From contig CAKUDE010000005.1 in the NCBI GenBank assembly GCA_934645175.1, forward strand, positions 1 through 64,000: DNA of 64,000 bases, given 5' to 3'. The stretch is from an uncultured Oscillospiraceae bacterium. GTDB taxonomy: Bacteria > Bacillota > Clostridia > Oscillospirales > Oscillospiraceae. Within the stretch, counting starts at the first letter, position 1; each line of letters starts with the position of its first letter. Of the stretch, positions 1-64,000 are shown piece by piece. Below the pieces are notes generated by a model, which worked only from the letters and a program-made list of their open reading frames with translations, ran no database searches and was not told the DNA's origin. The position numbers and the translations under genes were made by a program.

Positions 1-136
1 CAGACAGCAAGCCCTTTCGGTTGCTTGAACAATTTTTGCTTCAAAATATTGTCTAACTTTTTGGGGTCACTTCACTTACGCCTTCCGGTTTGATTTTTAT
101 GTGCAACGGGTATACTCCTTCGCAGGAGGGATGAAA

Positions 137-406
137 ATGCTGAAAGGAGTAACCAGACAGGTCATTGTGGTGCGTTCTCCGGAGGGAAAGCTTTTTGAAC
201 AAGCGATCTTTTTGCTGCGGGACGACTCTCTGAGCCATGGCGTCGGCGAACAGGAGCTATTGGACGAAGCAAGACGTGTCGCCTCGCTCTACGGTGCAGA
301 AAGCACGAAGCGGCCGGGGAAACTGAAGCGTTTTATGCCGCTTTTCTGGGCAGCTGCCGGCGCTTCACCCGTCGCGCTCGGTTGGCTTCTTAGTGTGCTT
401 CTGTAA
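137..406 (+). CDS. Conserved hypothetical small protein with C-terminal membrane helix
   Basis: I do not recognise a named family. The protein is about 89 residues: a polar basic N-terminal half (VTRQVIVVRSPEG), a middle acidic helix, a basic stretch, then a hydrophobic end (ALGWLLSVLL) that should be one membrane segment. The reading frame also opens at a GTG at 101 and an ATG at 131. The ATG at 137 is preferred because AGGAGG at 124-129 sits 7 bases upstream, while it would abut the ATG at 131. The gene converges on tuf and shares its terminator. It may be a small membrane-tethered protein exposing its basic domain to the cytoplasm; function is unknown. Confidence 0.6.
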   Translation: MLKGVTRQVIVVRSPEGKLFEQAIFLLRDDSLSHGVGEQELLDEARRVASLYGAESTKRPGKLKRFMPLFWAAAGASPVALGWLLSVLL

Positions 407-415
407 GAATAAGAA

Positions 416-443
416 AATGACCCGCTCCTAAGAGCGGGTCATT
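416..443. terminator. Bidirectional intrinsic terminator between the small protein and tuf
   Basis: Perfect 12-base arms AATGACCCGCTC (416-427) and GAGCGGGTCATT (432-443) around a 4-base loop. Read on the minus strand it is followed by a TTTTCTTATT tract, so it ends the tuf transcript. On the plus strand the T-tract is shorter. Confidence 0.85.
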
Positions 444-457
444 TGATTCAAAAAGGA

Positions 458-1663
458 TTAAGCCTCGGGGACATCGATAACGACGCCGGAACCAACGGTA
501 CGGCCGCCTTCACGGATAGCGAAGCGGAGGCCCTTCTCGATGGCGATCGGGGTGATCAGCTCAACGTCCATATCAACGTTGTCGCCGGGCATGCACATCT
601 CAACGCCTTCGGGGAGGGAGATGATACCGGTAACGTCAGTGGTACGGAAATAGAACTGCGGACGATAGTTATTGAAGAACGGGGTATGACGGCCGCCTTC
701 TTCCTTGGACAGAACGTAGACCTGACCCTTGAACTTGGTGTGCGGATGGATGGAACCCGGCTTCGCCAGAACCTGGCCACGCTCGATGGACTTCTTGTCC
801 ACGCCGCGGAGCAGAGCGCCGATGTTGTCGCCGGCTTCTGCGTAGTCGAGCAGCTTGTGGAACATTTCGATGTCGGTGACGACGGTGGACTTCTTCTCTT
901 CCATGAGGCCGACGATTTCGACGGGCTCATTCTTCTTGATCTGGCCACGCTCGACACGACCGGTAGCGACGGTGCCACGGCCGGAGATGGTGAACACGTC
1001 CTCAACGGGCATCAGGAAGGGCATATCGGCCTTACGGTCGGGAGTGGGAATCCACTCGTCGACGGCGTCCATGAGTTCCTTGATGCAGGCATACTCGGGA
1101 GCGTTCGGATCATTGGACTCGCAGATCAGAGCGTTCAGAGCGGAGCCGCGGATGATGGGGGTGTCGTCTCCGGGGAAGCCATAGAAGGACAGAGTCTCGC
1201 GAACTTCCATCTCGACGAGCTCAAGGAGCTCTTCGTCGTCAACCTGGTCAACCTTGTTCAGGAAAACGAGAACGGAAGGAACGTTAACCTGACGAGCCAG
1301 CAGCAGATGCTCCTTGGTCTGAGCCATGGGGCCGTCGGTAGCGGCGATAACAAGGATCGCACCGTCCATCTGAGCAGCACCGGTGATCATGTTCTTGATA
1401 TAGTCGGCGTGACCCGGGCAGTCAACGTGAGCATAGTGACGCTTTGCGGTCTCATACTCGACGTGAGCGGTGTTGATTGTGATACCACGAGCCTTCTCTT
1501 CGGGAGCCTTGTCGATGCTGGCGTAGTCGGTGAACGCGGCGCCGCCCTGCATAGCGAGGTACTTGGTGATCGCAGCGGTGAGGGTGGTCTTGCCATGGTC
1601 GATGTGACCAATGGTGCCGATGTTTACGTGCGGCTTAGTTCTTTCAAATTTCTGCTTTGCCAT
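458..1663 (-). CDS. tuf: Elongation factor Tu
   Basis: GTPase that delivers aminoacyl-tRNA to the ribosomal A site. The 401-residue protein has the usual length. The P-loop GHIDHGKT lies near residue 19, the switch region has RGITI, the G3 motif is DCPGH, and the G4 motif is NKVD where most bacteria have NKCD. Domains 2 and 3 follow, including [13 protein letters not shown]. The start has GGAGG 9 bases upstream. It is the last gene of the rpsL-rpsG-fusA-tuf cluster, separated from fusA by 88 bases that carry a promoter of its own. Confidence 0.98.
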
Positions 1664-1714
1664 TTGGTAAATCCTCCTGTTTTAGTTGTGGGGTGCTGAA
1701 TTCTCGATGATACC

Positions 1715-1743
1715 AATATACACGAAATCTTCGTTATTGGCAA
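1715..1743 (-). promoter_or_regulatory. Internal promoter for tuf
   Basis: On the minus strand TTGCCA (1743-1738), a 17-base spacer and TATATT (1720-1715) lie in the fusA-tuf gap, about 50 bases before the tuf start. This would let tuf be made in excess of the other operon genes, as is usual for EF-Tu (inference). Confidence 0.6.
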
Positions 1744-1751
1744 GTGTTTTT

Positions 1752-3830
<2,079 letters not shown>

Positions 3831-3845
3831 TGCGGTACTCCTTTG

Positions 3846-4316
3846 TTACCAGCGGAAGTGGGAGAATGCCTTGTTGGCTTCCGCCATCTTATGGGTGTCC
3901 TCACGCTTCTTCACGGAGGCGCCGGTGTTGTTGCAGGCGTCCATGATTTCAGCAGCAAGGCGCTCTCTCATGGTCTTCTCGCTGCGCTTGCGGGAATAGG
4001 TAGTGAGCCAACGCAGACCAAGGGTCTGGCGGCGCTCCGGCCGGACTTCCAGCGGGACCTGATAGGTCGCGCCGCCGACACGGCGGGATTTGATTTCCAG
4101 GGAGGGCATGATATTTTCCATGGCCTGCTGGAAAGCATCCAGACCGTTTTTGCCGGTCTTCTGCTCAACGATTTCAAACGCGCCATAGACGACACGCTGG
4201 GCGACGCCCTTCTTGCCGTCAAGCATGACGCTGTTGACGAGCTTAGTTACCAGAGTGGAGTTGTAGATCGGATCCGGAAGAACCTCTCTCTTAGGGACAT
4301 TACCTCTTCTGGGCAC
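3846..4316 (-). CDS. rpsG: 30S ribosomal protein S7
   Basis: Primary 16S rRNA binding protein that nucleates assembly of the 30S head. An in-frame ATG at 4334 would give 162 residues, but the family begins [10 protein letters not shown]. The GTG at 4316 gives exactly 156 residues and has AGGAGGG 7 bases upstream, so that GTG is the likely start. The conserved [17 protein letters not shown] and [10 protein letters not shown] stretches are all present. It sits between rpsL and fusA; the 148-base gap to rpsL contains a short stem (CAAGGC/GCCTTG) but no gene. Confidence 0.96.
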
Positions 4317-4464
4317 TTTGCTTCCCTCCTTCATAATAGAATGATTTCATAGGTACTTCGCCGGCCCGAAGCCGACGTGTTGTGCCTGCCAGGTAGTCCC
4401 ACATAATACATATTATTATATGAAAATCACTGGCAAGGCGGGGTTGCCTTGCGGCAGGATGCGA

Positions 4465-4887
4465 TTACTTTTTCTTTGCCTTCGGACGCTTCTGACCGTA
4501 CTTGGAACGGCTCTGCATACGACCGTTGACACCCTGTGCGTCGAGCGTACCACGAATAATGTGATAACGAACGCCCGGGAGGTCTCTGACTCTGCCGCCG
4601 CGGATCAGAACGACGGAGTGCTCCTGAAGGTTGTGACCGACACCGGGGATGTAGGCAGTGACCTCGTAGCCGTTCGTCAGGCGGACACGGGCGATCTTAC
4701 GAAGCGCGGAGTTCGGCTTCTTCGGGGTCGTGACCTTAACGACGGTGCAGACGCCTCTCTTCTGGGGGGAGGACAGGCCGGTCGTGCGGTTCTTCAGAGT
4801 GTTGAGTCCCTTCTGCAGTGCAGGAGCGGTGGACTTGTAAACAGACTGCTCTCTGCCCTTTCTGACCAACTGATTAAAAGTAGGCAT
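4465..4887 (-). CDS. rpsL: 30S ribosomal protein S12
   Basis: Decoding-site protein of the small subunit and the classical target of streptomycin resistance mutations. The 140-residue length suits Firmicutes. The conserved [10 protein letters not shown] segment carries the lysine equivalent to the known resistance site, and the loop [12 protein letters not shown] is intact with lysine-rich termini. Nothing suggests a resistant allele. The first classical str-operon gene lies 89 bases downstream of the L7Ae-like gene, as in other Clostridia. Confidence 0.97.
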
Positions 4888-4976
4888 TGATGTTCTCCTT
4901 TCTCAAAAAAATGTTCGCTGAATCACAGCGATTATCTTGTCCGGAATTCAGAGAAAATATTCCGTAAGATACAAAA

Positions 4977-5216
4977 TCAGACAAGTGCAGCCGCAGCGGC
5001 CTTGACCGCGATGCCGCAGGCCTCGCCGAGCTGCCGCATAGACGGCACGCTGACAAGCCTGACACCCTTCTGGCTGCACAATTCGCGCAGCGGCGCGACG
5101 AGCGCCGGGTCTGCGTCGGCAGCAAAAAACACAACGCGCACGCTGCCGCGCGTAAGCGCTCTCAGGATCTGCTTGACACCGACGAGTCTCTCGCCGGACT
5201 GTAGCTCCTCAAGCAC
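4977..5216 (-). CDS. Ribosomal L7Ae-family kink-turn RNA-binding protein
   Basis: A 79-residue protein of the L7Ae/L30e/YbxF family, which binds kink-turn motifs in RNA; the gene just before rpsL in Firmicutes is usually of this kind. The features are the VVFFAADADP strand-loop, the helix LRELCSQKG and the VPSMRQLGEACGI motif that contacts the kink-turn. The start is a GTG at 5216 with GGAGG about 11 bases upstream; no ATG is available. It is the first gene after a strong promoter, so rpoB-rpoC are not directly upstream here, unlike in many relatives. Confidence 0.88.
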   Translation of the reverse strand: MLEELQSGERLVGVKQILRALTRGSVRVVFFAADADPALVAPLRELCSQKGVRLVSVPSMRQLGEACGIAVKAAAAALV

Positions 5217-5266
5217 GCAACTTTACACCTCCGGTGCAGGGAATATTCATGCTCACACAAGCTAAG

Positions 5267-5295
5267 AGTATAGCACAATGACCGAAATTAGTCAA
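5267..5295 (-). promoter_or_regulatory. Sigma-A promoter of the L7Ae-rpsL-rpsG-fusA-tuf operon
   Basis: On the minus strand TTGACT (5295-5290), a spacer of exactly 17 bases and TATACT (5272-5267). Transcription would start about 45 bases before the L7Ae-family gene. Confidence 0.85.
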
Positions 5296-5340
5296 CCTTT
5301 TTTAATGAAAATGCCGAATTATTTTTTAAAAAATACAGGA

Positions 5341-5358
5341 AAAAGGCGGCTTCCCGCC
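5341..5358 (-). terminator. Terminator of the small Cys-rich gene
   Basis: Minus-strand hairpin GGCGG-GAAG-CCGCC (5358-5345) followed by a run of T, about 37 bases beyond the stop of the 51-residue gene at 5395. Confidence 0.75.
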
Positions 5359-5394
5359 ACTATCGGCCGGAAACCGTCATGCGCTGCCGCATCT

Positions 5395-5550
5395 TTACGC
5401 AAAAAGCTCGCTTAATCTGGCGGCAATCGGGCAGGATTCTCGGTAAATACAGTCCGGAAAGTCGCAATCGGCACACCGCTCGTCCGGCTCTGCCAGAACC
5501 GTGCGAGCGCCGTCAATGGCACGGCAGTATCCGGTTACAAACTCTTCCAT
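5395..5550 (-). CDS. Small Cys-rich protein (51 aa), family not recognised
   Basis: A complete small gene. ATG at 5550 has GGGAGG 8 bases upstream, it runs without interruption to TAA at 5395, and it has its own terminator. The protein starts MEEFVTGYCRAIDGARTV and has five cysteines (residues 9, 26, 29, 34 and 40), including CADC and FPDCIYRESC spacings that could bind a metal ion. There is no signal peptide or membrane segment. I know no function; a small zinc-binding cytoplasmic protein is a guess. It stands alone between two divergently read units. Confidence 0.7.
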   Translation of the reverse strand: MEEFVTGYCRAIDGARTVLAEPDERCADCDFPDCIYRESCPIAARLSELFA

Positions 5551-5694
5551 TAAAAATGCCTCCCGCGGGTTTCGACGGGACGAAGGCCCGAACCGTCTCT
5601 GCGCAATATTTTACCACACTTCCGCCGGAAGTCAAGGCACTCTTTTCTCTCCCGGAAGCGACGGATTTTTATAAACGGTTTTTTACTTTTCCTA

Positions 5695-5723
5695 TTGTGT
5701 CCTTCGACATTCTTTGCTATAAT
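5695..5723 (+). promoter_or_regulatory. Promoter of rlmB
   Basis: TTGTGT (5695-5700), 17-base spacer, consensus TATAAT (5718-5723), about 50 bases before the rlmB start. Confidence 0.6.
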
Positions 5724-5774
5724 ATCCACTATGGAAAATGCGAAATCTTCAATTTCCAAAGAGATGGAGAAGTT

Positions 5775-6548
5775 ATGAAACAGAGTTTTAAGCAGGATAT
5801 GTCCGATTCCGACCTGTCGGAGGGCCTGATTGAAGGCAGGAACGCCGTCACGGAGGCACTGAAGAGCGGCCGTGCGATCAACAAGCTCTTTCTTGCCGAC
5901 GGCGACACCGACCGCTCTCTCGGCCGTCTGGCCGCAATGGCTAAAGATGCCGGCGCGGTGGTTGTGCGCATTGACCGCCGCAAGCTCAATGAAATGAGCC
6001 AGACCGGCGCACATCAGGGTGTGATTGCCAGCGTTGCCGCACATGAGTATTCGACAATCGACGAGATTCTGGCCATCGCCGAATCACGCGGAGAGGCACC
6101 GCTGCTGGTTCTGTGTGATGAGCTCAGCGACCCGCACAATCTCGGTGCAATCCTGCGTACCGCAGAATGCGCCGGAGCACACGGCATCGTCATCCCCAAG
6201 CGTCGCAGTGTCGGATTGACCGCCGTGGTCGGAAAAGCGTCCGCAGGCGCCGTGGAATATATACCGGTTGCCCGCGTGGCAAATCTGACCGCCGCCGTCC
6301 GTGACCTCAAATCGCGTGGCGTGTGGATCTTTGGCACGGCAGCGGACGGCTCCGTCAGTCTGTATGACGCCGACCTCAAGCGCCCGGCCGCCATCGTCAT
6401 CGGGAACGAAGGCGACGGCATCAGCCGCCTTGTGCGCGAAAACTGCGATTATCTGGTAAGCATTCCCATGAAGGGACACGTTTCTTCGCTCAACGCCTCG
6501 GCTTCGACAGCGATTCTGCTCTACGAGGCGCTCCGTCAGAGAGGATAG
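5775..6548 (+). CDS. rlmB: 23S rRNA 2'-O-methyltransferase of the SpoU/TrmH family (RlmB-like)
   Basis: Predicted SAM-dependent methyltransferase for ribose methylation of 23S rRNA (G2251 in E. coli RlmB). The 257-residue protein has an N-terminal substrate-binding domain (EGRNAVTEAL ... VRIDRRKLNEMSQTGAHQGV) and a C-terminal knotted SPOUT domain with motif 1 (DPHNLGAILRTAECAG), motif 2 (VIGNEGDGISR) and motif 3 (IPMKGHVSSLNASASTAI). ATG 5775 has GGAG 6 bases upstream; the open frame reaches back to 5379, but that part is opposite the small Cys-rich gene and is not coding. The next gene starts 1 base after its stop. Confidence 0.92.
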   Translation: MKQSFKQDMSDSDLSEGLIEGRNAVTEALKSGRAINKLFLADGDTDRSLGRLAAMAKDAGAVVVRIDRRKLNEMSQTGAHQGVIASVAAHEYSTIDEILAIAESRGEAPLLVLCDELSDPHNLGAILRTAECAGAHGIVIPKRRSVGLTAVVGKASAGAVEYIPVARVANLTAAVRDLKSRGVWIFGTAADGSVSLYDADLKRPAAIVIGNEGDGISRLVRENCDYLVSIPMKGHVSSLNASASTAILLYEALRQRG

Positions 6549-6549
6549 T

Positions 6550-8316
6550 ATGGATCAGCAGAAGCCGGAACAACTGAATAACGGCTCGGCTTCTTTTGAC
6601 CTGGAATCCATTCTGCGCGAGTTTTCCCGTCAGCAGCCGCAGACCGCTCCCCCACCGCAGATACCGCCGGAGCCGGCTCCCGCACCGGAGCAGCAGCCGC
6701 GGATCCGATCGGTCGCGCCGCCGAGTCTGCAGGAGCAATTCCGCAGCAGCGCCCGCGCACTGGGCGCTGCCCGCATCCGTCTGTTTCTGCTTGGGCTGGC
6801 GACGCTCTTTGCGCTGCTGCTTTTTGCCAATTCCCTGCCTGCTACCCCGCCCGTCTCCCTCCCGGAGGGCAGCGTAGGCCTCCTTTCCGCAGGCGTTACG
6901 CTTGCTGCGCTTCTGTTGGCTTATGAAGTCGCACTTCACGCACTGGCAGAGCTGATGCGCATCCGCATCGGTGTTTACGCACTTGGAATCCTTGCAGCAC
7001 TCCTGTCGATTTATGATGCGCTCCGCTACGGCTCATTCCTGTGGGTGCTGGCCTGCGTACAGCTGTTTTCGCTGCAAAGATCGCTTGTTTCCGCACACTC
7101 GGCGCGCGCTTCGACTCTGCACAGACTGGTTGGCATGACACGGCCGGACGGTGTATTCCGCACAAAAAAGCTTCCGGACGGTACCTCTGCGCTGCGCACC
7201 GACAAAGGAAACCCCATCGATTTTCTATTGAACCTTGACCACACGGACGGACCGAAACGACTTGGCACACCATTTACCACGGCTCTGGCGCTTTCTTCGC
7301 CGCTGCTGGCCTATCTGCTTGTGCCGCGTGCGCAGGCCAGCTTTGTCCGGGCATGGCTGAGTCTCCTGCTCGGCGCGCTGCCGCTCTGTGCGGCGCTGAG
7401 CTACACGCGTCCCTTCGGCGCACTTTGCCGCAGGCTCAGTAAAAACGCCGCGCTTTGCGGCTGGCACGCAACCCGCCTTTTTTCCGGAAAATACACCGTC
7501 GTCCTGCGTGACGAGGATCTGTTTGCAGCAGGAAGCGTCGTTCCGAACGGAATGAAGCTCTACAGCCCCCTGACCGCCTCGCGCGTGATTGCCTACGCGC
7601 TGGCGGCGCTTGAGGCTGCCGGGAGTCCTCTGGCCGAGGTGTTCGAGGAGCTGCTCCGGACACAATCCGGAAAGCACTGTACCGCCGCAGCCTACCGCTG
7701 CTACGACGACGGCGGCATTGAGGCGGAGGTCGCGGGCGAAACCGTTCTTGTCGGCTCCGTGGGTTTTATGCAAAGTATCGGCGTACATATGCCGAAGGGT
7801 GCGCGGCTGCGTCAGGCGGTGTATGTCTCGATCGGCGGCGAGCTGGCCGGTATCTTTGCCTTGAAGTATAATATGTCCGCATCCGTCATTTCCGGACTGC
7901 GTGAGCTTCTTTCAAAATCCCGGCTTGACATTGTGCTTATGACCCGCGATTTTCTCATCACACCCGAGCTGCTTGCCGCAAAGCTCAACGCTTCCACACG
8001 GCAAATGCGGTTTCCCCCCTACGGGAGACGTCTTCGTCAGCCGGCGTGGGAAAAGGTCGGCAATATCGGTCAGGGAGCGCTGGTCGCGCGCGGAGACTTC
8101 GGAGCCTTTGCTTCCTCCGTCGCGGCGGCAAAGACTCTGCGTACCGCCGCTTCCGTCAACCTCTTTCTGACGCTTCTGGCCGGTGTCCTTGGCTTTTTGA
8201 CCTGTGCGCTGATGCTTTTCTGGGGCACGGTGCCAACCGCACTGCATCTTGCTGTTTATCAGCTTCTCTGGGCACTGCTCGCCGAGTTTTCCTGCTGGCT
8301 GTGTCTGCATCTATAG
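6550..8316 (+). CDS. P-type-ATPase-like membrane protein lacking the catalytic motifs
   Basis: A 588-residue membrane protein. The N-terminal 60 residues are Pro/Gln/Ala-rich and cytoplasmic. Hydrophobic segments lie near residues 75-92, 100-125, 135-165 and 235-285, with a last pair at the C-terminus. Between them is a region resembling the P- and N-domains of P-type ATPases, including VLVGSVGFM and the stretch around residue 430 (GGELAGIFALKY). The phosphorylation motif DKTGT is replaced by DEDLF at residue 321, TGD is replaced by TRD, and no GDGxND hinge is present. It therefore should not pump ions by the normal cycle. A structural or sensory role is inference. It is co-transcribed with rlmB. 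Confidence 0.6.
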   Translation: MDQQKPEQLNNGSASFDLESILREFSRQQPQTAPPPQIPPEPAPAPEQQPRIRSVAPPSLQEQFRSSARALGAARIRLFLLGLATLFALLLFANSLPATPPVSLPEGSVGLLSAGVTLAALLLAYEVALHALAELMRIRIGVYALGILAALLSIYDALRYGSFLWVLACVQLFSLQRSLVSAHSARASTLHRLVGMTRPDGVFRTKKLPDGTSALRTDKGNPIDFLLNLDHTDGPKRLGTPFTTALALSSPLLAYLLVPRAQASFVRAWLSLLLGALPLCAALSYTRPFGALCRRLSKNAALCGWHATRLFSGKYTVVLRDEDLFAAGSVVPNGMKLYSPLTASRVIAYALAALEAAGSPLAEVFEELLRTQSGKHCTAAAYRCYDDGGIEAEVAGETVLVGSVGFMQSIGVHMPKGARLRQAVYVSIGGELAGIFALKYNMSASVISGLRELLSKSRLDIVLMTRDFLITPELLAAKLNASTRQMRFPPYGRRLRQPAWEKVGNIGQGALVARGDFGAFASSVAAAKTLRTAASVNLFLTLLAGVLGFLTCALMLFWGTVPTALHLAVYQLLWALLAEFSCWLCLHL

Positions 8317-8335
8317 CCGCGGTATACGACAAAAA

Positions 8336-8368
8336 AGATCCGTTCTGTTCCACAGAACGGATCTTTTT
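8336..8368. terminator. Bidirectional terminator between the ATPase-like gene and fructokinase
   Basis: Perfect arms AGATCCGTTCTGT (8336-8348) and ACAGAACGGATCT (8352-8364) with T-tracts on both sides. Confidence 0.92.
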
Positions 8369-8371
8369 ATT

Positions 8372-9334
8372 TCACCGCAATGCCCTGCAAAGCTGCCGCA
8401 CACGTTCCGGCTCGGGAACGGAGCAGAGTCCGCCGTGCTTCGTAGCGGAAAGACTCGCCGCCGCACAGGCGGTCTCAACCAAAGCGTGAAGCTCTGCATC
8501 GCTCAGGCTGTCGGGCGTTTTTCCGCTTTGCAGGAGAAGCTGCATGGCCGTACCGCCAAAAATGTCGCCCGCACCGGTTGTGTCAATGATCGGAAGCCCC
8601 TTCGGCGCAGCGGCAAAGCCCGCACAATGTGCATTGGCAAAGCAGCAGCCTCTCGCTCCGCAGGTCACGTAGACCAGCCGCACGGGATACTGCTGCAAAA
8701 TATGTGCTGCGGCAGCCTCCGGGGGCAGCGCAAACAAAAATTCCGCCTCCTCGTCGCTGAGCTTAACGACATTGGCCTGCGAAAGACCCCATAGCATCCA
8801 GCGCTTTGCTTCTGTCAAATCCCTCCAGAGCGGGCGGCGCAGATTCGGGTCAAAGCTGATGAGCTTTCCGCGTTCACGGGCATAGGCGACAGCGCGAACG
8901 GTCGCTTCTCGCGCCGGGTCGTTTGTCAGAGAGAGCGTGCCGAAATGGAAAACCCGCGCCTCGTCAATCAGATCAAGCCGAAGCTCGTCAAAGCGAAGCT
9001 GTGTGTCCGCCCCCGGCTTACGCGCAAAAGAGAATTCGCGCTCCCCTTGTGCGTCAAGCGTAACGAAAGCGAGTGTGGTAAAGGTCTCTTGATCTGCAAT
9101 CAGACCGCGCGTATCAATTCCTGCACGCTCCAGCGTATCACGCAGGAGACGCCCAAAGGCGTCCTCGCCGACCTTACCCAAAAGCGCCGTGCTGCCGCCC
9201 GCCTTCGCCGCCGCCGCCAGGAAATTGGCCGGGGCGCCTCCGGGATTGGCGGCAAGCGTCGGATAGCCGTCCGCATCCGTGCCGACGGGTGAAAAATCGA
9301 TCACAAGCTCACCGATCGCAACAATCTCCGCCAT
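8372..9334 (-). CDS. PfkB-family carbohydrate kinase, probably fructokinase
   Basis: Predicted ATP-dependent sugar kinase, most like fructokinase (fructose to fructose 6-phosphate). The 320-residue protein begins MAEIVAIGELVIDF. It carries the PfkB N-terminal signature around NPGGAPANFLAAAAK, the FDPNLR motif and the C-terminal ATP/anion-hole motif DTTGAGDIFGG with the catalytic aspartate. The frame is open further upstream to 9544, but that overlaps the isomerase; the ATG at 9334 lies 1 base after the isomerase stop, so the two are co-translated. Substrate is inferred from similarity and from the partner gene. Confidence 0.88.
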   Translation of the reverse strand: MAEIVAIGELVIDFSPVGTDADGYPTLAANPGGAPANFLAAAAKAGGSTALLGKVGEDAFGRLLRDTLERAGIDTRGLIADQETFTTLAFVTLDAQGEREFSFARKPGADTQLRFDELRLDLIDEARVFHFGTLSLTNDPAREATVRAVAYARERGKLISFDPNLRRPLWRDLTEAKRWMLWGLSQANVVKLSDEEAEFLFALPPEAAAAHILQQYPVRLVYVTCGARGCCFANAHCAGFAAAPKGLPIIDTTGAGDIFGGTAMQLLLQSGKTPDSLSDAELHALVETACAAASLSATKHGGLCSVPEPERVRQLCRALR

Positions 9335-9335
9335 C

Positions 9336-10025
9336 TCAGTCTGCTGCCTCCGGATATTCGTTGCAAAGCAGGCGGTACGGCGACTCATCCTCCTCGATTT
9401 TCGGGAAACGGCCGACCGGCGGTTCAAAACGGTTATCCGTATTGTCGTCGTTGCATTGGCTGACCTCACCGAGCAGCACGGGACCGCTGCCCGGCTCCAC
9501 GGAAAAGTCATGATAAAGGTATTGCTGAATATGAATGCTCTCACCGGGCTTCAGGCGGATCTGCGTACCGGCCGGAACGGTATAACAGCGGCCGTCGCAA
9601 TGAACGGTCACATCGGAAACACGGTCGATGGATTCATCCGGCAGACTGTTATAGACACGAATAAGGACGTTGCCACCGCCGCGGTTGATAATATCCTCGG
9701 TCTTGTACCAGTGAAAGTGATTCGGTGCATATTGTCCTTCCTTCAGGTAGAGCAGCTTTTCCGCATAGACCTTTGGGTACTTGTCCGGCATGGCACGGTT
9801 GCCGTTGCGAATGGTAATAAGCGAGAAACCGACCTTGTCGAAATCACCAAGGCCGTAATCGGTAATATCCCAGCCAAGCATACAGTCGCGGACCTCGTCG
9901 TACTCATGCCCCTTCTCGCACCACTGTTCCGGCGTGAAATGGCAGAACGGCGGCAGATAGCAATGCTCCCTCGTGCACATCTGCTCCAGTTCACGCAGTG
10001 CGCGATTGATCTCGGATCGTTTCAT
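9336..10025 (-). CDS. D-lyxose/D-mannose ketol-isomerase (cupin)
   Basis: Resembles D-lyxose isomerases, cupin enzymes that interconvert D-lyxose with D-xylulose and often D-mannose with D-fructose. The 229-residue protein contains FHWYKTEDIINRGGG, where the histidine and glutamate are expected metal ligands, and a later QQYLYHDF histidine. The ATG at 10025 follows a GGAAGGGA site; the frame extends 19 codons upstream without a good site. Being first in an operon with a fructokinase, it suggests mannose (or lyxose) to fructose to fructose 6-phosphate (inference). Confidence 0.82.
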   Translation of the reverse strand: MKRSEINRALRELEQMCTREHCYLPPFCHFTPEQWCEKGHEYDEVRDCMLGWDITDYGLGDFDKVGFSLITIRNGNRAMPDKYPKVYAEKLLYLKEGQYAPNHFHWYKTEDIINRGGGNVLIRVYNSLPDESIDRVSDVTVHCDGRCYTVPAGTQIRLKPGESIHIQQYLYHDFSVEPGSGPVLLGEVSQCNDDNTDNRFEPPVGRFPKIEEDESPYRLLCNEYPEAAD

Positions 10026-10053
10026 AGGAATCGTCCCTTCCGTTTTTTCCTTT

Positions 10054-10082
10054 ATGATACTGCACGAAGTGCGCCGCGTCAA
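10054..10082 (-). promoter_or_regulatory. Promoter of the isomerase-kinase operon
   Basis: Minus strand TTGACG (10082-10077), 17-base spacer, TATCAT (10059-10054), about 22 bases before the likely transcript start. Confidence 0.72.
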
Positions 10083-10172
10083 GTCTTTTTAAAAATGTGA
10101 GGAAAGACGGCCGTTTTCTGCCGCTTCCGCGCACGGAGCGGTGGTACCATTATTCCCGGGAGGGTATCCACT

Positions 10173-10652
10173 ATGACAAAGTTACGAATCAAAAGAACCG
10201 TCGGACACATTCTGTTCCTGATGATTTTCCTCGCGGCACTCCTGCCGATTCTACTCCGTTTGACCGGCTGCACCGGTTATTCGGTCAAAGACGATGCAAT
10301 GTCCCCCGTGATTTCGAAGGGCTCACTTGTCTATGCATGGACAAAACCGGCCGAGTCTCTGAAGTGCGGTGAGTGGATCGTGTTTCTTTCCGCACCGAGC
10401 ACCGTATCCGTCGGACAGATCGAGCAAGCATTTGCACCGGATGCGGAGCATTTCATAGTAAAATGCCGCATGGAGCAGAACCGTAGCGCCGTTATCCACA
10501 AAAACAATATTCTCGGTTGCATACGTCTCACCATCCCCTATCTCGGCGCACTGAACGACCGGCTGGACGAGGGCAGCAACCGAATGATCCTGCTTGCGGC
10601 AAGCTTCGTTGCACTGCTGCTATTTTATCTGGCCGCACTCTTTAGAAAGTAG
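10173..10652 (+). CDS. Signal-peptidase-I-like membrane protein without the catalytic serine
   Basis: A 159-residue protein with an N-terminal membrane helix (about 10-30), a short extracytoplasmic domain and a C-terminal membrane helix (about 135-155), the layout of SipW-type signal peptidases. The box-B region reads DDAMSPVISKGSLVYA: the serine before Met-x-Pro is replaced by alanine, and no histidine equivalent to the THRI motif is found. Two genuine SipW-type peptidases in this window (50474, 52913) keep GSMSG and VTHRI. It is therefore predicted to be inactive, or to have another role. AGGG lies before the ATG. Confidence 0.62.
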   Translation: MTKLRIKRTVGHILFLMIFLAALLPILLRLTGCTGYSVKDDAMSPVISKGSLVYAWTKPAESLKCGEWIVFLSAPSTVSVGQIEQAFAPDAEHFIVKCRMEQNRSAVIHKNNILGCIRLTIPYLGALNDRLDEGSNRMILLAASFVALLLFYLAALFRK

Positions 10653-10663
10653 GGCTTACTTCC

Positions 10664-10692
10664 TTGACAGGCTCTATTTTTTATGCTATACT
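10664..10692 (+). promoter_or_regulatory. Consensus promoter of the small lipoprotein gene
   Basis: TTGACA (10664-10669), 17-base spacer, TATACT (10687-10692). Confidence 0.85.
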
Positions 10693-10744
10693 GCAAATGT
10701 CAATTCATTTGAATACTGTATACAGAAAGGATGGTGTACTCCCA

Positions 10745-11239
10745 ATGCGTACAAAAATCCGCAGAGCAACCATAGCTTCCCTGCTTCTAGTCACGTCCAT
10801 CCTCCTCAGTCTGTTCACCGCCGGGTGCTCCCCTGCCGACGCTCCGACGCCGGCTTCCACCGAAACACCTTCCACAGAGAATAGCGAACCGCTTTCCGCG
10901 GAGCTTTCCATACTGAAAGATCGATATCCGGCGTACTTTGAGATGAACACGGAGCACGGTTTGATCGTGTATATCTGGGAAATGGCACAGGGATCGTATT
11001 CCTGCATTCTTGTTGCGGGAGATAAAGCTCTGTCGAGTGGTATGCTGATGACCACGGACGTCCCTTCAATCCAGTTGGCCGATATGCAGGCAATTGTTTC
11101 CTATTATCTCTCCCGGCTTTCACGCGATGAAATCCGAATCACCCCGACCTGGCATGTGCTTTCCAGTTATATTTACAACATCGATGAAGCCTACATACAG
11201 CGGATTGAGAAACTGTTCTGGGAAGGGGTAACCGAATAA
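10745..11239 (+). CDS. Small lipoprotein, function unknown
   Basis: A 164-residue protein beginning MRTKIRRATIASLLL, with a basic start, hydrophobic core and lipobox FTAGC near residue 25. A Ser/Thr/Pro-rich linker (PADAPTPASTETPSTE) separates the lipid anchor from a roughly 120-residue folded domain with no motif I recognise. The frame opens upstream at 10664, but that part covers the promoter. The ATG at 10745 is 13 bases after AAAGGA, a long spacing. Expected on the outer face of the membrane. Confidence 0.72.
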   Translation: MRTKIRRATIASLLLVTSILLSLFTAGCSPADAPTPASTETPSTENSEPLSAELSILKDRYPAYFEMNTEHGLIVYIWEMAQGSYSCILVAGDKALSSGMLMTTDVPSIQLADMQAIVSYYLSRLSRDEIRITPTWHVLSSYIYNIDEAYIQRIEKLFWEGVTE

Positions 11240-11240
11240 C

Positions 11241-11279
11241 AACGACCTGCGCCGCAGAGCTTCTGCGGCGCAGGTCGTT
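11241..11279. terminator. Bidirectional terminator
   Basis: 18-base perfect arms (11241-11258 and 11262-11279) around a 3-base loop, shared by the lipoprotein gene and the DHHW gene that converges on it. Confidence 0.88.
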
Positions 11280-11282
11280 TCT

Positions 11283-12710
11283 TCAGTCGGCATTGACAAG
11301 ACGTTTGAGCCATGTGGTGTAGTTTTCGGAATTGAGCATAAAGGTGTAATCCAGGATAATGCAGTCGTTCACGCCCTGTTCCTTGGCAAAGGCAACCAGA
11401 TCAAGATCCGGTTTACCGTTGCGGTTAAACTCGCGGGGATCGACCAGAATGATCTTGCTGTAATGGCTCGTGAGCCACGGCATGAAGGCATTTCCGTAGG
11501 ATTCCTTGATCAGCATACAAACAGGCCCCTCCACATCGGTCCTTACAATAACGATGGGATGATCTCCGCCGGCATAGGTCAGATACTTATTGCTGACAGA
11601 GTCGGAAATATAGCTGATAACGCCGATAACATACTCCGGCGAGAGCGTTGCATCCTCGTAATAACGCGCCTTTGCCTCAACAATCGGGCGGTAGAAATAC
11701 AGCGTGTCCGGATTATTTTTTAAGACCTCAACCTGCGGGTAATTGGCAAGGAAGGTGCACATGGAGCCTTTGAAATTGTCATATTGCCCTTTTTCAAAAA
11801 GGCTGATGTCCTTGACCTCAAAACCCGCCGCCTTGCAAAAAGCCGTATAGGCGTAATAGGAACCGAGCTGTGTCCAGTGGTGGTCCGTTCTGAAGTAGAT
11901 ATACTCGTCCGTGTGCGGCGCAATGGCAGAATAAGCATCGACCGCGGTCACATTGCTTGCAAGCTTGGAGTAGCAGTAGTCGATCATATCGGGCTGGTAG
12001 CAGCTTCCGGTTCGATATGCCTCGGGTGCGTAGAACGCCGCAGCATTCGGAACGGCAATATTGAACATGCGGACATTGCTGCCGAGAGCGGCAGCAATGG
12101 CGTTGACCGATTCGGCATACTTATCGATCACGGACTTGTTCATGTAAGGAACATCCATCGCCCGGTTACCGACAACGATCGCCGCTCCGAGATCCTGCGC
12201 CTTTTCATCCTCCGGCGGATACTTTGTGTCGGAGTCGTTGATGGTGGGCTTCGTCGGATCGGTCGGCTCTGTCGGTGTTTCCGGATCACTCGGGTTCGAG
12301 GGATCATCCGAAGTCCCGTGCGTCGGCTCGCTCGGTTCGGAGGAGGCGGACGGATCGATCGCATCCGAGGGATTCAACGACGCGCCGCCGTTGGCGCCGT
12401 GATCGCCCATGTCGATAATCAGTGAGGCGTCGCCCTCCTTGGTAAACAGCGATGAATAGTAAAAGCCGTTCAGAGACTTATTGGCCGCCAACAGCATTTC
12501 ACGCCGCGGAAACGTATCCGAAAAATACTTGGAAAAGGCGGTATTGAAGCTGCCGTCAAAAAAGGCCGACAGCGAAAAGCTCGGGCGAGCCGCCAGCTCC
12601 CGTTTTTCCGTTTCGGAGTACGTCGGATCCTTGTCAAACAGAGCGACGGCTCCGACGAGAAGCATCAGGCAGAGCATAACTGCCGACAAAACAGAATACA
12701 GTCGTTTCAT
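11283..12710 (-). CDS. DHHW-motif protein, AlgJ/AlgX-like acetylation partner
   Basis: A 475-residue protein with an N-terminal membrane anchor (about 5-24). A low-complexity Ser/Pro/Thr/Asp linker lies near residues 115-160, followed by an extracytoplasmic SGNH-like domain with the name-giving TDHHW motif at about D276-W279 and later KESYGNAFMPWL. The family acts with MBOAT proteins to acetylate extracellular polymers, and the MBOAT gene is 18 bases upstream. ATG 12710 has GGAGG 5 bases before it, better than the GTG at 12722. The polymer acetylated here is unknown. Confidence 0.85.
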   Translation of the reverse strand: MKRLYSVLSAVMLCLMLLVGAVALFDKDPTYSETEKRELAARPSFSLSAFFDGSFNTAFSKYFSDTFPRREMLLAANKSLNGFYYSSLFTKEGDASLIIDMGDHGANGGASLNPSDAIDPSASSEPSEPTHGTSDDPSNPSDPETPTEPTDPTKPTINDSDTKYPPEDEKAQDLGAAIVVGNRAMDVPYMNKSVIDKYAESVNAIAAALGSNVRMFNIAVPNAAAFYAPEAYRTGSCYQPDMIDYCYSKLASNVTAVDAYSAIAPHTDEYIYFRTDHHWTQLGSYYAYTAFCKAAGFEVKDISLFEKGQYDNFKGSMCTFLANYPQVEVLKNNPDTLYFYRPIVEAKARYYEDATLSPEYVIGVISYISDSVSNKYLTYAGGDHPIVIVRTDVEGPVCMLIKESYGNAFMPWLTSHYSKIILVDPREFNRNGKPDLDLVAFAKEQGVNDCIILDYTFMLNSENYTTWLKRLVNAD

Positions 12711-12728
12711 TCGTACCTCCACAAAAAA

Positions 12729-14141
12729 TCAGAAGTTTGCATAGATGGAGTTGCTTGTCCCAAGGCCGACAATGGAAACCGTAGAGAAATACAGCAGCAC
12801 CAATGCGAAAATCATAAGACTGGCCGCATAAAACGCACGCTTCGGCGTAACGGATAGGCTGCGGCCGCGCTGCCGCTCGGCAAAAAGACTGCTCCAGATC
12901 ATTGCGATCCAACGCGGCAGCACCGTGCAGCCGAGAATACACAGGACGACCAGCGGGATGGCGCCGCGCAGCTTTGTCCACACGGCGGCGCTCCAGAACG
13001 CATCCGGCGCAAACATTGCACGAAGCGCGGACATAGCGCCCGCCGCATCGGTGTATGCAAGGAACACCCAACCGATCACAATCGCAATCAGCGTCAGGAG
13101 ATTGCGCACAAAATACGGCAGCTTTTCCAGCACCGGCCAGAGAAGCTTCTCAAGCGCCAGCAGTACAAAGAAAAACAGCCCCCAGAGCACAAAGTTCCAG
13201 CTTGCTCCGTGCCATAGGCCGGTCAGGAGCCACACCACCAGCAGATTCAGAATCTGCCGTACCTTCCCCTTGCGGTTTCCGCCGAGTGGGATGTAAACAT
13301 AGTCCTTAAAAAAGCTGCCGAGGCTCATATGCCAGCGCCGCCACAGTTCGCTGACGGACGCAGAGGCAAAGGGCAGATCAAAATTCTCCGGATAGCGGAA
13401 GCCGAACACCCGCCCGAGTCCAATGGCCATATCCGCATAGCCGGAAAAATCATAGTAGAGCTGAAACACAAACAGGATCGCGACCGCCCACGCCGCCAGA
13501 CCGGTATTCGCCGGTGAAAGCTCTTTGATCAGCCGCGCAACATAATCGGCAATCAGCACCTTTTTCCCCAGCCCGACACAGAACCGTACCAGTCCCCGGA
13601 AAATTGCCTGTGGACTGGTCTTTCGGCTGTCAAGCTGGCTTTCAATGTCCGCATAACGGACAATCGGCCCCATCGGGATCTTGGGGAACATGGAGATCAG
13701 AAGCAGCACCTTCCAGTAAGACGATGCAGGAGCCGTTTTGTTCCGGTAAATATCGATCTGATATGCAAGAAGCTGGAACGTGTAATAGGAAATGCCGAGC
13801 GGCAGTGCGAGCTTAAGCACGCCCGCCCCATCGTCTCCGGTCCATCCGAAGATTCCGAGCAGGAAATTGGTATATTTGAAAAAGATCAGGACGAGCAGAT
13901 TGAACAGTATCGGCAAAAAAAGGGTCTTTTTTTGTCCGGGGACAATCCTGCACGCCAGATATTGATTGATAAAGGCGGAGATCAGCAGCAGCGGAAGATA
14001 CTTCGGCTGGCCGAGCGCATAAAAAAGCAGGCTCGCAATAAGCAGCACCGCGTTTTTTGCTTTCACCGAAGGAATCAACAGGTAAGCAGCCAGGCATAAC
14101 GGCAAAAACAAAAAGAGAAAGAAAAGACTCGTAAATTGCAT
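12729..14141 (-). CDS. MBOAT-family membrane O-acyltransferase (AlgI/DltB-like)
   Basis: A 470-residue polytopic membrane protein with about 10-12 hydrophobic segments. It has the family motifs YYTFQLLAYQIDIYR, PKIPMGPIVRY, ELWRRWHMSLGSFFKDYVYIPLGGN and the conserved histidine of LWHGASW (H311). It would pass acetyl groups across the membrane to the DHHW partner encoded next. ATG 14141 has GGAGG 8 bases upstream; the frame's earlier start at 14204 lies in the promoter. Confidence 0.92.
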   Translation of the reverse strand: MQFTSLFFLFLFLPLCLAAYLLIPSVKAKNAVLLIASLLFYALGQPKYLPLLLISAFINQYLACRIVPGQKKTLFLPILFNLLVLIFFKYTNFLLGIFGWTGDDGAGVLKLALPLGISYYTFQLLAYQIDIYRNKTAPASSYWKVLLLISMFPKIPMGPIVRYADIESQLDSRKTSPQAIFRGLVRFCVGLGKKVLIADYVARLIKELSPANTGLAAWAVAILFVFQLYYDFSGYADMAIGLGRVFGFRYPENFDLPFASASVSELWRRWHMSLGSFFKDYVYIPLGGNRKGKVRQILNLLVVWLLTGLWHGASWNFVLWGLFFFVLLALEKLLWPVLEKLPYFVRNLLTLIAIVIGWVFLAYTDAAGAMSALRAMFAPDAFWSAAVWTKLRGAIPLVVLCILGCTVLPRWIAMIWSSLFAERQRGRSLSVTPKRAFYAASLMIFALVLLYFSTVSIVGLGTSNSIYANF

Positions 14142-14169
14142 TGAATTCGCCTCCGATCCATTTGACACA

Positions 14170-14198
14170 ACTATAGCAAAAGTGCCGACGGATTTCAA
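14170..14198 (-). promoter_or_regulatory. Promoter of the MBOAT-DHHW operon
   Basis: Minus strand TTGAAA (14198-14193), 17-base spacer, TATAGT (14175-14170). Confidence 0.72.
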
Positions 14199-14220
14199 CC
14201 GCAATTTACATAATCCTTGA

Positions 14221-15615
14221 TTATTTTTTCACGGCCCTCCCGTGTCCCCCAACTCCATTCAAGCCGCCGCGCGTCTCACGCACGCAAACGTTCTGCAGCA
14301 GCAGAAGCGCCGTCAGATTGGGCACGGCAAGAAATGCGTTCAGAATATCCGCCAGCTCCCATGCGGCACTGACGGTAAAAAACGGTCCGACCGCCACCGA
14401 GAGCAGGTATGCCGCGCGATAGAGCCGCACACCCTTCCCGCCGGTCAGGTAGATCAGGCAGCGTTCACCGTAAAAATTCCAGCCGATAATCGTCGCAAAG
14501 GCAAAGAAAGCCAGACAGAGAAACATCAGAAAGGACGAGAGGCTTTCCGGAAGTGGCAGCGCGGCACACCATGCGTAATCGGCAATCTGCGCACCGTCAA
14601 GACCGCTGTTCCATGCGTTGGTTACGACAAGCGTCAGTCCCGTCAACGAGCATATCACCACGGTATCGATAAACGTGCCGGTCATCGTCACAAGCCCCTG
14701 CGCGACGGGATCCGTCCCCGCCGTCGCTGCGGCGATCGGCGATGTACCGAGTCCCGCTTCGTTTGTAAACACGCCGCGTCCGATTCCCATGCGCAGCACC
14801 TGCCGCAAACCGATTCCCGCCGCCGCTCCCAGCGCCGCCTTCGGCGCAAAGGCGCTCTTTACAATCAGCCGCAGCGCCGCCGGAATCTCCGGCAGGTTCC
14901 TCAGCAGGATTGCAAGACAAACGGTGATATACAGAACGGACATAAACGGCACGATGAATTCGCAGGCAGAGCGCACACGTTTGGCGCCGCCAAGCAGCAC
15001 GAGTGCAGACAGAATCGTTACCGCAAGTCCCGTCAGGACGACGCTCCATGAATAGCTTCTCCCAAACACCACCATTGCCGGGCCGTCGCTTCCGAAAAAG
15101 CGCTCCGCTGCCGACGTAATGGAATTGACCTGTGTTACGGTTCCCACGCCCAGAATCCCGACCGCCGAGCCGATTACGGCAAAGCCGACGGCCAGCGGGC
15201 GAAACCGCTTTCCGAGCCCCTGTTCAATATAGCAGAACGGACCGCCGAACCAGCCGTTCGTCGTTTTGCGACGGTATTTCACTGCAAGGAAGCCCTCAGC
15301 ATATTGCGTAGCCATCCCAAAAAACGCCGTCAACACCATCCAAAACAGTGCGCCGGGGCCGCCTGCCGCCATGGCCGTCGCGACGCCGACAATATTTCCT
15401 GTCCCGATGGTTGCGGCAAGTGCGGTACACAGAGCACTGTAAGATGAACATTCCCCTTCCGCCCGGCGGAAGATCAGGCGGAACGCCTGCCCAAGCCGCC
15501 GGAATTGCAAACCGCGAAGACGGACGGTGAACAGCACCCCCACTCCGACAAGCAGAACCATCATGGGCCAGCCCCACACGGCCGCGCCGATTCTTTCAAG
15601 CATCCCCTGCGTCAT
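14221..15615 (-). CDS. Sodium:alanine/glycine symporter (AGCS family)
   Basis: A 464-residue polytopic transporter with about 10-11 membrane segments. Family signatures are visible: LAATIGTGNIVGVATA, the GGPGALFWM loop, GGPFCYIEQGLGKR, and the GIGRGVFTNEAGLGTSPIAAA region. It would import alanine or glycine with sodium. ATG 15615 has GGGAGGG 5-6 bases upstream and is preferred over the ATG at 15633. It stands alone; 78 bases separate it from the MBOAT gene, which is on the same strand with its own promoter. Confidence 0.92.
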   Translation of the reverse strand: MTQGMLERIGAAVWGWPMMVLLVGVGVLFTVRLRGLQFRRLGQAFRLIFRRAEGECSSYSALCTALAATIGTGNIVGVATAMAAGGPGALFWMVLTAFFGMATQYAEGFLAVKYRRKTTNGWFGGPFCYIEQGLGKRFRPLAVGFAVIGSAVGILGVGTVTQVNSITSAAERFFGSDGPAMVVFGRSYSWSVVLTGLAVTILSALVLLGGAKRVRSACEFIVPFMSVLYITVCLAILLRNLPEIPAALRLIVKSAFAPKAALGAAAGIGLRQVLRMGIGRGVFTNEAGLGTSPIAAATAGTDPVAQGLVTMTGTFIDTVVICSLTGLTLVVTNAWNSGLDGAQIADYAWCAALPLPESLSSFLMFLCLAFFAFATIIGWNFYGERCLIYLTGGKGVRLYRAAYLLSVAVGPFFTVSAAWELADILNAFLAVPNLTALLLLQNVCVRETRGGLNGVGGHGRAVKK

Positions 15616-15687
15616 CCAATCCCTCCCGAGCATTCCATATAAGACAGGCTATGCGGACGAACACGGAGTTATGCTCCGTAAAAGGGC

Positions 15688-15735
15688 TTGACATTCCCGT
15701 CGTCGATTTGTATAATATTAAAAATTCTATTTTTA
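15688..15735 (+). promoter_or_regulatory. Perfect-consensus promoter with an overlapping inverted repeat (putative MarR operator)
   Basis: TTGACA (15688-15693), 17-base spacer, TATAAT (15711-15716), all consensus. Just downstream, TAAAAAT (15719-15725) and ATTTTTA (15729-15735) form a perfect inverted repeat across the expected transcript start. It is well placed for autorepression by the MarR protein encoded next. Confidence 0.72.
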
Positions 15736-15759
15736 GATTAAATGAACGGAGGCGTTTTC

Positions 15760-16188
15760 ATGACCGCACTTGAGCTCGTTTCTCTCGGGAAGAAGCTGTC
15801 GAATCATTACCGATCTCTATGTTTGCCGATTTGCAGGCAATACGGCATCAATTCCACCTGCTTCGACATCCTGCTCTTCTGTGCAAACAATCCGGAATAT
15901 AACACGGCCAGGGATCTTTGCGAGCTGCGCGGGCTGCGCAGCGGGATCGCCTCGGTCGGAGTAGAAAGCCTGATTCAGGAGGGATTGCTCAGCCGTTGTG
16001 CGGATACGGAGGACCGCAGAAAGAAGCGTTTGGTTCCTACGGAAAAGGCTGCTCCGATCATCGCAGCCGGGCGAGCAATGCAGGCCGAATTTACGCAGTC
16101 GCTCCGCAGAGGCGTTTCCGATGAGGAAGCCGCCGCATTTACAAGTGTGCTCCGCAAGCTTGAGGAAAACCTGAGTCATCGTTTTTAA
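15760..16188 (+). CDS. MarR-family transcriptional regulator
   Basis: A 142-residue winged-helix regulator. The recognition region (NTARDLCELRGLRSGIASVGVESLIQ) is followed by the wing motif CADTEDRRKKRLVPTEKA, close to the family's DxRDxRxxxLxLT, and by C-terminal dimerisation helices. ATG 15760 has GGAGG 7 bases upstream; the in-frame ATG at 15742 has none. It is followed after 11 bases by a TauE/SafE exporter, which it probably controls together with itself. Confidence 0.9.
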   Translation: MTALELVSLGKKLSNHYRSLCLPICRQYGINSTCFDILLFCANNPEYNTARDLCELRGLRSGIASVGVESLIQEGLLSRCADTEDRRKKRLVPTEKAAPIIAAGRAMQAEFTQSLRRGVSDEEAAAFTSVLRKLEENLSHRF

Positions 16189-16199
16189 GGAGGATATCC

Positions 16200-16967
16200 A
16201 TGTATCAAATTCTGATTTGTATTCTCGCCGGGTTGGGCGCAGGGCTTGGGACCGGCTTTGCCGGTATGAGTGCGGCCGCCGTGATCAGCCCGATGCTTGT
16301 TACGTTTCTCAAAATGGATCCGTATCTTGCCGTCGGTGTTGCGCTGGCGAGCGACGTTCTGGCCAGTGCCGTTTCGGCCGTTACCTACGGACGAAACAAG
16401 AATCTGGATATTCGGAACGGACTCGTTATGATGGTGTTCGTCCTCTGCTTTACGGCTGTCGGGAGCTATTTGGCAAGCATCGTTCCGAAAACAACCATGG
16501 GCAGCTTTTCCGTATTTATGACGCTTTTACTCGGCATCAAGTTTATCGTAAAGCCGGTCGTTGCGCCGAAAAAGCGACTGACTCAGGCAACGGCAAAGCA
16601 AAAGGCCGTCCGCTCCTCCGTCTGCGGCGCACTGGTCGGTCTGGTTTGCGGCTTTGTCGGTGCAGGCGGAGGAATGATGATGCTCCTCGTCCTGACGTCC
16701 GTACTGGGCTACGAGCTGAAAACCGCCGTCGGTACAAGTGTTTTTATCATGAGCGCAACGGCGCTTACCGGAGCGGTCAGTCACTTTGCTATCGGTGGTG
16801 TTCCCGATTGGCTCACACTTCTTGTCTGCGTAGTCAGCACACTTGTCTTTGCCCAAATCGCGGCGCTGATTGCAAACCGGGTGCAGCCGAAAACGCTGAA
16901 TCGCATTACCGGAATCATCCTCGTTCTCCTTGGCGCCGTAGTTCTTTCCGTCAATTATTTTGCATAA
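16200..16967 (+). CDS. TauE/SafE-family membrane transporter
   Basis: A 255-residue membrane protein with about eight hydrophobic segments and two halves related by internal repeat. The second half carries the diagnostic GFVGAGGGMMMLLVL followed by YELKTAVGTSVFIM. Members export sulfite, sulfoacetate and related anions or move other small anions; the substrate here cannot be told. GGAGG lies 6-8 bases before the ATG. It is in an operon with the MarR regulator. Confidence 0.88.
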   Translation: MYQILICILAGLGAGLGTGFAGMSAAAVISPMLVTFLKMDPYLAVGVALASDVLASAVSAVTYGRNKNLDIRNGLVMMVFVLCFTAVGSYLASIVPKTTMGSFSVFMTLLLGIKFIVKPVVAPKKRLTQATAKQKAVRSSVCGALVGLVCGFVGAGGGMMMLLVLTSVLGYELKTAVGTSVFIMSATALTGAVSHFAIGGVPDWLTLLVCVVSTLVFAQIAALIANRVQPKTLNRITGIILVLLGAVVLSVNYFA

Positions 16968-16971
16968 GCAA

Positions 16972-17001
16972 GAGCGCCCCTCGCATCTGCGAAGGGCGCT
17001 C
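16972..17001. terminator. Hairpin between convergent tauE-like and copZ-like genes
   Basis: GAGCGCCC and GGGCGCTC arms with an inner CTCGCA/TGCGA stem. It lacks a clear T-run on either strand, so it may end transcription weakly or only protect the 3' end. Confidence 0.5.
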
Positions 17002-17021
17002 CTACACTATATTAGTTATTC

Positions 17022-17240
17022 TTACAGCTCGATCTCGCAGTCGGGCTCAACCTTCTTGCAGGCCTTCAGAACGTTTTTCATGACGGCGGCAGCATCGGCG
17101 CCATCGGCAAACTCAACGATCATCTTCTGCGCCATGAAATTCACGGTCGCAGCGGCGACACCCTCGGTCTTGCGGGTTGCCTCCTCCATCAGGTTCGCGC
17201 AGTTGGCGCAGTCAACTTCGATTTTATATGTTTTTTTCAT
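17022..17240 (-). CDS. Heavy-metal-associated domain protein, CopZ-like chaperone
   Basis: A 72-residue ferredoxin-like HMA domain: KIEVDCANCANLMEEA carries the metal-binding CxxC (CANC), followed by the conserved second half ATVNFMAQKMIVEF. Such proteins carry Cu(I), Zn or Cd to transporters. The usual Met before the first Cys is replaced (VDCANC rather than GMxCxxC), which is more often seen in Zn/Cd-type HMA domains, so the metal is uncertain. ATG 17240 has AAGGAG 9 bases upstream. It is divergent from an ArsR repressor. Confidence 0.85.
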   Translation of the reverse strand: MKKTYKIEVDCANCANLMEEATRKTEGVAAATVNFMAQKMIVEFADGADAAAVMKNVLKACKKVEPDCEIEL

Positions 17241-17270
17241 TTTCAAACACTCCTTTTCAAATTTTAACGT

Positions 17271-17328
17271 TTAAGCACTTGTTTAATTTTTATGTCCGTA
17301 GTATAATCTTCCCATCCGAAAAAAGCAA
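17271..17328. promoter_or_regulatory. Overlapping divergent promoters with a putative ArsR operator
   Basis: Plus strand: TTGTTT (17279-17284), 17 bases, TATAAT (17302-17307), for the ArsR gene. Minus strand: TTGCTT (17328-17323), 17 bases, TATACT (17305-17300), for the CopZ-like gene. The two -10 boxes overlap. The imperfect palindrome TTAAGCACTTGTTTAA (17271-17286; pattern TTAAnCAnnTGnTTAA) covers the -35 of the plus promoter and lies just past the start of the minus transcript, so one repressor dimer could block both. Confidence 0.65.
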
Positions 17329-17399
17329 GTCCAACGGGCGTTTGTCTGCCGTTTGGGGCAAAAGCTCTGCCAAAAGGAGCAAAAGGAGACTGATAATTT

Positions 17400-17762
17400 A
17401 TGACCGAGCTTCCGCACCGTCATTCCGACGCAGGAAACACTGACAAGATTCTGGAAAAGCTCTCGCAAATTGAGGATTTTCAGACCGTATCCTTACTGTT
17501 CAAGCAGCTCTGCGACCCCACACGACTCCGCATTTTCTGGCTGCTCTGCCACTGCGAGCAGTGCGTCGTAAACATTGCCGCGCTCATGGATATGACCGCT
17601 CCGGCAGTATCGCACCACCTACGCGCGCTGCGCGGCTCCGGTCTGATTTCCGGCCGCCGGGACGGTAAGGAGGTCTACTATCGCGCAACGGACAACCTGC
17701 AGGCCGTGACACTGCACCATATGCTGGAACGGATCATGGACATCGCCTGTCCGGAATCCTGA
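17400..17762 (+). CDS. ArsR/SmtB-family metal-responsive repressor
   Basis: A 120-residue winged-helix repressor: LCDPTRLRIFWLLCHCEQCVVNIAALM, then the recognition helix TAPAVSHHLRALRGSGLISGRRDGKEVYY. It has the CxCxxC cluster (CHCEQC) at the start of the DNA-binding helix region, where ArsR/CadC-type sensors bind As, Cd or Pb. A poor histidine-rich N-terminus (HRHSD) may add ligands. It most likely represses itself and the divergent CopZ-like gene, with release by a thiophilic metal. The AraC gene follows after 15 bases. Confidence 0.9.
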   Translation: MTELPHRHSDAGNTDKILEKLSQIEDFQTVSLLFKQLCDPTRLRIFWLLCHCEQCVVNIAALMDMTAPAVSHHLRALRGSGLISGRRDGKEVYYRATDNLQAVTLHHMLERIMDIACPES

Positions 17763-17777
17763 TCGGGAGGTGATTCG

Positions 17778-18713
17778 ATGCAGCAACATCACACATTTCT
17801 CCCGGAAACCGTTGCGTTGTTTCCCGGCATTGAGCTATCTTACTATACATTCTTCGGGGAGCGCTTGCACATCCCGCATGAAATGTCGGACAATACGCTC
17901 CACATTGTCTATTGCCGGCAGGGCCGCATCGGCCGCGTAGCCGCAAACGGACACAGCGTCTGCCTCGGCGCGGGTGATTTTTCGATCTTCACCGCCGCGG
18001 CCTGCGCGGATGATACCGTTTTTCTCCCGAACGGAAGCTGCGAGGGGCTGTCATTGTCGGTTCGGCTTGACATCCTGACGCAGCAGCCGCCCGAGCTTTT
18101 AGCCGATACCGGAATTGACGGCTCGTTCCTGCAAAAGAAGTTCTGTATGGACAAACGACTGACGTCCATCGCGGCTTGCGCCCAATCCAATGCCGTTTTT
18201 GAGCATTTCTACCTCGGCCCGGACAACCTCCGCCCAGCCTACCGGCGCATTGGCGCGCTGGAGACATTGCTGTATCTGAGTTGTGTCGACCCCTCACAGG
18301 AGGAACACCTGACACAGCTCCGGCCGGAGCAGGTGGATATTGCGCGCCGCATCCACAGACGTCTGACGGAAAATCTCGCAGAGCGTATCACCATTGAAGA
18401 ATTATCCAGAGAATTTTTGATGAATCCGACAACGCTAAAGGAAATTTTCAAATCCGTCTACGGTAACTCCGTTGCGGCGCACATCCGCGAGCATCGGCTC
18501 AACCACGCGGCGCAGCTTCTGAAAAGCTCAAGCCTGTCGCTTGCGGAGATTGCCGCAAGCGTCGGCTACACCAGCCAGAGCAAATTCTCCGCTGCCTTCA
18601 AGGAGCAGTTTCACGTCCTTCCGAAGGAATACAAGAAAGGAGCCTGGCAGCCGACCAACCTCTGCCCGGACGAGGGCTGTCGGTTACAGGCGGAGGCATC
18701 CGGAAACGATTAG
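17778..18713 (+). CDS. AraC-family transcriptional regulator
   Basis: A 311-residue regulator. The N-terminal half (about 1-190) is an unrecognised cupin-like sensor region. The C-terminal 100 residues form the double helix-turn-helix: TIEELSREFLMNPTTLKEIF for the first, then VAAHIREHRLNHAAQLLKSS and LAEIAASVGYTSQSKFSAAFKE for the second with its AraC signature. GGAGG lies 8 bases upstream. It is co-transcribed with the ArsR gene, so a link to metal stress is possible. Targets are not evident. Confidence 0.9.
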   Translation: MQQHHTFLPETVALFPGIELSYYTFFGERLHIPHEMSDNTLHIVYCRQGRIGRVAANGHSVCLGAGDFSIFTAAACADDTVFLPNGSCEGLSLSVRLDILTQQPPELLADTGIDGSFLQKKFCMDKRLTSIAACAQSNAVFEHFYLGPDNLRPAYRRIGALETLLYLSCVDPSQEEHLTQLRPEQVDIARRIHRRLTENLAERITIEELSREFLMNPTTLKEIFKSVYGNSVAAHIREHRLNHAAQLLKSSSLSLAEIAASVGYTSQSKFSAAFKEQFHVLPKEYKKGAWQPTNLCPDEGCRLQAEASGND

Positions 18714-18718
18714 AAAAG

Positions 18719-18760
18719 CGTCGGTACGACCGTTTATCTGCGGTCGTACCGACGTTTTTT
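18719..18760 (+). terminator. Terminator of the ArsR-AraC operon
   Basis: Perfect 14-base arms CGTCGGTACGACCG (18719-18732) and CGGTCGTACCGACG (18741-18754) followed by six T. Confidence 0.92.
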
Positions 18761-18773
18761 CGGAAGGTGTCCT

Positions 18774-19469
18774 TTACTTCTTAGGCGGTTGGTTCAAAGA
18801 AAAATCGAAGCGCATTTCCAGCGCGGCAAAGAGCTGCCGTACAACGTTTTCCGCAAGCTTGAGAATATCAATAGATCGAATATAAGCCAGCACGCGCTTC
18901 TGCACCTCTTCCGGTACGCGGTAGGAACGGAGGGAAAGCGTCAGGAAGCGATCCAGCTTCTTTTCCAGCGGAAAATGAATATCGCATGGCTTGGCCATAT
19001 AACCGCGCATGATTCCGGCCGTCCCGATCTCAAACTCGTAAAAATCGCTCTGCGTGGCCATCGGCTGATACGGGCCGAAGATCTGGAAAAGCTCCTGCGC
19101 CATATGTTGATAAATAAAATCCGACGTCTGCGGTGTGTTATACGCCTCAAGGTAAATATCCCGAAGATTTTCGTTCTGCTCGGTCAGTACAAGCTGGATC
19201 GCCGTTTCGGCAGCGTATACATACACCGCCGGAAGATCGCTGCGGGTAACGCTGCGCGCAACGTTGAACTGACCGCCAAACATGAATTCGACCAGTTCGC
19301 CGAGAATCCCGTCCTTGGTGCGGAAAATATTCTGGAAGGTGCTGGCGGAAACCTGCGCCTCACGGATAATCTGACTGATCGGCGTCTGATGATACCCCTG
19401 CTCCAAAAACAGGCGAACGCAGACAGACAGAATGCGGTTTTTCGTTTCGATGCTTCCCTTTCGTAACAA
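18774..19469 (-). CDS. TetR/AcrR-family regulator
   Basis: A 231-residue regulator with the N-terminal TetR helix-turn-helix (RLFLEQGYHQTPISQIIREA, then VSASTFQNIFRTKDGILGELV) and a long helical ligand-binding domain of no recognised subfamily. The only in-frame start is a TTG at 19469, with AAAAGGAA only 2 bases before it, so the exact start is uncertain. It is divergent from the candidate small RNA at 19651, with about 180 bases between, and could regulate it (inference). Confidence 0.82.
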   Translation of the reverse strand: MLRKGSIETKNRILSVCVRLFLEQGYHQTPISQIIREAQVSASTFQNIFRTKDGILGELVEFMFGGQFNVARSVTRSDLPAVYVYAAETAIQLVLTEQNENLRDIYLEAYNTPQTSDFIYQHMAQELFQIFGPYQPMATQSDFYEFEIGTAGIMRGYMAKPCDIHFPLEKKLDRFLTLSLRSYRVPEEVQKRVLAYIRSIDILKLAENVVRQLFAALEMRFDFSLNQPPKK

Positions 19470-19615
19470 TTCCTTTTCACACTCCGATTTTTATGGATGT
19501 ACCGATTGTATCAAATTTTCGATCAAATTGCAAGCGGTTTTGCCAAAATACAACGCCGTTTCCCGCCTGCACCGCACCGTGGCCACCGTCCAAAAAAATC
19601 AAAAGTGCAAAACGA

Positions 19616-19644
19616 TTGACTTTTTTCGCATTTTCTGCGATAAT
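19616..19644 (+). promoter_or_regulatory. Promoter of the candidate small RNA
   Basis: TTGACT (19616-19621), 17-base spacer, GATAAT (19639-19644). No convincing gene begins downstream before the terminator at 19842. Confidence 0.6.
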
Positions 19645-19650
19645 AAACTC

Positions 19651-19882
19651 GGAAGTCGGCTTCATTGCCTTCGAGACGGAGAGCGGTTCCCGCATTCGGA
19701 GGGCCGGGGCCGCATATGGCGGTTTCCGGAGTTGTCGTCCTGTCACGGCTGTAACCGATGCGAGTACCGACCTCCAATGCAATAAAACGGCTGCCCGGAA
19801 GGGGTTCCTGTGCAGTAAAAAGGGATAGTCATAATCGGCGGCGGAGCGTGCATCGGCAGGGATGTTCGCTCCGTTTCTCTTT
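19651..19882 (+). ncRNA. Candidate orphan structured RNA, about 230 nt
   Basis: The 650 bases between the TetR gene and the cassette array hold no gene with a ribosome site; the longer open frames there look like chance. What is visible is a good promoter, then about 190 bases rich in short stems, for example GCCGC-ATAT-GGCGG inside CCGG arms, GCGG-TTC-CCGC and CGGTT paired to AACCG. Then comes a strong hairpin (CGGAGCG 19842-19848 with CGCTCCG 19867-19873, inner CATC/GATG) and TTTCTCTTT. I could not match it to 6S, SRP, tmRNA, RNase P, T-box or a common riboswitch. The terminator precedes the array promoter, so it appears to be an independent transcript. Confidence 0.4.
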
Positions 19883-19949
19883 CCGGCGATTCTTTGCATA
19901 TTTCCCCGAATATACCGTATAGCAATTTGAAAAATAAAACAAAAAGTAC

Positions 19950-20118
19950 TTGACAAGAATTGAAAGTAAGTGTATACTCAAACTATAAATAATTCGTCCT
20001 GTTTTTCAAGCAGGCGAGTCCGGAGGTGATACCCGATGATTTGCTGAGTCTGCTCCGCCGTAAGTAAAAGCCACCCACTGACGAAACAAGAAATAACCAA
20101 ATGAAAGGACTTGTAAAC
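19950..20118 (+). promoter_or_regulatory. Array unit A promoter and conserved leader with three-codon uORF
   Basis: TTGACA (19950-19955), 17 bases, TATACT (19973-19978). The leader, almost identical in all four units, has a CCTG/CAGG hairpin and the extended ribosome site GGAGGTGAT (20022-20030), which is fully complementary to the 16S rRNA 3' end. Nine bases after its GGAGG comes ATG ATT TGC TGA (20036-20047), a Met-Ile-Cys micro-ORF. A second overlapping frame (GTG at 20026 to TAA at 20067) would encode a 13-residue peptide ending LLSLLRRK. CGGAG and CTCCG (20053-20057) can pair around the micro-ORF. The real gene has a separate site, AAAGGA, 9 bases before 20119. Confidence 0.75.
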
Positions 20119-20541
20119 ATGACAAAAAGAAAATTGTTCGTATGTCTGACAGCCTTTCTTCTCGTTTCCGTCCTCGCCGTAAGTGTGTCCGCCGCTCTCA
20201 ATGACAAGGCAGTACTGGTTGAGCCATTTGATACGTTCCGAGCCCGTTCCGGCCAATCTGCAGACAATCGAAACCTTGCGCTAACTGTCTCTTCCGTTGT
20301 TAAAAATCCCGTTGGCGCTCATTTCCAAGTCTCGGGGTATACCACTGACGGTGATACACGAGACGAACTGTCGTGTTACGAAAGCCCATCTGGCGTTATC
20401 GAATTCCGGCAGAATTTCCCGCTTTACTTTTCCATTATCTACTATCCGACCGAATTACATACCAAACACTTTCTTCTGGATGACGACTATTATGCATATG
20501 CGGGAATATATGATCTGACCGCATTTGTCACTGTCCCGTGA
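20119..20541 (+). CDS. Array unit A small secreted protein
   Basis: A 140-residue protein with a typical Sec signal peptide (MTKRKLFVCLTAFLLVSVLA, cleavage probably after VSA near residue 25). The mature domain of about 115 residues shares with units C and D a VTVSSVxKN motif, FQVSGYT, FPLYFSIxYYP, a TxHFxLD motif and an end of the type YAGIYDLTAFVTVP. This looks like an all-beta fold with no cysteine pair or known catalytic motif. The start at 20119 is chosen over 20101 because AAAGGA lies 9 bases before it. It is followed after 35 bases by its lipoprotein partner. Function unknown. Confidence 0.75.
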   Translation: MTKRKLFVCLTAFLLVSVLAVSVSAALNDKAVLVEPFDTFRARSGQSADNRNLALTVSSVVKNPVGAHFQVSGYTTDGDTRDELSCYESPSGVIEFRQNFPLYFSIIYYPTELHTKHFLLDDDYYAYAGIYDLTAFVTVP

Positions 20542-20576
20542 CGCGTCCCCAATCCCGTTTTTAGGAGGCACATGAT

Positions 20577-21665
20577 ATGTCCAAATTCGTTTCTCATATC
20601 GGAAGAGTACTTTCTCTGATTCTTGTCCTTTCCCTCCTCTGCTCCTGCACGCCGATTGTCATTCCGAGTGATCAACCGACAGAATCGACGGGCGAAGACA
20701 TTTTCACTCCGACGCAGCAGCCGACGGAGGCGACGGCTACTCCCACTAAAGATCCCTCCGATAAAGAACCCGCCGGTATTATCTCCACTTTTCACGCCGA
20801 TGCTCTGCCTGAAACGGAGAACGGCAGAAAATATATCTCCTATACCGGCGGCGAAATCGTGATTCCGTGCATGGTCAGACATTCGGGAAGAGGAGGAAAA
20901 TACGGAACGGGCTTTCTGATCTTTTTGGACGGTCAGCCCCAGCCATATCGAACGGATGAGATTGACGAATACGCATTTATGCATGTTTTCCATCACCAAA
21001 ATTCCGAGGTCTGCATTCGGTTCACCTTTACTCCGGTCACAGGCAAGGCAGGGGATATGCTTGAATTCTTCATTCTTCCGATCACTGAGCCGGACTGGAC
21101 GTGGAAGGACAAGGGCGTGCGCGGCGATCCGACTAATGCAAAAGTGGGCATCGGCGCAGAAATCAAAATGACGGTCGATCCTACGGAGCAGAATTTCCCC
21201 TCCCCCGCTGTCATGCTGACGGATATTTCCTCCACCAAAGTCGACTGCCCGCACGAAGACATTCAGGAATGGTCCGAAACCGATTTGATAAAACGAGCCG
21301 GGAGCCGCTTTATAATAAACGGTTGCTTGGGTACATCAGGCGTGTTCTATAATATTACAAACGAACATCCGATTTCGCTTGACATGGAGGTGTGGGGCAC
21401 GCCGTATGTCCACTACGGACTTGTCTTTTTCGTGGACTATCAGCCGGTCACGGACGCAGACGGAAATCCAATCTTCCTCGATGTGGAAAGCGGCAAAAAG
21501 ACGCTGCTTCACGCTATGCTGGATATGAGCGACTTTGAGGAGGAGCGTGTCGTGTTCGCCGTGCTTGTCCCGCGCAATATGCGGACAAATGAGGTAGACG
21601 CGAAAGTTGGCCCCAATGCATTACCGACTGGGTTCCTGTTGGCGTGGGATTACCCCAATAAATAA
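20577..21665 (+). CDS. Array unit A lipoprotein
   Basis: A 362-residue lipoprotein: signal peptide ending LLCSC, then a linker nearly identical in all five array lipoproteins (EDIFTPTQQPTE). Two conserved regions follow: an N-terminal part with FLDGQPQPYRTD, YAFMH and FTPVTGKAGD, and a C-terminal part with CPHEDIQEWSETDL, VWGTPYVHYGLVFFVDYQPV and EERVVFAVLVPRN. The pattern of strands suggests two beta-sandwich domains exposed outside the membrane. There is no enzyme motif and no sortase signal. AGGAGG lies 8 bases before ATG 20577. Its C-terminal third is almost identical to that of unit D. Confidence 0.75.
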   Translation: MSKFVSHIGRVLSLILVLSLLCSCTPIVIPSDQPTESTGEDIFTPTQQPTEATATPTKDPSDKEPAGIISTFHADALPETENGRKYISYTGGEIVIPCMVRHSGRGGKYGTGFLIFLDGQPQPYRTDEIDEYAFMHVFHHQNSEVCIRFTFTPVTGKAGDMLEFFILPITEPDWTWKDKGVRGDPTNAKVGIGAEIKMTVDPTEQNFPSPAVMLTDISSTKVDCPHEDIQEWSETDLIKRAGSRFIINGCLGTSGVFYNITNEHPISLDMEVWGTPYVHYGLVFFVDYQPVTDADGNPIFLDVESGKKTLLHAMLDMSDFEEERVVFAVLVPRNMRTNEVDAKVGPNALPTGFLLAWDYPNK

Positions 21666-21669
21666 CTAT

Positions 21670-21710
21670 GCTTCGAAAAAGGTGCGGCGCTGCCGCACCT
21701 TTTTCGAAGC
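21670..21710 (+). terminator. Array unit A terminator
   Basis: Long perfect inverted repeat, arms GCTTCGAAAAAGGTGCGG and its complement around CGCTG. The core AAGGTGCGG-CGCTG-CCGCACCTT recurs after each of the first four lipoprotein genes. Confidence 0.88.
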
Positions 21711-21788
21711 AGTCTTTTCCTTGAATGTGCTTCTGCATATTTTCTCGAATATACCATATAACAATTTGAAAAATAAAGCAAAAAGCAC

Positions 21789-21958
21789 TTGACAAGAATT
21801 GAAAGTAAGTGTATACTCAAACTATAAATAATTCGTCCTGTTTTTCAAGCAGGCGAGTCCGGAGGTGATACCCGATGATTTGCTGAGTCTGCTCCGCCGT
21901 AAGTAAAAGCCACCCACTGACGAAGAAAAAACCACACGAAACGAAAGGACTTGTAAAC
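21789..21958 (+). promoter_or_regulatory. Array unit B promoter and conserved leader
   Basis: TTGACA (21789-21794), 17 bases, TATACT (21812-21817). The leader has the same extended ribosome site, the Met-Ile-Cys-stop micro-ORF (21875-21886) and the overlapping 13-codon frame (21865-21906). The -10 box lies 1839 bases after that of unit A. Confidence 0.75.
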
Positions 21959-22369
21959 ATGAAACATAGAAAATTGTTCGTATGCCTGACAGCCCTTCTT
22001 CTCGTTTCCGTCTTCGCCGTGAATGCATTGGGCGCAACAAAATCAGAAGATGCCGGTATCTACGGCACTGTGACAGGGATCATTACGCAACGCAGCGACA
22101 AAAACTATCTTGACGCAAAGGTTAGCGTTGAATGCAATCACGACCAAGCCCAATTGCGTATTACGGTTGATTTCACCGACGGGTTTGAAAATACATATCA
22201 TTCAGATGTATCAACAGGTCCTCGCGGCAAGCTTGCGTATAGTCACACATTTCCCGTATATCGACTGGTGGAATACACATTGAGGTATACCATATCCGCT
22301 CATGAGGTTTTGAAAGGTACGGTCTCTCCGACAGGGTTTTATACAACTATTGTACTGCCAGTAAGTTAA
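21959..22369 (+). CDS. Array unit B small secreted protein with an unrelated mature domain
   Basis: A 136-residue protein whose signal peptide (MKHRKLFVCLTALLLVSVFA) is almost identical to those of units A, C and D. The mature part is different: a Gly/Thr-rich beta-type sequence starting near TKSEDAGIYGTVTG, without the VSSVTKN, FQVSGYT or FPLYFSIDYYP motifs of its paralogues; only a weak FPVYRLVEYTL echo remains. The same leader and signal peptide therefore carry a different cargo. It is followed after 72 bases by the unit B lipoprotein. Function unknown. Confidence 0.7.
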   Translation: MKHRKLFVCLTALLLVSVFAVNALGATKSEDAGIYGTVTGIITQRSDKNYLDAKVSVECNHDQAQLRITVDFTDGFENTYHSDVSTGPRGKLAYSHTFPVYRLVEYTLRYTISAHEVLKGTVSPTGFYTTIVLPVS

Positions 22370-22441
22370 AGAATTGCCGTTCTTGATTTATTCCGCTTTT
22401 TTAGCGTCGCTTTCGCATTCGAAAGCTGAAAGGAAACCATC

Positions 22442-23539
22442 ATGAAGTTATCAAAAATCATATCCTTGCTTCTTGCGTTGTTTCTCCTCTGCTCCTGCAC
22501 GCCGGTCGTCATTCCGAGTGACCAGCCGACGGAAACGACGGGTGAAGACATTTTCACCCCGACGCAGCAGCCGACGGAGGCTTCCGGGCCAGATGTTCCG
22601 ACCGAATCTTCTGCGCTCCCTTCCGAAACAGAGCCGATCAGCGACATGACAGGCAGCGTACGTTGGGGAATCACATCCTACGACGTCGACCCGCTCGGAG
22701 CGTATGTGATCTACCCCGGAGAGGAAATGACCCTGCAGATGGACCTGGAACACTCGGGGCGAAGCGGGAAATTCGGCACCGGGCTTCTGCTTTTCGTCGA
22801 CGGTCAGCCGCAGCCCTATAAGACGGACGAAGAGGACTACTATTCCTATATGCACACCTTCTACCACCGAAACTCCAGCAAGGAATTCACCGTATCCTTT
22901 ATTCCCGTCACCGGGAAAGAGGGCGATACGCTGGAGCTCTGCGGTACTCTGGTGGACAGCGCATATTATGACCCTGCGAAGGGCGTCGGCTCCTGTATGC
23001 CGGGAAAGGCTCCTGTAAGCATCCGTATGGTCTACACCGCAACTCCTCCTGCCGACACGGATTTATGCCAGCCAAATGTTATGCTCAGCGATGTGCAGAT
23101 CTACAAAACCGACACCAAGGCAACCGATGTTGTCGGTTGGTCGGCAGAGGACCTGTTTAAAAGGATTGGTACAAGGTTTCTTGTCGACGGCCAAACCTTT
23201 CCTGCGACGCGTTACGAGATGAGCAAGGAACAACCCGTCTCTCTCGAATTCAATCTCTGGGGAACTACGACCGTCAAATACGGACTTGTGCTGTTTATTG
23301 ACCATCAACCGGTCGTCGCCGAAGACGGCAAGCCGTTTATGCTGGATGTCGAATCCGGCCAGACAAGCGTATTCCGCGCAACACTCGACATGACGGGTTT
23401 TGAAGGTGAGCGAACGGTTTACGCCATTCTTGTCCCACGGAATATCCAAACGGCAGCAGGAATGACCACGGAAGTTGTGTTAACAGGGACCTCCTGCTAT
23501 ACGCTGCTGTCAAAACAAGCAACCGAACATCCCGCGTAG
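22442..23539 (+). CDS. Array unit B lipoprotein
   Basis: A 365-residue lipoprotein with the common LLCSCTP lipobox and linker (EDIFTPTQQPTEA). The mature part keeps the family frame (FVDGQPQPYKTDEEDYYSYMH, FIPVTGKEGD, VVGWSAEDLFKRIGTR, LDMTGFEGERTVYAILVPRN) but is the most divergent of the four intact copies: LWGTTTVKYGLVLFIDHQPV replaces VWGTPYVHYGLVFFVDYQPV. This matches the odd small protein of the same unit, suggesting the two products of a unit co-evolve or interact (inference). AAAGGA lies 7 bases before the ATG. Confidence 0.75.
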   Translation: MKLSKIISLLLALFLLCSCTPVVIPSDQPTETTGEDIFTPTQQPTEASGPDVPTESSALPSETEPISDMTGSVRWGITSYDVDPLGAYVIYPGEEMTLQMDLEHSGRSGKFGTGLLLFVDGQPQPYKTDEEDYYSYMHTFYHRNSSKEFTVSFIPVTGKEGDTLELCGTLVDSAYYDPAKGVGSCMPGKAPVSIRMVYTATPPADTDLCQPNVMLSDVQIYKTDTKATDVVGWSAEDLFKRIGTRFLVDGQTFPATRYEMSKEQPVSLEFNLWGTTTVKYGLVLFIDHQPVVAEDGKPFMLDVESGQTSVFRATLDMTGFEGERTVYAILVPRNIQTAAGMTTEVVLTGTSCYTLLSKQATEHPA

Positions 23540-23564
23540 GCCTTTGCAGGGCATTACCACCGAC

Positions 23565-23594
23565 AAAAAGGTGCGGCGCTGCCGCACCTTTTTT
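23565..23594 (+). terminator. Array unit B terminator
   Basis: AAAAAGGTGCGG, loop CGCTG, CCGCACCTTTTTTT; the same core as the other units. Confidence 0.88.
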
Positions 23595-23640
23595 TGAAGC
23601 AGTCTTTGCCTTGAATGCGCTTCTGCATATTTTCTCGAAC

Positions 23641-23790
23641 ATAGTGTATACTCAGACTATAAATATTTCGTCCTGTTTTTCAAGCAGGCGAGTCCGGAGG
23701 TGATACCCGATGATCTGCTGAGTCTGCTCCGCCGTAAGTAAAAGCCACCCACCGTCGAAGAAAAAATACTAAATGAAAGGACTTGTAAAC
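23641..23790 (+). promoter_or_regulatory. Array unit C leader with a damaged promoter
   Basis: The -10 box TATACT (23647-23652) and the whole leader are kept, including the micro-ORF (23710-23721). About 57 bases found in units B and D before the -10, including TTGACA, are missing: the segment reads directly from CTCGAACATA into GTGTATACT. No good -35 replaces it. The single difference inside the micro-ORF region (T to C at 23715) is silent in both overlapping frames. Confidence 0.7.
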
Positions 23791-24222
23791 ATGAAACATA
23801 GAAAAATGTTCGTATGCCTGACAGCCCTTCTTCTCGTTTCCGTCTTCGCCGTGAATGCACTGGCTGCAGCTGATATGGTCCCAGTTCCCGGATATGGGAA
23901 ATACAGAATCAACACGTATCAGCAGGAAGATTTCCCTCGTTTTTTAGTCACAGTGTCATCCGTAACCAAAAATGAATCTAACGCTCGATTTCAAGTATCC
24001 GGATATACTTCCAACGGCAAAACCGGAGAAGAAAGGGTTCAGGATGAAATGCGATACTATCTAAGTGAGCGCGGAGTTACCAGATTTGAGCAGTTGTTTC
24101 CGCTATATTTCTCTATTGACTATTATCCGGTAGATGTCTATACCAATCATTTTTTCCTTGACGAAAATGACAATTGTCTCGGTGCATTCTTGCTTGTTAA
24201 GACAGACGTCAGCGTCCCCTAG
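23791..24222 (+). CDS. Array unit C small secreted protein
   Basis: A 143-residue secreted protein: signal peptide MKHRKMFVCLTALLLVSVFA, cleavage near ALA/AAD. The mature domain is of the unit A/D type, with FLVTVSSVTKNESNARFQVS, GYTSNGKTGEE, YYLSERGVTRFEQ, FPLYFSIDYYPVDVYTNHFF and an end in TDVSVP. The start at 23791 has AAAGGA 9 bases upstream; the in-frame ATG at 23773 does not. With its promoter damaged, its expression may depend on read-through or be low. Confidence 0.75.
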   Translation: MKHRKMFVCLTALLLVSVFAVNALAAADMVPVPGYGKYRINTYQQEDFPRFLVTVSSVTKNESNARFQVSGYTSNGKTGEERVQDEMRYYLSERGVTRFEQLFPLYFSIDYYPVDVYTNHFFLDENDNCLGAFLLVKTDVSVP

Positions 24223-24260
24223 CTCCCATATATCTTATTAATATAGCGAGGTGTGTAAAT

Positions 24261-25322
24261 ATGAAGAGGTTGATTGGTATACTTATTTCTTTTCTCTTAG
24301 CTGTTTCGGTTCTCTGCTCCTGTACGCCGGTCGTCATTCCGAGTGACCAGCCGACGGAAACGACGGGTGAAGACATTTTCACCCCAACGCAGCAGCCGAC
24401 AGAAGATATCGTAACACCCACAAGCTTTCCGTCGGAAACCCAGAACCCGGATGTTGGCGGGTACTTCACATTTATTATGAAGAGCGACAATCTGCAATCC
24501 AATGAATACGGCCCGTTCATACGCTATGACGGCGGTGAACTTTCCGTCTCGGTTGACTGCGGGCATACCGGCGTACTTGGACAATACGGTACCGGCGTCC
24601 TGATTTTTGTAGACGGTCTGCCTCAACCATATAAAACAGGTGAGGAAAACAGTTACTCTTATATGCACACCTTTTACCATCAAAACTCCGTAGAAACCCT
24701 CACTTTTTTATTTACTCCAATCGTCGGAAGCGCCGGTGACACGCTGGAATGCTATATCGTCCCTGTTTTTGAGCCGGACAGAACCAGGAAAAGCGGGGCG
24801 CGAGGCTCCCCCACGCAGTACACGGTCGGACCAAATTTTCAGATTTGCTTTGATAAATCTGCACCGCAGATGGATTTTGCGAAACCGGCTGTCATGCTGA
24901 GTGATGTCAGTATAGAGAAGATAAACTGCCCGTATGAAGACATCGCAGGCTTGTCAGAAAAGGATTTAAGGGAAAAAATCAAAACAAGGGCTCTCCTTGA
25001 TGGCTCCGCGCTCCCGGAATTCTACGACGTAACAAATAGTCATCCGTTGGAGCTGGAGGTGCAGATTTGGGGCTCGCCATATGTGAATTTTGGTCTTGTT
25101 TACTTCGTAGACTATCAACCGGTTACAGACTCAGTCGGAAATCCGTTCTTCTTTGATGTTGAGAGCGGCAAAAAAACGGTGCTTCGTACACTGCTTGACA
25201 TGAGCGATTTTGAAGAGGAGCGTGTTGTGTTCGCCGTGCTTGTCCCGCGCAATCGCCGCACCAGCGAAGTACAAACGGACGTAAGACTGGTTGCCATGCG
25301 CGCATTCTATCTTTTGAGCTAA
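24261..25322 (+). CDS. Array unit C lipoprotein
   Basis: A 353-residue lipoprotein: signal peptide ending VLCSC, the common linker EDIFTPTQQPTED, then the paired conserved regions (FVDGLPQPYKTGEENSYSYM, FTPIVGSAGDTLECYIVPVF; CPYEDIAGLSEKDL, IWGSPYVNFGLVYFVDYQPV, DFEEERVVFAVLVPRNRRTS). It has no enzyme motif. It begins 38 bases after the small secreted gene, following GCGAGGTG. Confidence 0.75.
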   Translation: MKRLIGILISFLLAVSVLCSCTPVVIPSDQPTETTGEDIFTPTQQPTEDIVTPTSFPSETQNPDVGGYFTFIMKSDNLQSNEYGPFIRYDGGELSVSVDCGHTGVLGQYGTGVLIFVDGLPQPYKTGEENSYSYMHTFYHQNSVETLTFLFTPIVGSAGDTLECYIVPVFEPDRTRKSGARGSPTQYTVGPNFQICFDKSAPQMDFAKPAVMLSDVSIEKINCPYEDIAGLSEKDLREKIKTRALLDGSALPEFYDVTNSHPLELEVQIWGSPYVNFGLVYFVDYQPVTDSVGNPFFFDVESGKKTVLRTLLDMSDFEEERVVFAVLVPRNRRTSEVQTDVRLVAMRAFYLLS

Positions 25323-25350
25323 ATCAATTTGAGTAGTGATTAACAGCTGC

Positions 25351-25378
25351 AAGGTGCGGCGCTGCCGCACCTTTTTTG
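25351..25378 (+). terminator. Array unit C terminator
   Basis: AAGGTGCGG, loop CGCTG, CCGCACCTTTTTT. Confidence 0.88.
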
Positions 25379-25457
25379 AAGCAGTCTTTGCTTTGAATGC
25401 GCTTCTGTATATTTTCTCGAACACACCGTATAACAATTTGAAAAATAAAAAAAGTAC

Positions 25458-25627
25458 TTGACAAGAATTGAAAGTAAGTGTATACTCAAACTATAAATAA
25501 TTCATCCTGTTTTTCAAGCAGGCGAGTCCGGAGGTGATACCCGATGATTTGCTGAGTCTGCTCCGCCGTAAGTAAAAGCCACCCACTGACGAAGAAAAAA
25601 CCACACGAAACGAAAGGACTTGTAAAC
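25458..25627 (+). promoter_or_regulatory. Array unit D promoter and conserved leader
   Basis: TTGACA (25458-25463), 17 bases, TATACT (25481-25486). Leader with extended ribosome site, micro-ORF (25544-25555) and overlapping 13-codon frame (25534-25575). The spacing to the unit C -10 box is 1834 bases. Confidence 0.75.
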
Positions 25628-26059
25628 ATGAAACATAGAAAATTGTTCGTATGCCTGACAGCCCTTCTTCTCGTTTCCGTCTTCGCCGTAAGTGTGTCCG
25701 CCAAGGCAGATAATGACAAATCGACAGAGGTATTAGGATTTGGTATATTTCGTGCAACATCCAATCAAATGCTATCCAATCCCAACTTTGTACTCACTGT
25801 CTTATCGGTAACTCAAAACAGTTCCAATGCATACTTTCAGGTATCAGCTTACATAAAGTATGACCGTCTCGACAACTTTACTAATGAGGGCTATCATACG
25901 AGTGATCGCGGCTTATCAAGATACGAATTAAAGTTTCCCCTCTATTTTACTATTGACCTTTACCCAACCAAAATAAAGACGAATCATTTCTTAATGGATT
26001 CCGATGAATATTCCTATGCTGGAATATTCGATGTTATCTCCACAGTGAGTATTCCGTGA
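25628..26059 (+). CDS. Array unit D small secreted protein
   Basis: A 143-residue secreted protein: signal peptide MKHRKLFVCLTALLLVSVFA, cleavage near VSA/KAD. The mature domain is of the A/C type: FVLTVLSVTQNSSNAYFQVS, SDRGLSRYELKFPLYFTIDL, TNHFLMDSDEYSYAGIFDV and an end in STVSIP. AAAGGA lies 9 bases before the ATG. The coding region is clearly richer in A and T than genes outside the array. Confidence 0.75.
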   Translation: MKHRKLFVCLTALLLVSVFAVSVSAKADNDKSTEVLGFGIFRATSNQMLSNPNFVLTVLSVTQNSSNAYFQVSAYIKYDRLDNFTNEGYHTSDRGLSRYELKFPLYFTIDLYPTKIKTNHFLMDSDEYSYAGIFDVISTVSIP

Positions 26060-26087
26060 TCATCAATTAGCAGGAGGGACGTATTGT

Positions 26088-27206
26088 ATGCGTAGTTTGT
26101 CCATAACGATTACACGCCTGATCTCGCTTTTTTTAGTTCTTGCTCTTCTCTGCTCCTGCACGCCGATTGTCCTTCCGAGTGAACAACCGACAGGGACAAC
26201 GGGTGAAGACATTTTTACCCCGACGCAGCAGCCGACGGAGGCAATATCGCCGTCTGATAACACCTCTGTCCCCTCCACAGACGGAGGCTCTTCAGATTTC
26301 GGCCCAAGCAATGTGAGTTTTAAATTCCTTGACAAAGCGTTTTTAAAAACGGAGTCCGGCCGGAAATATGTCCCCTACAACGGCGGAGAGGTCATGATCC
26401 CATGTCTGGTGACCCTGCAAGGTGAAGGCGCCGCCAAACATGGCATGGGTTTTTTGATTTTTTTGGATGGGCAGCCTCAACCGTATCGGACGGATGCGGA
26501 CAAAGAATATGCATTTATGCACATTTTTTATGAGCAAGACGATGAGTTCTGCATTCCTTTCACCTTCACTCCGGTCACAGGTAAGGCAGGAGATATGCTC
26601 GAGTTTTACATTGTTCCCGTTTTAGAACCCACGTTGACGGTTAAGGAAGGCGGTCTGCGCAGCTCACCTTCTCAAGGGCATGTGTGTGTCGGTGCGGAAA
26701 TTAAGATGATGGTCGATCCTGCAGAACAGGATTTCCCGACTCCCTCCGTGAGGCTAAGCGAGATTTCAATGTCAAAAACAGACTACCCACACAGCGACAT
26801 TGAAGGCTGGTCTGAACAGGATCTGATAACACGAGCTGCATCGCGTCTCACTGTTGATAACCAAAAGGCGCCGCCAGCAGTGTTATTCGGCGTCACAAAC
26901 GAACGTCCGCTGTCTCTTGACGTGGAGGTGTGGGGCACGCCGTATGTGCACTACGGACTTGTCTTTTTCGTAGACTATCAGCCGGTTACGGATGCGGACG
27001 GAAACCCGATCTTCCTCGATGTGGAAAGCGGTAAAAAGACACTGCTTCACGCCATGCTGGATATGAGCGACTTTGAGGAGGAGCGCGTCGTGTTCGCCGT
27101 GCTTGTCCCGCGCAATCGCCGCACCAGCGAAATTAAAACCGAAGCTCGGCTCACCGCCTTGTTCTCATGGTTCCTACTCGCACGGGAGGCCAAAAAGAAG
27201 AATTGA
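26088..27206 (+). CDS. Array unit D lipoprotein
   Basis: A 372-residue lipoprotein: signal peptide ending LLCSC, linker EDIFTPTQQPTEA, then FLDGQPQPYRTDADKEYAFM, FTPVTGKAGDMLEFYIVPVL, YPHSDIEGWSEQDLITRAAS and the end region VWGTPYVHYGLVFFVDYQPV, EERVVFAVLVPRNRRTS. Large stretches of the final third are nearly identical in DNA to unit A, as if copied by recombination, while the middle differs. GGAGGG lies about 9 bases before the ATG. Confidence 0.75.
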   Translation: MRSLSITITRLISLFLVLALLCSCTPIVLPSEQPTGTTGEDIFTPTQQPTEAISPSDNTSVPSTDGGSSDFGPSNVSFKFLDKAFLKTESGRKYVPYNGGEVMIPCLVTLQGEGAAKHGMGFLIFLDGQPQPYRTDADKEYAFMHIFYEQDDEFCIPFTFTPVTGKAGDMLEFYIVPVLEPTLTVKEGGLRSSPSQGHVCVGAEIKMMVDPAEQDFPTPSVRLSEISMSKTDYPHSDIEGWSEQDLITRAASRLTVDNQKAPPAVLFGVTNERPLSLDVEVWGTPYVHYGLVFFVDYQPVTDADGNPIFLDVESGKKTLLHAMLDMSDFEEERVVFAVLVPRNRRTSEIKTEARLTALFSWFLLAREAKKKN

Positions 27207-27214
27207 TTGACTGC

Positions 27215-27237
27215 AAGGTGCGGCGCTGCCGCACCTT
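27215..27237 (+). terminator. Array unit D hairpin, terminator with its T-tract lost
   Basis: AAGGTGCGG, CGCTG, CCGCACCTT as in the other units, but followed by AGCAGAAAG instead of a T-run. Read-through into the fifth lipoprotein gene, which has no promoter or leader of its own, is therefore likely. Confidence 0.6.
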
Positions 27238-27259
27238 AGCAGAAAGAAGGGAGAATTCT

Positions 27260-28326
27260 ATGAAACCGTTAAAAGCGCTTGCGCTTCTCCTTGCTCTTTC
27301 TCTCCTCTGCTCCTGCACGCCGATTGTCATCCCGAGTGGACAACCGACGGAGACAACGGCGGAGGATATTTTTTTCCAACGACGGCTCCTACGGAGAGCT
27401 CGGAACCGGAGCCCGTGCCGCCGACGACGGAAGATGTAACAGGTTGCTATTCTTACCATGTGGATGGTGACATCCCGCGTGGCAGCAACAACGTCCGGTA
27501 TCTCATTTACGGCGGCGAGGAAATCGATATTAAAATCACGCTGGGACACGAAGGTGCGGCCGGGAAATACGGCGGCGGCTTTATCATTTTTCTGGACGGT
27601 ATCCCGCAGCCCTATAAAATCGACCCCGACGGCGAATATGCTTTTCTGCATAAGTTTTACCACCGGAATTCGTCGGCAGACGCCCACTTTATTTTTACCC
27701 CCGTCACCGGCCAACAGGGGGATAAGCTGGAATGCTATATTATTCCGGTTAATGAAGTCGATCTGGCAAGATCAGAGGATGTACGAGGCTCAGGTACCGA
27801 GGTCGGATCATCTACCTGCAGCTTAGAAATTCACTATGAGGCCACACCACAGAAGATGAACTATCCCTCTCCCTGCGTGAAGCTGAGTGAGCTTTCCGTT
27901 TCGGAGGAGAAATGCCCTTTCGACAACATCATCGGATGGAGTGACGAGGATCTGATCACCAGAATCGGCTACTCTTTCACGGTTGACGGAAAAAAGGGGA
28001 TGGAGATGTTCGGTGTCTCGAATGAACGGCCGCTTGCCCTTGACCTTTCCGTCTGGGGAACCCCCTATATAGACCACTCCGTCGTATTCTTTGTCGACTA
28101 TATGCCCGTGACCGACGCCGAGGGAAAACCGATTTTCTTCACCGTCAATTCCGGCATGAAAATCACCGTGCACGCCATGATGGATATGAGCGACTTCAGT
28201 ACAGAGCGTGTCGTCTTTGCTGTACTGGTTCCGAGGAACCGCTTTTCCTGCGGCGTAAAGATTCAGCAGGCGATCCATGCTACGTTGTCAATGTTCCTTC
28301 TGGAACGCGAGCTTAAGAAAAAATAA
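27260..28326 (+). pseudogene. Fifth array lipoprotein, interrupted by a frameshift at a T7 tract
   Basis: ATG 27260 (AAGGGAG 6 bases before) starts MKPLKALALLLALSLLCSC and the usual linker through TTAEDIF. At seven T (27369-27375) the frame is lost. The remainder (PTTAPTESSEPEP ... to 28326) continues in the -1 frame with all family regions intact: FLDGIPQPYKIDPDGEYAFL, FTPVTGQQGD, CPFDNIIGWSDEDLITR, VWGTPYIDHSVVFFVDYMPV, TERVVFAVLVPRN. Adding one T, or a -1 slip on the tract, restores a full-length protein of about 355 residues. It could be a phase-variable gene, a slippage site, a recent pseudogene or an assembly error. It lacks a small secreted partner. Confidence 0.7.
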
Positions 28327-28409
28327 AGCAGAGACGTTCCGGAGGATGCTCCGCCCGCAGAAACACGAAAAAATCGCGCCTCAGGGCCGCAACAGCAAAG
28401 GGAGGAAAT

Positions 28410-29276
28410 ATGGAAGTACGCTTTGAACACCTTTCCAAAAAATACGGCGCAAAATATGCGCTGCGCGACTTCTCCGCCACACTGGAAAACGGCGTCTACG
28501 GCCTGCTCGGCACAAACGGCGCCGGCAAGACCACATTGATCAATTCCTTTATGGGAATCATTCCCGCCAAAGGAGATATTTTCATCAACGGCCGTAACAT
28601 TCGCAATATGGGCAGCGATTTCCTGGGAAATATCGGCTACCTGCCGCAATACCCGCGCTTCTACCGCGAGTTCTCCGTCACGGATTTTCTGCGCTATATG
28701 TGCGTTCTCAAGGGAATCGATAAAAAACAGGGCGAGCGTCGAATCGCCGAGCTGCTGGAGATCGTCAACCTCAGCGAAGCAGGCAGTAAAAAGGTCGGAG
28801 CACTCTCCGGCGGTATGCGGCAGCGCCTCGGAATTGCGCAGGCTATGCTCTCCGATCCGGGAATCCTGATTCTGGATGAGCCGACCTCCGGCCTTGACCC
28901 GCGAGAACGTATCCGCTTTCGGAATCTGATCTCGCAGTTCTCCGAAAACCGGATCGTGATTCTCGCAACACACATTGTATCGGACATTGAGTTTATCGCA
29001 AACCGGATCATTCTCTTGCACGAAGGCGAGCTGCTCAAGTTTGACACCCCGACAACGCTGTGCGAGGAGCTGACCGGAAAGGTCTGGGCGCTGTCTCTGG
29101 AGGAGAGCGACGTCCCCGCTTCGCTCGTTCATCACACCATCAGTAACCTCGCCCGAGAAAGCAGCGGCATACGACTCCGTATTCTGTCCGAAACGAGGCC
29201 GCACCCTGCGGCAGTCGAAGCGGCGGCAAATCTCGAGGAGGTCTTTCTCTACCACTGTGGGGAGGAAGCCCAATGA
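28410..29276 (+). CDS. ABC transporter ATP-binding protein
   Basis: A 288-residue ATPase with Walker A GTNGAGKTT (about residue 36), Q-loop YLPQYPRF, signature LSGGMRQRL, Walker B ILILDEPTSGLDP and the switch histidine in ATHIVSDIE. About 70 C-terminal residues form an extra domain. The architecture is that of drug/peptide exporters with separate permeases (ABC-2 type). GGGAGG lies 5 bases before the ATG. It is first in a three-gene unit and overlaps the permease by 4 bases. No strong promoter is evident in the 83 bases before it, so it may be reached from the array. Confidence 0.93.
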   Translation: MEVRFEHLSKKYGAKYALRDFSATLENGVYGLLGTNGAGKTTLINSFMGIIPAKGDIFINGRNIRNMGSDFLGNIGYLPQYPRFYREFSVTDFLRYMCVLKGIDKKQGERRIAELLEIVNLSEAGSKKVGALSGGMRQRLGIAQAMLSDPGILILDEPTSGLDPRERIRFRNLISQFSENRIVILATHIVSDIEFIANRIILLHEGELLKFDTPTTLCEELTGKVWALSLEESDVPASLVHHTISNLARESSGIRLRILSETRPHPAAVEAAANLEEVFLYHCGEEAQ

Positions 29277-30484
29277 AATGTTTTTTTCGTCTTTTGAGAT
29301 ACGAATGCCGCAAGGCATACCGAAGTCCGGCGCTGTGGATTTTCCTTGCCGCGCTCCTTATTCTGAACGGCTGGAAGCTGCATGACGAATATGAAGGAGC
29401 AGTCTACCGCTGGAGGGACTACCGGCCGCAATATGAGGAGTCATATGCACAGTATGTCGGCCCGATCACTGCAGAAAAGGTCGGAAAGCTTATGACGATC
29501 TACCGGCCGCTGGAAATCAAATTTGAGCTCAACGAGCTTTCCCGAGAGTACGACCCGAATGCCTATACATACAGCGAGGCGATTGACGAGGACTTTTTCC
29601 GTTCGCTTTTTGTTGCAGAGATGCGTTACGATTACTACTACCGGAGCGTTTCTCAGGAAATTTCCAATCGCGCAGCGAAGCTGGCATGGACATACTCACA
29701 GCTCGGAAACAATTACGAGGCGCAGAAAAACGTCCGAATTGCGGCGGATTTTGCCGGCCGAATGATCCCGGACTTTGCGGACACGCGCGGTTATGCGGTC
29801 CTGCTGGACTACGATTTCTCCTCCATGCTTATCCTGCTGCTGTGCATATTTGCCATGATCTCGATCTTTGTACGCGAGCAGGACACCGAAATGTATATGC
29901 TGCTGCGCACAACAAAAAACGGTTCGGGCATGACCGTTGCGGCAAAGCTCGCAACCGCCCTTCTGTTTGTTGTGCTCGTCTGTGCAGCCTTTTACGCGGA
30001 GGATTTTCTGTCAATCTATCTCGTCAGCGACCGCAATACGGCGCTCTCCAGTCCGATCTATGCGCTTCCGGCCATGGAACGCACGCCGCTGCGTATGAGC
30101 GTCGGGACGTATATCCTCTGCTCCGCGGGAATCCGGACACTTGGCGTTCTCGTATTCTGCGCGATGCTCCTGCTCCTGTCGTGTCTGATTCGTCAGTACC
30201 TCGGTACGATGCTCTCCGGTCTGGCGCTGCTGCTGGGCTGCTCGGTGCTTCAGGATCGCGCCGGAGTTCTCGCCCTACTCCGCTGGTTCAACCCGCTTGA
30301 GCTTGTCATTTCGCGCGATCTGATGTACGATGACCGCTTTGTCAACCTTTTCGGCTACCCCGTTCGCCTGTATCTCTTTATATTTATCGGACTCGGTCTG
30401 GTCTTGCTCCTGCTGCTGTTCGGAATCCTTCTGTGCAACCGGGGTTACCACAACCGCCTGAATCGGAGGAGAAAGTCATGCTGA
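29273..30484 (+). CDS. ABC-2-type permease
   Basis: A 403-residue membrane protein: one membrane segment near residues 20-33, a long extracytoplasmic region (about 40-170), then about five segments from residue 180 to the end, the usual ABC-2 layout. It starts within the ATPase stop (ATGA overlap) and overlaps the next gene by 7 bases, so the three products are translated together. Substrate unknown. Confidence 0.85.
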   Translation: MKCFFRLLRYECRKAYRSPALWIFLAALLILNGWKLHDEYEGAVYRWRDYRPQYEESYAQYVGPITAEKVGKLMTIYRPLEIKFELNELSREYDPNAYTYSEAIDEDFFRSLFVAEMRYDYYYRSVSQEISNRAAKLAWTYSQLGNNYEAQKNVRIAADFAGRMIPDFADTRGYAVLLDYDFSSMLILLLCIFAMISIFVREQDTEMYMLLRTTKNGSGMTVAAKLATALLFVVLVCAAFYAEDFLSIYLVSDRNTALSSPIYALPAMERTPLRMSVGTYILCSAGIRTLGVLVFCAMLLLLSCLIRQYLGTMLSGLALLLGCSVLQDRAGVLALLRWFNPLELVISRDLMYDDRFVNLFGYPVRLYLFIFIGLGLVLLLLLFGILLCNRGYHNRLNRRRKSC

Positions 30485-32580
30485 AATACGAATTTCAAAA
30501 GCTGCTCCACTACCGGCATGGGCTCTGGCTGGTACTGGTATTGCTTGTGGTAGAGATTGCCGGTATTCTGCTGACGACCAAGCCCTATGATAAGGAGCTT
30601 GAAGCAAACCGCGCCGTCTATGACGAATACCTTTCCCCCGCCGAGGGCCCGCTGACGGAGGAAAAGCGCGTCGCAATCGAAGATGAAATGCTCCGTCTAA
30701 GCAAGAATCACACCGCCCTGGAACGGCTGAAATCGGGCTATTATAACGGCACGGTTTCCGAGAGCGAGTTTCGCGAGCAATATGATCTTCTGTTGGCGGA
30801 GGACGAACGCTACTCCGGCTTTTCCAAGCTCTATACGCAGTACATCTTCGTCCGGGAATCCGAGCAGCGGCAGTTTCTCTATACCGGAGGCTGGGAGCTT
30901 CTGCTCGGAATCAAGTCACCCGATTATGTTTTCCTGACACTGCTCGTCTTTTTGCTGGCACCGATTTTTTGTCAGGAATACGGCTCACAGATGGATCAGA
31001 TTCTTTTGACGCAGAAAAAAAGCGTGCTGCAGCAGTGGCGCATCAAGCTCGTTGTCGCCCTGAGCCTCACGGCGTTTCTGACCGTGTTCGTTCAGCTCTT
31101 CCGTCTCGCCTATCTTGCATTGCGCTTCGGCCTACCGCACTGGGATTATAACCTCTGCTCGCTGATTTCCTTCGGCAATATTACAAAGCAGCTCACGCTC
31201 GGTCAGGCCTTTGGACTGCAATCCCTCCTTCAGCTTCTCGGCTATGGCTACTGCGCGCTCATTATCCTGACGCTCAGCGTCCTGACGAGAAAATACGCCA
31301 TAACGCTGATGAGCGGACTTGTTCTACTCCCCCTCCCCGTCCTCGCACTTCGTCCGGGACTTTTTGTACGGCTTCCCGGGCCTTGGGCATTGACCATCGG
31401 AAGCTGCTACCTGCGCGGCGATTCCGCAGAAGCCTTCAGCTCCCGCGTCTACGCCGTGGAGGAGGTCTCGTGGAATGAGCTTATCCTTCTTATGGGTATT
31501 TGCCTTGCACTGATGGCGCTGATGATCCTGCTGATCCGTCTGAAAAACCGCAATTATCTGGTAAGACGTCGGCGCATCAGGACTGCGGCAGCACTTCTGT
31601 TACTTCCGCTTCTGTTGATGAGCGGCTGCTCAAAAGAAACAACGGTGCCTGTCTGCTTCAATATGTCCTCTGCGAGTCAGTTTGAAAATGACCGCTTTGC
31701 CGTTTTCGCATTGGACTTTGACAAGCTGTATCTGCTGGACAAACAGAGTGACCGCGTTTCCCCATTCCCGCTCGACGCATTTGTGCAAAATATGCGCCAA
31801 TGGAACACAAGCCTCTTCAGCAGAGACAACAAGCTGTACTATATGCGCACCGATCTCTGGTACAGCAGCTTCGGCATGGAGCGGAATCATTCCCGCACGG
31901 CCGTGATGGCTGTGGATCTGGACACGATGGAGGAGACACCGGTTTACCAGTGGCCTCACAACGTAGACTGGTTTTTCGGACTCTTCCCGCACGGATATAC
32001 GGAAAACCAGCTCTCCGGCACCTCCCCCTTCTTCCTACATGGCAGCAATTTTATTTACCAGATCAATTCCGATATTTATTCCATGAGCCTGATCTCCGGT
32101 GAAGTGACACACCTTTTGAATCAGAAAAACGCAGCCAATATCGCGTATGACGGAACAAATCTCTATTATCTGGATAAATACAACCGTATGACGCTGCGCA
32201 ACCTCGACTCCGGGCAGGAGCAAACTTTTGACGATGTGGTTGCCTCGCAATTTCTGCTGACACCGGAGGGCGTCTATTTTCTGAACATCCGTGACGGAAA
32301 AACGCTCTATTATTGGAACGAAGCGGCCGGCCGGATTGAAAAACGCGGCGATCTATCCGCATACTCCATCTATTGGGATACACGTTACTGCTGGCTCTCC
32401 GCCTCTGACGGACTGTACCGCATGGGACACGACGGAAGCGACGTCACCTTTGTGGACGTTCCCGGATTTCTCACCTGTCTGACGCAGGGTTCTGTCCTGC
32501 TGTTTTCCGACCACGAAGCTGATGCGGTCTATCGCGTCGATAAGGACACTCTCTCATTTTCCGTTTTCCAAGTTGAGTAA
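30478..32580 (+). CDS. ABC-2 permease fused to a lipoprotein-like beta-propeller domain
   Basis: A 700-residue protein. Residues 1-365 form a second permease with the same layout as the previous gene (anchor segment near 12-30, external loop, then six segments). At about 370-385 a basic stretch (RLKNRNYLVRRRRIR) leads into a hydrophobic run ending in LLLMSGCSKE, a canonical lipobox, after which about 310 residues resemble repeated beta-propeller blades (for example NLYYLDKYNRMTLRNLDSG). It looks like a lipoprotein gene joined in frame to the permease. ATG 30478 has GGAGGA 7 bases upstream; the frame's earlier start at 30433 lies inside the preceding gene. Confidence 0.75.
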   Translation: MLKYEFQKLLHYRHGLWLVLVLLVVEIAGILLTTKPYDKELEANRAVYDEYLSPAEGPLTEEKRVAIEDEMLRLSKNHTALERLKSGYYNGTVSESEFREQYDLLLAEDERYSGFSKLYTQYIFVRESEQRQFLYTGGWELLLGIKSPDYVFLTLLVFLLAPIFCQEYGSQMDQILLTQKKSVLQQWRIKLVVALSLTAFLTVFVQLFRLAYLALRFGLPHWDYNLCSLISFGNITKQLTLGQAFGLQSLLQLLGYGYCALIILTLSVLTRKYAITLMSGLVLLPLPVLALRPGLFVRLPGPWALTIGSCYLRGDSAEAFSSRVYAVEEVSWNELILLMGICLALMALMILLIRLKNRNYLVRRRRIRTAAALLLLPLLLMSGCSKETTVPVCFNMSSASQFENDRFAVFALDFDKLYLLDKQSDRVSPFPLDAFVQNMRQWNTSLFSRDNKLYYMRTDLWYSSFGMERNHSRTAVMAVDLDTMEETPVYQWPHNVDWFFGLFPHGYTENQLSGTSPFFLHGSNFIYQINSDIYSMSLISGEVTHLLNQKNAANIAYDGTNLYYLDKYNRMTLRNLDSGQEQTFDDVVASQFLLTPEGVYFLNIRDGKTLYYWNEAAGRIEKRGDLSAYSIYWDTRYCWLSASDGLYRMGHDGSDVTFVDVPGFLTCLTQGSVLLFSDHEADAVYRVDKDTLSFSVFQVE

Positions 32581-32595
32581 AACCCAATATATAAA

Positions 32596-32631
32596 ACACC
32601 CTCCGACCGGTTCTTCCGGTCGGAGGGTGTT
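32596..32631. terminator. Bidirectional terminator between ABC operon and potD
   Basis: ACACCCTCCGACCGG and CCGGTCGGAGGGTGT around TTCTTC-type loop, between convergent units. Confidence 0.85.
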
Positions 32632-32690
32632 TCAGTTGAAATGACACGCCAGATGTGGTTTTTCGGGACGGCGGTCGTTTTGCATCCGGC

Positions 32691-33797
32691 TCAGTTAATC
32701 TTGACGCTCTCCCAAAGGGTATTCAGATAGTCAAGCATTTCACGATCCAGATTACGGTAAGCATACTTATTATATTGCTCCGCAAAGCTGCCCAGCTCCG
32801 GATAGAGAATATCCATGGTTTCCTGGCCCATGTACTCAATATAGTCCTTACTATTGTAGACCAGGCGGTTGGGAGAGGCGTAGTAGGTCGTCTCTGCGTT
32901 GGCAACGGCAGGCTCTTCGGAGAGCATATAGTTAATAAAGATCTCCGCCAGCTCCTTGTTCTGCGCGCAGGTGGGGATGCACATCGCATCGACATAGTAA
33001 TTCGTCCGCTCCGGATAGTAGAACTTCAAATCGACATTTTCAGCCTGTGCATCGCGCATGGTGAAGTAGTCTCCGGCGTAATATGCGCCGACGGCCGCTT
33101 CTCCGGATTCCAATGTATTATAAATCTCATCCATCACATAATCCACACCGATCTTACGCTGCGCCAGCAGCTCATCACGCGCCAGATCCCAGTCGGCCTT
33201 ATCCGTGGAATTGACATCCAGACCGAGCTTATACATCGCAGTTCCAAAGGCATCTCGGGAGTTATTGAATTGGAGGATGTTGTTCCTGTACTTTTCGTTC
33301 CACAGCAAATCCCAGCCCCTGGCATCGGCCTCTTCAACGACATTGGCATTATAGATCACACCGACAATCCCGTAGGTGTAGGGCACAGTATACCGATTCT
33401 CCGCATCGTAATACAGTCCTTTGAAGCTGTCGTCAATATATTGATAGTTCGGAATGTTGTCGAAATCCAGCTCCTCGAGCAGTCCCTCGGCAGCCATTCT
33501 GGCGATCATATAATCCGAAGGAATGATGACGTCGTAGCTCACTGCGCCGCTGGATATCTTATTGTACATATCCTCGTTGCTGGAAAAAGTGGTGTAGTTA
33601 ACCGTAACCTTTCGGCCGTATGTCGCCTCATACCACTTCTCAAACTCGTGGACGGTATCAAAGCTCCCCTCGCTGCCGTCGGAGATATACTCGCCCCAGT
33701 TGTAGACATTCAACGTCAGGGCTTTCTCTCCGCTGCAGCCGGAAAGGAGCGGAAGGAGCAGCAGCGCGGCTGCCAAAAAAAGAACAATTTTTTTCAT
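32691..33797 (-). CDS. potD: Spermidine/putrescine-binding lipoprotein
   Basis: A 368-residue solute-binding lipoprotein of the polyamine importer. The lipobox LLSGC is near residue 21. The family's NVYNWGEYI follows, then VIIPSDYMIARM, a YTYGIVGVIYN strand and the ligand-pocket region with VGAYYAGDYFTM and YYVDAMCIP. It would capture spermidine or putrescine outside the membrane for PotBC. AAAGGAGG lies before the ATG. It is last in the potABCD operon, after potC with a 30-base gap. Confidence 0.95.
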   Translation of the reverse strand: MKKIVLFLAAALLLLPLLSGCSGEKALTLNVYNWGEYISDGSEGSFDTVHEFEKWYEATYGRKVTVNYTTFSSNEDMYNKISSGAVSYDVIIPSDYMIARMAAEGLLEELDFDNIPNYQYIDDSFKGLYYDAENRYTVPYTYGIVGVIYNANVVEEADARGWDLLWNEKYRNNILQFNNSRDAFGTAMYKLGLDVNSTDKADWDLARDELLAQRKIGVDYVMDEIYNTLESGEAAVGAYYAGDYFTMRDAQAENVDLKFYYPERTNYYVDAMCIPTCAQNKELAEIFINYMLSEEPAVANAETTYYASPNRLVYNSKDYIEYMGQETMDILYPELGSFAEQYNKYAYRNLDREMLDYLNTLWESVKIN

Positions 33798-33827
33798 GAT
33801 GGATCCTCCTTTGGGATAAGGTCAGTA

Positions 33828-34667
33828 TTACTGCATCTGCCGCGTTTTTTTCTGGCGGCGAAGCTCACGAAGCCTGCGCCGATCGTCGTTATCGACGACA
33901 TTGTTGATCAGCAGCAGCGCCATAGTAACAAAGAAGATGATAGTGGCCAAAGCATACATTTTCGGTGTAACGGTCTTTTTCGTCATACCGTAAATACGGA
34001 TCGGCAGCGTCTCAAAGCCGTTTCCCGCCGTGAAATAGCTGATAACAAAATCATCCAGTGAAAGTGTGAATGCCATAATCGCACCCGTAACAATGCCGGG
34101 CAGGATTTCCGGCAGCTCCACCTTCAGAAAAGCGCGCATCGGCGTGCATCCCAGATCCATCGCCGCCTCCGGCAGGGCCTTATCCATCTGCTGAAGCTTT
34201 GGAAGCACCTGAAGAATCACATAGGGCGTACAGAAGGTAATGTGTGCGATCAGCATGGTAAAGAAATTCAGGCTCGTACCCGCGCCAAACAGGCGGCCGA
34301 CAAATACAAACATCAGCATCAGCGAGATTCCGGTGATGATGTCCGGGTTCGTCATGGGGATATAGGTGACGGTGTTCATCGCCGCGCGATACCAGCGCGA
34401 ACGCAGCTTGTTGATTCCGACGGCGGCAAGGGTCCCGATCACGGTGGAAAGCGCGGTCGCCACGGCAGCCAGGATCAACGTGTTTTTTACGGACTCTAAT
34501 GTATTTCTGTCGTTCAAAAGCTCGCGATACCACTTCAGGGAAAAGCCGGAGAAGACCGACAGGCTTTTGCTCTCATTGAACGAGAATATCAGGAGTACAA
34601 CGATCGGAGCAAACAGGAACACAAAAATGATGCCGCAATAAATCTTCGACGAGAGCTTCATTTTCAT
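33828..34667 (-). CDS. potC: Spermidine/putrescine ABC permease PotC
   Basis: A 279-residue inner-membrane permease with six membrane segments. The EAA loop that docks on PotA reads LPEAAMDLGCTPMRAFLKVELPEILPGI. The protein matches PotC in length and order. Its start overlaps the potB stop by one base (TGATG), so translation is coupled. Confidence 0.95.
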   Translation of the reverse strand: MKMKLSSKIYCGIIFVFLFAPIVVLLIFSFNESKSLSVFSGFSLKWYRELLNDRNTLESVKNTLILAAVATALSTVIGTLAAVGINKLRSRWYRAAMNTVTYIPMTNPDIITGISLMLMFVFVGRLFGAGTSLNFFTMLIAHITFCTPYVILQVLPKLQQMDKALPEAAMDLGCTPMRAFLKVELPEILPGIVTGAIMAFTLSLDDFVISYFTAGNGFETLPIRIYGMTKKTVTPKMYALATIIFFVTMALLLINNVVDNDDRRRLRELRRQKKTRQMQ

Positions 34668-35551
34668 CAGGCGTCCCCTCCGTACACATTCTTCGTGGTG
34701 AAATACTTCATGATCGCCATACTGACCAGCAGGATGATCATGAGAATAAATGCAATGGCTGCGGCAAAGTGCAGATTGTTGGCGGCATATTGTCCCTCAA
34801 TGGCATCACCGATAAGGAAAAATTTTCCGCTGCCGAGCTTTTGAGAGATATAGAAGGTACTGATGGAAGGGATCAGCACCATTGTAATGCCGGAGATCAC
34901 GCCGGGAAGGCTCAGCGGGAATACGACACGCCGAAGCACCGACGCACTGTTGCATCCAAGGTCGCGTGCAGCTTCAAGGAGCTTTCCGTCCATCTTCGCA
35001 AGGATGGAATAGATCGGCAGGATCATATACGGGAAATAATCGTAAACCATGCCGATAATAACGGCGCTCTCCGTTCCGATAATATGCACGGGCGAAAGGC
35101 CGATCTTTGCAAGCAGAGAGTTAATAATGCCGGTATCCTGCAGAATGGTCATCCACGCATAGGTGCGGATCAGGAAATTCATCCACATAGGAATCATGAT
35201 GAGCGTCATCATGGTCTTCTGTGTGCGTTCCTTTGCACGCGACATGATATATGCAACGGGATACCCCAGCAGCAGACAGATGGCAGTGGAAATCACAGCC
35301 AGCTTCAATGAGCGCAGGAAAATCAGGAGGTAGGTTCGAACCTCTTTTGTTGTGCCGTCGTCCTGTACCAGATTGCTCGTCGCCGTAAAAAAGCGGGTAA
35401 TATTGTCCAGGGTGAAACGGAAACTATTATCCGTAAAGGCGTAGTAGGCAACAAAAATCAGAGGAACGACAACAAACAGAAGCGACCAGACGGAATACGG
35501 CGCCAGAGCGGAACGATATACGCCGAGGCTTTTTCTTGCAGACCGTTTCAT
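34667..35551 (-). CDS. potB: Spermidine/putrescine ABC permease PotB
   Basis: A 294-residue permease with six membrane segments. The EAA loop is [20 protein letters not shown], followed by [11 protein letters not shown]. It pairs with PotC to form the channel. Its ATG overlaps the potA stop (ATGA), as expected of a coupled operon. Confidence 0.95.
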
Positions 35552-36666
35552 TCCTCGTCGTCACCTCCCGGATTGGAAAGCTCATCCAACTCGTTGGAGA
35601 AGGAGGAATAATCGCCAAAGCGGCCGGAATACTCGGATTTTTTCATGATATGGATGGCATCCGGTTCCAGCGTTATGCCGATATAACTGTTTTCATGCAC
35701 AGGATCCGTTGTCTGAATCATCCATTTGAAGCCGTCAATATCCACAATGGCTTCGTTGTGGACGCCCATAAAGGTTACGGAGGTCACGGTACCACGCAGC
35801 ATCCCTTTGTCCGGTGCGACAATGTCCACATCCTCCGGACGGATTACAACATCCACAGGCTCCTTCTTTGCAAAGCCCTTATCCAGGCACTCAAAAATAT
35901 GTCCGCCGAAGGAAACGCGGAAATCCTCCAGCATTACGCCGTCAACAATGTTGCTTTCGCCGATAAAATCCGCAACAAAGGCATTGATCGGTTCGTTATA
36001 GACATCGCTGGGCGTGCCGATCTGCTGAATCTTGCCCTCACTCATAACCACGATGGTATCGGACATACTCAGCGCCTCCTCCTGATCGTGAGTAACGAAC
36101 ACGAAGGTGATGCCGGTATTCTTCTGAATCTTCTTCAGCTCCTGCTGCATATCCTTACGCAGCTTAAGATCGAGCGCGCCAAGCGGCTCGTCGAGCAGCA
36201 GAACCTTCGGTTCATTGACCAGCGCGCGGGCAATGGCAACGCGCTGCTGCTGACCGCCGGAAAGGCTTGTCACTCTGCGATCGGCAAAGCCGGAAAGCAT
36301 AACCATGGAGAGCATCCGATCGACCTTCTCCTTGATCTCCTTCTTCGGTACCTTTCGCTCACGCAGCGGGAAGGCAACGTTTTCAAAGACGTTCAAATGC
36401 GGAAACAGCGCATACTTCTGAAACACGGTGTTCACATGGCGTTTATGCGGCGGCACGTCGTTGATCCGTTCGCCCATGAAGATCAGGTCGCCCTCGTCCG
36501 GCGTGGTAAAGCCGCCGATGATGCGAAGCGTCGTTGTTTTGCCGCAGCCGGAAGGACCGAGGAGCGTAATAAACTCGTTGTCATAAATGTCCAGACTGAT
36601 GCCGTCGAGCACCGTTTCTCCGTCAAACGCCTTGGAGATGTTTTTCAGTTCAATGATCTTTTTCAT
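35548..36666 (-). CDS. potA: Spermidine/putrescine ABC ATPase PotA
   Basis: A 372-residue ATPase with Walker [10 protein letters not shown], signature [15 protein letters not shown], Walker [12 protein letters not shown] and H-loop [10 protein letters not shown]-terminal TOBE-type domains ([25 protein letters not shown]) follow. ATG 36666 with GAGGAG 7 bases upstream is the true start; the open frame back to 36861 runs through the leader terminator and is not coding. First gene of potABCD, 48 bases after a terminator in its leader. Confidence 0.96.
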
Positions 36667-36713
36667 ACGCTTTCTCCTCTGTCTGTATTCGATGCGGGGC
36701 CGTCCCGGAACGC

Positions 36714-36749
36714 AAAAAAGCGGTACGCCGCTTTTGCAGCATACCGCTT
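36714..36749 (-). terminator. Leader terminator (attenuator) before potA
   Basis: Minus strand AAGCGGTA (36749-36742), a loop with inner GC pairs, TACCGCTT (36725-36718) and TTTT (36717-36714). It lies between the promoter and the potA ribosome site, so potABCD transcription must pass it. Confidence 0.8.
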
Positions 36750-37134
36750 GTAGAATCATGTCGAAGAAACCCACCGGGCGGCACATAGCCGCGCCGACAC
36801 GGCGCTCCCCTGCCGGATTGCCGAAGCTCCCCACGCGTAGGGGGACAATATGGGTCAACATCGAATCACAATTAGATCAGAGTCTATATAGCAAAGATTA
36901 CTTTTACTACTCTTATTGATCATTTCACAAGTTCATGCCGCGGGGCACTTTCGGTTATAAAGGAACCAACTTATAAAACTGAGCTTTTAACTCAACCAAT
37001 AAGGCAACAGAAGTTGCCAATCGCCGCAGCGGGCGATCTTCGGCATTCGACCCGGCTGTCCGTATGGCCTCAGCCGATGCGGCGCATCGGCGGTCGTTCA
37101 ATCCTGCTTCGGAACACTGTCCCAATTGAGATCA
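36750..37134 (-). promoter_or_regulatory. Long structured 5' leader of potABCD, candidate riboswitch
   Basis: The 582-base gap between potA and the YitT gene holds no convincing gene. On the minus strand a transcript from about 37134 would have a leader of roughly 470 bases with many stems: CCGATGC/GCATCGG (near 37085), GGCAAC-TTCT-GTTGCC (near 37015), CCCC-TACGCGT-GGGG (near 36840), GCGCCG-TGT-CGGCGC (near 36807) and GCGGC-TATGT-GCCGC (near 36790). It ends in the terminator at 36714-36749. The layout is that of a riboswitch or attenuator. I could not match it to a known class; a GGGGAGC plus GCCGCC pair recalls the ZTP riboswitch only loosely. Confidence 0.5.
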
Positions 37135-37140
37135 AGCAAA

Positions 37141-37168
37141 AGTATAACACAGAATTACGGATTGTCAA
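37141..37168 (-). promoter_or_regulatory. Promoter of the potABCD leader
   Basis: Minus strand TTGACA (37168-37163), 16-base spacer, TATACT (37146-37141). Confidence 0.75.
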
Positions 37169-37248
37169 TCCCCTATCCGAAAGATTCGGCCTTTTTCGGC
37201 AAAAAAAGTTTTTGAGCGGCGCAGTATTCCCCCGCACCGCCCAACAAT

Positions 37249-38124
37249 TCAATGGTGAAAGTTTCCTACCGTCTCCCGGACGCTCGTCAGATATGCAAAG
37301 GTTCCGGGAAAGCGCAGCAAAATACGCTGCAGCTTAACAACCTGATGCTTGCCGATCACACAAATCAGCAGTGCTTTGTTGTTGCGGGTAAAGCTGCCAA
37401 CTGCGGAAAGCTGCGTCACGCCGTGATTGAGCTCCTGCATCAGCACCGCTGAGAGCTCCTCGGGCTGATCGGTCACAATCTCATACTTGACCGCCTCATT
37501 GAAGCCGCGGATGATGCTGTCTCCGACCTTGCTTGTGATAAAGCAGTACATTAAGCACAAAATGACCGGCTCGATCTGATAGTCGTAAACAAAGAACGAC
37601 ACGGCAGCCACAACCGCATTGAAGGAAAAAATAATCCACAGCATATTATACTCCGGCCGGAACCGATGGACAATCGCACCGATCAGGTCGGTACCGCCGG
37701 TAGAAGCGTTGCAGCGCAGCACCATACCGTAGCAGAAACCGGAAATCACACCGCCCGCCAGAGGCGCCAAAATCTTGCTTGTACCGTTTTCGGTGTAATA
37801 AACAAAACTGTCGAGCGGCAGGCGCTCGCACAGTGCGAGCGTACCGATATACACAATAGTGGCTACCAACGAACGAATTGTGAACTGACGGTTGACCAGG
37901 AAAAAGGCGGCAATCATCAACGGAACGTTTGCAATCAGCGTGACCATACTGACCTGAAAGCCAAAGATCTTATGCAGCAGCGTTGCGATACCGGGAACGC
38001 CCGCCGGGGCAAATGCGTTGGGCGAAATCAAAATGTAATAGCTCGTAGCCATCAGCGCGGCGCAAAGAATCACAATAATGTAATCGCGCACACCCGCCAT
38101 GACTTTTCTTTCAGTTTTCAGCAT
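37249..38124 (-). CDS. YitT-family membrane protein (DUF2179)
   Basis: A 291-residue protein with five or six membrane segments in the first 200 residues (SPNAFAPAGVPGIATLLHKI, GGVISGFCYGMVLRCNASTG, GTDLIGAIVHR). A C-terminal soluble DUF2179-type domain follows, with a VTQLSAVGSFTRNNKALLIC stretch. Molecular role is not established for most members. It has its own promoter, and its stop lies 81 bases before the potA leader promoter. Confidence 0.88.
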   Translation of the reverse strand: MLKTERKVMAGVRDYIIVILCAALMATSYYILISPNAFAPAGVPGIATLLHKIFGFQVSMVTLIANVPLMIAAFFLVNRQFTIRSLVATIVYIGTLALCERLPLDSFVYYTENGTSKILAPLAGGVISGFCYGMVLRCNASTGGTDLIGAIVHRFRPEYNMLWIIFSFNAVVAAVSFFVYDYQIEPVILCLMYCFITSKVGDSIIRGFNEAVKYEIVTDQPEELSAVLMQELNHGVTQLSAVGSFTRNNKALLICVIGKHQVVKLQRILLRFPGTFAYLTSVRETVGNFHH

Positions 38125-38158
38125 TCAAAGCTCCCCCTCCGGTTGGATCGATTTTCAT

Positions 38159-38187
38159 ACTATAGCAATTCCCTCTCCGCTTGTCAA
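38159..38187 (-). promoter_or_regulatory. Promoter of the YitT-family gene
   Basis: Minus strand TTGACA (38187-38182), 17-base spacer, TATAGT (38164-38159). Confidence 0.82.
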
Positions 38188-38225
38188 CGGCACGTTTTAC
38201 ACAAATATATCCGGCATACCCACAT

Positions 38226-39044
38226 CTATTTTGTCTCCCCGACGCGGCAGATCACGACAAATCGAGCGTCGCCGGATACATTCTCACAGGTAGAGAGGGT
38301 CACAATACGGTCATCCGCATCCACGGTTACGCCGCTTTGGAATTCCGAGCACCGCACTGCCTCCTCGATATAGCGTAAAAACGCTTCGTCAGAAGTAAAA
38401 TCATAGGTATAAGCCTCGGAATAGGCATCGGTAGAATACGCAGCCACAATCTCAAGGACGGTCGTCCCGCGTTCGGTCTGAAAATAAAACGTCGGATGCT
38501 CCGCGTAATAAGCGGGTTCCTTGTAACGCAGAAGCGTTCCGAACATCAATCCGACACTCGTCTTATGTCCATAGAAAATCGTATTGCGGTTTGTAAACTC
38601 GTTTGAATTATTGAAGTCAATAAACAGGCAGCCGTGCCGATTATAGCTGCCGTCAAGCAGATGGTTCAAATAATAGAAATGGTCTCTGCTCTGCGCGACA
38701 GGATAATCAATCTCCGTGTCGGGGCAATAGAGCCACCCGGCAAAGGCCGGATATTCCGTCGCCAGCGCAGCCGCGTCAACACGCGGTTCGATCGTCTGTC
38801 CGTTCGGCGCGATCGGCTCCGGCCGCTGCGTCGGCCGATGCGGATCGTCCGTCCCGCCGGACGGCTCCGGCGCGGACGGTTCCGACGAAGGTGTCTGTCC
38901 CGTCGGTCTGAAGCGCTCCAGAAGTTCAACATAAGTGCTTTTGGCACGATTGTCCTCCAGAAGGATACTCGCTACGCGGTAGCCGCTGAACAGAAACACG
39001 CCCGCAAACACGCAGATCAGGGCAATGCGGATTGCGCGCTTCAC
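38226..39044 (-). CDS. Class B sortase
   Basis: A membrane-bound transpeptidase that joins proteins with a C-terminal sorting motif to the cell wall. About 272 residues: one N-terminal membrane segment (about 5-25), a Ser/Pro-rich linker (near 40-75), then the sortase domain with YPVAQSRDHFYYLNH, the histidine in IFYGHKTS, the catalytic cysteine in TLSTCEN (about residue 253) and the arginine in FVVICR. The likely start is a GTG at 39044 overlapping the nadE stop (GTGA); the frame continues upstream inside nadE, so the start is not certain. A PQTG-type surface protein is encoded 0.9 kb away on the same strand. Confidence 0.88.
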   Translation of the reverse strand: MKRAIRIALICVFAGVFLFSGYRVASILLEDNRAKSTYVELLERFRPTGQTPSSEPSAPEPSGGTDDPHRPTQRPEPIAPNGQTIEPRVDAAALATEYPAFAGWLYCPDTEIDYPVAQSRDHFYYLNHLLDGSYNRHGCLFIDFNNSNEFTNRNTIFYGHKTSVGLMFGTLLRYKEPAYYAEHPTFYFQTERGTTVLEIVAAYSTDAYSEAYTYDFTSDEAFLRYIEEAVRCSEFQSGVTVDADDRIVTLSTCENVSGDARFVVICRVGETK

Positions 39045-39778
39045 GGCCGGTATGGGAATACGTCCATAAAACGAACCTTGAAACGGTTCAGCGCGTACAG
39101 CCGGTCGATCCTTGCTTTTGTCTCGGGGTCGTCGATCTCTCCTTCGCGGATATAGCGGTCCAAGACGGCGTAGGTAAAGCCGAGCTTCTCTTCGTCCGTC
39201 CTGCCGCAAAGACCGTCAATGGGCGTTTTTTCGATCAGCGTCTCCGGAAGTCCTAGCACACGCCCGATCGCCTTCACCTCACGCACGCAGAGCATGGAAA
39301 GCGGGCTGAAATCTCCCGCACTGTCGCCGTAGCGCGTGGAATAGCCGACCCAATCCTCGGAAAGATTGCAGGTATTGGCAACCCGGCCGTTTCTGCTTTG
39401 ACCGACAGCATAGAGCGCCGCCATACGCAGACGGGGCGCAAGGTTGATTCGGGTATCCTCGCTGACGCCGCCGAGCTTCCCGGCGACCTCGGAAAGCAGG
39501 CCTTCATAACCGGCCCGGATATTGATCGTATAGGACTCAATGCCGAGGTGCTCGACCAGCAGTCTCGACATATCAATGTCGCTCTGTTCGCCGTTGGGCA
39601 TCAGAACGCCGATAACACGTTCCCTGCCGAGTGCCTCGACACACAGTGCAGCAACCACCGAGCTGTCCTTTCCTCCGGAGATACCGACAATGGCATTGCA
39701 GTCCTTGCCGTTCTGCGCAAACCAGTCGCGAATCCACGCAACGATCTCATTCTTTACTTTTTCCGCTTCAAAGTGCAT
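39041..39778 (-). CDS. nadE: NAD+ synthase, ammonia-dependent type
   Basis: A 245-residue amidating enzyme that makes NAD+ from nicotinate adenine dinucleotide, ATP and ammonia. It has the PP-loop SGGKDSS (near residue 34), the central substrate region RMAALYAVGQSRNGRV with NLSEDWVGYSTRYGD, and EKTPIDGLCGRTDEEKLGF. There is no glutaminase domain. Start is ambiguous: TTG 39781 lies about 11 bases after AAGGAG, ATG 39778 about 14. The following sortase overlaps its stop by 4 bases. Confidence 0.92.
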   Translation of the reverse strand: MHFEAEKVKNEIVAWIRDWFAQNGKDCNAIVGISGGKDSSVVAALCVEALGRERVIGVLMPNGEQSDIDMSRLLVEHLGIESYTINIRAGYEGLLSEVAGKLGGVSEDTRINLAPRLRMAALYAVGQSRNGRVANTCNLSEDWVGYSTRYGDSAGDFSPLSMLCVREVKAIGRVLGLPETLIEKTPIDGLCGRTDEEKLGFTYAVLDRYIREGEIDDPETKARIDRLYALNRFKVRFMDVFPYRP

Positions 39779-39827
39779 CAATTGTATAACAACTCCTTAC
39801 AAGCTTTTGAGTGTCCCATCTGTTCGT

Positions 39828-39857
39828 ATTATAGCATCGTTCCCGTTTGCCGGTCAA
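39828..39857 (-). promoter_or_regulatory. Promoter of nadE-sortase
   Basis: Minus strand TTGACC (39857-39852), 18-base spacer, consensus TATAAT (39833-39828). Confidence 0.75.
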
Positions 39858-39906
39858 GCCCCGTTCTGACGATATTCTTCGCACACGCCATTGCGTCCGG
39901 TTGAGG

Positions 39907-39935
39907 AAGGCGGCTATCGTTTTCGATAGCCGCCT
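39907..39935. terminator. Hairpin downstream of the surface protein gene
   Basis: AAGGCGGCTATCG-TTTT-CGATAGCCGCCTT, 17 bases past the surface protein stop. The T-tract on the minus strand is weak (TTCCTC). Confidence 0.65.
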
Positions 39936-39951
39936 TGCGCCGGTCGGTGAA

Positions 39952-42801
39952 TCATCTACCGAATTCTTTCTTCCGGGCGATCATGATATATGCGCCGCCC
40001 GCCAGTACGCCGCCGCTTACGAGCAGCAGAACGATCCAAAGCCACACCAAGCTGCTATTGCCTGTCTGCGGCCCGTCATCCGGGTCCGGCTTTTCATCTG
40101 GATCCGGTTTCTCGTCCGGGTCGGGCGTTGCTCCGCCGTTCTGCGCCGCTCTGATTTCAAACTCCGCGCTGCATTCGCCGTCGGAATAGACGACCGTCAG
40201 CGTATGCTTTCCAACGGAAAGCGTAGCCAGATAATCCGTTTTCAGCGTGATGACCGTCGATCCGGCGGCAGTGGTGAAGCTCTCCGCAGAAAGCGGCTTG
40301 CCGTCAATCTCAACTCCGGTAAAGTCTGCAAGCTCGCCGTTCGCGCGGAAAATCAGTGTTGCATTGCTTTCCTGTACCCAGACTCCGTTCGCACCCTCGA
40401 CGATCCCGTACTCGGGCGTCCACCGTGCGTAGACGGTAGCATCGGCATCAAACACCGTGTCGGCAGTGACTTTCGTCCCGCCCGTCGGCGCGGTAAACCA
40501 GCCCTTGAAGGTATACCCGCTGCGCGTCGGAGCCTCCGGCAGAGCCGTAAGCCGTCCGTCCGTGCCGGTTGTCATTGCCTCGGCAGTACCGCTGCCGCCG
40601 CAGAGCTCGAAGGAAATCACATACCCGGTAAACCCGCCGGAAACGGTTTGAAGGGTGATCTTACCCGTATCCGTCCTGCCGCCGTTTCCGTCGTCAAACT
40701 TCGCGCCGGCATAGTTTCCGCTTCCCGTAAACGTATAGCTCAGCTCCACACTGTCGCCCGCCCGCAGCGTTTTCAGGTAGGCAGCCACCGCATCATAGCT
40801 CACATTTACAAGAGAAGCCGCATTGACGGTGTAGGCCACAGTTCCGTCGGCCGTTTCCGTCACCTCGGAGCCGGATGCGCCGAATATACCGACAATCCGC
40901 GGTACCGCAAAAGCGCCGGTTCCCTCCGAAACATTCTGCACACGAACGGTCTGATTGACAACCGTTGTGCAGGGAGTGATCGTTCCCCTGAGTTGTCCGA
41001 TTGAAGGCTGCGTCAGGCTGTAGCGGTAAGCGTCTCTGCCGCACAGCCGGAAAGCGCCGCTCACGGAAACCGCCTTCCCCTCGCCGGCATTTTTGTTGTC
41101 AAAGGCGGCAGTCACGCCGTCGGCTGCCAGCGCCGCTATGTGCTCGGCGGATACGCCGGAAAGCACAACGCCCGACAGGTCAAGCTGCGCGGCTGTCGTA
41201 GTGTCATAAGCCCTGGTCTTTATCGAAATGCCCGAGGCGTTTACGTTTTTACGGGCAACATCGCTGAACACGACCGGCGTATCGCCGTATTTTTGGAATC
41301 GACCGTCCGCACCCGTCTCCGTCACGCCGTTGCCTACGGTAACGCTGTCCGTCGCCAACGCAACGTTTCCGGAGCAGCCGGTATCAAGAAGCGTTGTTCC
41401 GCCATGGAAAGCCGCCTCTATGCGCGCGGAAACCAGCGGCATGGGCCCGTTATAGTAATCATTCGCAGGAAATACAACAGGCGTATATCCGTCCCAATCC
41501 CATGCCGCATCCAGCATACCGCCGGAAACGGTAAGCGTATCGCACCGGAGGACGGGATCGGTATACAGTCTGCCGTCATAATCGCTTTTCTGCACCTTTT
41601 CGCGTATGACGGCGCTACCGCCGAGCAGAGTTATCGATCCGGCCGAGATCGCGCCGCTTTCGACCGACCCGCCGGTCATCCTGAAGGCACTCGCGCCATA
41701 GACGGAAGACGCTTTAACCGTACCGCCGGTTACGGAAAAAACGCCCTGCGTGGCGGTCGGCTCATAGCAGTATATATAGACGCCGCCGCGCATCGCATCG
41801 AGCGTGCCGCCGCCGATCTCCACGCTGCCTCCGGAATTACCGTTACTTTCTATGGAAAGACCGTGTTGCCATGTCCCCGTGGTCGCGCCGGTGATTTTGC
41901 CGCCGGTCTGCCTCAGATTGCCCCCGGAGATCACAATGGCATTCGTCGCAACGGCGGAAACCTCCGCGTTATCCGAAACGCTCAGGTCGCCTGCGGAGAT
42001 ATAGACGCCGTAAGCAAGTCCCTCGCCGTCCATAGACGACACGCATTTTCCCGTCAGCTTTCCGGCACCGGAAACCGTAACATTTCCTTTGTATGTATCG
42101 ATACCTCTGGAGAAGGACTTCCGTACCTCCTCGTCGCCCGTGTCAAAGGTTTCCCCGCCGACGGCGGTCAGATTGCCCCCCGTAACGGAAAGACTGTTTC
42201 CCTCCGTCATCTGAACCCCGTAGGAAAATGCGCAATCGGCAGACGAAGCCTTTCCGCCAACCGCAGTGATCGAGCCGCTTCGGATATTGAGCGCACCGTT
42301 TGCATAGATCGCTACGGAGTGCGTCCAGGCGTCGCCGCTATTCGTATAAGTACCCGACATTACGGAAAGCGTGCCCGTGCCGTTGTTTTCTCCCCGGATC
42401 GTCAACTCGCCTACGGCATAAATACCGTAAACAAAGACGTGATTCTTATACGTCCCGGAGGCCGTTTCCGTTGAATCGCCGCCGGTGAGCATATTTTTTG
42501 TTCCGTCGGCAAGGACAATCGTCGCCCCGGCAGGCAGCTTCACGGCAGTCGTCGCCGTCGTCGCAAAATCCACGCCCCGCAGCACCAGTGTTTGGGACGA
42601 CGGATCCCAGGAGGATTCCTGCGTTCCCGTTTTTGCAGCATTGAGCAGAGCAAGCGCCGCAGCGCCGTTGTCGGCAGCGGTAAAATCCGCCGTCGCCGTT
42701 GCCGGCTCCGCTGCGAATACCGAAACCAGTGCAAGCAACAGCACCAGACACAGTATCATCAGAGCCGCCAGCAGCTTTGTGGAAGAGAATCGTGTTTTCA
42801 T
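39952..42801 (-). CDS. Cell-wall-anchored surface protein with beta-helix-like and InlB-type repeats
   Basis: A 949-residue secreted protein: signal peptide (MKTRFSSTKLLAALMILCLV, cleavage near VFA/AEP). The N-terminal half is rich in Gly, Ser and Thr and has repeated strands such as LTIRGENNGTGTLSVMSG, typical of a beta-helix. An InlB B-repeat-like segment (GYTFKGWFTAPTGGTKVT ... VYARW) lies near residues 780-830, then a PDPDEKPDPDEK linker. The end is a sorting signal: PQTG (911-914), a membrane segment and a basic tail (RKKEFGR). The class B sortase nearby is a candidate to anchor it. AAAGGGG lies 6 bases before ATG 42801. Confidence 0.82.
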   Translation of the reverse strand: MKTRFSSTKLLAALMILCLVLLLALVSVFAAEPATATADFTAADNGAAALALLNAAKTGTQESSWDPSSQTLVLRGVDFATTATTAVKLPAGATIVLADGTKNMLTGGDSTETASGTYKNHVFVYGIYAVGELTIRGENNGTGTLSVMSGTYTNSGDAWTHSVAIYANGALNIRSGSITAVGGKASSADCAFSYGVQMTEGNSLSVTGGNLTAVGGETFDTGDEEVRKSFSRGIDTYKGNVTVSGAGKLTGKCVSSMDGEGLAYGVYISAGDLSVSDNAEVSAVATNAIVISGGNLRQTGGKITGATTGTWQHGLSIESNGNSGGSVEIGGGTLDAMRGGVYIYCYEPTATQGVFSVTGGTVKASSVYGASAFRMTGGSVESGAISAGSITLLGGSAVIREKVQKSDYDGRLYTDPVLRCDTLTVSGGMLDAAWDWDGYTPVVFPANDYYNGPMPLVSARIEAAFHGGTTLLDTGCSGNVALATDSVTVGNGVTETGADGRFQKYGDTPVVFSDVARKNVNASGISIKTRAYDTTTAAQLDLSGVVLSGVSAEHIAALAADGVTAAFDNKNAGEGKAVSVSGAFRLCGRDAYRYSLTQPSIGQLRGTITPCTTVVNQTVRVQNVSEGTGAFAVPRIVGIFGASGSEVTETADGTVAYTVNAASLVNVSYDAVAAYLKTLRAGDSVELSYTFTGSGNYAGAKFDDGNGGRTDTGKITLQTVSGGFTGYVISFELCGGSGTAEAMTTGTDGRLTALPEAPTRSGYTFKGWFTAPTGGTKVTADTVFDADATVYARWTPEYGIVEGANGVWVQESNATLIFRANGELADFTGVEIDGKPLSAESFTTAAGSTVITLKTDYLATLSVGKHTLTVVYSDGECSAEFEIRAAQNGGATPDPDEKPDPDEKPDPDDGPQTGNSSLVWLWIVLLLVSGGVLAGGAYIMIARKKEFGR

Positions 42802-42912
42802 AATTGCCCCTTTCCGCAGTCCTCGCTGCACAAAAATGAACATCTGTTTTTCGGGTCAAGCATCGTCTCCTGCCGCAGCGGGAGACCACCCATTCACGTG
42901 TTACGCGCGATT

Positions 42913-42920
42913 ATTATAGC
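42913..42920 (-). promoter_or_regulatory. Extended -10 promoter of the surface protein gene
   Basis: Minus strand TGCTATAAT with the -10 at 42918-42913. No good -35 is present, as is usual for extended -10 promoters. Confidence 0.55.
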
Positions 42921-43031
42921 ATACGTTCCCGAAGGATTCCGTTCGTTTTCCGAATTGTCAATTGACTCTTCGGAAACTCCGTCTGCGCAATACTTTTTTC
43001 ACTCGGCAGCACACTTTTCGCATTTTGGCTA

Positions 43032-43060
43032 TTTACAACTTCCCCGGCAGGCGATAAAAT
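43032..43060 (+). promoter_or_regulatory. Promoter of pfkA
   Basis: TTTACA (43032-43037), 17-base spacer, TAAAAT (43055-43060). Confidence 0.65.
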
Positions 43061-43100
43061 AGAGGAAAATTCCGCCTATGGCGGCAAAAGGGTGATCGAT

Positions 43101-44087
43101 ATGGAAGAAAACAAGCAAACCGTACGCCGGATCGGCGTTTTGACCAGCGGCGGAGACGCACCCGGCATGAATGCAGCCGTGCGTTCGGTTGTCCGTTCGG
43201 CAATTTTCCGCGGTATTGAAGTGGTTGGCATCCGACGCGGCTGGAACGGCCTGATCAACGGCGACATTGTTCGCCTGGACGAAAAGAGCGTCGCGCACAT
43301 CATCAATCGCGGCGGCACCATGCTCTATACCGCGCGCAGTGAGGAGTTTATGGATGTCGCAGGCCAAATCAAAGCGGTCAACACCTGCAAGCTGCTCGGG
43401 CTGGACGGTATCGTCGCCATCGGCGGCGACGGAACCTTCCGCGGCGCGCTGGCCCTGTCGAAGCTGGGGGTCCCCGTTGTCGGCATCCCCGGCACCATTG
43501 ACAACGATATTGCCTGTACCCATTACTGCATCGGCTTTGACACCGCGGCAAATACCGCCATCGAATGCATCGACAAGCTGCGCGACACCATGCAGTCGCA
43601 CGAGCGCTGCTCGGTTGTGGAGGTCATGGGCAGAAACGCCGGTCATCTGGCGCTTTACGTCGGTCTGGCCGTCGGCGCAACGGCCGTCCTCGTGCCGGAG
43701 CGCAGAGACGATTTTGAAAACAGCGTGATCGAAAAAATCCGCAATGCCCGTTTAAACGGCTTCACGCATTTTATGGTCGTCGTCGCCGAAGGCGCGGGAA
43801 GCGCCTTTGAGGTCGCACAGCGCATCAAGGACGAAATCGCCATCGATCCCCGCGTGACCGTTCTCGGTCATGTGCAGCGCGGCGGCACTCCCACCGGACG
43901 CGACCGCGTAACGGCGACGCGCATGGGCTATCACGCCGTGGACCTTCTGGCCTCCGGCCGGAAAAACCGCCTTGTCTGTATCCGCGACGGGCGGATGTGC
44001 GACGTGGACATAGACGAGGGGCTGTCCGAACACAAGGGTATCGATCTCGACGAGCTGACCGTGCTGCAGGCAATGACAGGTATCTGA
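43101..44087 (+). CDS. pfkA: ATP-dependent 6-phosphofructokinase
   Basis: Commits fructose 6-phosphate to glycolysis. The 328-residue protein has the family motifs: LTSGGDAPGMNAAVR, AIGGDGTFRGA (ATP site), PGTIDNDIACTHYCIGFDTA (catalytic Asp), EVMGRNAGHLAL and LGHVQRGGTPTGRDR. The GGDGT glycine at the ATP site fits ATP rather than pyrophosphate. ATG 43101 has AAAGGG 8 bases upstream and is preferred to the GTG at 43092. The final stretch is DELTVLQAMTGI. Confidence 0.96.
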   Translation: MEENKQTVRRIGVLTSGGDAPGMNAAVRSVVRSAIFRGIEVVGIRRGWNGLINGDIVRLDEKSVAHIINRGGTMLYTARSEEFMDVAGQIKAVNTCKLLGLDGIVAIGGDGTFRGALALSKLGVPVVGIPGTIDNDIACTHYCIGFDTAANTAIECIDKLRDTMQSHERCSVVEVMGRNAGHLALYVGLAVGATAVLVPERRDDFENSVIEKIRNARLNGFTHFMVVVAEGAGSAFEVAQRIKDEIAIDPRVTVLGHVQRGGTPTGRDRVTATRMGYHAVDLLASGRKNRLVCIRDGRMCDVDIDEGLSEHKGIDLDELTVLQAMTGI

Positions 44088-44263
44088 GCGTTTTCCACGA
44101 TTCGCCCTTTTTTGCAAAACGTTAGGACTTCATTCATAGTTTCGCAAAACCGGTCCATTATACTCCAAATCGTAAGGTCGACGGTGATCCTGCCGCACCG
44201 AAGGCCTTGCAAGAGGATTTTGTCATTGATCTCTCTTTTCCCTCTCTCTCATTTCTGTAGCGG

Positions 44264-44306
44264 GTCCCCGACGGTCATTTAGACCGTCGGGGACTTGCTT
44301 TTTTTG
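44264..44306 (+). terminator. Terminator 180 bases after pfkA
   Basis: GTCCCCGACGGTC (44264-44276) and GACCGTCGGGGAC (44282-44294) with TTGCTTTTTTTG. The 170 bases between the pfkA stop and this hairpin hold no gene I can support. Its T-tract overlaps the -35 of the next gene. Confidence 0.85.
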
Positions 44307-44323
44307 CGCCGATTCGATATAAT
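44295..44323 (+). promoter_or_regulatory. Promoter of the GGDEF/HD-GYP signalling genes
   Basis: TTGCTT (44295-44300), 17-base spacer, consensus TATAAT (44318-44323). Confidence 0.65.
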
Positions 44324-44357
44324 AAGTTATGATAACCGACAGATTCAAGGAGCACTT

Positions 44358-46310
44358 ATGGAACCGATATTCAAGGAGCTGGAGCAGGCCGCGCGCAAAA
44401 GCTTTGAGATGGTCTGCTGTATCGATCTGCACACGGAAACGCTTCGTGTACTTTACGATGAGTCGCAAAAGATTTCCCCGGAGGCCACGCTGGAATACGC
44501 GGCTGTCGCCGAATACTATGTTGAAAAGAATGTTGTCGAAGCCGAGCAGCTCCGTGCTTTGGCCGATCTGCGGCTTGATCGGATCCGTGAAATGCTGGAA
44601 AGCGCCTCCGCCTACCGCGTTTTCGTAACCGTTCTGAATCGCGCCGGGCAGCTTGCCTACAAACGTCTGACCTTCTTTTATCACGACGCGGAGCGTCGCT
44701 ATATCGTCGGTTCCCAGATGGACGTCAGCGGTGTGGCGCGCCGTTATGAGACAATGCTTCGAAGTATGCGCCGTGAAAACTTCCGCGATGTCCTCACCGA
44801 TGCATACAACCGCAATTATTACGAGACGAACATCCGTTTTCGTTCCTTCAGCGGGGGCGTTATTATCATCGATCTGGATGACCTGAAGCTGCTCAATGAT
44901 TCCTTCGGGCACAAAACTGGAGACGAGGCGCTTTCCGCTTTGGCAAAGCTCATTCTGCCGCGGCTCGGAAAGGATGATATTCTTGTCCGCTATGGCGGCG
45001 ATGAGTTTCTTATTTTTCAGCCGGACGTCACAGCCGAGGCACAGGAAACGCTGCTGCACGATCTTCGCGAAAGCGCGTCCCAGCTACACCCGACGGAGCG
45101 AAGCGATCTGACGCTTTCCTTCTGCGCGGGCGCCGTAACGGTACATGACACGCTTGCCTCAGAGGCCGTCTCTCACGCCGACCGTCTGCTTTACCGCGCC
45201 AAGGCGCAGAAAAACTGCTATGTGACCGAGCGTGGCATGGAGCGGAAGGATCTCGCCCCCGCTGCGGCAAAGCCCCTCATTCTGATCACGGACGACTCGG
45301 AGCTGAACCGTATGCTCCTGTCGGATATGCTGCGCAGGGATTTTCAGATCATCGAGGCCGAGGACGGCCTGCAATGCCTTGCCATGCTGGAAAGCTACGG
45401 AAAATCCGTCTCCATGCTTCTTTTGGACATTCTCATGCCGCGCATGGACGGCTTTGAGGTGCTGGCCGAAATGAATCGGACAAAGCTGATTGAGGATATT
45501 CCCGTCGTTCTGATTACGGTAGACAATTCCGATTCCAATCTCCGCCGCGCCTATGAAATGGGTGTAGCCGACTGTATCGGGCGGCCGTTCGATTCCCGCG
45601 TCGTCTACCGCCGCATCCACAATATTCTCCGGCTTTACGGCGCACGAAACGCGATGACGGCTTCGCCGGACAAGCGCAACCTGGAGCGTGTCTGCCGCGT
45701 AATGACGCAAGTGCTCGGCAGCGCTTTCGGCGCAAGCAGCGGGGAAAACAGCTATCACCTTGCCAACATCAGCCGCATTACGGAACTTCTGCTTGAGCGG
45801 CTCCTTCTGAAAACGGAACGCTATGGCCTGGTCTGGAAGGACTGCACCCTTATTTCCATGGCAGCCGCCTTACACGACATCGGAAAATTTGCCGTTAACC
45901 GCACCATTCTCGGTAAACCCGGCAAGCTCACTGCGGAGGAATTCGAGGAGGTCAAGCTGCACACGATCTACGGCGAGCAGATGCTCCGCTCGCTTGATGA
46001 TTACTCCGTCGAGCCTGTTTTAAAAATTGCGGCGGATATTTGCCGCTGGCACCACGAGCGCTATGACGGCGGCGGTTACCCCGACGGGCTGACGGGCGAT
46101 GCCATCCCCGTTGCCGCACAGGTCGTTTCTCTGGCGGATGTCTACGACGCGCTTGTCAGTAAGCGCGTCTACAAAGAAGCCTATTCGCATGAAACGGCGA
46201 TCCGTATGATCTTCTCCGGCGAGTGCGGCAGCTTCAACCCGCTGCTGTTGGAATGCCTGCGCGAGACGGCACTGCGTATCCGCCGAGAGATCTATTTCAG
46301 CAATCACTGA
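44358..46310 (+). CDS. GGDEF - response regulator - HD-GYP protein
   Basis: A 650-residue cytoplasmic signalling protein. Residues 1-130 are an unrecognised sensor-like region. A diguanylate cyclase domain (about 135-300) has an intact GGDEF at 213-217. A receiver domain (about 310-430) has the phospho-acceptor D357 in LLLDILMPRMDG. A C-terminal HD-GYP phosphodiesterase domain has HD at 506-507 (ALHDIGKF), then HHERYDGGGYPDGL. It could both make and break cyclic di-GMP under receiver control, although the product is not proven by sequence alone. AAGGAG lies 5 bases before ATG 44358. The next gene starts 18 bases after its stop. Confidence 0.92.
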   Translation: MEPIFKELEQAARKSFEMVCCIDLHTETLRVLYDESQKISPEATLEYAAVAEYYVEKNVVEAEQLRALADLRLDRIREMLESASAYRVFVTVLNRAGQLAYKRLTFFYHDAERRYIVGSQMDVSGVARRYETMLRSMRRENFRDVLTDAYNRNYYETNIRFRSFSGGVIIIDLDDLKLLNDSFGHKTGDEALSALAKLILPRLGKDDILVRYGGDEFLIFQPDVTAEAQETLLHDLRESASQLHPTERSDLTLSFCAGAVTVHDTLASEAVSHADRLLYRAKAQKNCYVTERGMERKDLAPAAAKPLILITDDSELNRMLLSDMLRRDFQIIEAEDGLQCLAMLESYGKSVSMLLLDILMPRMDGFEVLAEMNRTKLIEDIPVVLITVDNSDSNLRRAYEMGVADCIGRPFDSRVVYRRIHNILRLYGARNAMTASPDKRNLERVCRVMTQVLGSAFGASSGENSYHLANISRITELLLERLLLKTERYGLVWKDCTLISMAAALHDIGKFAVNRTILGKPGKLTAEEFEEVKLHTIYGEQMLRSLDDYSVEPVLKIAADICRWHHERYDGGGYPDGLTGDAIPVAAQVVSLADVYDALVSKRVYKEAYSHETAIRMIFSGECGSFNPLLLECLRETALRIRREIYFSNH

Positions 46311-46327
46311 CTCCGGGAGGGATTTGC

Positions 46328-47131
46328 TTGCGTATCAAAGCTCTGCTCCTGCTCACCGCAGCGCTGTGCATTTTGCTGTATGCCTGCACACCGGCAGTGC
46401 AGCCGACCACCGAGCCGAATGATCCGCTTGTCATCGGCAGCGACGTCTACGAGCCATACTTCTATCTCGACGAAAACGGCTCCTTTGCCGGCATCGATAT
46501 TGAGATCATGACGGAAGCGTGCCGTCGGTTGGGACGCACGCCCGTTTTTCGCCTGATCGAGTGGCAGAATAAGGACGACTATCTGCGCAGCGGCGCGGTG
46601 GATTGCCTCTGCGGCTGCTTTCTAATGAGTGGGCGCGAAGCGCAATATGACTGGGCCGGACCTTATATGCGCACCCGTCAGGTTGTGTTCGTTTCGGAAA
46701 GCAGCGATATCCGTCAGCTCTCCGATTTGAACGGCAGACGTATTGCCGTTCAGCATAGCTCCAAGCTGGAGGAGCTACTTCTGAAGCGCCAGATTCCCCA
46801 GATCACCGACTTGGGGAGTGTTTACAGCTTTGCTTCGATCGAAATGGTTTTCGCTGCGCTCAAAAAGGGCTATGTGGACGCCTGCGCAGGCAACGAGACC
46901 ACCTTCCGTCTCTATACGGAACAACGCGACGGCGCATATCGCGTACTTGATGATAGCCTGTTCACCGCACAACTCGGCATCGGCTTCTATAAGGGAAGCC
47001 CCGACGGCTGTGCAGAAGCACTGACGCATGTGCTGGATGAAATGCGCATCGACGGAACAATCGCCGCGATCCTGCAAGAATACGGCGTAGATCCCGGATT
47101 TTCGCTGAATTTTGACGCAGCAACGGAGTAG
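46328..47131 (+). CDS. Solute-binding lipoprotein, family 3 (amino-acid-binding type)
   Basis: A 267-residue lipoprotein with a lipobox LLYAC near residue 20, a short PTTEPN linker and a periplasmic-binding fold: VIGSDVYEPYFYLDENGSFAGIDIEI, FRLIEWQNKDDYLRSGAVDC, RRIAVQHSSKLEELL and LGIGFYKGSPD. The start is a TTG at 46328 with GGGAGGG 6 bases upstream. No transport genes are nearby. It sits between the cyclic-di-GMP protein and a hybrid kinase, so it probably presents a ligand, perhaps an amino acid, to the kinase (inference). Confidence 0.88.
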   Translation: MRIKALLLLTAALCILLYACTPAVQPTTEPNDPLVIGSDVYEPYFYLDENGSFAGIDIEIMTEACRRLGRTPVFRLIEWQNKDDYLRSGAVDCLCGCFLMSGREAQYDWAGPYMRTRQVVFVSESSDIRQLSDLNGRRIAVQHSSKLEELLLKRQIPQITDLGSVYSFASIEMVFAALKKGYVDACAGNETTFRLYTEQRDGAYRVLDDSLFTAQLGIGFYKGSPDGCAEALTHVLDEMRIDGTIAAILQEYGVDPGFSLNFDAATE

Positions 47132-47139
47132 AAAGCACT

Positions 47140-49653
47140 ATGAAACGCACAACAAAACCAAGGCGAGTCATTTCTGAACCGGTTTTTTACGCCATTATGA
47201 TTGCCATCGGCGTGTTGCTTATCACTCTCGCCTTTCTGCTCAGCACATATGTCAATCTTCGCAAGGCGGAACGGGATGCAGAAAACGCGCTGGCGCATTT
47301 GGAGCGCCAGTGCATCAGCTATCGTGAAATTCTCGCCTCCGATGAGGTAAAAAGCCTGATGCGGCTGGGCGAACAGGCGGACGATCTTGCGCTTCAGCTT
47401 ACGCTTGACAAGCGGGCTGCTACGTCGGAGTATCTGCGCCGTTTTATTGCAACACAGGGGCTGAGCTGCATTCTGCTGATCGACGGACAAATGAGAACGG
47501 AGATCAGCCTCGGCATGACGAAGGACGAGCAGAGCAATGCGCTGGGCTATCATGCCGTCCGCAGCGTACTGGAAGCGCCGGAGAAACAGTATCTTGAGCG
47601 TCTGAGCTACAACGGCCGGATATTCGATGTCGCGATCGTTGCACGGCAGGACGCGCAGGGCGTTATTCTCTGCGCCTATCAGCAGCGTCAGGGCGTGCTG
47701 GAGCAATACCGCGCCACAGTCGAAGCGCTCCTTTCCGGCTTTGAATCGCAAAGCGAGAATCTGCTGTTCATCTCCGACGGTGAGCGGATCATCGGAACAA
47801 ATCAGGATAGATTTTATAACGAAAAGGCGTCGGACATTCCCCTGCTTGAAGCGCTGGAGCAAAGCTCCGACGGCGAAACGCTCCACCGTTTCTACTCGGA
47901 CGATACCGCTTACTTCGGCGCGCGTGCGCGCTACAAGAGCTACACATTGTATGTGGTTTACCCGCAGAGCGCCGTTTTCGACTCACGTCTCAACACCGTG
48001 CTGATTACCTTCTGCCTCTATATGTTTATCATGCTCTGCACGACGCTGCTGCATATTCACATCCGCATCACGCATCTGCGCGATATTGACCGGCAGTATG
48101 AGACCATCCGCGCCATCAGCCGTATTTATGTATCCAACTTGCTGGTGGATATTCGCCGCGACCGGCTTGAGGTGCTCTATCGCCGCAGTAGCGGCGAAAT
48201 GGATGAAGCGAAGAGTGCGAGTGAGTTAATCGAACAGTTCTGCACATCCAGAATTGACCCGCAGTACCGGAACGACTACCGAAAATTCGTCTGCTTCCGG
48301 ACGCTCTCCGAGCGCATGGGCGAGCGCGATTTTCTGGAGTATTCCTTTCCGAATCTCGATGGTATCTGGCTGCTAGACACCATCATTCCAAAGACCTACG
48401 ACGCCGACGGCAGAGTATCGACCTTCCTGCTGGTCACAAAAAATATCAACGAAGAAAAACAGCTTGAGCTGGAGGCGCAGCACCGTATGGAGAGCGCCAT
48501 TGAGCGCGAAGTGCAGGCCGGCCGCGAGAAAACAGACTTCCTGCGGCGCATGAGCCACGATGTCCGCACACCGATCAACGTCATTCTCGGAATGCTGGAA
48601 ATTGCGGTGCGAAACCCGGACGATGCCGCCGTTCAGGCGCACTGCCGCAAAAAGACCCGTGAGGCTGCAGATTATCTGCTGGAGCTCGTCAACGACGTGC
48701 TGACGCTCAACCAGTACAATGACGGAAAGCTCACCGCCGCCAAGCAGCCCTTCTCACCGCGCGAGGCGCTGGAACGGACGCTCTCCATTCTGGAGCCGCC
48801 CGCGCAGCGCAAGGGCGTCTCGCTCGAAGCGTCGGAGATCGACCTGCCGGACGAAACGATCCTCGGAGACGCGCTCTGGCTGCGGCAGATCTTCCAGAAC
48901 CTGCTCGGCAACGCCATCAAATACACACCGGCCGGCGGTTTCGTGCGCTGCACGCTGAAACAAGAGAGCGGACAGCTGATTTTCGATTGCCGTGACAACG
49001 GCATCGGCATGAGCAACGACTTCCAGAAACGGATGTTTGAGCCGTTTGCACAGGAGAGCACGGAAAGGGACTCGGAATACGGCGGGATCGGTCTGGGACT
49101 GTCCGTCGTGAAAAAGCTTGTCGATCTGATCGGTGGAACAATTGAGGTCCGCAGCGCCGTCGGCGAAGGCACCCGCTTCACCGTTTCCCTGCCCTATACG
49201 GCTATGCCGTCTGCGGCACAGCTTCCGGAAACGGTTCAGGCGCGATTGGACGGTGTCCGCATTCTGCTGGCGGAGGATAATGCGCTCAACGCCGAAATTG
49301 CGGAATATCTGCTGAAGGACGCAGGCGCAGCCGTCACCTGCGTAAGCGACGGCCGTCAGGCGCTGCACGCCTTTGCCGCCTCTGCCCCCGGCGAATTTGA
49401 CATCATTCTGATGGACATGATGATGCCCGACATGGACGGCCTTTGCGCCGCGCAGTCGATCCGTGCGCTTGCGCGGCCGGATGCGCAAAGCATACCGATT
49501 CTTGCGCTGACGGCCAACCTGTTCCCGCAGGACATCGAGGCCTGCCGCAGCGCCGGAATGAACGACCACATCGGTAAACCGCTGGATGCGGCGACCTTTA
49601 TCCCCAAAATCCTGAAAGCGCTTCGGAAAGGAAGTGAAGACAATCACACTTGA
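47140..49653 (+). CDS. Membrane hybrid sensor histidine kinase
   Basis: An 837-residue kinase: membrane segment 1 at about 14-37, an external sensor domain of about 245 residues, membrane segment 2 at about 284-306 and an intermediate PAS-like region. The dimerisation domain has the phospho-acceptor H473 in RMSHDVRTPIN. The ATPase domain has the N-box NLLGNAIKYT (near 588-596), DNGIGM and GGIGLGLSVVKKL. The receiver domain has D759 in ILMDMMMPDMDG. Its stop overlaps the Hpt gene, so phosphate would pass H473 to D759 to Hpt. Confidence 0.94.
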   Translation: MKRTTKPRRVISEPVFYAIMIAIGVLLITLAFLLSTYVNLRKAERDAENALAHLERQCISYREILASDEVKSLMRLGEQADDLALQLTLDKRAATSEYLRRFIATQGLSCILLIDGQMRTEISLGMTKDEQSNALGYHAVRSVLEAPEKQYLERLSYNGRIFDVAIVARQDAQGVILCAYQQRQGVLEQYRATVEALLSGFESQSENLLFISDGERIIGTNQDRFYNEKASDIPLLEALEQSSDGETLHRFYSDDTAYFGARARYKSYTLYVVYPQSAVFDSRLNTVLITFCLYMFIMLCTTLLHIHIRITHLRDIDRQYETIRAISRIYVSNLLVDIRRDRLEVLYRRSSGEMDEAKSASELIEQFCTSRIDPQYRNDYRKFVCFRTLSERMGERDFLEYSFPNLDGIWLLDTIIPKTYDADGRVSTFLLVTKNINEEKQLELEAQHRMESAIEREVQAGREKTDFLRRMSHDVRTPINVILGMLEIAVRNPDDAAVQAHCRKKTREAADYLLELVNDVLTLNQYNDGKLTAAKQPFSPREALERTLSILEPPAQRKGVSLEASEIDLPDETILGDALWLRQIFQNLLGNAIKYTPAGGFVRCTLKQESGQLIFDCRDNGIGMSNDFQKRMFEPFAQESTERDSEYGGIGLGLSVVKKLVDLIGGTIEVRSAVGEGTRFTVSLPYTAMPSAAQLPETVQARLDGVRILLAEDNALNAEIAEYLLKDAGAAVTCVSDGRQALHAFAASAPGEFDIILMDMMMPDMDGLCAAQSIRALARPDAQSIPILALTANLFPQDIEACRSAGMNDHIGKPLDAATFIPKILKALRKGSEDNHT

Positions 49654-49993
49654 GACCTTCTATCGATTGCTTGGAGCGGAGGCCGAACAGATCACGCTCC
49701 GCCTCGGCAGCGAAGCGCTCGTGCGGCGCGTGCTGCTGAAATTCCCGGACGACCCCAACTGCGCCGAGCTGGTGTCGTCTCTGGAGCAGAATCGTCTGCC
49801 CGACGCCTTCCGCGCCGCGCACACGCTCAAGGGCATTGCGGCAAATCTCGGCTTTGAGGCGCTGCGCCGCGCCGCCGACGTCGTTACGGAAGCGCTGCGC
49901 AGGCAGGACGCCGACACCGCCCGCAGGCACCTTCCCGACCTGCTGGAAAACCACCGCGTTATCGTTCGCGGCATCTCTCTTCTGGAATTTTAA
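49634..49993 (+). CDS. Histidine phosphotransfer (Hpt) protein
   Basis: A 119-residue four-helix protein with the Hpt signature AAHTLKGIAANLGF, whose histidine accepts phosphate. The GTG start at 49634 lies inside the kinase gene (20-base overlap), next to GGAAAGGAA. It is the last member of the signalling group. The partner receiver may be that of the GGDEF-REC-HD-GYP protein at 44358, which would connect the kinase to cyclic di-GMP (inference). Confidence 0.88.
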   Translation: MKTITLETFYRLLGAEAEQITLRLGSEALVRRVLLKFPDDPNCAELVSSLEQNRLPDAFRAAHTLKGIAANLGFEALRRAADVVTEALRRQDADTARRHLPDLLENHRVIVRGISLLEF

Positions 49994-50022
49994 AAATAAC
50001 TCTTGTTTTTGAAAATTTCCTC

Positions 50023-50051
50023 TTGCATTTTCTGACGAAATGTGTTAGAAT
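50023..50051 (+). promoter_or_regulatory. Promoter of the riboswitch-controlled operon
   Basis: TTGCAT (50023-50028), 17-base spacer, TAGAAT (50046-50051); transcript start near 50058. Confidence 0.65.
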
Positions 50052-50054
50052 ACG

Positions 50055-50128
50055 GCACGCAAAAGAATACTTCGGCAAATCCGTCGAAAGACGGAGACGC
50101 AAAGCTAAGGTGTCTAAACGTTTTTAAC
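50055..50128 (+). promoter_or_regulatory. Cyclic-di-GMP-I (GEMM) riboswitch
   Basis: The aptamer core matches GEMM-I: CACGCA, then CGGCAAATCC, a stem CCGTC (50081-50085) with a GAAA tetraloop (50086-50089) and GACGG (50090-50094). These are followed by the hallmark GAGACGCAAAGC and a GTGTCTAA element. The base aligned to the ligand-contacting G20 is G, which favours cyclic di-GMP over cGAMP (my alignment by eye). A terminator follows 14 bases later, so it acts by transcription control of the downstream surface operon. The sense (on or off) cannot be told without folding. Confidence 0.88.
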
Positions 50129-50138
50129 GCACGATCGA

Positions 50139-50194
50139 CCGGCTGCAAACGGGCACACGAACCGCCGTGTGCTGCTTTGCAGCCGGTTTTTTTT
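50139..50194 (+). terminator. Expression-platform terminator of the cyclic-di-GMP riboswitch
   Basis: CCGGCTGCAAA (50139-50149) and TTTGCAGCCGG (50176-50186) with an inner GCACACG/CGTGTGC stem, then eight T. It lies between the aptamer and the first gene. Confidence 0.88.
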
Positions 50195-50228
50195 GTTTTT
50201 TCCGGGACTTTTGATTGGAGATTTTGCC

Positions 50229-50477
50229 ATGGACTGCGATGTATTTGAAGATCTTCGGGCGGCGCTCGACTGCGAATATGTGTCGGATCTCTGCCTCCGT
50301 GGCGAGTCGAACACACGCCGCGCCATCGCCGCGCTGGATCTTTCGGCCTATTCTCTGGAGAGTCTTTCGGAGCTGTATATCTATCTGTACGGCGGCTGCG
50401 TCGCCTTTCGAAGCCATAGCGAAGCGCGCAGACTGTTTTCAGAAACCATAGAAAAGGAGCGAAAAGAAATCAAATGA
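50229..50477 (+). CDS. Small protein at the head of the matrix operon, function unknown
   Basis: An 82-residue acidic, mostly helical protein without signal peptide or membrane segment: MDCDVFEDLRAALDCEYVSD, then IAALDLSAYSLESLSELYIY. It has three cysteines in the N-terminal part and one later. I do not recognise a family. ATG 50229 has GGAG 8 bases upstream. It overlaps the signal peptidase gene by 4 bases (ATGA), which ties it to the operon; an adaptor or regulator of the secretion step is possible. Confidence 0.7.
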   Translation: MDCDVFEDLRAALDCEYVSDLCLRGESNTRRAIAALDLSAYSLESLSELYIYLYGGCVAFRSHSEARRLFSETIEKERKEIK

Positions 50478-51109
50478 AACGATCCGCAGCAGCGAAAATT
50501 CTGACGGTCGTGGGGCTTGTGCTGTGCGTTGCTTTCGCCTTTTTATTGATGTGCAATATCGTCATCATTGTGAAAGGCGTCGTAAATCCGCAGACCCCGC
50601 CCACCGTATTCGGCATCACGCCGATGGTCGTGCAGTCCGGCTCGATGAGCGGCACGGCCGAGGGGCATCTTGAGGTTGGCGACCTGATCTTTGCCACGCG
50701 CCCCGACGCGGATGCGCTGAAGGTCGGCGACGTCGTATCGTTTATGGACGGGCAGATCATCGTCACGCACCGCATCATCGAGGAGCTTCCCGCCAAGGAC
50801 GGCGAGCGTCAGTTCGTCACCAAAGGCGACGCCAACAATACCGCCGACCCCGCCATCGGCGCATCGAGCATCATCGGCATCTACCGCGCGCGCATTCCGC
50901 ACCTGGGCGACTTTGCAATGTTCCTGCAGAAGCCGCTGGGTATGATCGTATTCATCGGCATTCCGGTGTGCGCCTTTATCGTCTATGACATCGTTCGCCG
51001 TCAGCGCCGCGCAGGGCGCGAGAACGCGGAAAACGAAGCGCTCCGGCAGGAGCTTGCGCGTCTGCGCGCGGCGGCCGAAAAGCCCGCCGAAACCGACGCC
51101 GAGCCTTAA
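50474..51109 (+). CDS. SipW-type (ER-type) signal peptidase I
   Basis: A 211-residue membrane peptidase with an N-terminal membrane segment (about 10-34), the catalytic serine in VQSGSMSG, VGDLIFATRP, VGDVVSFMDGQIIVTHRIIE with the histidine that replaces lysine in this subtype, then a KGDANNTADP motif. A second membrane segment (about 155-175) and a charged Ala/Glu/Arg tail follow. SipW enzymes process TasA-like matrix proteins, and the next gene encodes one. It starts within the stop of the 82-residue gene. Confidence 0.93.
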   Translation: MKRSAAAKILTVVGLVLCVAFAFLLMCNIVIIVKGVVNPQTPPTVFGITPMVVQSGSMSGTAEGHLEVGDLIFATRPDADALKVGDVVSFMDGQIIVTHRIIEELPAKDGERQFVTKGDANNTADPAIGASSIIGIYRARIPHLGDFAMFLQKPLGMIVFIGIPVCAFIVYDIVRRQRRAGRENAENEALRQELARLRAAAEKPAETDAEP

Positions 51110-51201
51110 TTTTCCCGTTGGAAACGTTATCATCTGCGCCGCTTCCCGCCACGCTCCGGCGCAGTCAGATATAAACAGAAAGAATTGGAGGAAATCATTC
51201 C

Positions 51202-52020
51202 ATGAAGAAGAATTGGACCCTGAAGGCCGCAGGCATCCTGCTCGCCCTCACCCTGATCACCTCGTGCTTCGTCGGAGGCACCTTCGCGAAGTATGTTACC
51301 GCGGCAGGCAGCACAAACACCGCGCGTGTCGCAAAATTCGGTGTCGAAGTCAGCGCCGACAGCAGCTCGATGTTCAAGACGAAGTACACGACTGATGATA
51401 CGTCTGCAACCAGCATCACAAACTCTGTTTCTGTAACGTCCGGCGATAGCAGCAAGCTCGTCGCGCCCGGCACGAAGGAAGATAATACCCTGATCTTCTC
51501 CATCACAGGCACCCCCGAGGTGGCTGTCAAGGTTGAAATCAAGCTGGATGTTGTTAGCGATGTTTTCCTGAAGGCAGGAACCTATCAGGACAGAACCAAG
51601 GCTCCCTATAACGATACCTTTGATGTCGCAGAAGGGGGTTACTACCCCGTTGTCTTCACGCTGAAGAAGGGTGATACGCAGATTGCTCAGGGTAATCTTG
51701 ATACTATTGAAACCGAAATTGAGAAGCTGAGCAATAACTATGAGGCAGGAAGCGACTCCACCAAATCTTTGGCCGCCATCGCAGGCGAATACACTCTCTC
51801 CTGGGAGTGGGCGTTTGAAACCGGTTCGACCGACGAAGAGAAGGCAAAGTTCAACGCCGCCGACACCCTGCTCGGCGATCTCGCGGCCAAGGATACCGCG
51901 GCAGCAGGTCAGGAGTGGAAGTGGAGCGACACCGACAATGGTTTCGTGGAAATTACTGCTGACAACTTCTCCACCAATATTGAGTTCACCCTCTCCATCA
52001 CCATCACTCAGATCGACTGA
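51202..52020 (+). CDS. TasA/camelysin-like secreted matrix protein
   Basis: A 272-residue secreted protein with the SipW-dependent type signal region: MKKNWTLKAAGILLALTLIT, then VGGTFAKYVTAAGSTNTARV, where cleavage follows the Ala-rich segment. The mature part has the TasA-like pattern of an N-terminal strand FGVEVSADS, a LVAPGTKEDNTLIFSITGTP segment and a long beta-rich domain ending in EFTLSITITQID. TasA forms extracellular fibres; this is probably the main subunit. GGAGG lies about 9 bases before the ATG. It follows the first SipW peptidase after 92 bases. Confidence 0.88.
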   Translation: MKKNWTLKAAGILLALTLITSCFVGGTFAKYVTAAGSTNTARVAKFGVEVSADSSSMFKTKYTTDDTSATSITNSVSVTSGDSSKLVAPGTKEDNTLIFSITGTPEVAVKVEIKLDVVSDVFLKAGTYQDRTKAPYNDTFDVAEGGYYPVVFTLKKGDTQIAQGNLDTIETEIEKLSNNYEAGSDSTKSLAAIAGEYTLSWEWAFETGSTDEEKAKFNAADTLLGDLAAKDTAAAGQEWKWSDTDNGFVEITADNFSTNIEFTLSITITQID

Positions 52021-52058
52021 GCGTTCTCCCGAATCGCTCTCTCTTTTCCCGATCCGGC

Positions 52059-52087
52059 GCGCGCCTGCCCCGTGGCAGGCGGGCGCT
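52059..52087 (+). other. Strong intercistronic hairpin after the TasA-like gene
   Basis: The GCGCGCGCCTGCC arm pairs with GGCAGGCGGGCGC around CCGT, with no T-tract. It may protect the TasA-like message or reduce read-through, raising the subunit above the downstream proteins. Confidence 0.5.
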
Positions 52088-52161
52088 GCGCCGGAGGGCA
52101 GACGCCCGCGCTTTCTCCGAAAAGCGCAGGCGTGTACCCCAGCAGAAAGGAGGCGTCCGAT

Positions 52162-52920
52162 TTGACGCTGCGTAACCGTCTCCGCCCGTGGCTGCTCCCG
52201 ACACTGATCATCCTGTTCATTGTTCAGATTCTTCTGCTGCCCGCCGTTCTCGGCGTGACCTACGCCACGAAAAGCAGCCGGCCGGAGCATATTCTCAGCT
52301 ATTCCTCCGGCGCGCTGCGCTGGGACGCAAACACCTCCGTCAACGAGGACGGAAGCGCTTCGCTCTCTTTTTTCGATACGCTCGACCAAAACGTATCGGC
52401 GGACGGCGCCGACAAAATTCTTGCCCCCGGCACGCAGAAGGACACCGTCGTGCGGCTGAAGAACAATGCGAAGAACGCAATCACCTACACCGCCGTGCTC
52501 TGGATGCGTCGCTCCTCCGGGCTTCTGCCCGTCGAGGCCGCGCTTTCGGGCGAGGGCTTCTCCGACACGGACGAAGCCGCGCTGCCGACGGGTGTGACAA
52601 GTGAGGACGTTCTTCGCGCCGTCTCCGGGACGGTAGGCGCAAATCAGATGCAGGATTTTGACATCGACTGGCTCTGGCGCTTTGAGGCAGACCGCGACGC
52701 GCTCGACACCTATCTCGGCGACCTTGCGGCAAACGGTAAGGCTGCCGACGTGACCCTCGGCTTTTATCTCGTTGTCAACGACGGCGGAAGCGTCAAGCCC
52801 CAGCCGCCGGACACCGGCGACAAGGTGCTTGTATGGGGCTATCTCGTCCTGATGGCGCTCAGCGCCGCAGCGATCATTCTGCTGCTTGTCGGGAAGAAAC
52901 GGAGGAAGAAAAATGCCTAA
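52162..52920 (+). CDS. Membrane/wall-associated TasA-operon protein with sortase-like C-terminus
   Basis: A 252-residue protein: hydrophobic N-terminus (LLPTLIILFIVQILLLPAVL), an external domain with SYSSGALRWDANTSV and the APGTQKDTVVRLKN segment shared in type with TasA-family proteins. A C-terminal PPDTGD (215-220), a membrane segment and a basic tail (GKKRRKKNA) resemble a sortase signal. It may be the wall anchor or cap of the fibre, like TapA in role only. The start is a TTG at 52162 with AAAGGAGG 8 bases upstream; the longer frame from 52072 lacks a site. Confidence 0.72.
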   Translation: MTLRNRLRPWLLPTLIILFIVQILLLPAVLGVTYATKSSRPEHILSYSSGALRWDANTSVNEDGSASLSFFDTLDQNVSADGADKILAPGTQKDTVVRLKNNAKNAITYTAVLWMRRSSGLLPVEAALSGEGFSDTDEAALPTGVTSEDVLRAVSGTVGANQMQDFDIDWLWRFEADRDALDTYLGDLAANGKAADVTLGFYLVVNDGGSVKPQPPDTGDKVLVWGYLVLMALSAAAIILLLVGKKRRKKNA

Positions 52921-53422
52921 GGTTCTGCGTATTGCCGGTCGGGTCGTCAGCGGTATCGTTACCGTCCTGCTTCTGCTCGTCCTGCTGCTCAATCTGTACC
53001 GCATCGCGGCCGAAAAGGTGTTTCATGTGCAGAATCCCACCGTTTTCGGCTTCTCCTCCGCCGTCGTTCTGACGGGCAGTATGTCCGGTGCGATCGAGCC
53101 GGACGATTGGATTCTCACCCGCTCGCAGGACGGCTACGCCGTCGGCGATATCATCATGTACCGCGGCACGGGCAGCACCGTGACGCACCGCATCATCGCC
53201 CTGGAGGACGGCGGCTACCGCACCAAGGGCGACGCCAACGACAGCGCCGACCAGGGCGAGGCGATCACGCAGTTGCAGATCGTCGGCAAGGTGGTTGCCG
53301 TCGTGCCCGGCGCGGGGGCGGTACTGCGCTTTCTACGCTCTCCGCTCGGAATGCTGCTGCTTTTGGCCGTGGGGTTGGGGTTGTATTTCCTGCCCCGACG
53401 GATCCGCAAAGAAACAAACTGA
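52913..53422 (+). CDS. Second SipW-type signal peptidase I
   Basis: A 169-residue peptidase with an N-terminal membrane segment (about 8-28), VVLTGSMSGAIEPDDWILTR with the catalytic serine, VGDIIMYRGTGSTVTHRIIA with the catalytic histidine, KGDANDSADQ and a final membrane segment (about 140-158). It is shorter than the enzyme at 50474 and lacks its charged tail. It overlaps the previous gene by 8 bases. Two such enzymes in one operon suggest different secreted clients. Confidence 0.92.
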   Translation: MPKVLRIAGRVVSGIVTVLLLLVLLLNLYRIAAEKVFHVQNPTVFGFSSAVVLTGSMSGAIEPDDWILTRSQDGYAVGDIIMYRGTGSTVTHRIIALEDGGYRTKGDANDSADQGEAITQLQIVGKVVAVVPGAGAVLRFLRSPLGMLLLLAVGLGLYFLPRRIRKETN

Positions 53423-53441
53423 CAAAAAGGAGGCTGCCGAT

Positions 53442-54056
53442 ATGAAGAAAAAGCGTCTGCCGCTGCGGGCGTGGCTGCTGTATCTGGCAGTCCTGTCCTT
53501 TGCTCTGACCGGCGTTACCTTCTCCAGCTACCTCACCTCGACCTCAACCGGCGACGCCGCGCGCACGGCATGGTTCAAAGAGCTGCGCATCGTTGAAAGA
53601 GGCGACTACACGGGGCAATTGATTCCCGGCGTCGATCTTGAAAAGCAGGCGACCGTCGAATTCGACGGCAGCGAAATGGCCTGTTATGTCTTCCTTCGGA
53701 TTTCCGGAGAAGACTGGGCGTTGGATGTCGATCGTTGTACATATCACTATAGATCGCTGCTGACCTGTTCGATCAATCCCAAATGGACCTATCTGACCGA
53801 CGACAAAAACGGCGCGGTTTTTTACTGCATTGTCAGCGCCCTCGACACGCTGAAACAAGACGTATTTGCCGACAAAGGGACGATTACCGTCAGCGATTCT
53901 TTGAAAAGAAGCGACCTTACTTCCCTTCCCAAAGGCTTCGGCCTGACGATCTCCGCAACGGCGGTGCAGTATCACGGCTTTTCTGAAGGACTCGCCCCCG
54001 GATATACCGATACCCAACGCGCCCTCAAGGCCTGGAACACCGTAAACGCAAAGTAA
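53442..54056 (+). CDS. TasA-like secreted protein
   Basis: A 204-residue protein with a signal region like that of SipW clients: RLPLRAWLLYLAVLSFALTG, then VTFSSYLTSTSTGDAARTAW. The mature part has short strands (ELRIVERGDYTGQLIPGVDL), two cysteines (TCSI and YCIV) and an end in LKAWNTVNAK. It is probably a minor or accessory fibre subunit. AAGGAGG lies 8 bases before the ATG, 19 bases after the second SipW gene. The antisense reading frame of 584 codons across it is a shadow. Confidence 0.75.
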   Translation: MKKKRLPLRAWLLYLAVLSFALTGVTFSSYLTSTSTGDAARTAWFKELRIVERGDYTGQLIPGVDLEKQATVEFDGSEMACYVFLRISGEDWALDVDRCTYHYRSLLTCSINPKWTYLTDDKNGAVFYCIVSALDTLKQDVFADKGTITVSDSLKRSDLTSLPKGFGLTISATAVQYHGFSEGLAPGYTDTQRALKAWNTVNAK

Positions 54057-54071
54057 TGAAAGGTTGACCAC

Positions 54072-57000
54072 ATGAAAAAAGCTCGCTTTTTCCGTATTTT
54101 CTGTCCGGTTCTGCTTGTTCTGGCCATCGCCGCACTGACCGTCGGCGTTCTGGCAACGGCATCGCCGCGCGTCCGCATTACGCACATGGGCAGCGAGATT
54201 TCCGGACTTCTCCTGTCGCAGGAGGAAAAAACGGCGCTCAACGCCGAATGCGACCGTCCCTCGTCCGCGCTGCGCTGGCAGATTCTTGCCGACGCGCAGG
54301 AGCAGCTTTGGGTGGACATCCACGGCGCGTCCGAAAGTACGCTTACGCTGTCCTACGCGCTGGTCGGTTCGCTGCTCGACAACTCCGGCAGCGCCTACAT
54401 CCGCTGTGCCGCGACCGTAGACGGTGCGCCGGTTGTTTCCGAACCGGTCTGCGTGACCGTCGCATACACGGCGCAAAGTCTTTCCGCCGCCGCGAGCAGG
54501 CTCTCCGCTCCCGTCCGCAGCTCCCCCGTGACGCAGGAGGACGCCCCCTCGGCGGGCGAGTATATCCAGATAACGATCAACTATCTTGACGCCGTTTCCG
54601 ACTTGCCGATCTATACGCCGTATTATGCGCAAATTGAAGCGAAGAAAGCCTACGCATCGGACGTCATTTCCCCCACTTATCTCGGCTATGCACCCTATTA
54701 TAACAAATCCAATCCCGAAAGCTCCGATGCCCTCTCCACCGACGACGCCTCCATTGTCCATATCTCTCTTGACGACACTCACGAGGCCGGAAAGTATATC
54801 GTAAACGTTTACTACAAGGCGATCGATGTCCCGTATGCCGTTCGCTACTTCTTTCAGAACATCAACGACGATCTCTACACCGAAAACTCCGATCTCTACT
54901 GGGTCGGCACAGCAAAAACCGGAACAATTATCGATAATTCTACGCTGACCGATCCCGTTGCGGACAGGGTTCGTGGCTTTACAAAGCTTTACCACTACCC
55001 GGAAGCCGTCGCTGCCGACGGCTCGACGGTTTTCGAGTGTTATTACGACCGCAACTATTATATGCTTAAATTCGACGCGGCGGGTGGCCACGGCACCGAA
55101 ACAATCTACGCCAGGTACGGCACGCCCTTCGTTGCGCTCGACCCGACCCGTTACGGCTATAAGTTCATGGGTTGGGATTCCGACGGGGACGGCAAGGCGG
55201 ACGAAGTACCTGCGACCGTTCCGACGGAAAACCGCAGCTACACCGCGATCTGGGTGCCTGATAACGCAAACTATAAGGTCGTCTATTGGCTGAGCCACGC
55301 CGACGACAGCGGCTATGCCTACATTGGCAGTCGATTGGCTAGCGCGCCCTCCGACTCCACGGTCAACGGTTCAGATGACCTGACGAAAGACACCTATATC
55401 TGCGGTTATGCCGATGGCGAAGACGGCCACAGCCACACGGACGACTGCAAGCCTGCGGATTTCCGGCACTATGTGTTTGATCGTGCCGATCAGAACGTCA
55501 CCGTCAAGGGCGACGGCTCCACAATCGTCAATGTCTATTACAAGCGCAAAGAGTATACGCTCCGCTTTTTCTACGCCAAAGCAACCACGTCAAACGGCTC
55601 AACGAGCTATCAAGTCATCGGCGGCTCGACCTATAGCTTTGGCAATACGAGTTTTACACAGCCAAATCCCTATACGATTGAAAACCTTCTCGATCAGGTC
55701 CCCACCGGCAATTACGGCAAGGTCAAGGAGCTTCCGGTGTTCACAACGGAATACCAAAAGCTGCTGAGTGAAAAGCTGCGAGATAAATGGCGCACAGGCA
55801 CCGTTACTAGCACAAATGGCTTCGTATTCCACTATTTTTCCATTACCCTCCCCTACGGCGCCGATCTGACGGAGCTGTGGCCCGGCGAGGCGTTCCAGAC
55901 CGTTGAGGTAGATGAAACGCATACGGCAAACGGCGCAGACAAGAATATGGGCAAAGGGCAGTGGGGCAACTACGCCTATCTGGCCGGATGGAACGGTGAG
56001 TTTAAGGTCAAATACTCCGTAGACAATGCCAACTCCACCGTTAAGGGAATGTACCAGCTTCTGGACGACAATCTACTTTATGATAAGCAGTACGGCACTG
56101 CCGACACGGTCAATTTCATCGGCTTCTTCGATAATGGCGCCGATATCAATTGGAGCGTTCCGCGCCAGTGGATCTATAAGATCTATATTCCCAAGCTGAG
56201 CTATGACGAAAACGCTGGGACGGACGTCACCCGCAACGGCATAACCTACCGACTGCTGAAGACCGTTTATACGACGGACGACAATACAATGGATAAGGCC
56301 GGCGCAACAGCGCCTTACGGTCAGACGCAGCCCACGCTGCTCGGCTTTACCGCCGACGGCTGGGAATTCACCAAAAACGATTCTGCCGACGATGGCCGCG
56401 ATTCCTTTACCGCACGCTTTTTCTATAAGAGAAACACCTATAAGCTGACGCTTCACAATCACGGAGAGCTCATCTCCAATGACAAAGATAAGCTGGACAA
56501 CGTCGTCTACAACGCCGTCCTGACCGAGGTGGCAAACTTCGAGCCGCCCTACCCCGCTTCTCTGGAAGCAGGTGCCTACCGCTTCGTCGGGTGGTATTAC
56601 AGCCAGGACGGCTATGCGGGCAGCGAGCTGGGCGAGACGGACACCATGCCGGCGCACAACCTGAGTCTGTATGCCAAGTGGGTTCCGGTCGAGCATACGC
56701 TGCGCTTCTTTAAGTCTTACGACCAAATGCTGCAGTACGAGCGCGGCGATACGCAAATTAAACCGTTTTTTGAGGAGCTTGTTACCCACCGCAGCTATGC
56801 AAAGAAAGTAGACGAAACGCCGACCGACCCAAGCGGCAACAATTACATCTTCGCAGGCTGGTTTTATCTGAAAAACGGTGAAAAAACGGCATTTGACCCG
56901 TTCGATATGGAAGTCACATCCGATATGCATCTGTTTGCCGACTGGAGCTCGCAGGTGCCGCAGCCCTTCCTGATTCACTATTCGCTCTATATTCCGGAAA

Positions 57001-58754
57001 AGGATAACAGTACGCTTGCCGAACTCCAAAGGGCAGCGGGCGACAATCCGGAGGACAACGCCGTCTATCACGTCACCGTAAACGGCGAGACAAAGCGCTA
57101 TGTCTATCTGGACGCCGACAAGGGCTACCATCTTTGCATTGCGGACGATTCCTCCGGCTTTGCCTACGAGGGAAGCACTCGGACATATTACCCCAAGGCG
57201 GGCGATCCGATGAATCAGCTCTACACGGAATACAATTCGGGGTACTACCCCACCTTGGCGAGCCACTCCATCACCATCGCCCCGGAGGATGACAAAACGG
57301 CGCCGAAGGCCAACGTTTTCACCTTCACCTATGTGTACGCGCAGGAAATCTCCTACAAGGTCGAGTATCGCTACGCGGCAACCTCGCAGCTCATCGATCC
57401 GAAGGATCTGAACGGTCTTAAAGAAAACCCCGTTACGAAGACAACACAAAAAGCCGTCATCACGGAGCGTTTCCATGTCGTAGAGAACTATATCCCCGAC
57501 GCCTTCTACAAGCGCCTCATCCTCTCCGTAACGGTAGATAAGGACGGAAATGTCTCCCCCTCCAAGGACAACGTCATTACCTTCTACTATACGAAAAACA
57601 CCTCCAAGGCGCTTTACGTCGTCCACCACCTGATGCAAAAGCTCGGCACTGACGGAACGGACCTTGACAAGGATTTTGAGGAGATCGACGCCCGCATAGA
57701 AGGCATTGCCGATATCAACTCCACGCACTCCATTACCCCGCAGACCTTTTCCGGCTTTACCGTCATGAATACGGCCCGCGTCAGCAACACGACGACAGAG
57801 AGCTACGCTGATGCGTTAAGGGAAACTGACGGAACCTTTTCGATAACCGTCTCGCAAGAGGGTACGGAGCTGTATCTGTACTACACACGCAATACGCAGA
57901 GCTACAAGGTCTACCATCTGCGCCACGGCACGGACATCAGCGATCTTTCCAAGCTGAAATATACGGATGGCACGGATGACGTTTTGGCTCAGATTCAAAT
58001 AATGTCCGGAAAATACGGAGAAACCGTCATCGTCGGAAAGAAGGACGACATTCAGGGCTTCAACTGTGTCTCCGCCCCCGTGCAAAGCATTGTTTTGCGA
58101 AACAACGACGAAAGCAACTACATCATCTTCTATTACGCCCCGTTGGAGTATACGGCGCAGTACCTCGTCTGGAGCTACGGCGGCGGCACGCTCGATCGAA
58201 CGCTTGAGGTCGTTCGGGGCGGATCCTTCCAGGGCTCCACTCCGACGGCACTGGCCGGTTATCGATTTGACGGATGGTTCACCGACGCGTCCTGCACAAC
58301 GCCCGTGGCCGATCAGGCCCTGGTAGACAACGCCACGAATCGGTTAACGCCAAAAACGGAGGCTATGCGCCCCGCACCGGAAACGAATATCTACTATGCA
58401 AAATTCGTCCCCGACGGCTACGGCAGTCTAACCATTACGCGCCAGAATACAGAGGACGAATCCGACGGCGAACAGGTATTCGTCTATCGCATCACGGCGG
58501 TAAACGACCCGAGCTATGTCACCTATGTTACCATCATGGGCGACGGAAGCGTCACCGTCACGGAGCTTCCCTGCCGTGACTACACCGTCGAGCAGCTTAA
58601 TACCGGCTGGTCATGGCGCTATGCGGATCAGTCACAGAAGGCCAGCATAACCAAAGACCAAATGTATACCTGCACCTTTGGCTGCAGCGCCGCAAATGGC
58701 AAATGGCTCAGCGGCAACGCAGAACCTTGGCAGAATCAACGCGGAAAGGACTGA
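54072..58754 (+). CDS. Giant InlB-repeat surface/matrix protein
   Basis: A 1560-residue secreted protein with a SipW-client-like N-terminus (FCPVLLVLAIAALTVGVLAT). The first 170 residues resemble the TasA-type domain of neighbouring proteins. Then come many InlB B-type or MucBP-like repeats, marked by YKVVYWLSH, YTLRFFYAK, GYKFMGWDSDGDG, YRFVGWYYSQDG, YIFAGWFYLKNG and YRFDGWFTDAS, each ending in a (W/F)VP or YYxK strand. The last 110 residues resemble a Cna-B/SpaA-like fold (GSLTITRQNTEDESDGEQVF). No sortase motif or C-terminal membrane segment is present, so it must be held by partners or released. It is the probable adhesive component of the operon. Confidence 0.85.
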   Translation: MKKARFFRIFCPVLLVLAIAALTVGVLATASPRVRITHMGSEISGLLLSQEEKTALNAECDRPSSALRWQILADAQEQLWVDIHGASESTLTLSYALVGSLLDNSGSAYIRCAATVDGAPVVSEPVCVTVAYTAQSLSAAASRLSAPVRSSPVTQEDAPSAGEYIQITINYLDAVSDLPIYTPYYAQIEAKKAYASDVISPTYLGYAPYYNKSNPESSDALSTDDASIVHISLDDTHEAGKYIVNVYYKAIDVPYAVRYFFQNINDDLYTENSDLYWVGTAKTGTIIDNSTLTDPVADRVRGFTKLYHYPEAVAADGSTVFECYYDRNYYMLKFDAAGGHGTETIYARYGTPFVALDPTRYGYKFMGWDSDGDGKADEVPATVPTENRSYTAIWVPDNANYKVVYWLSHADDSGYAYIGSRLASAPSDSTVNGSDDLTKDTYICGYADGEDGHSHTDDCKPADFRHYVFDRADQNVTVKGDGSTIVNVYYKRKEYTLRFFYAKATTSNGSTSYQVIGGSTYSFGNTSFTQPNPYTIENLLDQVPTGNYGKVKELPVFTTEYQKLLSEKLRDKWRTGTVTSTNGFVFHYFSITLPYGADLTELWPGEAFQTVEVDETHTANGADKNMGKGQWGNYAYLAGWNGEFKVKYSVDNANSTVKGMYQLLDDNLLYDKQYGTADTVNFIGFFDNGADINWSVPRQWIYKIYIPKLSYDENAGTDVTRNGITYRLLKTVYTTDDNTMDKAGATAPYGQTQPTLLGFTADGWEFTKNDSADDGRDSFTARFFYKRNTYKLTLHNHGELISNDKDKLDNVVYNAVLTEVANFEPPYPASLEAGAYRFVGWYYSQDGYAGSELGETDTMPAHNLSLYAKWVPVEHTLRFFKSYDQMLQYERGDTQIKPFFEELVTHRSYAKKVDETPTDPSGNNYIFAGWFYLKNGEKTAFDPFDMEVTSDMHLFADWSSQVPQPFLIHYSLYIPEKDNSTLAELQRAAGDNPEDNAVYHVTVNGETKRYVYLDADKGYHLCIADDSSGFAYEGSTRTYYPKAGDPMNQLYTEYNSGYYPTLASHSITIAPEDDKTAPKANVFTFTYVYAQEISYKVEYRYAATSQLIDPKDLNGLKENPVTKTTQKAVITERFHVVENYIPDAFYKRLILSVTVDKDGNVSPSKDNVITFYYTKNTSKALYVVHHLMQKLGTDGTDLDKDFEEIDARIEGIADINSTHSITPQTFSGFTVMNTARVSNTTTESYADALRETDGTFSITVSQEGTELYLYYTRNTQSYKVYHLRHGTDISDLSKLKYTDGTDDVLAQIQIMSGKYGETVIVGKKDDIQGFNCVSAPVQSIVLRNNDESNYIIFYYAPLEYTAQYLVWSYGGGTLDRTLEVVRGGSFQGSTPTALAGYRFDGWFTDASCTTPVADQALVDNATNRLTPKTEAMRPAPETNIYYAKFVPDGYGSLTITRQNTEDESDGEQVFVYRITAVNDPSYVTYVTIMGDGSVTVTELPCRDYTVEQLNTGWSWRYADQSQKASITKDQMYTCTFGCSAANGKWLSGNAEPWQNQRGKD

Positions 58755-58759
58755 GTGCC

Positions 58760-59299
58760 ATGCAAAAACGTCTCAGATGGATCTGTCTGCTGCTCACAGC
58801 GGTGCTTGCCATGAGCGGCATCGGCGTGACCCTGGCGTTTATGTTCCGCCGCGCCGAGCAGAGCAGCAGTCTGGAGGCCGCAGCCGTGTCCTGTGAGCTG
58901 TCGGAAGAATTTAACGATCCGGTCAAAAGCAATATCCGCGTGAGAAATACCGGAAACATTCCCGCCTTCATTCGTATTCGCGTCGTATCGTACTGGGTCA
59001 AGGAGGACGGCAGCATTGTCGGTCATCCGGCGGAATATCCGACGCTTGATCTCCTGAACGACTGGTGGAAGAGCGGCAGCGACGAGGTGTATTACTACCC
59101 CACACCCGTCGCGCCGGGTCATCAGACGGAGGTTTTATGCCAGCCGTTCGAGCTTTCCACGACCACGGACGAACACGGAGTCACGCTCTATCTGGTTGTT
59201 ACTCTGCTTGCTGAGGCGATTCAGGCCTCCCCCGACAGCGCCGCCGAAAGCGCCTGGGGTATCACGGTGGAAAGCGGTATGATCACCGATACACCGTAG
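58760..59299 (+). CDS. Third TasA/camelysin-like secreted protein
   Basis: A 179-residue protein: MQKRLRWICLLLTAVLAMSG, then VTLAFMFRRAEQSSSLEAAA, which fits SipW processing. The mature part has CELSEEFNDPVKSNIRVRNT, NIPAFIRIRVVSYWVKEDGS and a conserved VAPGHQTEVLCQPFELSTTT with one matching cysteine pair. It is the last gene of the operon, starting 5 bases after the stop of the giant protein, with AAAGGA 9 bases before its ATG. Confidence 0.78.
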   Translation: MQKRLRWICLLLTAVLAMSGIGVTLAFMFRRAEQSSSLEAAAVSCELSEEFNDPVKSNIRVRNTGNIPAFIRIRVVSYWVKEDGSIVGHPAEYPTLDLLNDWWKSGSDEVYYYPTPVAPGHQTEVLCQPFELSTTTDEHGVTLYLVVTLLAEAIQASPDSAAESAWGITVESGMITDTP

Positions 59300-59330
59300 T
59301 CACTTTGCCTTTTCTCTCCTTTTAAAGATC

Positions 59331-59363
59331 GGCGGCAGCCCCCTGCACAAACGGGCTGCCGCC
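59331..59363. terminator. First hairpin after the matrix operon
   Basis: GGCGGCAGCCC (59331-59341) and GGGCTGCCGCC (59353-59363), without a T-tract. Confidence 0.55.
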
Positions 59364-59375
59364 GACGAATTAAAA

Positions 59376-59409
59376 ATCGACCTGCCGCAGGGCAGGTCGA
59401 TCTCTTTTT
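59376..59409. terminator. Terminator between the matrix operon and obgE
   Basis: ATCGACCTGCC (59376-59386) and GGCAGGTCGAT (59391-59401) with CTCTTTTT on the plus strand and TTTTTA on the minus strand; it serves both convergent units. Confidence 0.85.
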
Positions 59410-60683
59410 CAGTGCTCGTATTCAAATTCAAAATCATAAATGCTTACGGTGTCGCCGTCCTGAATCCCCATCTCCTCCAGACGTTCAAACAGGCCGCTCT
59501 TGCGAAGCTGTCGATCAAAGTACATTCTCGACTCGTAATCCGCAAAATTGATGTCCGCAATCAGCCTCTGCAGCCACTTGCCCGTAACGATCCAGAGATC
59601 GTCCATTTGTTCGATCTTCAGCTCCTCGGCCGTGCCCGCCTCGGCCAGCGGCTTGACGTATTCCGGCTCATAGACCGTTACCGGCGGCAGCTCCTGCAGC
59701 TTGGCGGCGATCGTCTGCATCAGGCGGCGCGTGCCCTGCGTCGTTGCGGCGGAAATCTCGTAAAATTCGTAGCCCTTTGCGGTTACATAATCGCGCAGGC
59801 GTGAGAGGTTCTCGCTGCCCTCCGGGATCAGGTCGCACTTGTTTGCCGCTACGAGCATCGGCCGCGCTGCCAGCTCCGGCGAATAACTCGCCAACTCGGT
59901 ATTGATCTTTTCAAAATCCTCTACGGGATCACGCCCTTCGCAGCCCGAGACATCCACGATATGCACGAGCAGGCGGCAGCGGTCGATATGGCGCAGGAAA
60001 TCATGCCCCAAGCCCGCACCCTCTGACGCGCCCTCGATGATACCCGGAATATCCGCCATAACGAAAGATACGCCGTCGTCCACATAGATCACACCGAGAT
60101 TCGGATAGAGCGTTGTGAAGTGGTAGTTGGCGATCTTCGGGTGTGCGTTTGAGGTCACGGACAGGAGCGTCGATTTACCGACATTCGGGAAGCCGACCAG
60201 ACCGACATCCGCCAGCAGCTTCAGCTCCAATACGACTTCGTGCTCCTCGCCCGGCAGACCGGACTTTGCAAAGCGCGGAAGCTGTCGCGTCGGGGTGGCA
60301 AAGTGTTTATTCCCCCAACCGCCCCTGCCGCCGCGACAAAGCACAAAGTCGTCGTTATCTGACATATCCTTAATGATCTCGTTCGTCTCCGCGTCACGCA
60401 CGACCGTGCCGCGCGGGACCTGGATCACACGATCCTCTCCGCGTTTGCCGCTGCATCTTCCGCCCTGCCCGTCCTGACCGGGGGACGCGGCATACTTGCG
60501 CTGATAGCGGAAATCCATCAGGGTGGAGAGATTATCGTTGACACGCAGGACGATATTGCCGCCCCTACCGCCGTCGCCGCCGTCCGGGCCGCCGGCTGCC
60601 ACGAATTTTTCGCGATGAAACGCGACGGCGCCGTTGCCGCCGTTGCCGGCCTTGACGAAAATTTTAACTTTATCTACAAACAT
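59409..60683 (-). CDS. obgE: GTPase Obg (CgtA)
   Basis: A ribosome-assembly and stress GTPase of 424 residues. The N-terminal glycine-rich Obg fold (KAGNGGNGAVAFHREKFV, GGDGGRGGNIVL) precedes the G domain: GFPNVGKSTLL, the switch TTLYPNLGVI, DIPGIIEGASEG and NKCDL. A C-terminal OCT domain typical of Gram-positive Obg ends YDFEFEYEH. AAAGGGG lies before the ATG, which overlaps the end of the GNAT gene by 10 bases. Confidence 0.96.
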   Translation of the reverse strand: MFVDKVKIFVKAGNGGNGAVAFHREKFVAAGGPDGGDGGRGGNIVLRVNDNLSTLMDFRYQRKYAASPGQDGQGGRCSGKRGEDRVIQVPRGTVVRDAETNEIIKDMSDNDDFVLCRGGRGGWGNKHFATPTRQLPRFAKSGLPGEEHEVVLELKLLADVGLVGFPNVGKSTLLSVTSNAHPKIANYHFTTLYPNLGVIYVDDGVSFVMADIPGIIEGASEGAGLGHDFLRHIDRCRLLVHIVDVSGCEGRDPVEDFEKINTELASYSPELAARPMLVAANKCDLIPEGSENLSRLRDYVTAKGYEFYEISAATTQGTRRLMQTIAAKLQELPPVTVYEPEYVKPLAEAGTAEELKIEQMDDLWIVTGKWLQRLIADINFADYESRMYFDRQLRKSGLFERLEEMGIQDGDTVSIYDFEFEYEH

Positions 60684-61198
60684 TTATATTCCCCTTTCAG
60701 ATGCAGCTCATAGAAGGCTGCGTCGAAGGTTCTGCTGCCGTCGAGCTTGTCATATGTGCCGTGGCGGACGAATTGGAAGCCGCATTTTCGGATGACGTTG
60801 GCCGATGCGGTATTCTCGACTGCGTGTTCCACGGCGAAATCGCAGATACCAATTTCACGGTGCGCCCATTGCAGCATGGCCTTGGCTGCCTCTGTGGCAT
60901 ATCCCTTGCCCCACATATCGCGGCGGAGGTTATACCCCAGATGATAAAGCCCATCGCTGCCCTTTCCGACGCCACCCGTGCCTATGAGCAAGCCGTCCTC
61001 TTTGCGGTAGAAGCCGAATTCCAGATCCTCCGACCGGAGCGTAGCAATCCATGCTTCCGTTTCCGAAACATCGCTGTGCAGCGGATAGGCCATAAACCGA
61101 TTGACCTCCGGGTCGCTCGACCAGACAAAGACGGCAGGGGCGTCCTCCACGCCGATCGGGCGGAGAAGCAGCCGCTCGGTTTCGATCCTGCGTTCCAT
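60674..61198 (-). CDS. GNAT-family N-acetyltransferase (RimJ/RimL-like)
   Basis: A 174-residue acetyltransferase: ETERLLLRPIGVEDAPAVF at the start, the acetyl-CoA-binding region RRDMWGKGYATEAAKAML, then HAVENTASANVIRKCGFQFV. It resembles RimJ/RimL enzymes that acetylate protein N-termini. Substrate unknown. GGAGG lies 6 bases before the ATG. It is inserted between rpmA and obgE, a position often occupied by other small genes. Confidence 0.88.
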   Translation of the reverse strand: MERRIETERLLLRPIGVEDAPAVFVWSSDPEVNRFMAYPLHSDVSETEAWIATLRSEDLEFGFYRKEDGLLIGTGGVGKGSDGLYHLGYNLRRDMWGKGYATEAAKAMLQWAHREIGICDFAVEHAVENTASANVIRKCGFQFVRHGTYDKLDGSRTFDAAFYELHLKGEYKCL

Positions 61199-61213
61199 CC
61201 CGCGACCTCCTTC

Positions 61214-61252
61214 ATAAAAAAATCCCGAACATAAGGGCTTATGTTCGGGATT
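61214..61252 (-). terminator. Terminator after rpmA
   Basis: Minus strand AATCCCGAACATAAG, loop, TTATGTTCGGGATT and TTTTTTTA, between rpmA and the GNAT gene. It would separate rplU-prp-rpmA from obgE or allow partial read-through. Confidence 0.85.
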
Positions 61253-61264
61253 CCGTATTGCATC

Positions 61265-61549
61265 TTACTGCTCCACAGCGTAGACGGAGCACATTTTGCG
61301 ATCCTTGCCCTTGCGCTCAAACTTGACGTGACCGTCGATCTTGGCAAACAGGGTGTCGTCGCTGCCGATCCCGACATTGTTACCGGGATGGATGTGCGTG
61401 CCTCTCTGGCGAACCAGAATGTTGCCCGCGAGGACGAACTGACCGTCCGCGCGCTTCACGCCCAATCTCTTGGACTCGGAATCACGGCCGTTCTTAGTGG
61501 AACCGCCGCCCTTCTTATGAGCGAAGAACTGAAAACCGATTTTCAGCAT
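61265..61549 (-). CDS. rpmA: 50S ribosomal protein L27, precursor form
   Basis: A 94-residue protein beginning [20 protein letters not shown]. Firmicutes L27 carries an N-terminal extension cut after the FFA motif by Prp, which exposes the end needed near the peptidyl-transferase centre; that motif is intact here and prp is adjacent. Then come [21 protein letters not shown] and [17 protein letters not shown]. The longer frame to 61603 lies inside prp. The prp stop is 2 bases upstream. Confidence 0.96.
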
Positions 61550-61551
61550 TG

Positions 61552-61875
61552 TTACACCTCCATAACTTCGATATGATCCGGATGCGCATCCCGCAGCGAA
61601 CACATCGTGAGCATAAAGCCCGTAAGGACGGCCTGAACGGCGTCCTCATCGTCGCAGCTTGCGGGAAGCGTCAGGGTGACGCGGGGCTCTTCCGGCTTCA
61701 GGCGAGTAGAAGCATGATTTCCGAGAACGTCGTTGATGATGCACTCGGTCATCTGCACGGCCGCAGAAACGGCGGCGCAAACGATATCGCTTCCCTCCTC
61801 GGCGTAGCCGCTGTGCCCCGAAACGGAGAATCCGTTAATTCTCCCGTTCTGATTGAAAATCTCTACCTTTGTCAT
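61552..61875 (-). CDS. prp: Ribosomal-processing cysteine protease Prp
   Basis: A 107-residue protease that removes the L27 extension. The family motif [19 protein letters not shown] carries the catalytic histidine (near residue 21) and cysteine (near 33). It lies between rplU and rpmA as in other Firmicutes; its ATG overlaps the rplU stop by one base. Essential in relatives because L27 stays blocked without it. Confidence 0.93.
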
Positions 61876-62186
61876 TACACGGAGATTTTCTCAATCTGCA
61901 CCTTCGTGTAAGGCTGTCTGTGACCGCGGAGGGACTTGGAATCCTTCTTCGGGCGATACTTGAAAACGACAACCTTCTTGGACTTGCCGTTCTTCAGCAC
62001 CTTTGCCTCGACCTTGGCACCGGCGACGACGGGGGTACCGAACTTGGAATTCTCTCCGTCCACGACCGCCAGAACCTGATCGAAGGTCACGGTAGACTCT
62101 GCCTCAACGCCCAGCTTCTCAATGAAGATGATGTCGCCTTCCTTGACGTTGTACTGCTTGCCACCGGTAACGATAACTGCCTGCAT
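61875..62186 (-). CDS. rplU: 50S ribosomal protein L21
   Basis: A 103-residue 23S rRNA-binding protein: [20 protein letters not shown] at the start, [16 protein letters not shown], then [20 protein letters not shown] at the end. ATG 62186 matches the family start; the GTG at 62198 would add four residues. It is the first gene of the operon and has a leader of about 80 bases. Confidence 0.96.
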
Positions 62187-62264
62187 TCTCTGTTGCACCT
62201 ACCTTTTTTGTAGTCTCGCTCTGGAGGCGCGGGCGCAGCCCGACTTAAGCCTCTTCAATGCGGC
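62187..62264 (-). promoter_or_regulatory. Leader of the rplU operon, possible L21 autoregulatory element
   Basis: The transcript from the promoter at 62271-62299 would have about 78 bases before rplU, with a GGCTTAAGTCGGGCTGCGCCC-type stem. Firmicutes rplU leaders often bind L21; I cannot confirm the consensus by eye. The plus-strand bases from 62300 to 62550 hold nothing I recognise. Confidence 0.35.
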
Positions 62265-62270
62265 CTGTCC

Positions 62271-62299
62271 ATGATACCACCCAGAGGACAAAATGTCAA
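62271..62299 (-). promoter_or_regulatory. Promoter of rplU-prp-rpmA
   Basis: Minus strand TTGACA (62299-62294), 17-base spacer, TATCAT (62276-62271). Confidence 0.8.
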
Positions 62300-62551
62300 C
62301 TGTTTTTTTCGCTTTTTGAGAGAAAATCTTGCTTTTTGTTGCGGATACTGCGCCGTCCCGCAGAAAAACTCCGGAAACGTGTGTAGAAAAATCTGCCGTA
62401 CCTGTTTTCTCCCTGCCGCGCCGCGTTCTCCCGGAGCGCATCGAAAGCTCGAACTGTGCCAAAGCGCTAACCGATTTGTTTATTATTACGATAAAAAGCT
62501 GAGAAAAACACGGCATTTTGACATTTTCGACAAAAAAGCTTTCATTTGCTC

Positions 62552-62580
62552 TTGCACTTCACGCGACGGTATGTTATGAT
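62552..62580 (+). promoter_or_regulatory. Promoter of hutH
   Basis: TTGCAC (62552-62557), 17-base spacer, TATGAT (62575-62580), about 45 bases before the ATG. Confidence 0.65.
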
Positions 62581-62624
62581 AGCTCACGGATATTATACAC
62601 ACACGGAAAGGGAAGAAACAAATC

Positions 62625-64000
62625 ATGGAGGATTTTCACGCCATCAGCTCCGTCAGTCTTGACGGTCTGAGCCTGACGCTTGTCGATTTTATCGCAGTTG
62701 CACGCGGCGGCGCCAAGGTCATTCTTACCGAAAAGGCGCTGCGTGCGCTTGCCCGCTCACGCGCGCTCGCGGAAAAGATTGCTGCCGAACGGCGCGTCGC
62801 CTACGGGATTACCACCGGCTTCGGCGATTTCGCCACGGTCGCCGTGCCGGAGGAAATGAGCAGCCAGCTCTCGACCAATCTCGTCTTAAGCCACTGCACC
62901 GCCACGGGCGAGCCCTATGCCGACGAGGTCGTGCGCGGTATGATGCTGCTGCGCGCCAATGCGCTGTGCGTCGGCATGAGCGGCGTTCGTCCGGTTCTGG
63001 TCGAAATGCTCGTTGAAATGCTCAATCGCGGCGTTACGCCGATCGTCCCGCAAAAGGGCTCTCTGGGCGCTTCGGGCGACCTTGCGCCTCTGTCGCATAT
63101 GGGCCTTGTCCTGCTCGGCAAAGGCGAAGCCAACTACTGCGGCGAACGTCTGCCCGGTGCGGAAGCCATGCGCCGCGCCGGAATTGCCACACTCGACACA
63201 CTCGTTTGCAAAGAGGGACTCGGCATCACCAACGGCACCTGCGCCATGACGAGCGTCGGCGCGCTGGCGTTGTATGACACGCTTCAGGCAGCGCAGCTTG
63301 CCGACATCATCGCCTCCATGAGCCTGACGGCTCTGACCGGTCAGCTCGATGCGTTCCAGGAGCGGATGCACACCGTGCGCGGACAGATCGGTCAGATCCG
63401 CGTGGCAGCCAATATGCGCCTTCTGACGCAGAACTGTGAAATACTCTCCCGCGCTCAGGGCGACCGCGTGCAGGATGCCTACGCGCTGCGCTGCATTCCC
63501 CAGGTCCATGGTGCCATTCGCGATGCGCTCGAATTCGTTCGCTCCAAGGTGGAAATCGAGCTGAATGCCGTCACGGATAACCCGCTGCTCTTTGACGGCG
63601 ATGAGGCCGTTATTTCCGGCGGCAATTTCCACGGGGAACCGATGGCGCTGCCCTTTGATTTCCTGGGTATCGCCTGCTCCGAGCTGGCTTCAATCTCCGA
63701 GCGCCGCACGGAGCGCATGGTAAACGCCGCGCTGTCCAACGGTCTGACACCCTTCCTGACAACGCAGGGCGGCCTGAACAGCGGCTTTATGATCGTCCAG
63801 TATTCCGCCGCATCGATGGTTTCGGAAAATAAGGTGCTGGCGCATCCGGCAAGCGTAGATTCCATCCCCTCCTCCGCCAATCAGGAGGACTTCGTTTCCA
63901 TGGGCACGACCGCCGCACGCAAAGCCGGCTGGATCCTGCAGAATACGCTTTCCGTGCTTGCGATGGAGCTGTTGACCGCCTGCCAGGCAATCGATATCCG
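62625..64000 (+). CDS. hutH: Histidine ammonia-lyase, cut by the window end
   Basis: First enzyme of histidine degradation, turning histidine into urocanate and ammonia. The 458 codons present (about 90% of the usual 500-510) begin MEDFHAISSVSLDGLSLTLV. They include YGITTGFGDFATV, the Ala-Ser-Gly (149-151) in GSLGASGDLAPLSHMG that forms the MIO cofactor, ITNGTCAM and VTDNPLLF. AAAGGGA lies about 11 bases before ATG 62625. It runs off the end of the window without a stop, so the last tenth is missing. Whether the other hut genes follow is not visible. Confidence 0.96.
   Translation, partial: MEDFHAISSVSLDGLSLTLVDFIAVARGGAKVILTEKALRALARSRALAEKIAAERRVAYGITTGFGDFATVAVPEEMSSQLSTNLVLSHCTATGEPYADEVVRGMMLLRANALCVGMSGVRPVLVEMLVEMLNRGVTPIVPQKGSLGASGDLAPLSHMGLVLLGKGEANYCGERLPGAEAMRRAGIATLDTLVCKEGLGITNGTCAMTSVGALALYDTLQAAQLADIIASMSLTALTGQLDAFQERMHTVRGQIGQIRVAANMRLLTQNCEILSRAQGDRVQDAYALRCIPQVHGAIRDALEFVRSKVEIELNAVTDNPLLFDGDEAVISGGNFHGEPMALPFDFLGIACSELASISERRTERMVNAALSNGLTPFLTTQGGLNSGFMIVQYSAASMVSENKVLAHPASVDSIPSSANQEDFVSMGTTAARKAGWILQNTLSVLAMELLTACQAIDI

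Follow-up and report, generated by a model that had tools for sequence, protein, structure and literature searches.

A predicted c-di-GMP-I ON riboswitch ahead of a putative TasA/SipW-type matrix operon in an uncultured Oscillospiraceae bacterium

In a 64,000-nucleotide stretch of DNA (hereafter the window) from an uncultured Oscillospiraceae bacterium, likely a gut species of the Clostridia, an ON-type c-di-GMP-I (GEMM-I) leader probably lets transcription into a group of genes that is likely to build a wall-anchored, TasA-type matrix fibre. The likely outcome is a cell with a coat of anchored matrix protein. Adhesin genes under class-I ON switches have been described before, and the operon is a variation on such riboswitch-controlled adhesin operons. 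Little seems to be known of how TasA/SipW-type matrix is controlled in gut Clostridia. A preliminary description of this region had proposed a riboswitch, a terminator and a SipW/TasA-style gene set, which are retained here, as well as a sortase, which is not; the TasA labels are given by analogy. The features are collected in Table 1.

Table 1. Features of the riboswitch-headed operon and of the cassette upstream of it (positions in the window).
Feature	Position	Strand	Basis
Predicted diguanylate cyclase / HD-GYP phosphodiesterase, GGDEF-REC-HD-GYP	44358..46310	+	PF00990 5.5e-26, PF00072 2.8e-19, PF13487 3.2e-24
Solute-binding lipoprotein (SBP_bac_3), candidate ligand sensor	46328..47131	+	PF00497 2.1e-20
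Hybrid sensor histidine kinase (HisKA, HATPase, REC)	47140..49653	+	PF02518, PF00512, PF00072
Predicted Hpt phosphotransfer protein	49634..49993	+	HTLKGIAANLG; overlaps kinase end by 20 nt
Promoter-like TTGCAT-17 nt-TAGAAT, extended -10 TG	50023-50051	+	read from sequence
c-di-GMP-I (GEMM-I) aptamer	50064-50150	+	RF01051, 64.3 bits, E 2.8e-10
Intrinsic terminator	50137-50194	+	50137-50149 paired with 50176-50188, then U8
orf1, 82 aa, function not assigned	50229..50477	+	overlaps sipW1 by 4 nt
sipW1, SipW-type signal peptidase I	50474..51109	+	TIGR02228 78.7 bits; GSM/THRI motifs
tasA1, TasA-like secreted protein, predicted main fibre subunit	51202..52020	+
TasA-like protein with PPDTGD-TM-basic tail, predicted wall anchor	52162..52920	+	putative sortase substrate
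sipW2, second SipW-type signal peptidase I	52913..53422	+	TIGR02228 63.1 bits; GSM/THRI motifs
tasA2, TasA-like secreted protein	53442..54056	+	HMM built here 1.3e-34, seeds include tasA2
InlB/Listeria-Bacteroides-repeat surface protein, 1560 aa	54072..58754	+	PF09479 7.7e-20
tasA3, BsaA-like SipW-dependent protein	58760..59299	+	TIGR04090 3.1e-7, 30.4 bits, below cut-off 60

The leader and its predicted switching

The aptamer is the sole Rfam match listed at E ≤ 1 within positions 49900–59500. It is complete (positions 1–87 of the 87 in the RF01051 model), and its score lies above the gathering cut-off of 35 bits, the E-value being calculated with the whole window as search space. This confirms the GEMM-I element of the preliminary description, which had been placed at 50055–50128, a position that is shifted and too short. 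A G is kept at model position 11, which I take to be the site that decides between c-di-GMP and cGAMP, and UU is found at positions 8–9, where the consensus is AA. The aptamer is predicted to bind c-di-GMP, with the G speaking for this assignment and the UU against it. The leader (50058–50200) folds with an energy of −59.6 kcal/mol, against −38.5 (sd 3.5) for shuffled sequences, and none of the 200 shuffles folded as well. The promoter-like site ahead of it is not listed by the consensus promoter scan, because its first hexamer is too poor.

The aptamer had been said to carry a terminator of its own, and indeed a strong hairpin followed by U8 is present, whose 5′ arm is the 3′ strand of the aptamer. 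Since this one strand serves both structures, the leader looks like an ON switch. On folding, the ligand-free leader reaches −59.4 kcal/mol in the terminator form but −45.0 when made to keep the aptamer, and terminator and ligand-bound aptamer are predicted to be mutually exclusive, the mark of a Bc2-like ON-type leader. Without ligand, the leader would prefer the terminator; with c-di-GMP bound, the shared strand would be kept in the aptamer, termination would be prevented, and transcription would run into the matrix genes. The folding model predicts, in short, that the surface genes are on at high c-di-GMP.

The surface genes

The eight genes are co-directional and closely spaced, with overlaps of 4 and 8 nt, as expected of the tightly spaced operon described earlier, and every gene start, including the TTG at 52162, has a plausible ribosome site. 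I infer that they form one transcript. The first, reported as a protein without known function, remains an orphan, with one relative besides itself (89%). The two proposed SipW-type peptidases both score above the TIGR02228 cut-off (51.85 bits) and possess the Ser and His motifs, but neither reaches the Bacillus SipW equivalog NF046067 (67.5 and 60.8 bits, cut-off 190). Read-through would lead to production of SipW1 and SipW2, which would then remove the SipW-type signal sequences from the TasA-like proteins as these are secreted.

The product of the fourth gene had been labeled a sortase-type membrane protein. This was rejected, as no sortase match is found in Pfam or NCBIfam and the C-terminus resembles that of a sortase substrate. 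Such substrates carry a (S/P)PxTG-type C-terminal motif, a membrane span and a basic tail; this product shows the same layout, with PPDTGD, a TM span and a KKRRKK tail. In an alignment of the anchor (A1, 26 rows) TGD is at least 90% conserved, with the preceding P in most rows, and in the relatives from loci L001–L009 the TG is mostly followed by other residues. No relative of the anchor was found in viral contigs.

The label TasA-like is a weak one, given by analogy from signal sequences, linkage to SipW and weak fold matches. None of the four proteins has a Pfam match to the TasA/camelysin family PF12389. Three give no match at E ≤ 0.01 in either Pfam or NCBIfam, and only tasA3 matches the BsaA model TIGR04090, under its cut-off. 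For the anchor protein, Foldseek places TasA (5of2) at rank 2 with a weak E of 0.016; across the fold searches TasA appears, in weak matches, but not above unrelated rows. TasA is absent among the best 50 Foldseek matches of tasA1, where absence proves nothing, and a sequence search of solved structures with two alignments gave no TasA entry, the best matches (E 0.0045 and 0.099) bearing unrelated names. The 1560-residue InlB-repeat protein is confirmed, with four Flg_new/InlB stretches and a PF09479 score of 71.2 bits against a gathering cut-off of 27. In the proposed fibre, TasA1 would be the main subunit and the PPDTGD protein the wall anchor, while the InlB-repeat giant and the BsaA-like protein may be tip or adhesive parts.

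Distribution, known systems and other readings

The core order sipW-tasA-anchor-sipW-tasA was found at all nine loci identified through the anchor, and the whole set, including the InlB giant and tasA3 but without orf1, at one of these nine (L006), whose tasA2 matches that of the window with an E of 8.1e-35. Among 12 anchor-gene loci, the riboswitch is present at one and absent at 10, and one is cut by a contig end; L329, L332, L342 and L343 show none in the 1–1.5 kb stretch upstream. The absence at 10 of 12 led me to reject the riboswitch as a fixed part of this operon type.

Four genomes besides that of the window (G003, G286, G320 and G521) do, however, have a GEMM-I element ahead of a SipW cluster, though most such operons lack one. 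Three of 100 GEMM-bearing genomes have the element at most 4 kb upstream of a co-directional SipW cluster, against 0.088 expected (Poisson P 1.1e-4), in a test that took in all 179 GEMM loci and whose 4-kb limit was chosen after the matches were seen. The fourth genome, G521, came from a separate SipW1 search, in which 30 of the matching loci were scanned. Altogether 207 GEMM sites above cut-off were merged to the 179 loci, and only 4 of the 177 read downstream, many of them ended early by contig ends, lead to SipW genes; the SipW/TasA HMM scan covered loci other than L317 and L318. Of 16 genomes compared, 15 have an Obg that is 49–61% identical to that of the window over nearly its whole length, and that of G315 is split in two pieces (66% over residues 1–191, 53% over 247–422).

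The only other GEMM-headed operon with the same gene core is that of G003. Its leader carries tandem aptamers, of which the first looks OFF-type and the second is undecided by folding, and model position 11, a G in the window, is A in each of the three G003 aptamers displayed. ON-type leaders are also seen in G521 and, less clearly, in G286. In G320 an EAL protein gene comes first behind the GEMM-I, with a divergent GGDEF gene beside it. Across 155 single-aptamer leaders, including that of the window, the terminator overlaps the aptamer in 63, touches it in 9, lies downstream in 56 and was not found in 27; the survey script is crude (the G320 row, overlap 46, is clearly off, and merged-tandem or short-end loci were dropped), and these counts are therefore background only.

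A literature search, with matches judged mostly by bibliographic record, found no description of a GEMM-headed SipW/TasA matrix operon, in line with the preliminary description. The Bc2 RNA of Bacillus thuringiensis is a class-I c-di-GMP ON switch on the cap collagen adhesin (PMC4933901), and shares with the window the class-I aptamer with terminator, the ON logic and a cell-wall-anchored surface protein; it controls a single adhesin gene, however, and the accessible text of that source makes no mention of SipW peptidases, of TasA-like proteins or of a phosphorelay next to the gene. The C. difficile regulon likewise has c-di-GMP riboswitches on flagella, pili and sortase-dependent adhesins in Clostridia, but class I is OFF and class II ON there, according to the available portions of two sources (PMC6200980, PMC6366702), in the first of which 'SipW' and 'TasA' have no occurrence. 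Both tapA-sipW-tasA of B. subtilis and sipW-bsaABCRSD of C. perfringens combine SipW with fibre-forming SipW-dependent proteins, the latter with a two-component pair in the operon (PMC7395162); in the excerpts available (PMC9674648, PMC7395162) they are controlled by SinR and BsaRS, respectively, and not by a riboswitch, and have one SipW, with no mention of a PxTGD anchor or an InlB giant. Stacked class-I aptamers, as in the G003 leader, occur in the tandem switch Bc3-5, which, from the part of the source at hand, controls cspABCDE (PMC4759541), whereas the window has one aptamer.

It is conceivable, though unlikely, that riboswitch control is right but that the genes encode adhesins, or surface proteins that bind sugars, which form no matrix fibre: the giant carries InlB repeats, its slot is occupied by DUF285/LRR proteins in L001–L003, a CBM_2 protein leads in G286, and the TasA family models went unmatched, with weak fold matches. 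Against this, a gene set with two SipW-type peptidases, more than one SipW-type signal and a member anchored to the wall resembles the fibre-forming systems tapA-sipW-tasA and sipW-bsaA, as far as the partial texts go (PMC9674648, PMC7395162). It is improbable that the riboswitch is an OFF switch, or answers another dinucleotide, with matrix genes made at low c-di-GMP. In the text available (PMC6200980), the class-I switches that were tested in C. difficile act as OFF switches, and the G003 leader looks OFF-type and has the position-11 A, but the window leader uses the aptamer strand itself as terminator arm, the fold contains no separate anti-terminator, and the G at position 11 speaks against a different ligand. 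Similarly improbable, finally, is that leader and terminator are not the control point and the surface genes use their own promoter downstream of 50194. The scan would miss promoters unlike the sigma-70 consensus and does not list even the site of the leader itself, and tasA1 and the anchor gene are preceded by gaps of 92 and 141 bp, respectively; yet no + strand promoter-like site is listed between 50194 and 57976, orf1 starts a mere 34 nt after the U run, and GEMM-I ahead of SipW genes recurs in other genomes.

The upstream cassette and a proposed circuit

A four-gene cassette, missing from the preliminary description, ends 70 bp upstream of the riboswitch. Its GGDEF-REC-HD-GYP protein has intact motifs (GGDEF at 234, HDIGK at 527, HHERYDGGGYP at 586), with PF00990 and PF13487 above cut-off, and is a predicted diguanylate cyclase/HD-GYP phosphodiesterase. 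The lipoprotein gene has a TTG start with a ribosome site and encodes a lipobox-like LLYAC, and the hybrid kinase carries the motifs SHDVRTP and ILMDM. The Hpt-like protein has a weak CheA match (E 0.0027, far under cut-off), and as a query also matches the kinase ORF of L326 (2.5e-13). The lipoprotein-kinase-Hpt phosphorelay may control the c-di-GMP level through the receiver domain of the GGDEF/HD-GYP enzyme. This is the least certain step, to which I would give even chances, and the circuit from cassette to operon is proposed only because the two are adjacent.

Nearly as plausible is that the phosphorelay is an accidental neighbour that does not act on the operon. The sensor part of the kinase has few relatives, in 2 of 250 and 4 of 247 genomes, and the cassette was not found beside other operon loci in the stretches searched. 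A single-sequence search at E ≤ 1e-6 found no GGDEF/HD-GYP genes in L001–L009, L293 and L294, nor upstream in G001, G002, G006, G074, G286 and G003, the main operon of the last having only 1.9 kb upstream on its contig; a conserved co-location of phosphorelay and operon was rejected on these grounds. On the other hand, the Hpt stop and the leader promoter share a strand, with ∼30 bp between them, G179 has the same succession of HD-GYP, solute-binding protein and kinase, and in G320 c-di-GMP enzymes are independently associated with a TasA/SipW cluster behind GEMM-I. The upstream stretches of G001 and G074 contain a kinase and a receiver gene.

Matrix control is exerted by SinR in B. subtilis (PMC9674648) and by a two-component pair in C. 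perfringens (PMC7395162), in the parts of these sources available. With GEMM-I found before SipW clusters in five genomes, including the window, and both ON- and OFF-looking leaders among them, it can be asked why the logic flips on similar cargo. A broader reading, which I put forward tentatively, is that positions 44358–59299 (15 kb) may be a self-contained sense-and-coat island, running from an external solute through lipoprotein, kinase-Hpt, two-way c-di-GMP enzyme with its local c-di-GMP and RNA switch to a complete wall-anchored TasA-type matrix, and that in gut Clostridia SipW/TasA operons may have come under c-di-GMP riboswitches on several independent occasions, without the SinR-type protein regulators that Bacillus uses. 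A c-di-GMP switch heading an entire anchored-matrix operon, beside enzymes for the signal, would offer a direct and testable route by which an external signal leads to a coat of protein.

Leader and upstream genes

The preliminary description placed a GEMM-I aptamer, followed by a terminator, ahead of the SipW/TasA-style operon. Both elements are borne out, the aptamer by the Rfam covariance model RF01051 (it is the sole Rfam match listed at E<=1 within 49900-59500) and the terminator by folding. The free leader forms the long terminator at -59.4 kcal/mol, versus -45.0 kcal/mol with the aptamer pairs forced. Because the 5' arm of the terminator is the aptamer's own 3' strand, and the forced aptamer leaves a hairpin detached from the U run, the predicted layout is that of an ON switch, in which the ligand-bound aptamer would prevent termination. 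Model position 11 is G, as in c-di-GMP binders, and positions 8-9 are UU, the consensus being AA. The promoter-like site is missing from the list of a consensus promoter scan, which on the + strand also gave nothing from 50194 to 57976.

Features of the leader and of the window
Feature	Position	Strand	Observation
Hpt-like gene (end)	49993	+	70 bp ahead of the aptamer
Promoter-like TTGCAT-17-TAGAAT	50023-50051	+	extended -10; read from sequence
GEMM-I aptamer	50064-50150	+	64.3 bits (Rfam; gathering 35), full model length
Terminator stem	50137-50149 with 50176-50188	+	then eight U
tasA1	51202-52020	+	58% identity to nearest relative
Hairpins between tasA1 and anchor	52015-52170		two, very stable, no U run; z -4.95
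159-aa protein	10173-10652		weak score (1.2e-7) to a SipW HMM built for the analysis, no Pfam match
Tandem gene pair (four copies)	20101-27206		136-149 aa protein with signal-like start, and 353-372 aa lipoprotein-like protein
SpF59_sRNA match (Rfam)	37040-37096	-	65.7 bits, cut-off 37.2; ~150 bp behind a YitT-family gene
963-aa protein	39952-42843	-	InlB/Flg_new, YDG and CBM_X2 domains

Directly 5' of the leader, on the same strand, are four genes that the preliminary description left out of its account. They encode a GGDEF-REC-HD-GYP protein in which the motifs GGDEF, HDIGK and HHERYDGGGYP are intact, a solute-binding lipoprotein, a hybrid kinase, and a small protein carrying an Hpt-like HTLKG. 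The domain order suggests a phosphorelay in which the kinase, by way of Hpt, acts on the c-di-GMP enzyme's receiver. No such cassette was found adjoining other operon loci within the flanking stretches examined. The sensor part of the kinase has distant relatives in 2/250 and 4/247 genomes of two samples; over short flanks, a relative of the solute-binding protein lies next to the kinase relative in five of these six loci, and one of the six (genome G179) has an HD-GYP protein too, in the same order. In a single-sequence search, a GGDEF or HD-GYP gene was seen in 26 of 190 loci (L133-L322, mostly GEMM-I loci), so the proximity of GEMM-I to c-di-GMP enzymes is not rare in the sampled families.

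Within the operon, the fold between tasA1 and the anchor gene also pairs the anchor's ribosome site, and may hold anchor levels below those of tasA1. The predicted main subunit tasA1 seems, from its identity to the nearest relative set against 89% for orf1 and 93% for the anchor, to change fast. Elsewhere, the 963-aa product adds another repeat surface protein close to the operon, the tandem gene pairs share the stretch CTPxVxPSxQPTxxTGEDIFTPTQQPT, and the 159-aa product is possibly a third SipW-type peptidase.

GEMM-I ahead of SipW genes in other genomes

RF01051 exceeded its cut-off in 44/250 genomes of one family, 56/247 of another and 0/14 control genomes, the two family samples giving 207 sites merged into 179 loci. 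A SipW-type gene lies at most 7 kb downstream in 4 of the 177 GEMM-I loci read with HMMs built for the analysis, many of those loci being cut short by contig ends. Two of the four are in genome G003, where tandem aptamers head the orthologous operon and a second copy is truncated. In G286 a CBM_2 protein carrying a SipW-like signal comes first, then a 200-aa protein, a TasA-like one (camelysin match below cut-off) and SipW; in G320 it is an EAL protein, two proteins and SipW, with a divergent GGDEF gene alongside. Among the 100 GEMM-bearing genomes, 37 carry SipW genes over cut-off, 67 in all, which form 55 clusters. Of these clusters, four, from three genomes that all belong to G003's family sample, have a co-directional GEMM-I no more than 4 kb upstream, with 0.088 expected under uniform placement (P 1.1e-4); the 4-kb limit was chosen after the hits were visible, and real placement departs from uniformity. 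The other family's 56 genomes have none. In a third, order-level sample (the samples partly overlap), 57/375 genomes hold a SipW1 relative at E<=1e-15, and GEMM-I was present at 2 of 30 scanned loci, G003 again and G521, where it is directly ahead of SipW. SipW clusters behind GEMM-I thus exist in G003, G286, G320 and G521, but GEMM-I is missing from most operons of this kind.

According to folding, the switching logic is not uniform among these leaders. Those of G286 and G521 look ON-type, the former less clearly (-55.4 vs -50.1, with a shortened hairpin remaining near the U run). In the G003 tandem pair, the first aptamer looks OFF-type, whereas a terminator forms with the second in either state. 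At model position 11, A is present in the three G003 aptamers shown, the substitution known from cGAMP-binding relatives. For these reasons, G003 supports the pairing of an RNA switch with the operon, not a c-di-GMP-ON reading. Riboswitch units are locally duplicated in this genome (loci L134 and L136): the truncated second copy stands behind its own GEMM-I, and contig C28 has four GEMM-I sites within 1.1 kb.

Operon relatives and described systems

A scan of genome contigs with the anchor alignment gave nine loci, mostly from Clostridia MAGs, several of rumen or colon, which suggests that the host of the window is likewise a gut species of Clostridia. The order sipW-tasA-anchor-sipW-tasA is kept in all nine, the anchor being the selection criterion. 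L009 has two additional TasA-like genes; separately, it carries a Gut-1 RNA (RF01706, 64 bits, 4936-5014) ~430 nt ahead of sipW1, and no GEMM-I. The giant InlB-repeat protein and tasA3 are also present in one of the nine (L006), and DUF285/LRR proteins occupy the giant's slot in L001-L003. Genome searches added three loci, of which L294 has an altered order. Of the twelve, L003 alone has GEMM-I upstream; ten lack it and L295 is cut; nor was it found in the 1-1.5 kb upstream of four sipW and anchor loci from the order-level search (L329, L332, L342, L343). Since most such loci are without GEMM-I upstream, the gene module is more widespread than the riboswitch.

According to the available parts of the sources, the class-I switch Bc2 RNA turns ON a single wall-anchored adhesin in B. 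thuringiensis (PMC4933901), whereas the switch predicted here, also ON, precedes a whole operon; the class-I switches of C. difficile are OFF and those of class II ON (PMC6200980), in contrast to the ON layout of this class-I leader; and the described TasA and BsaA operons are under protein control (PMC9674648, PMC7395162), whereas this one has a GEMM-I leader. The parts available of five articles with co-mentions (PMC2614493, PMC5422440, PMC8470499, PMC7395162, PMC13082335) describe no such operon. The preliminary claim of an undescribed system holds insofar as the literature searched, with most subscription journals outside its scope, gave no description of a SipW/TasA-type operon under a c-di-GMP riboswitch. 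A riboswitch-controlled adhesin is already known, and what appears new is the riboswitch ahead of a SipW/TasA-style operon.
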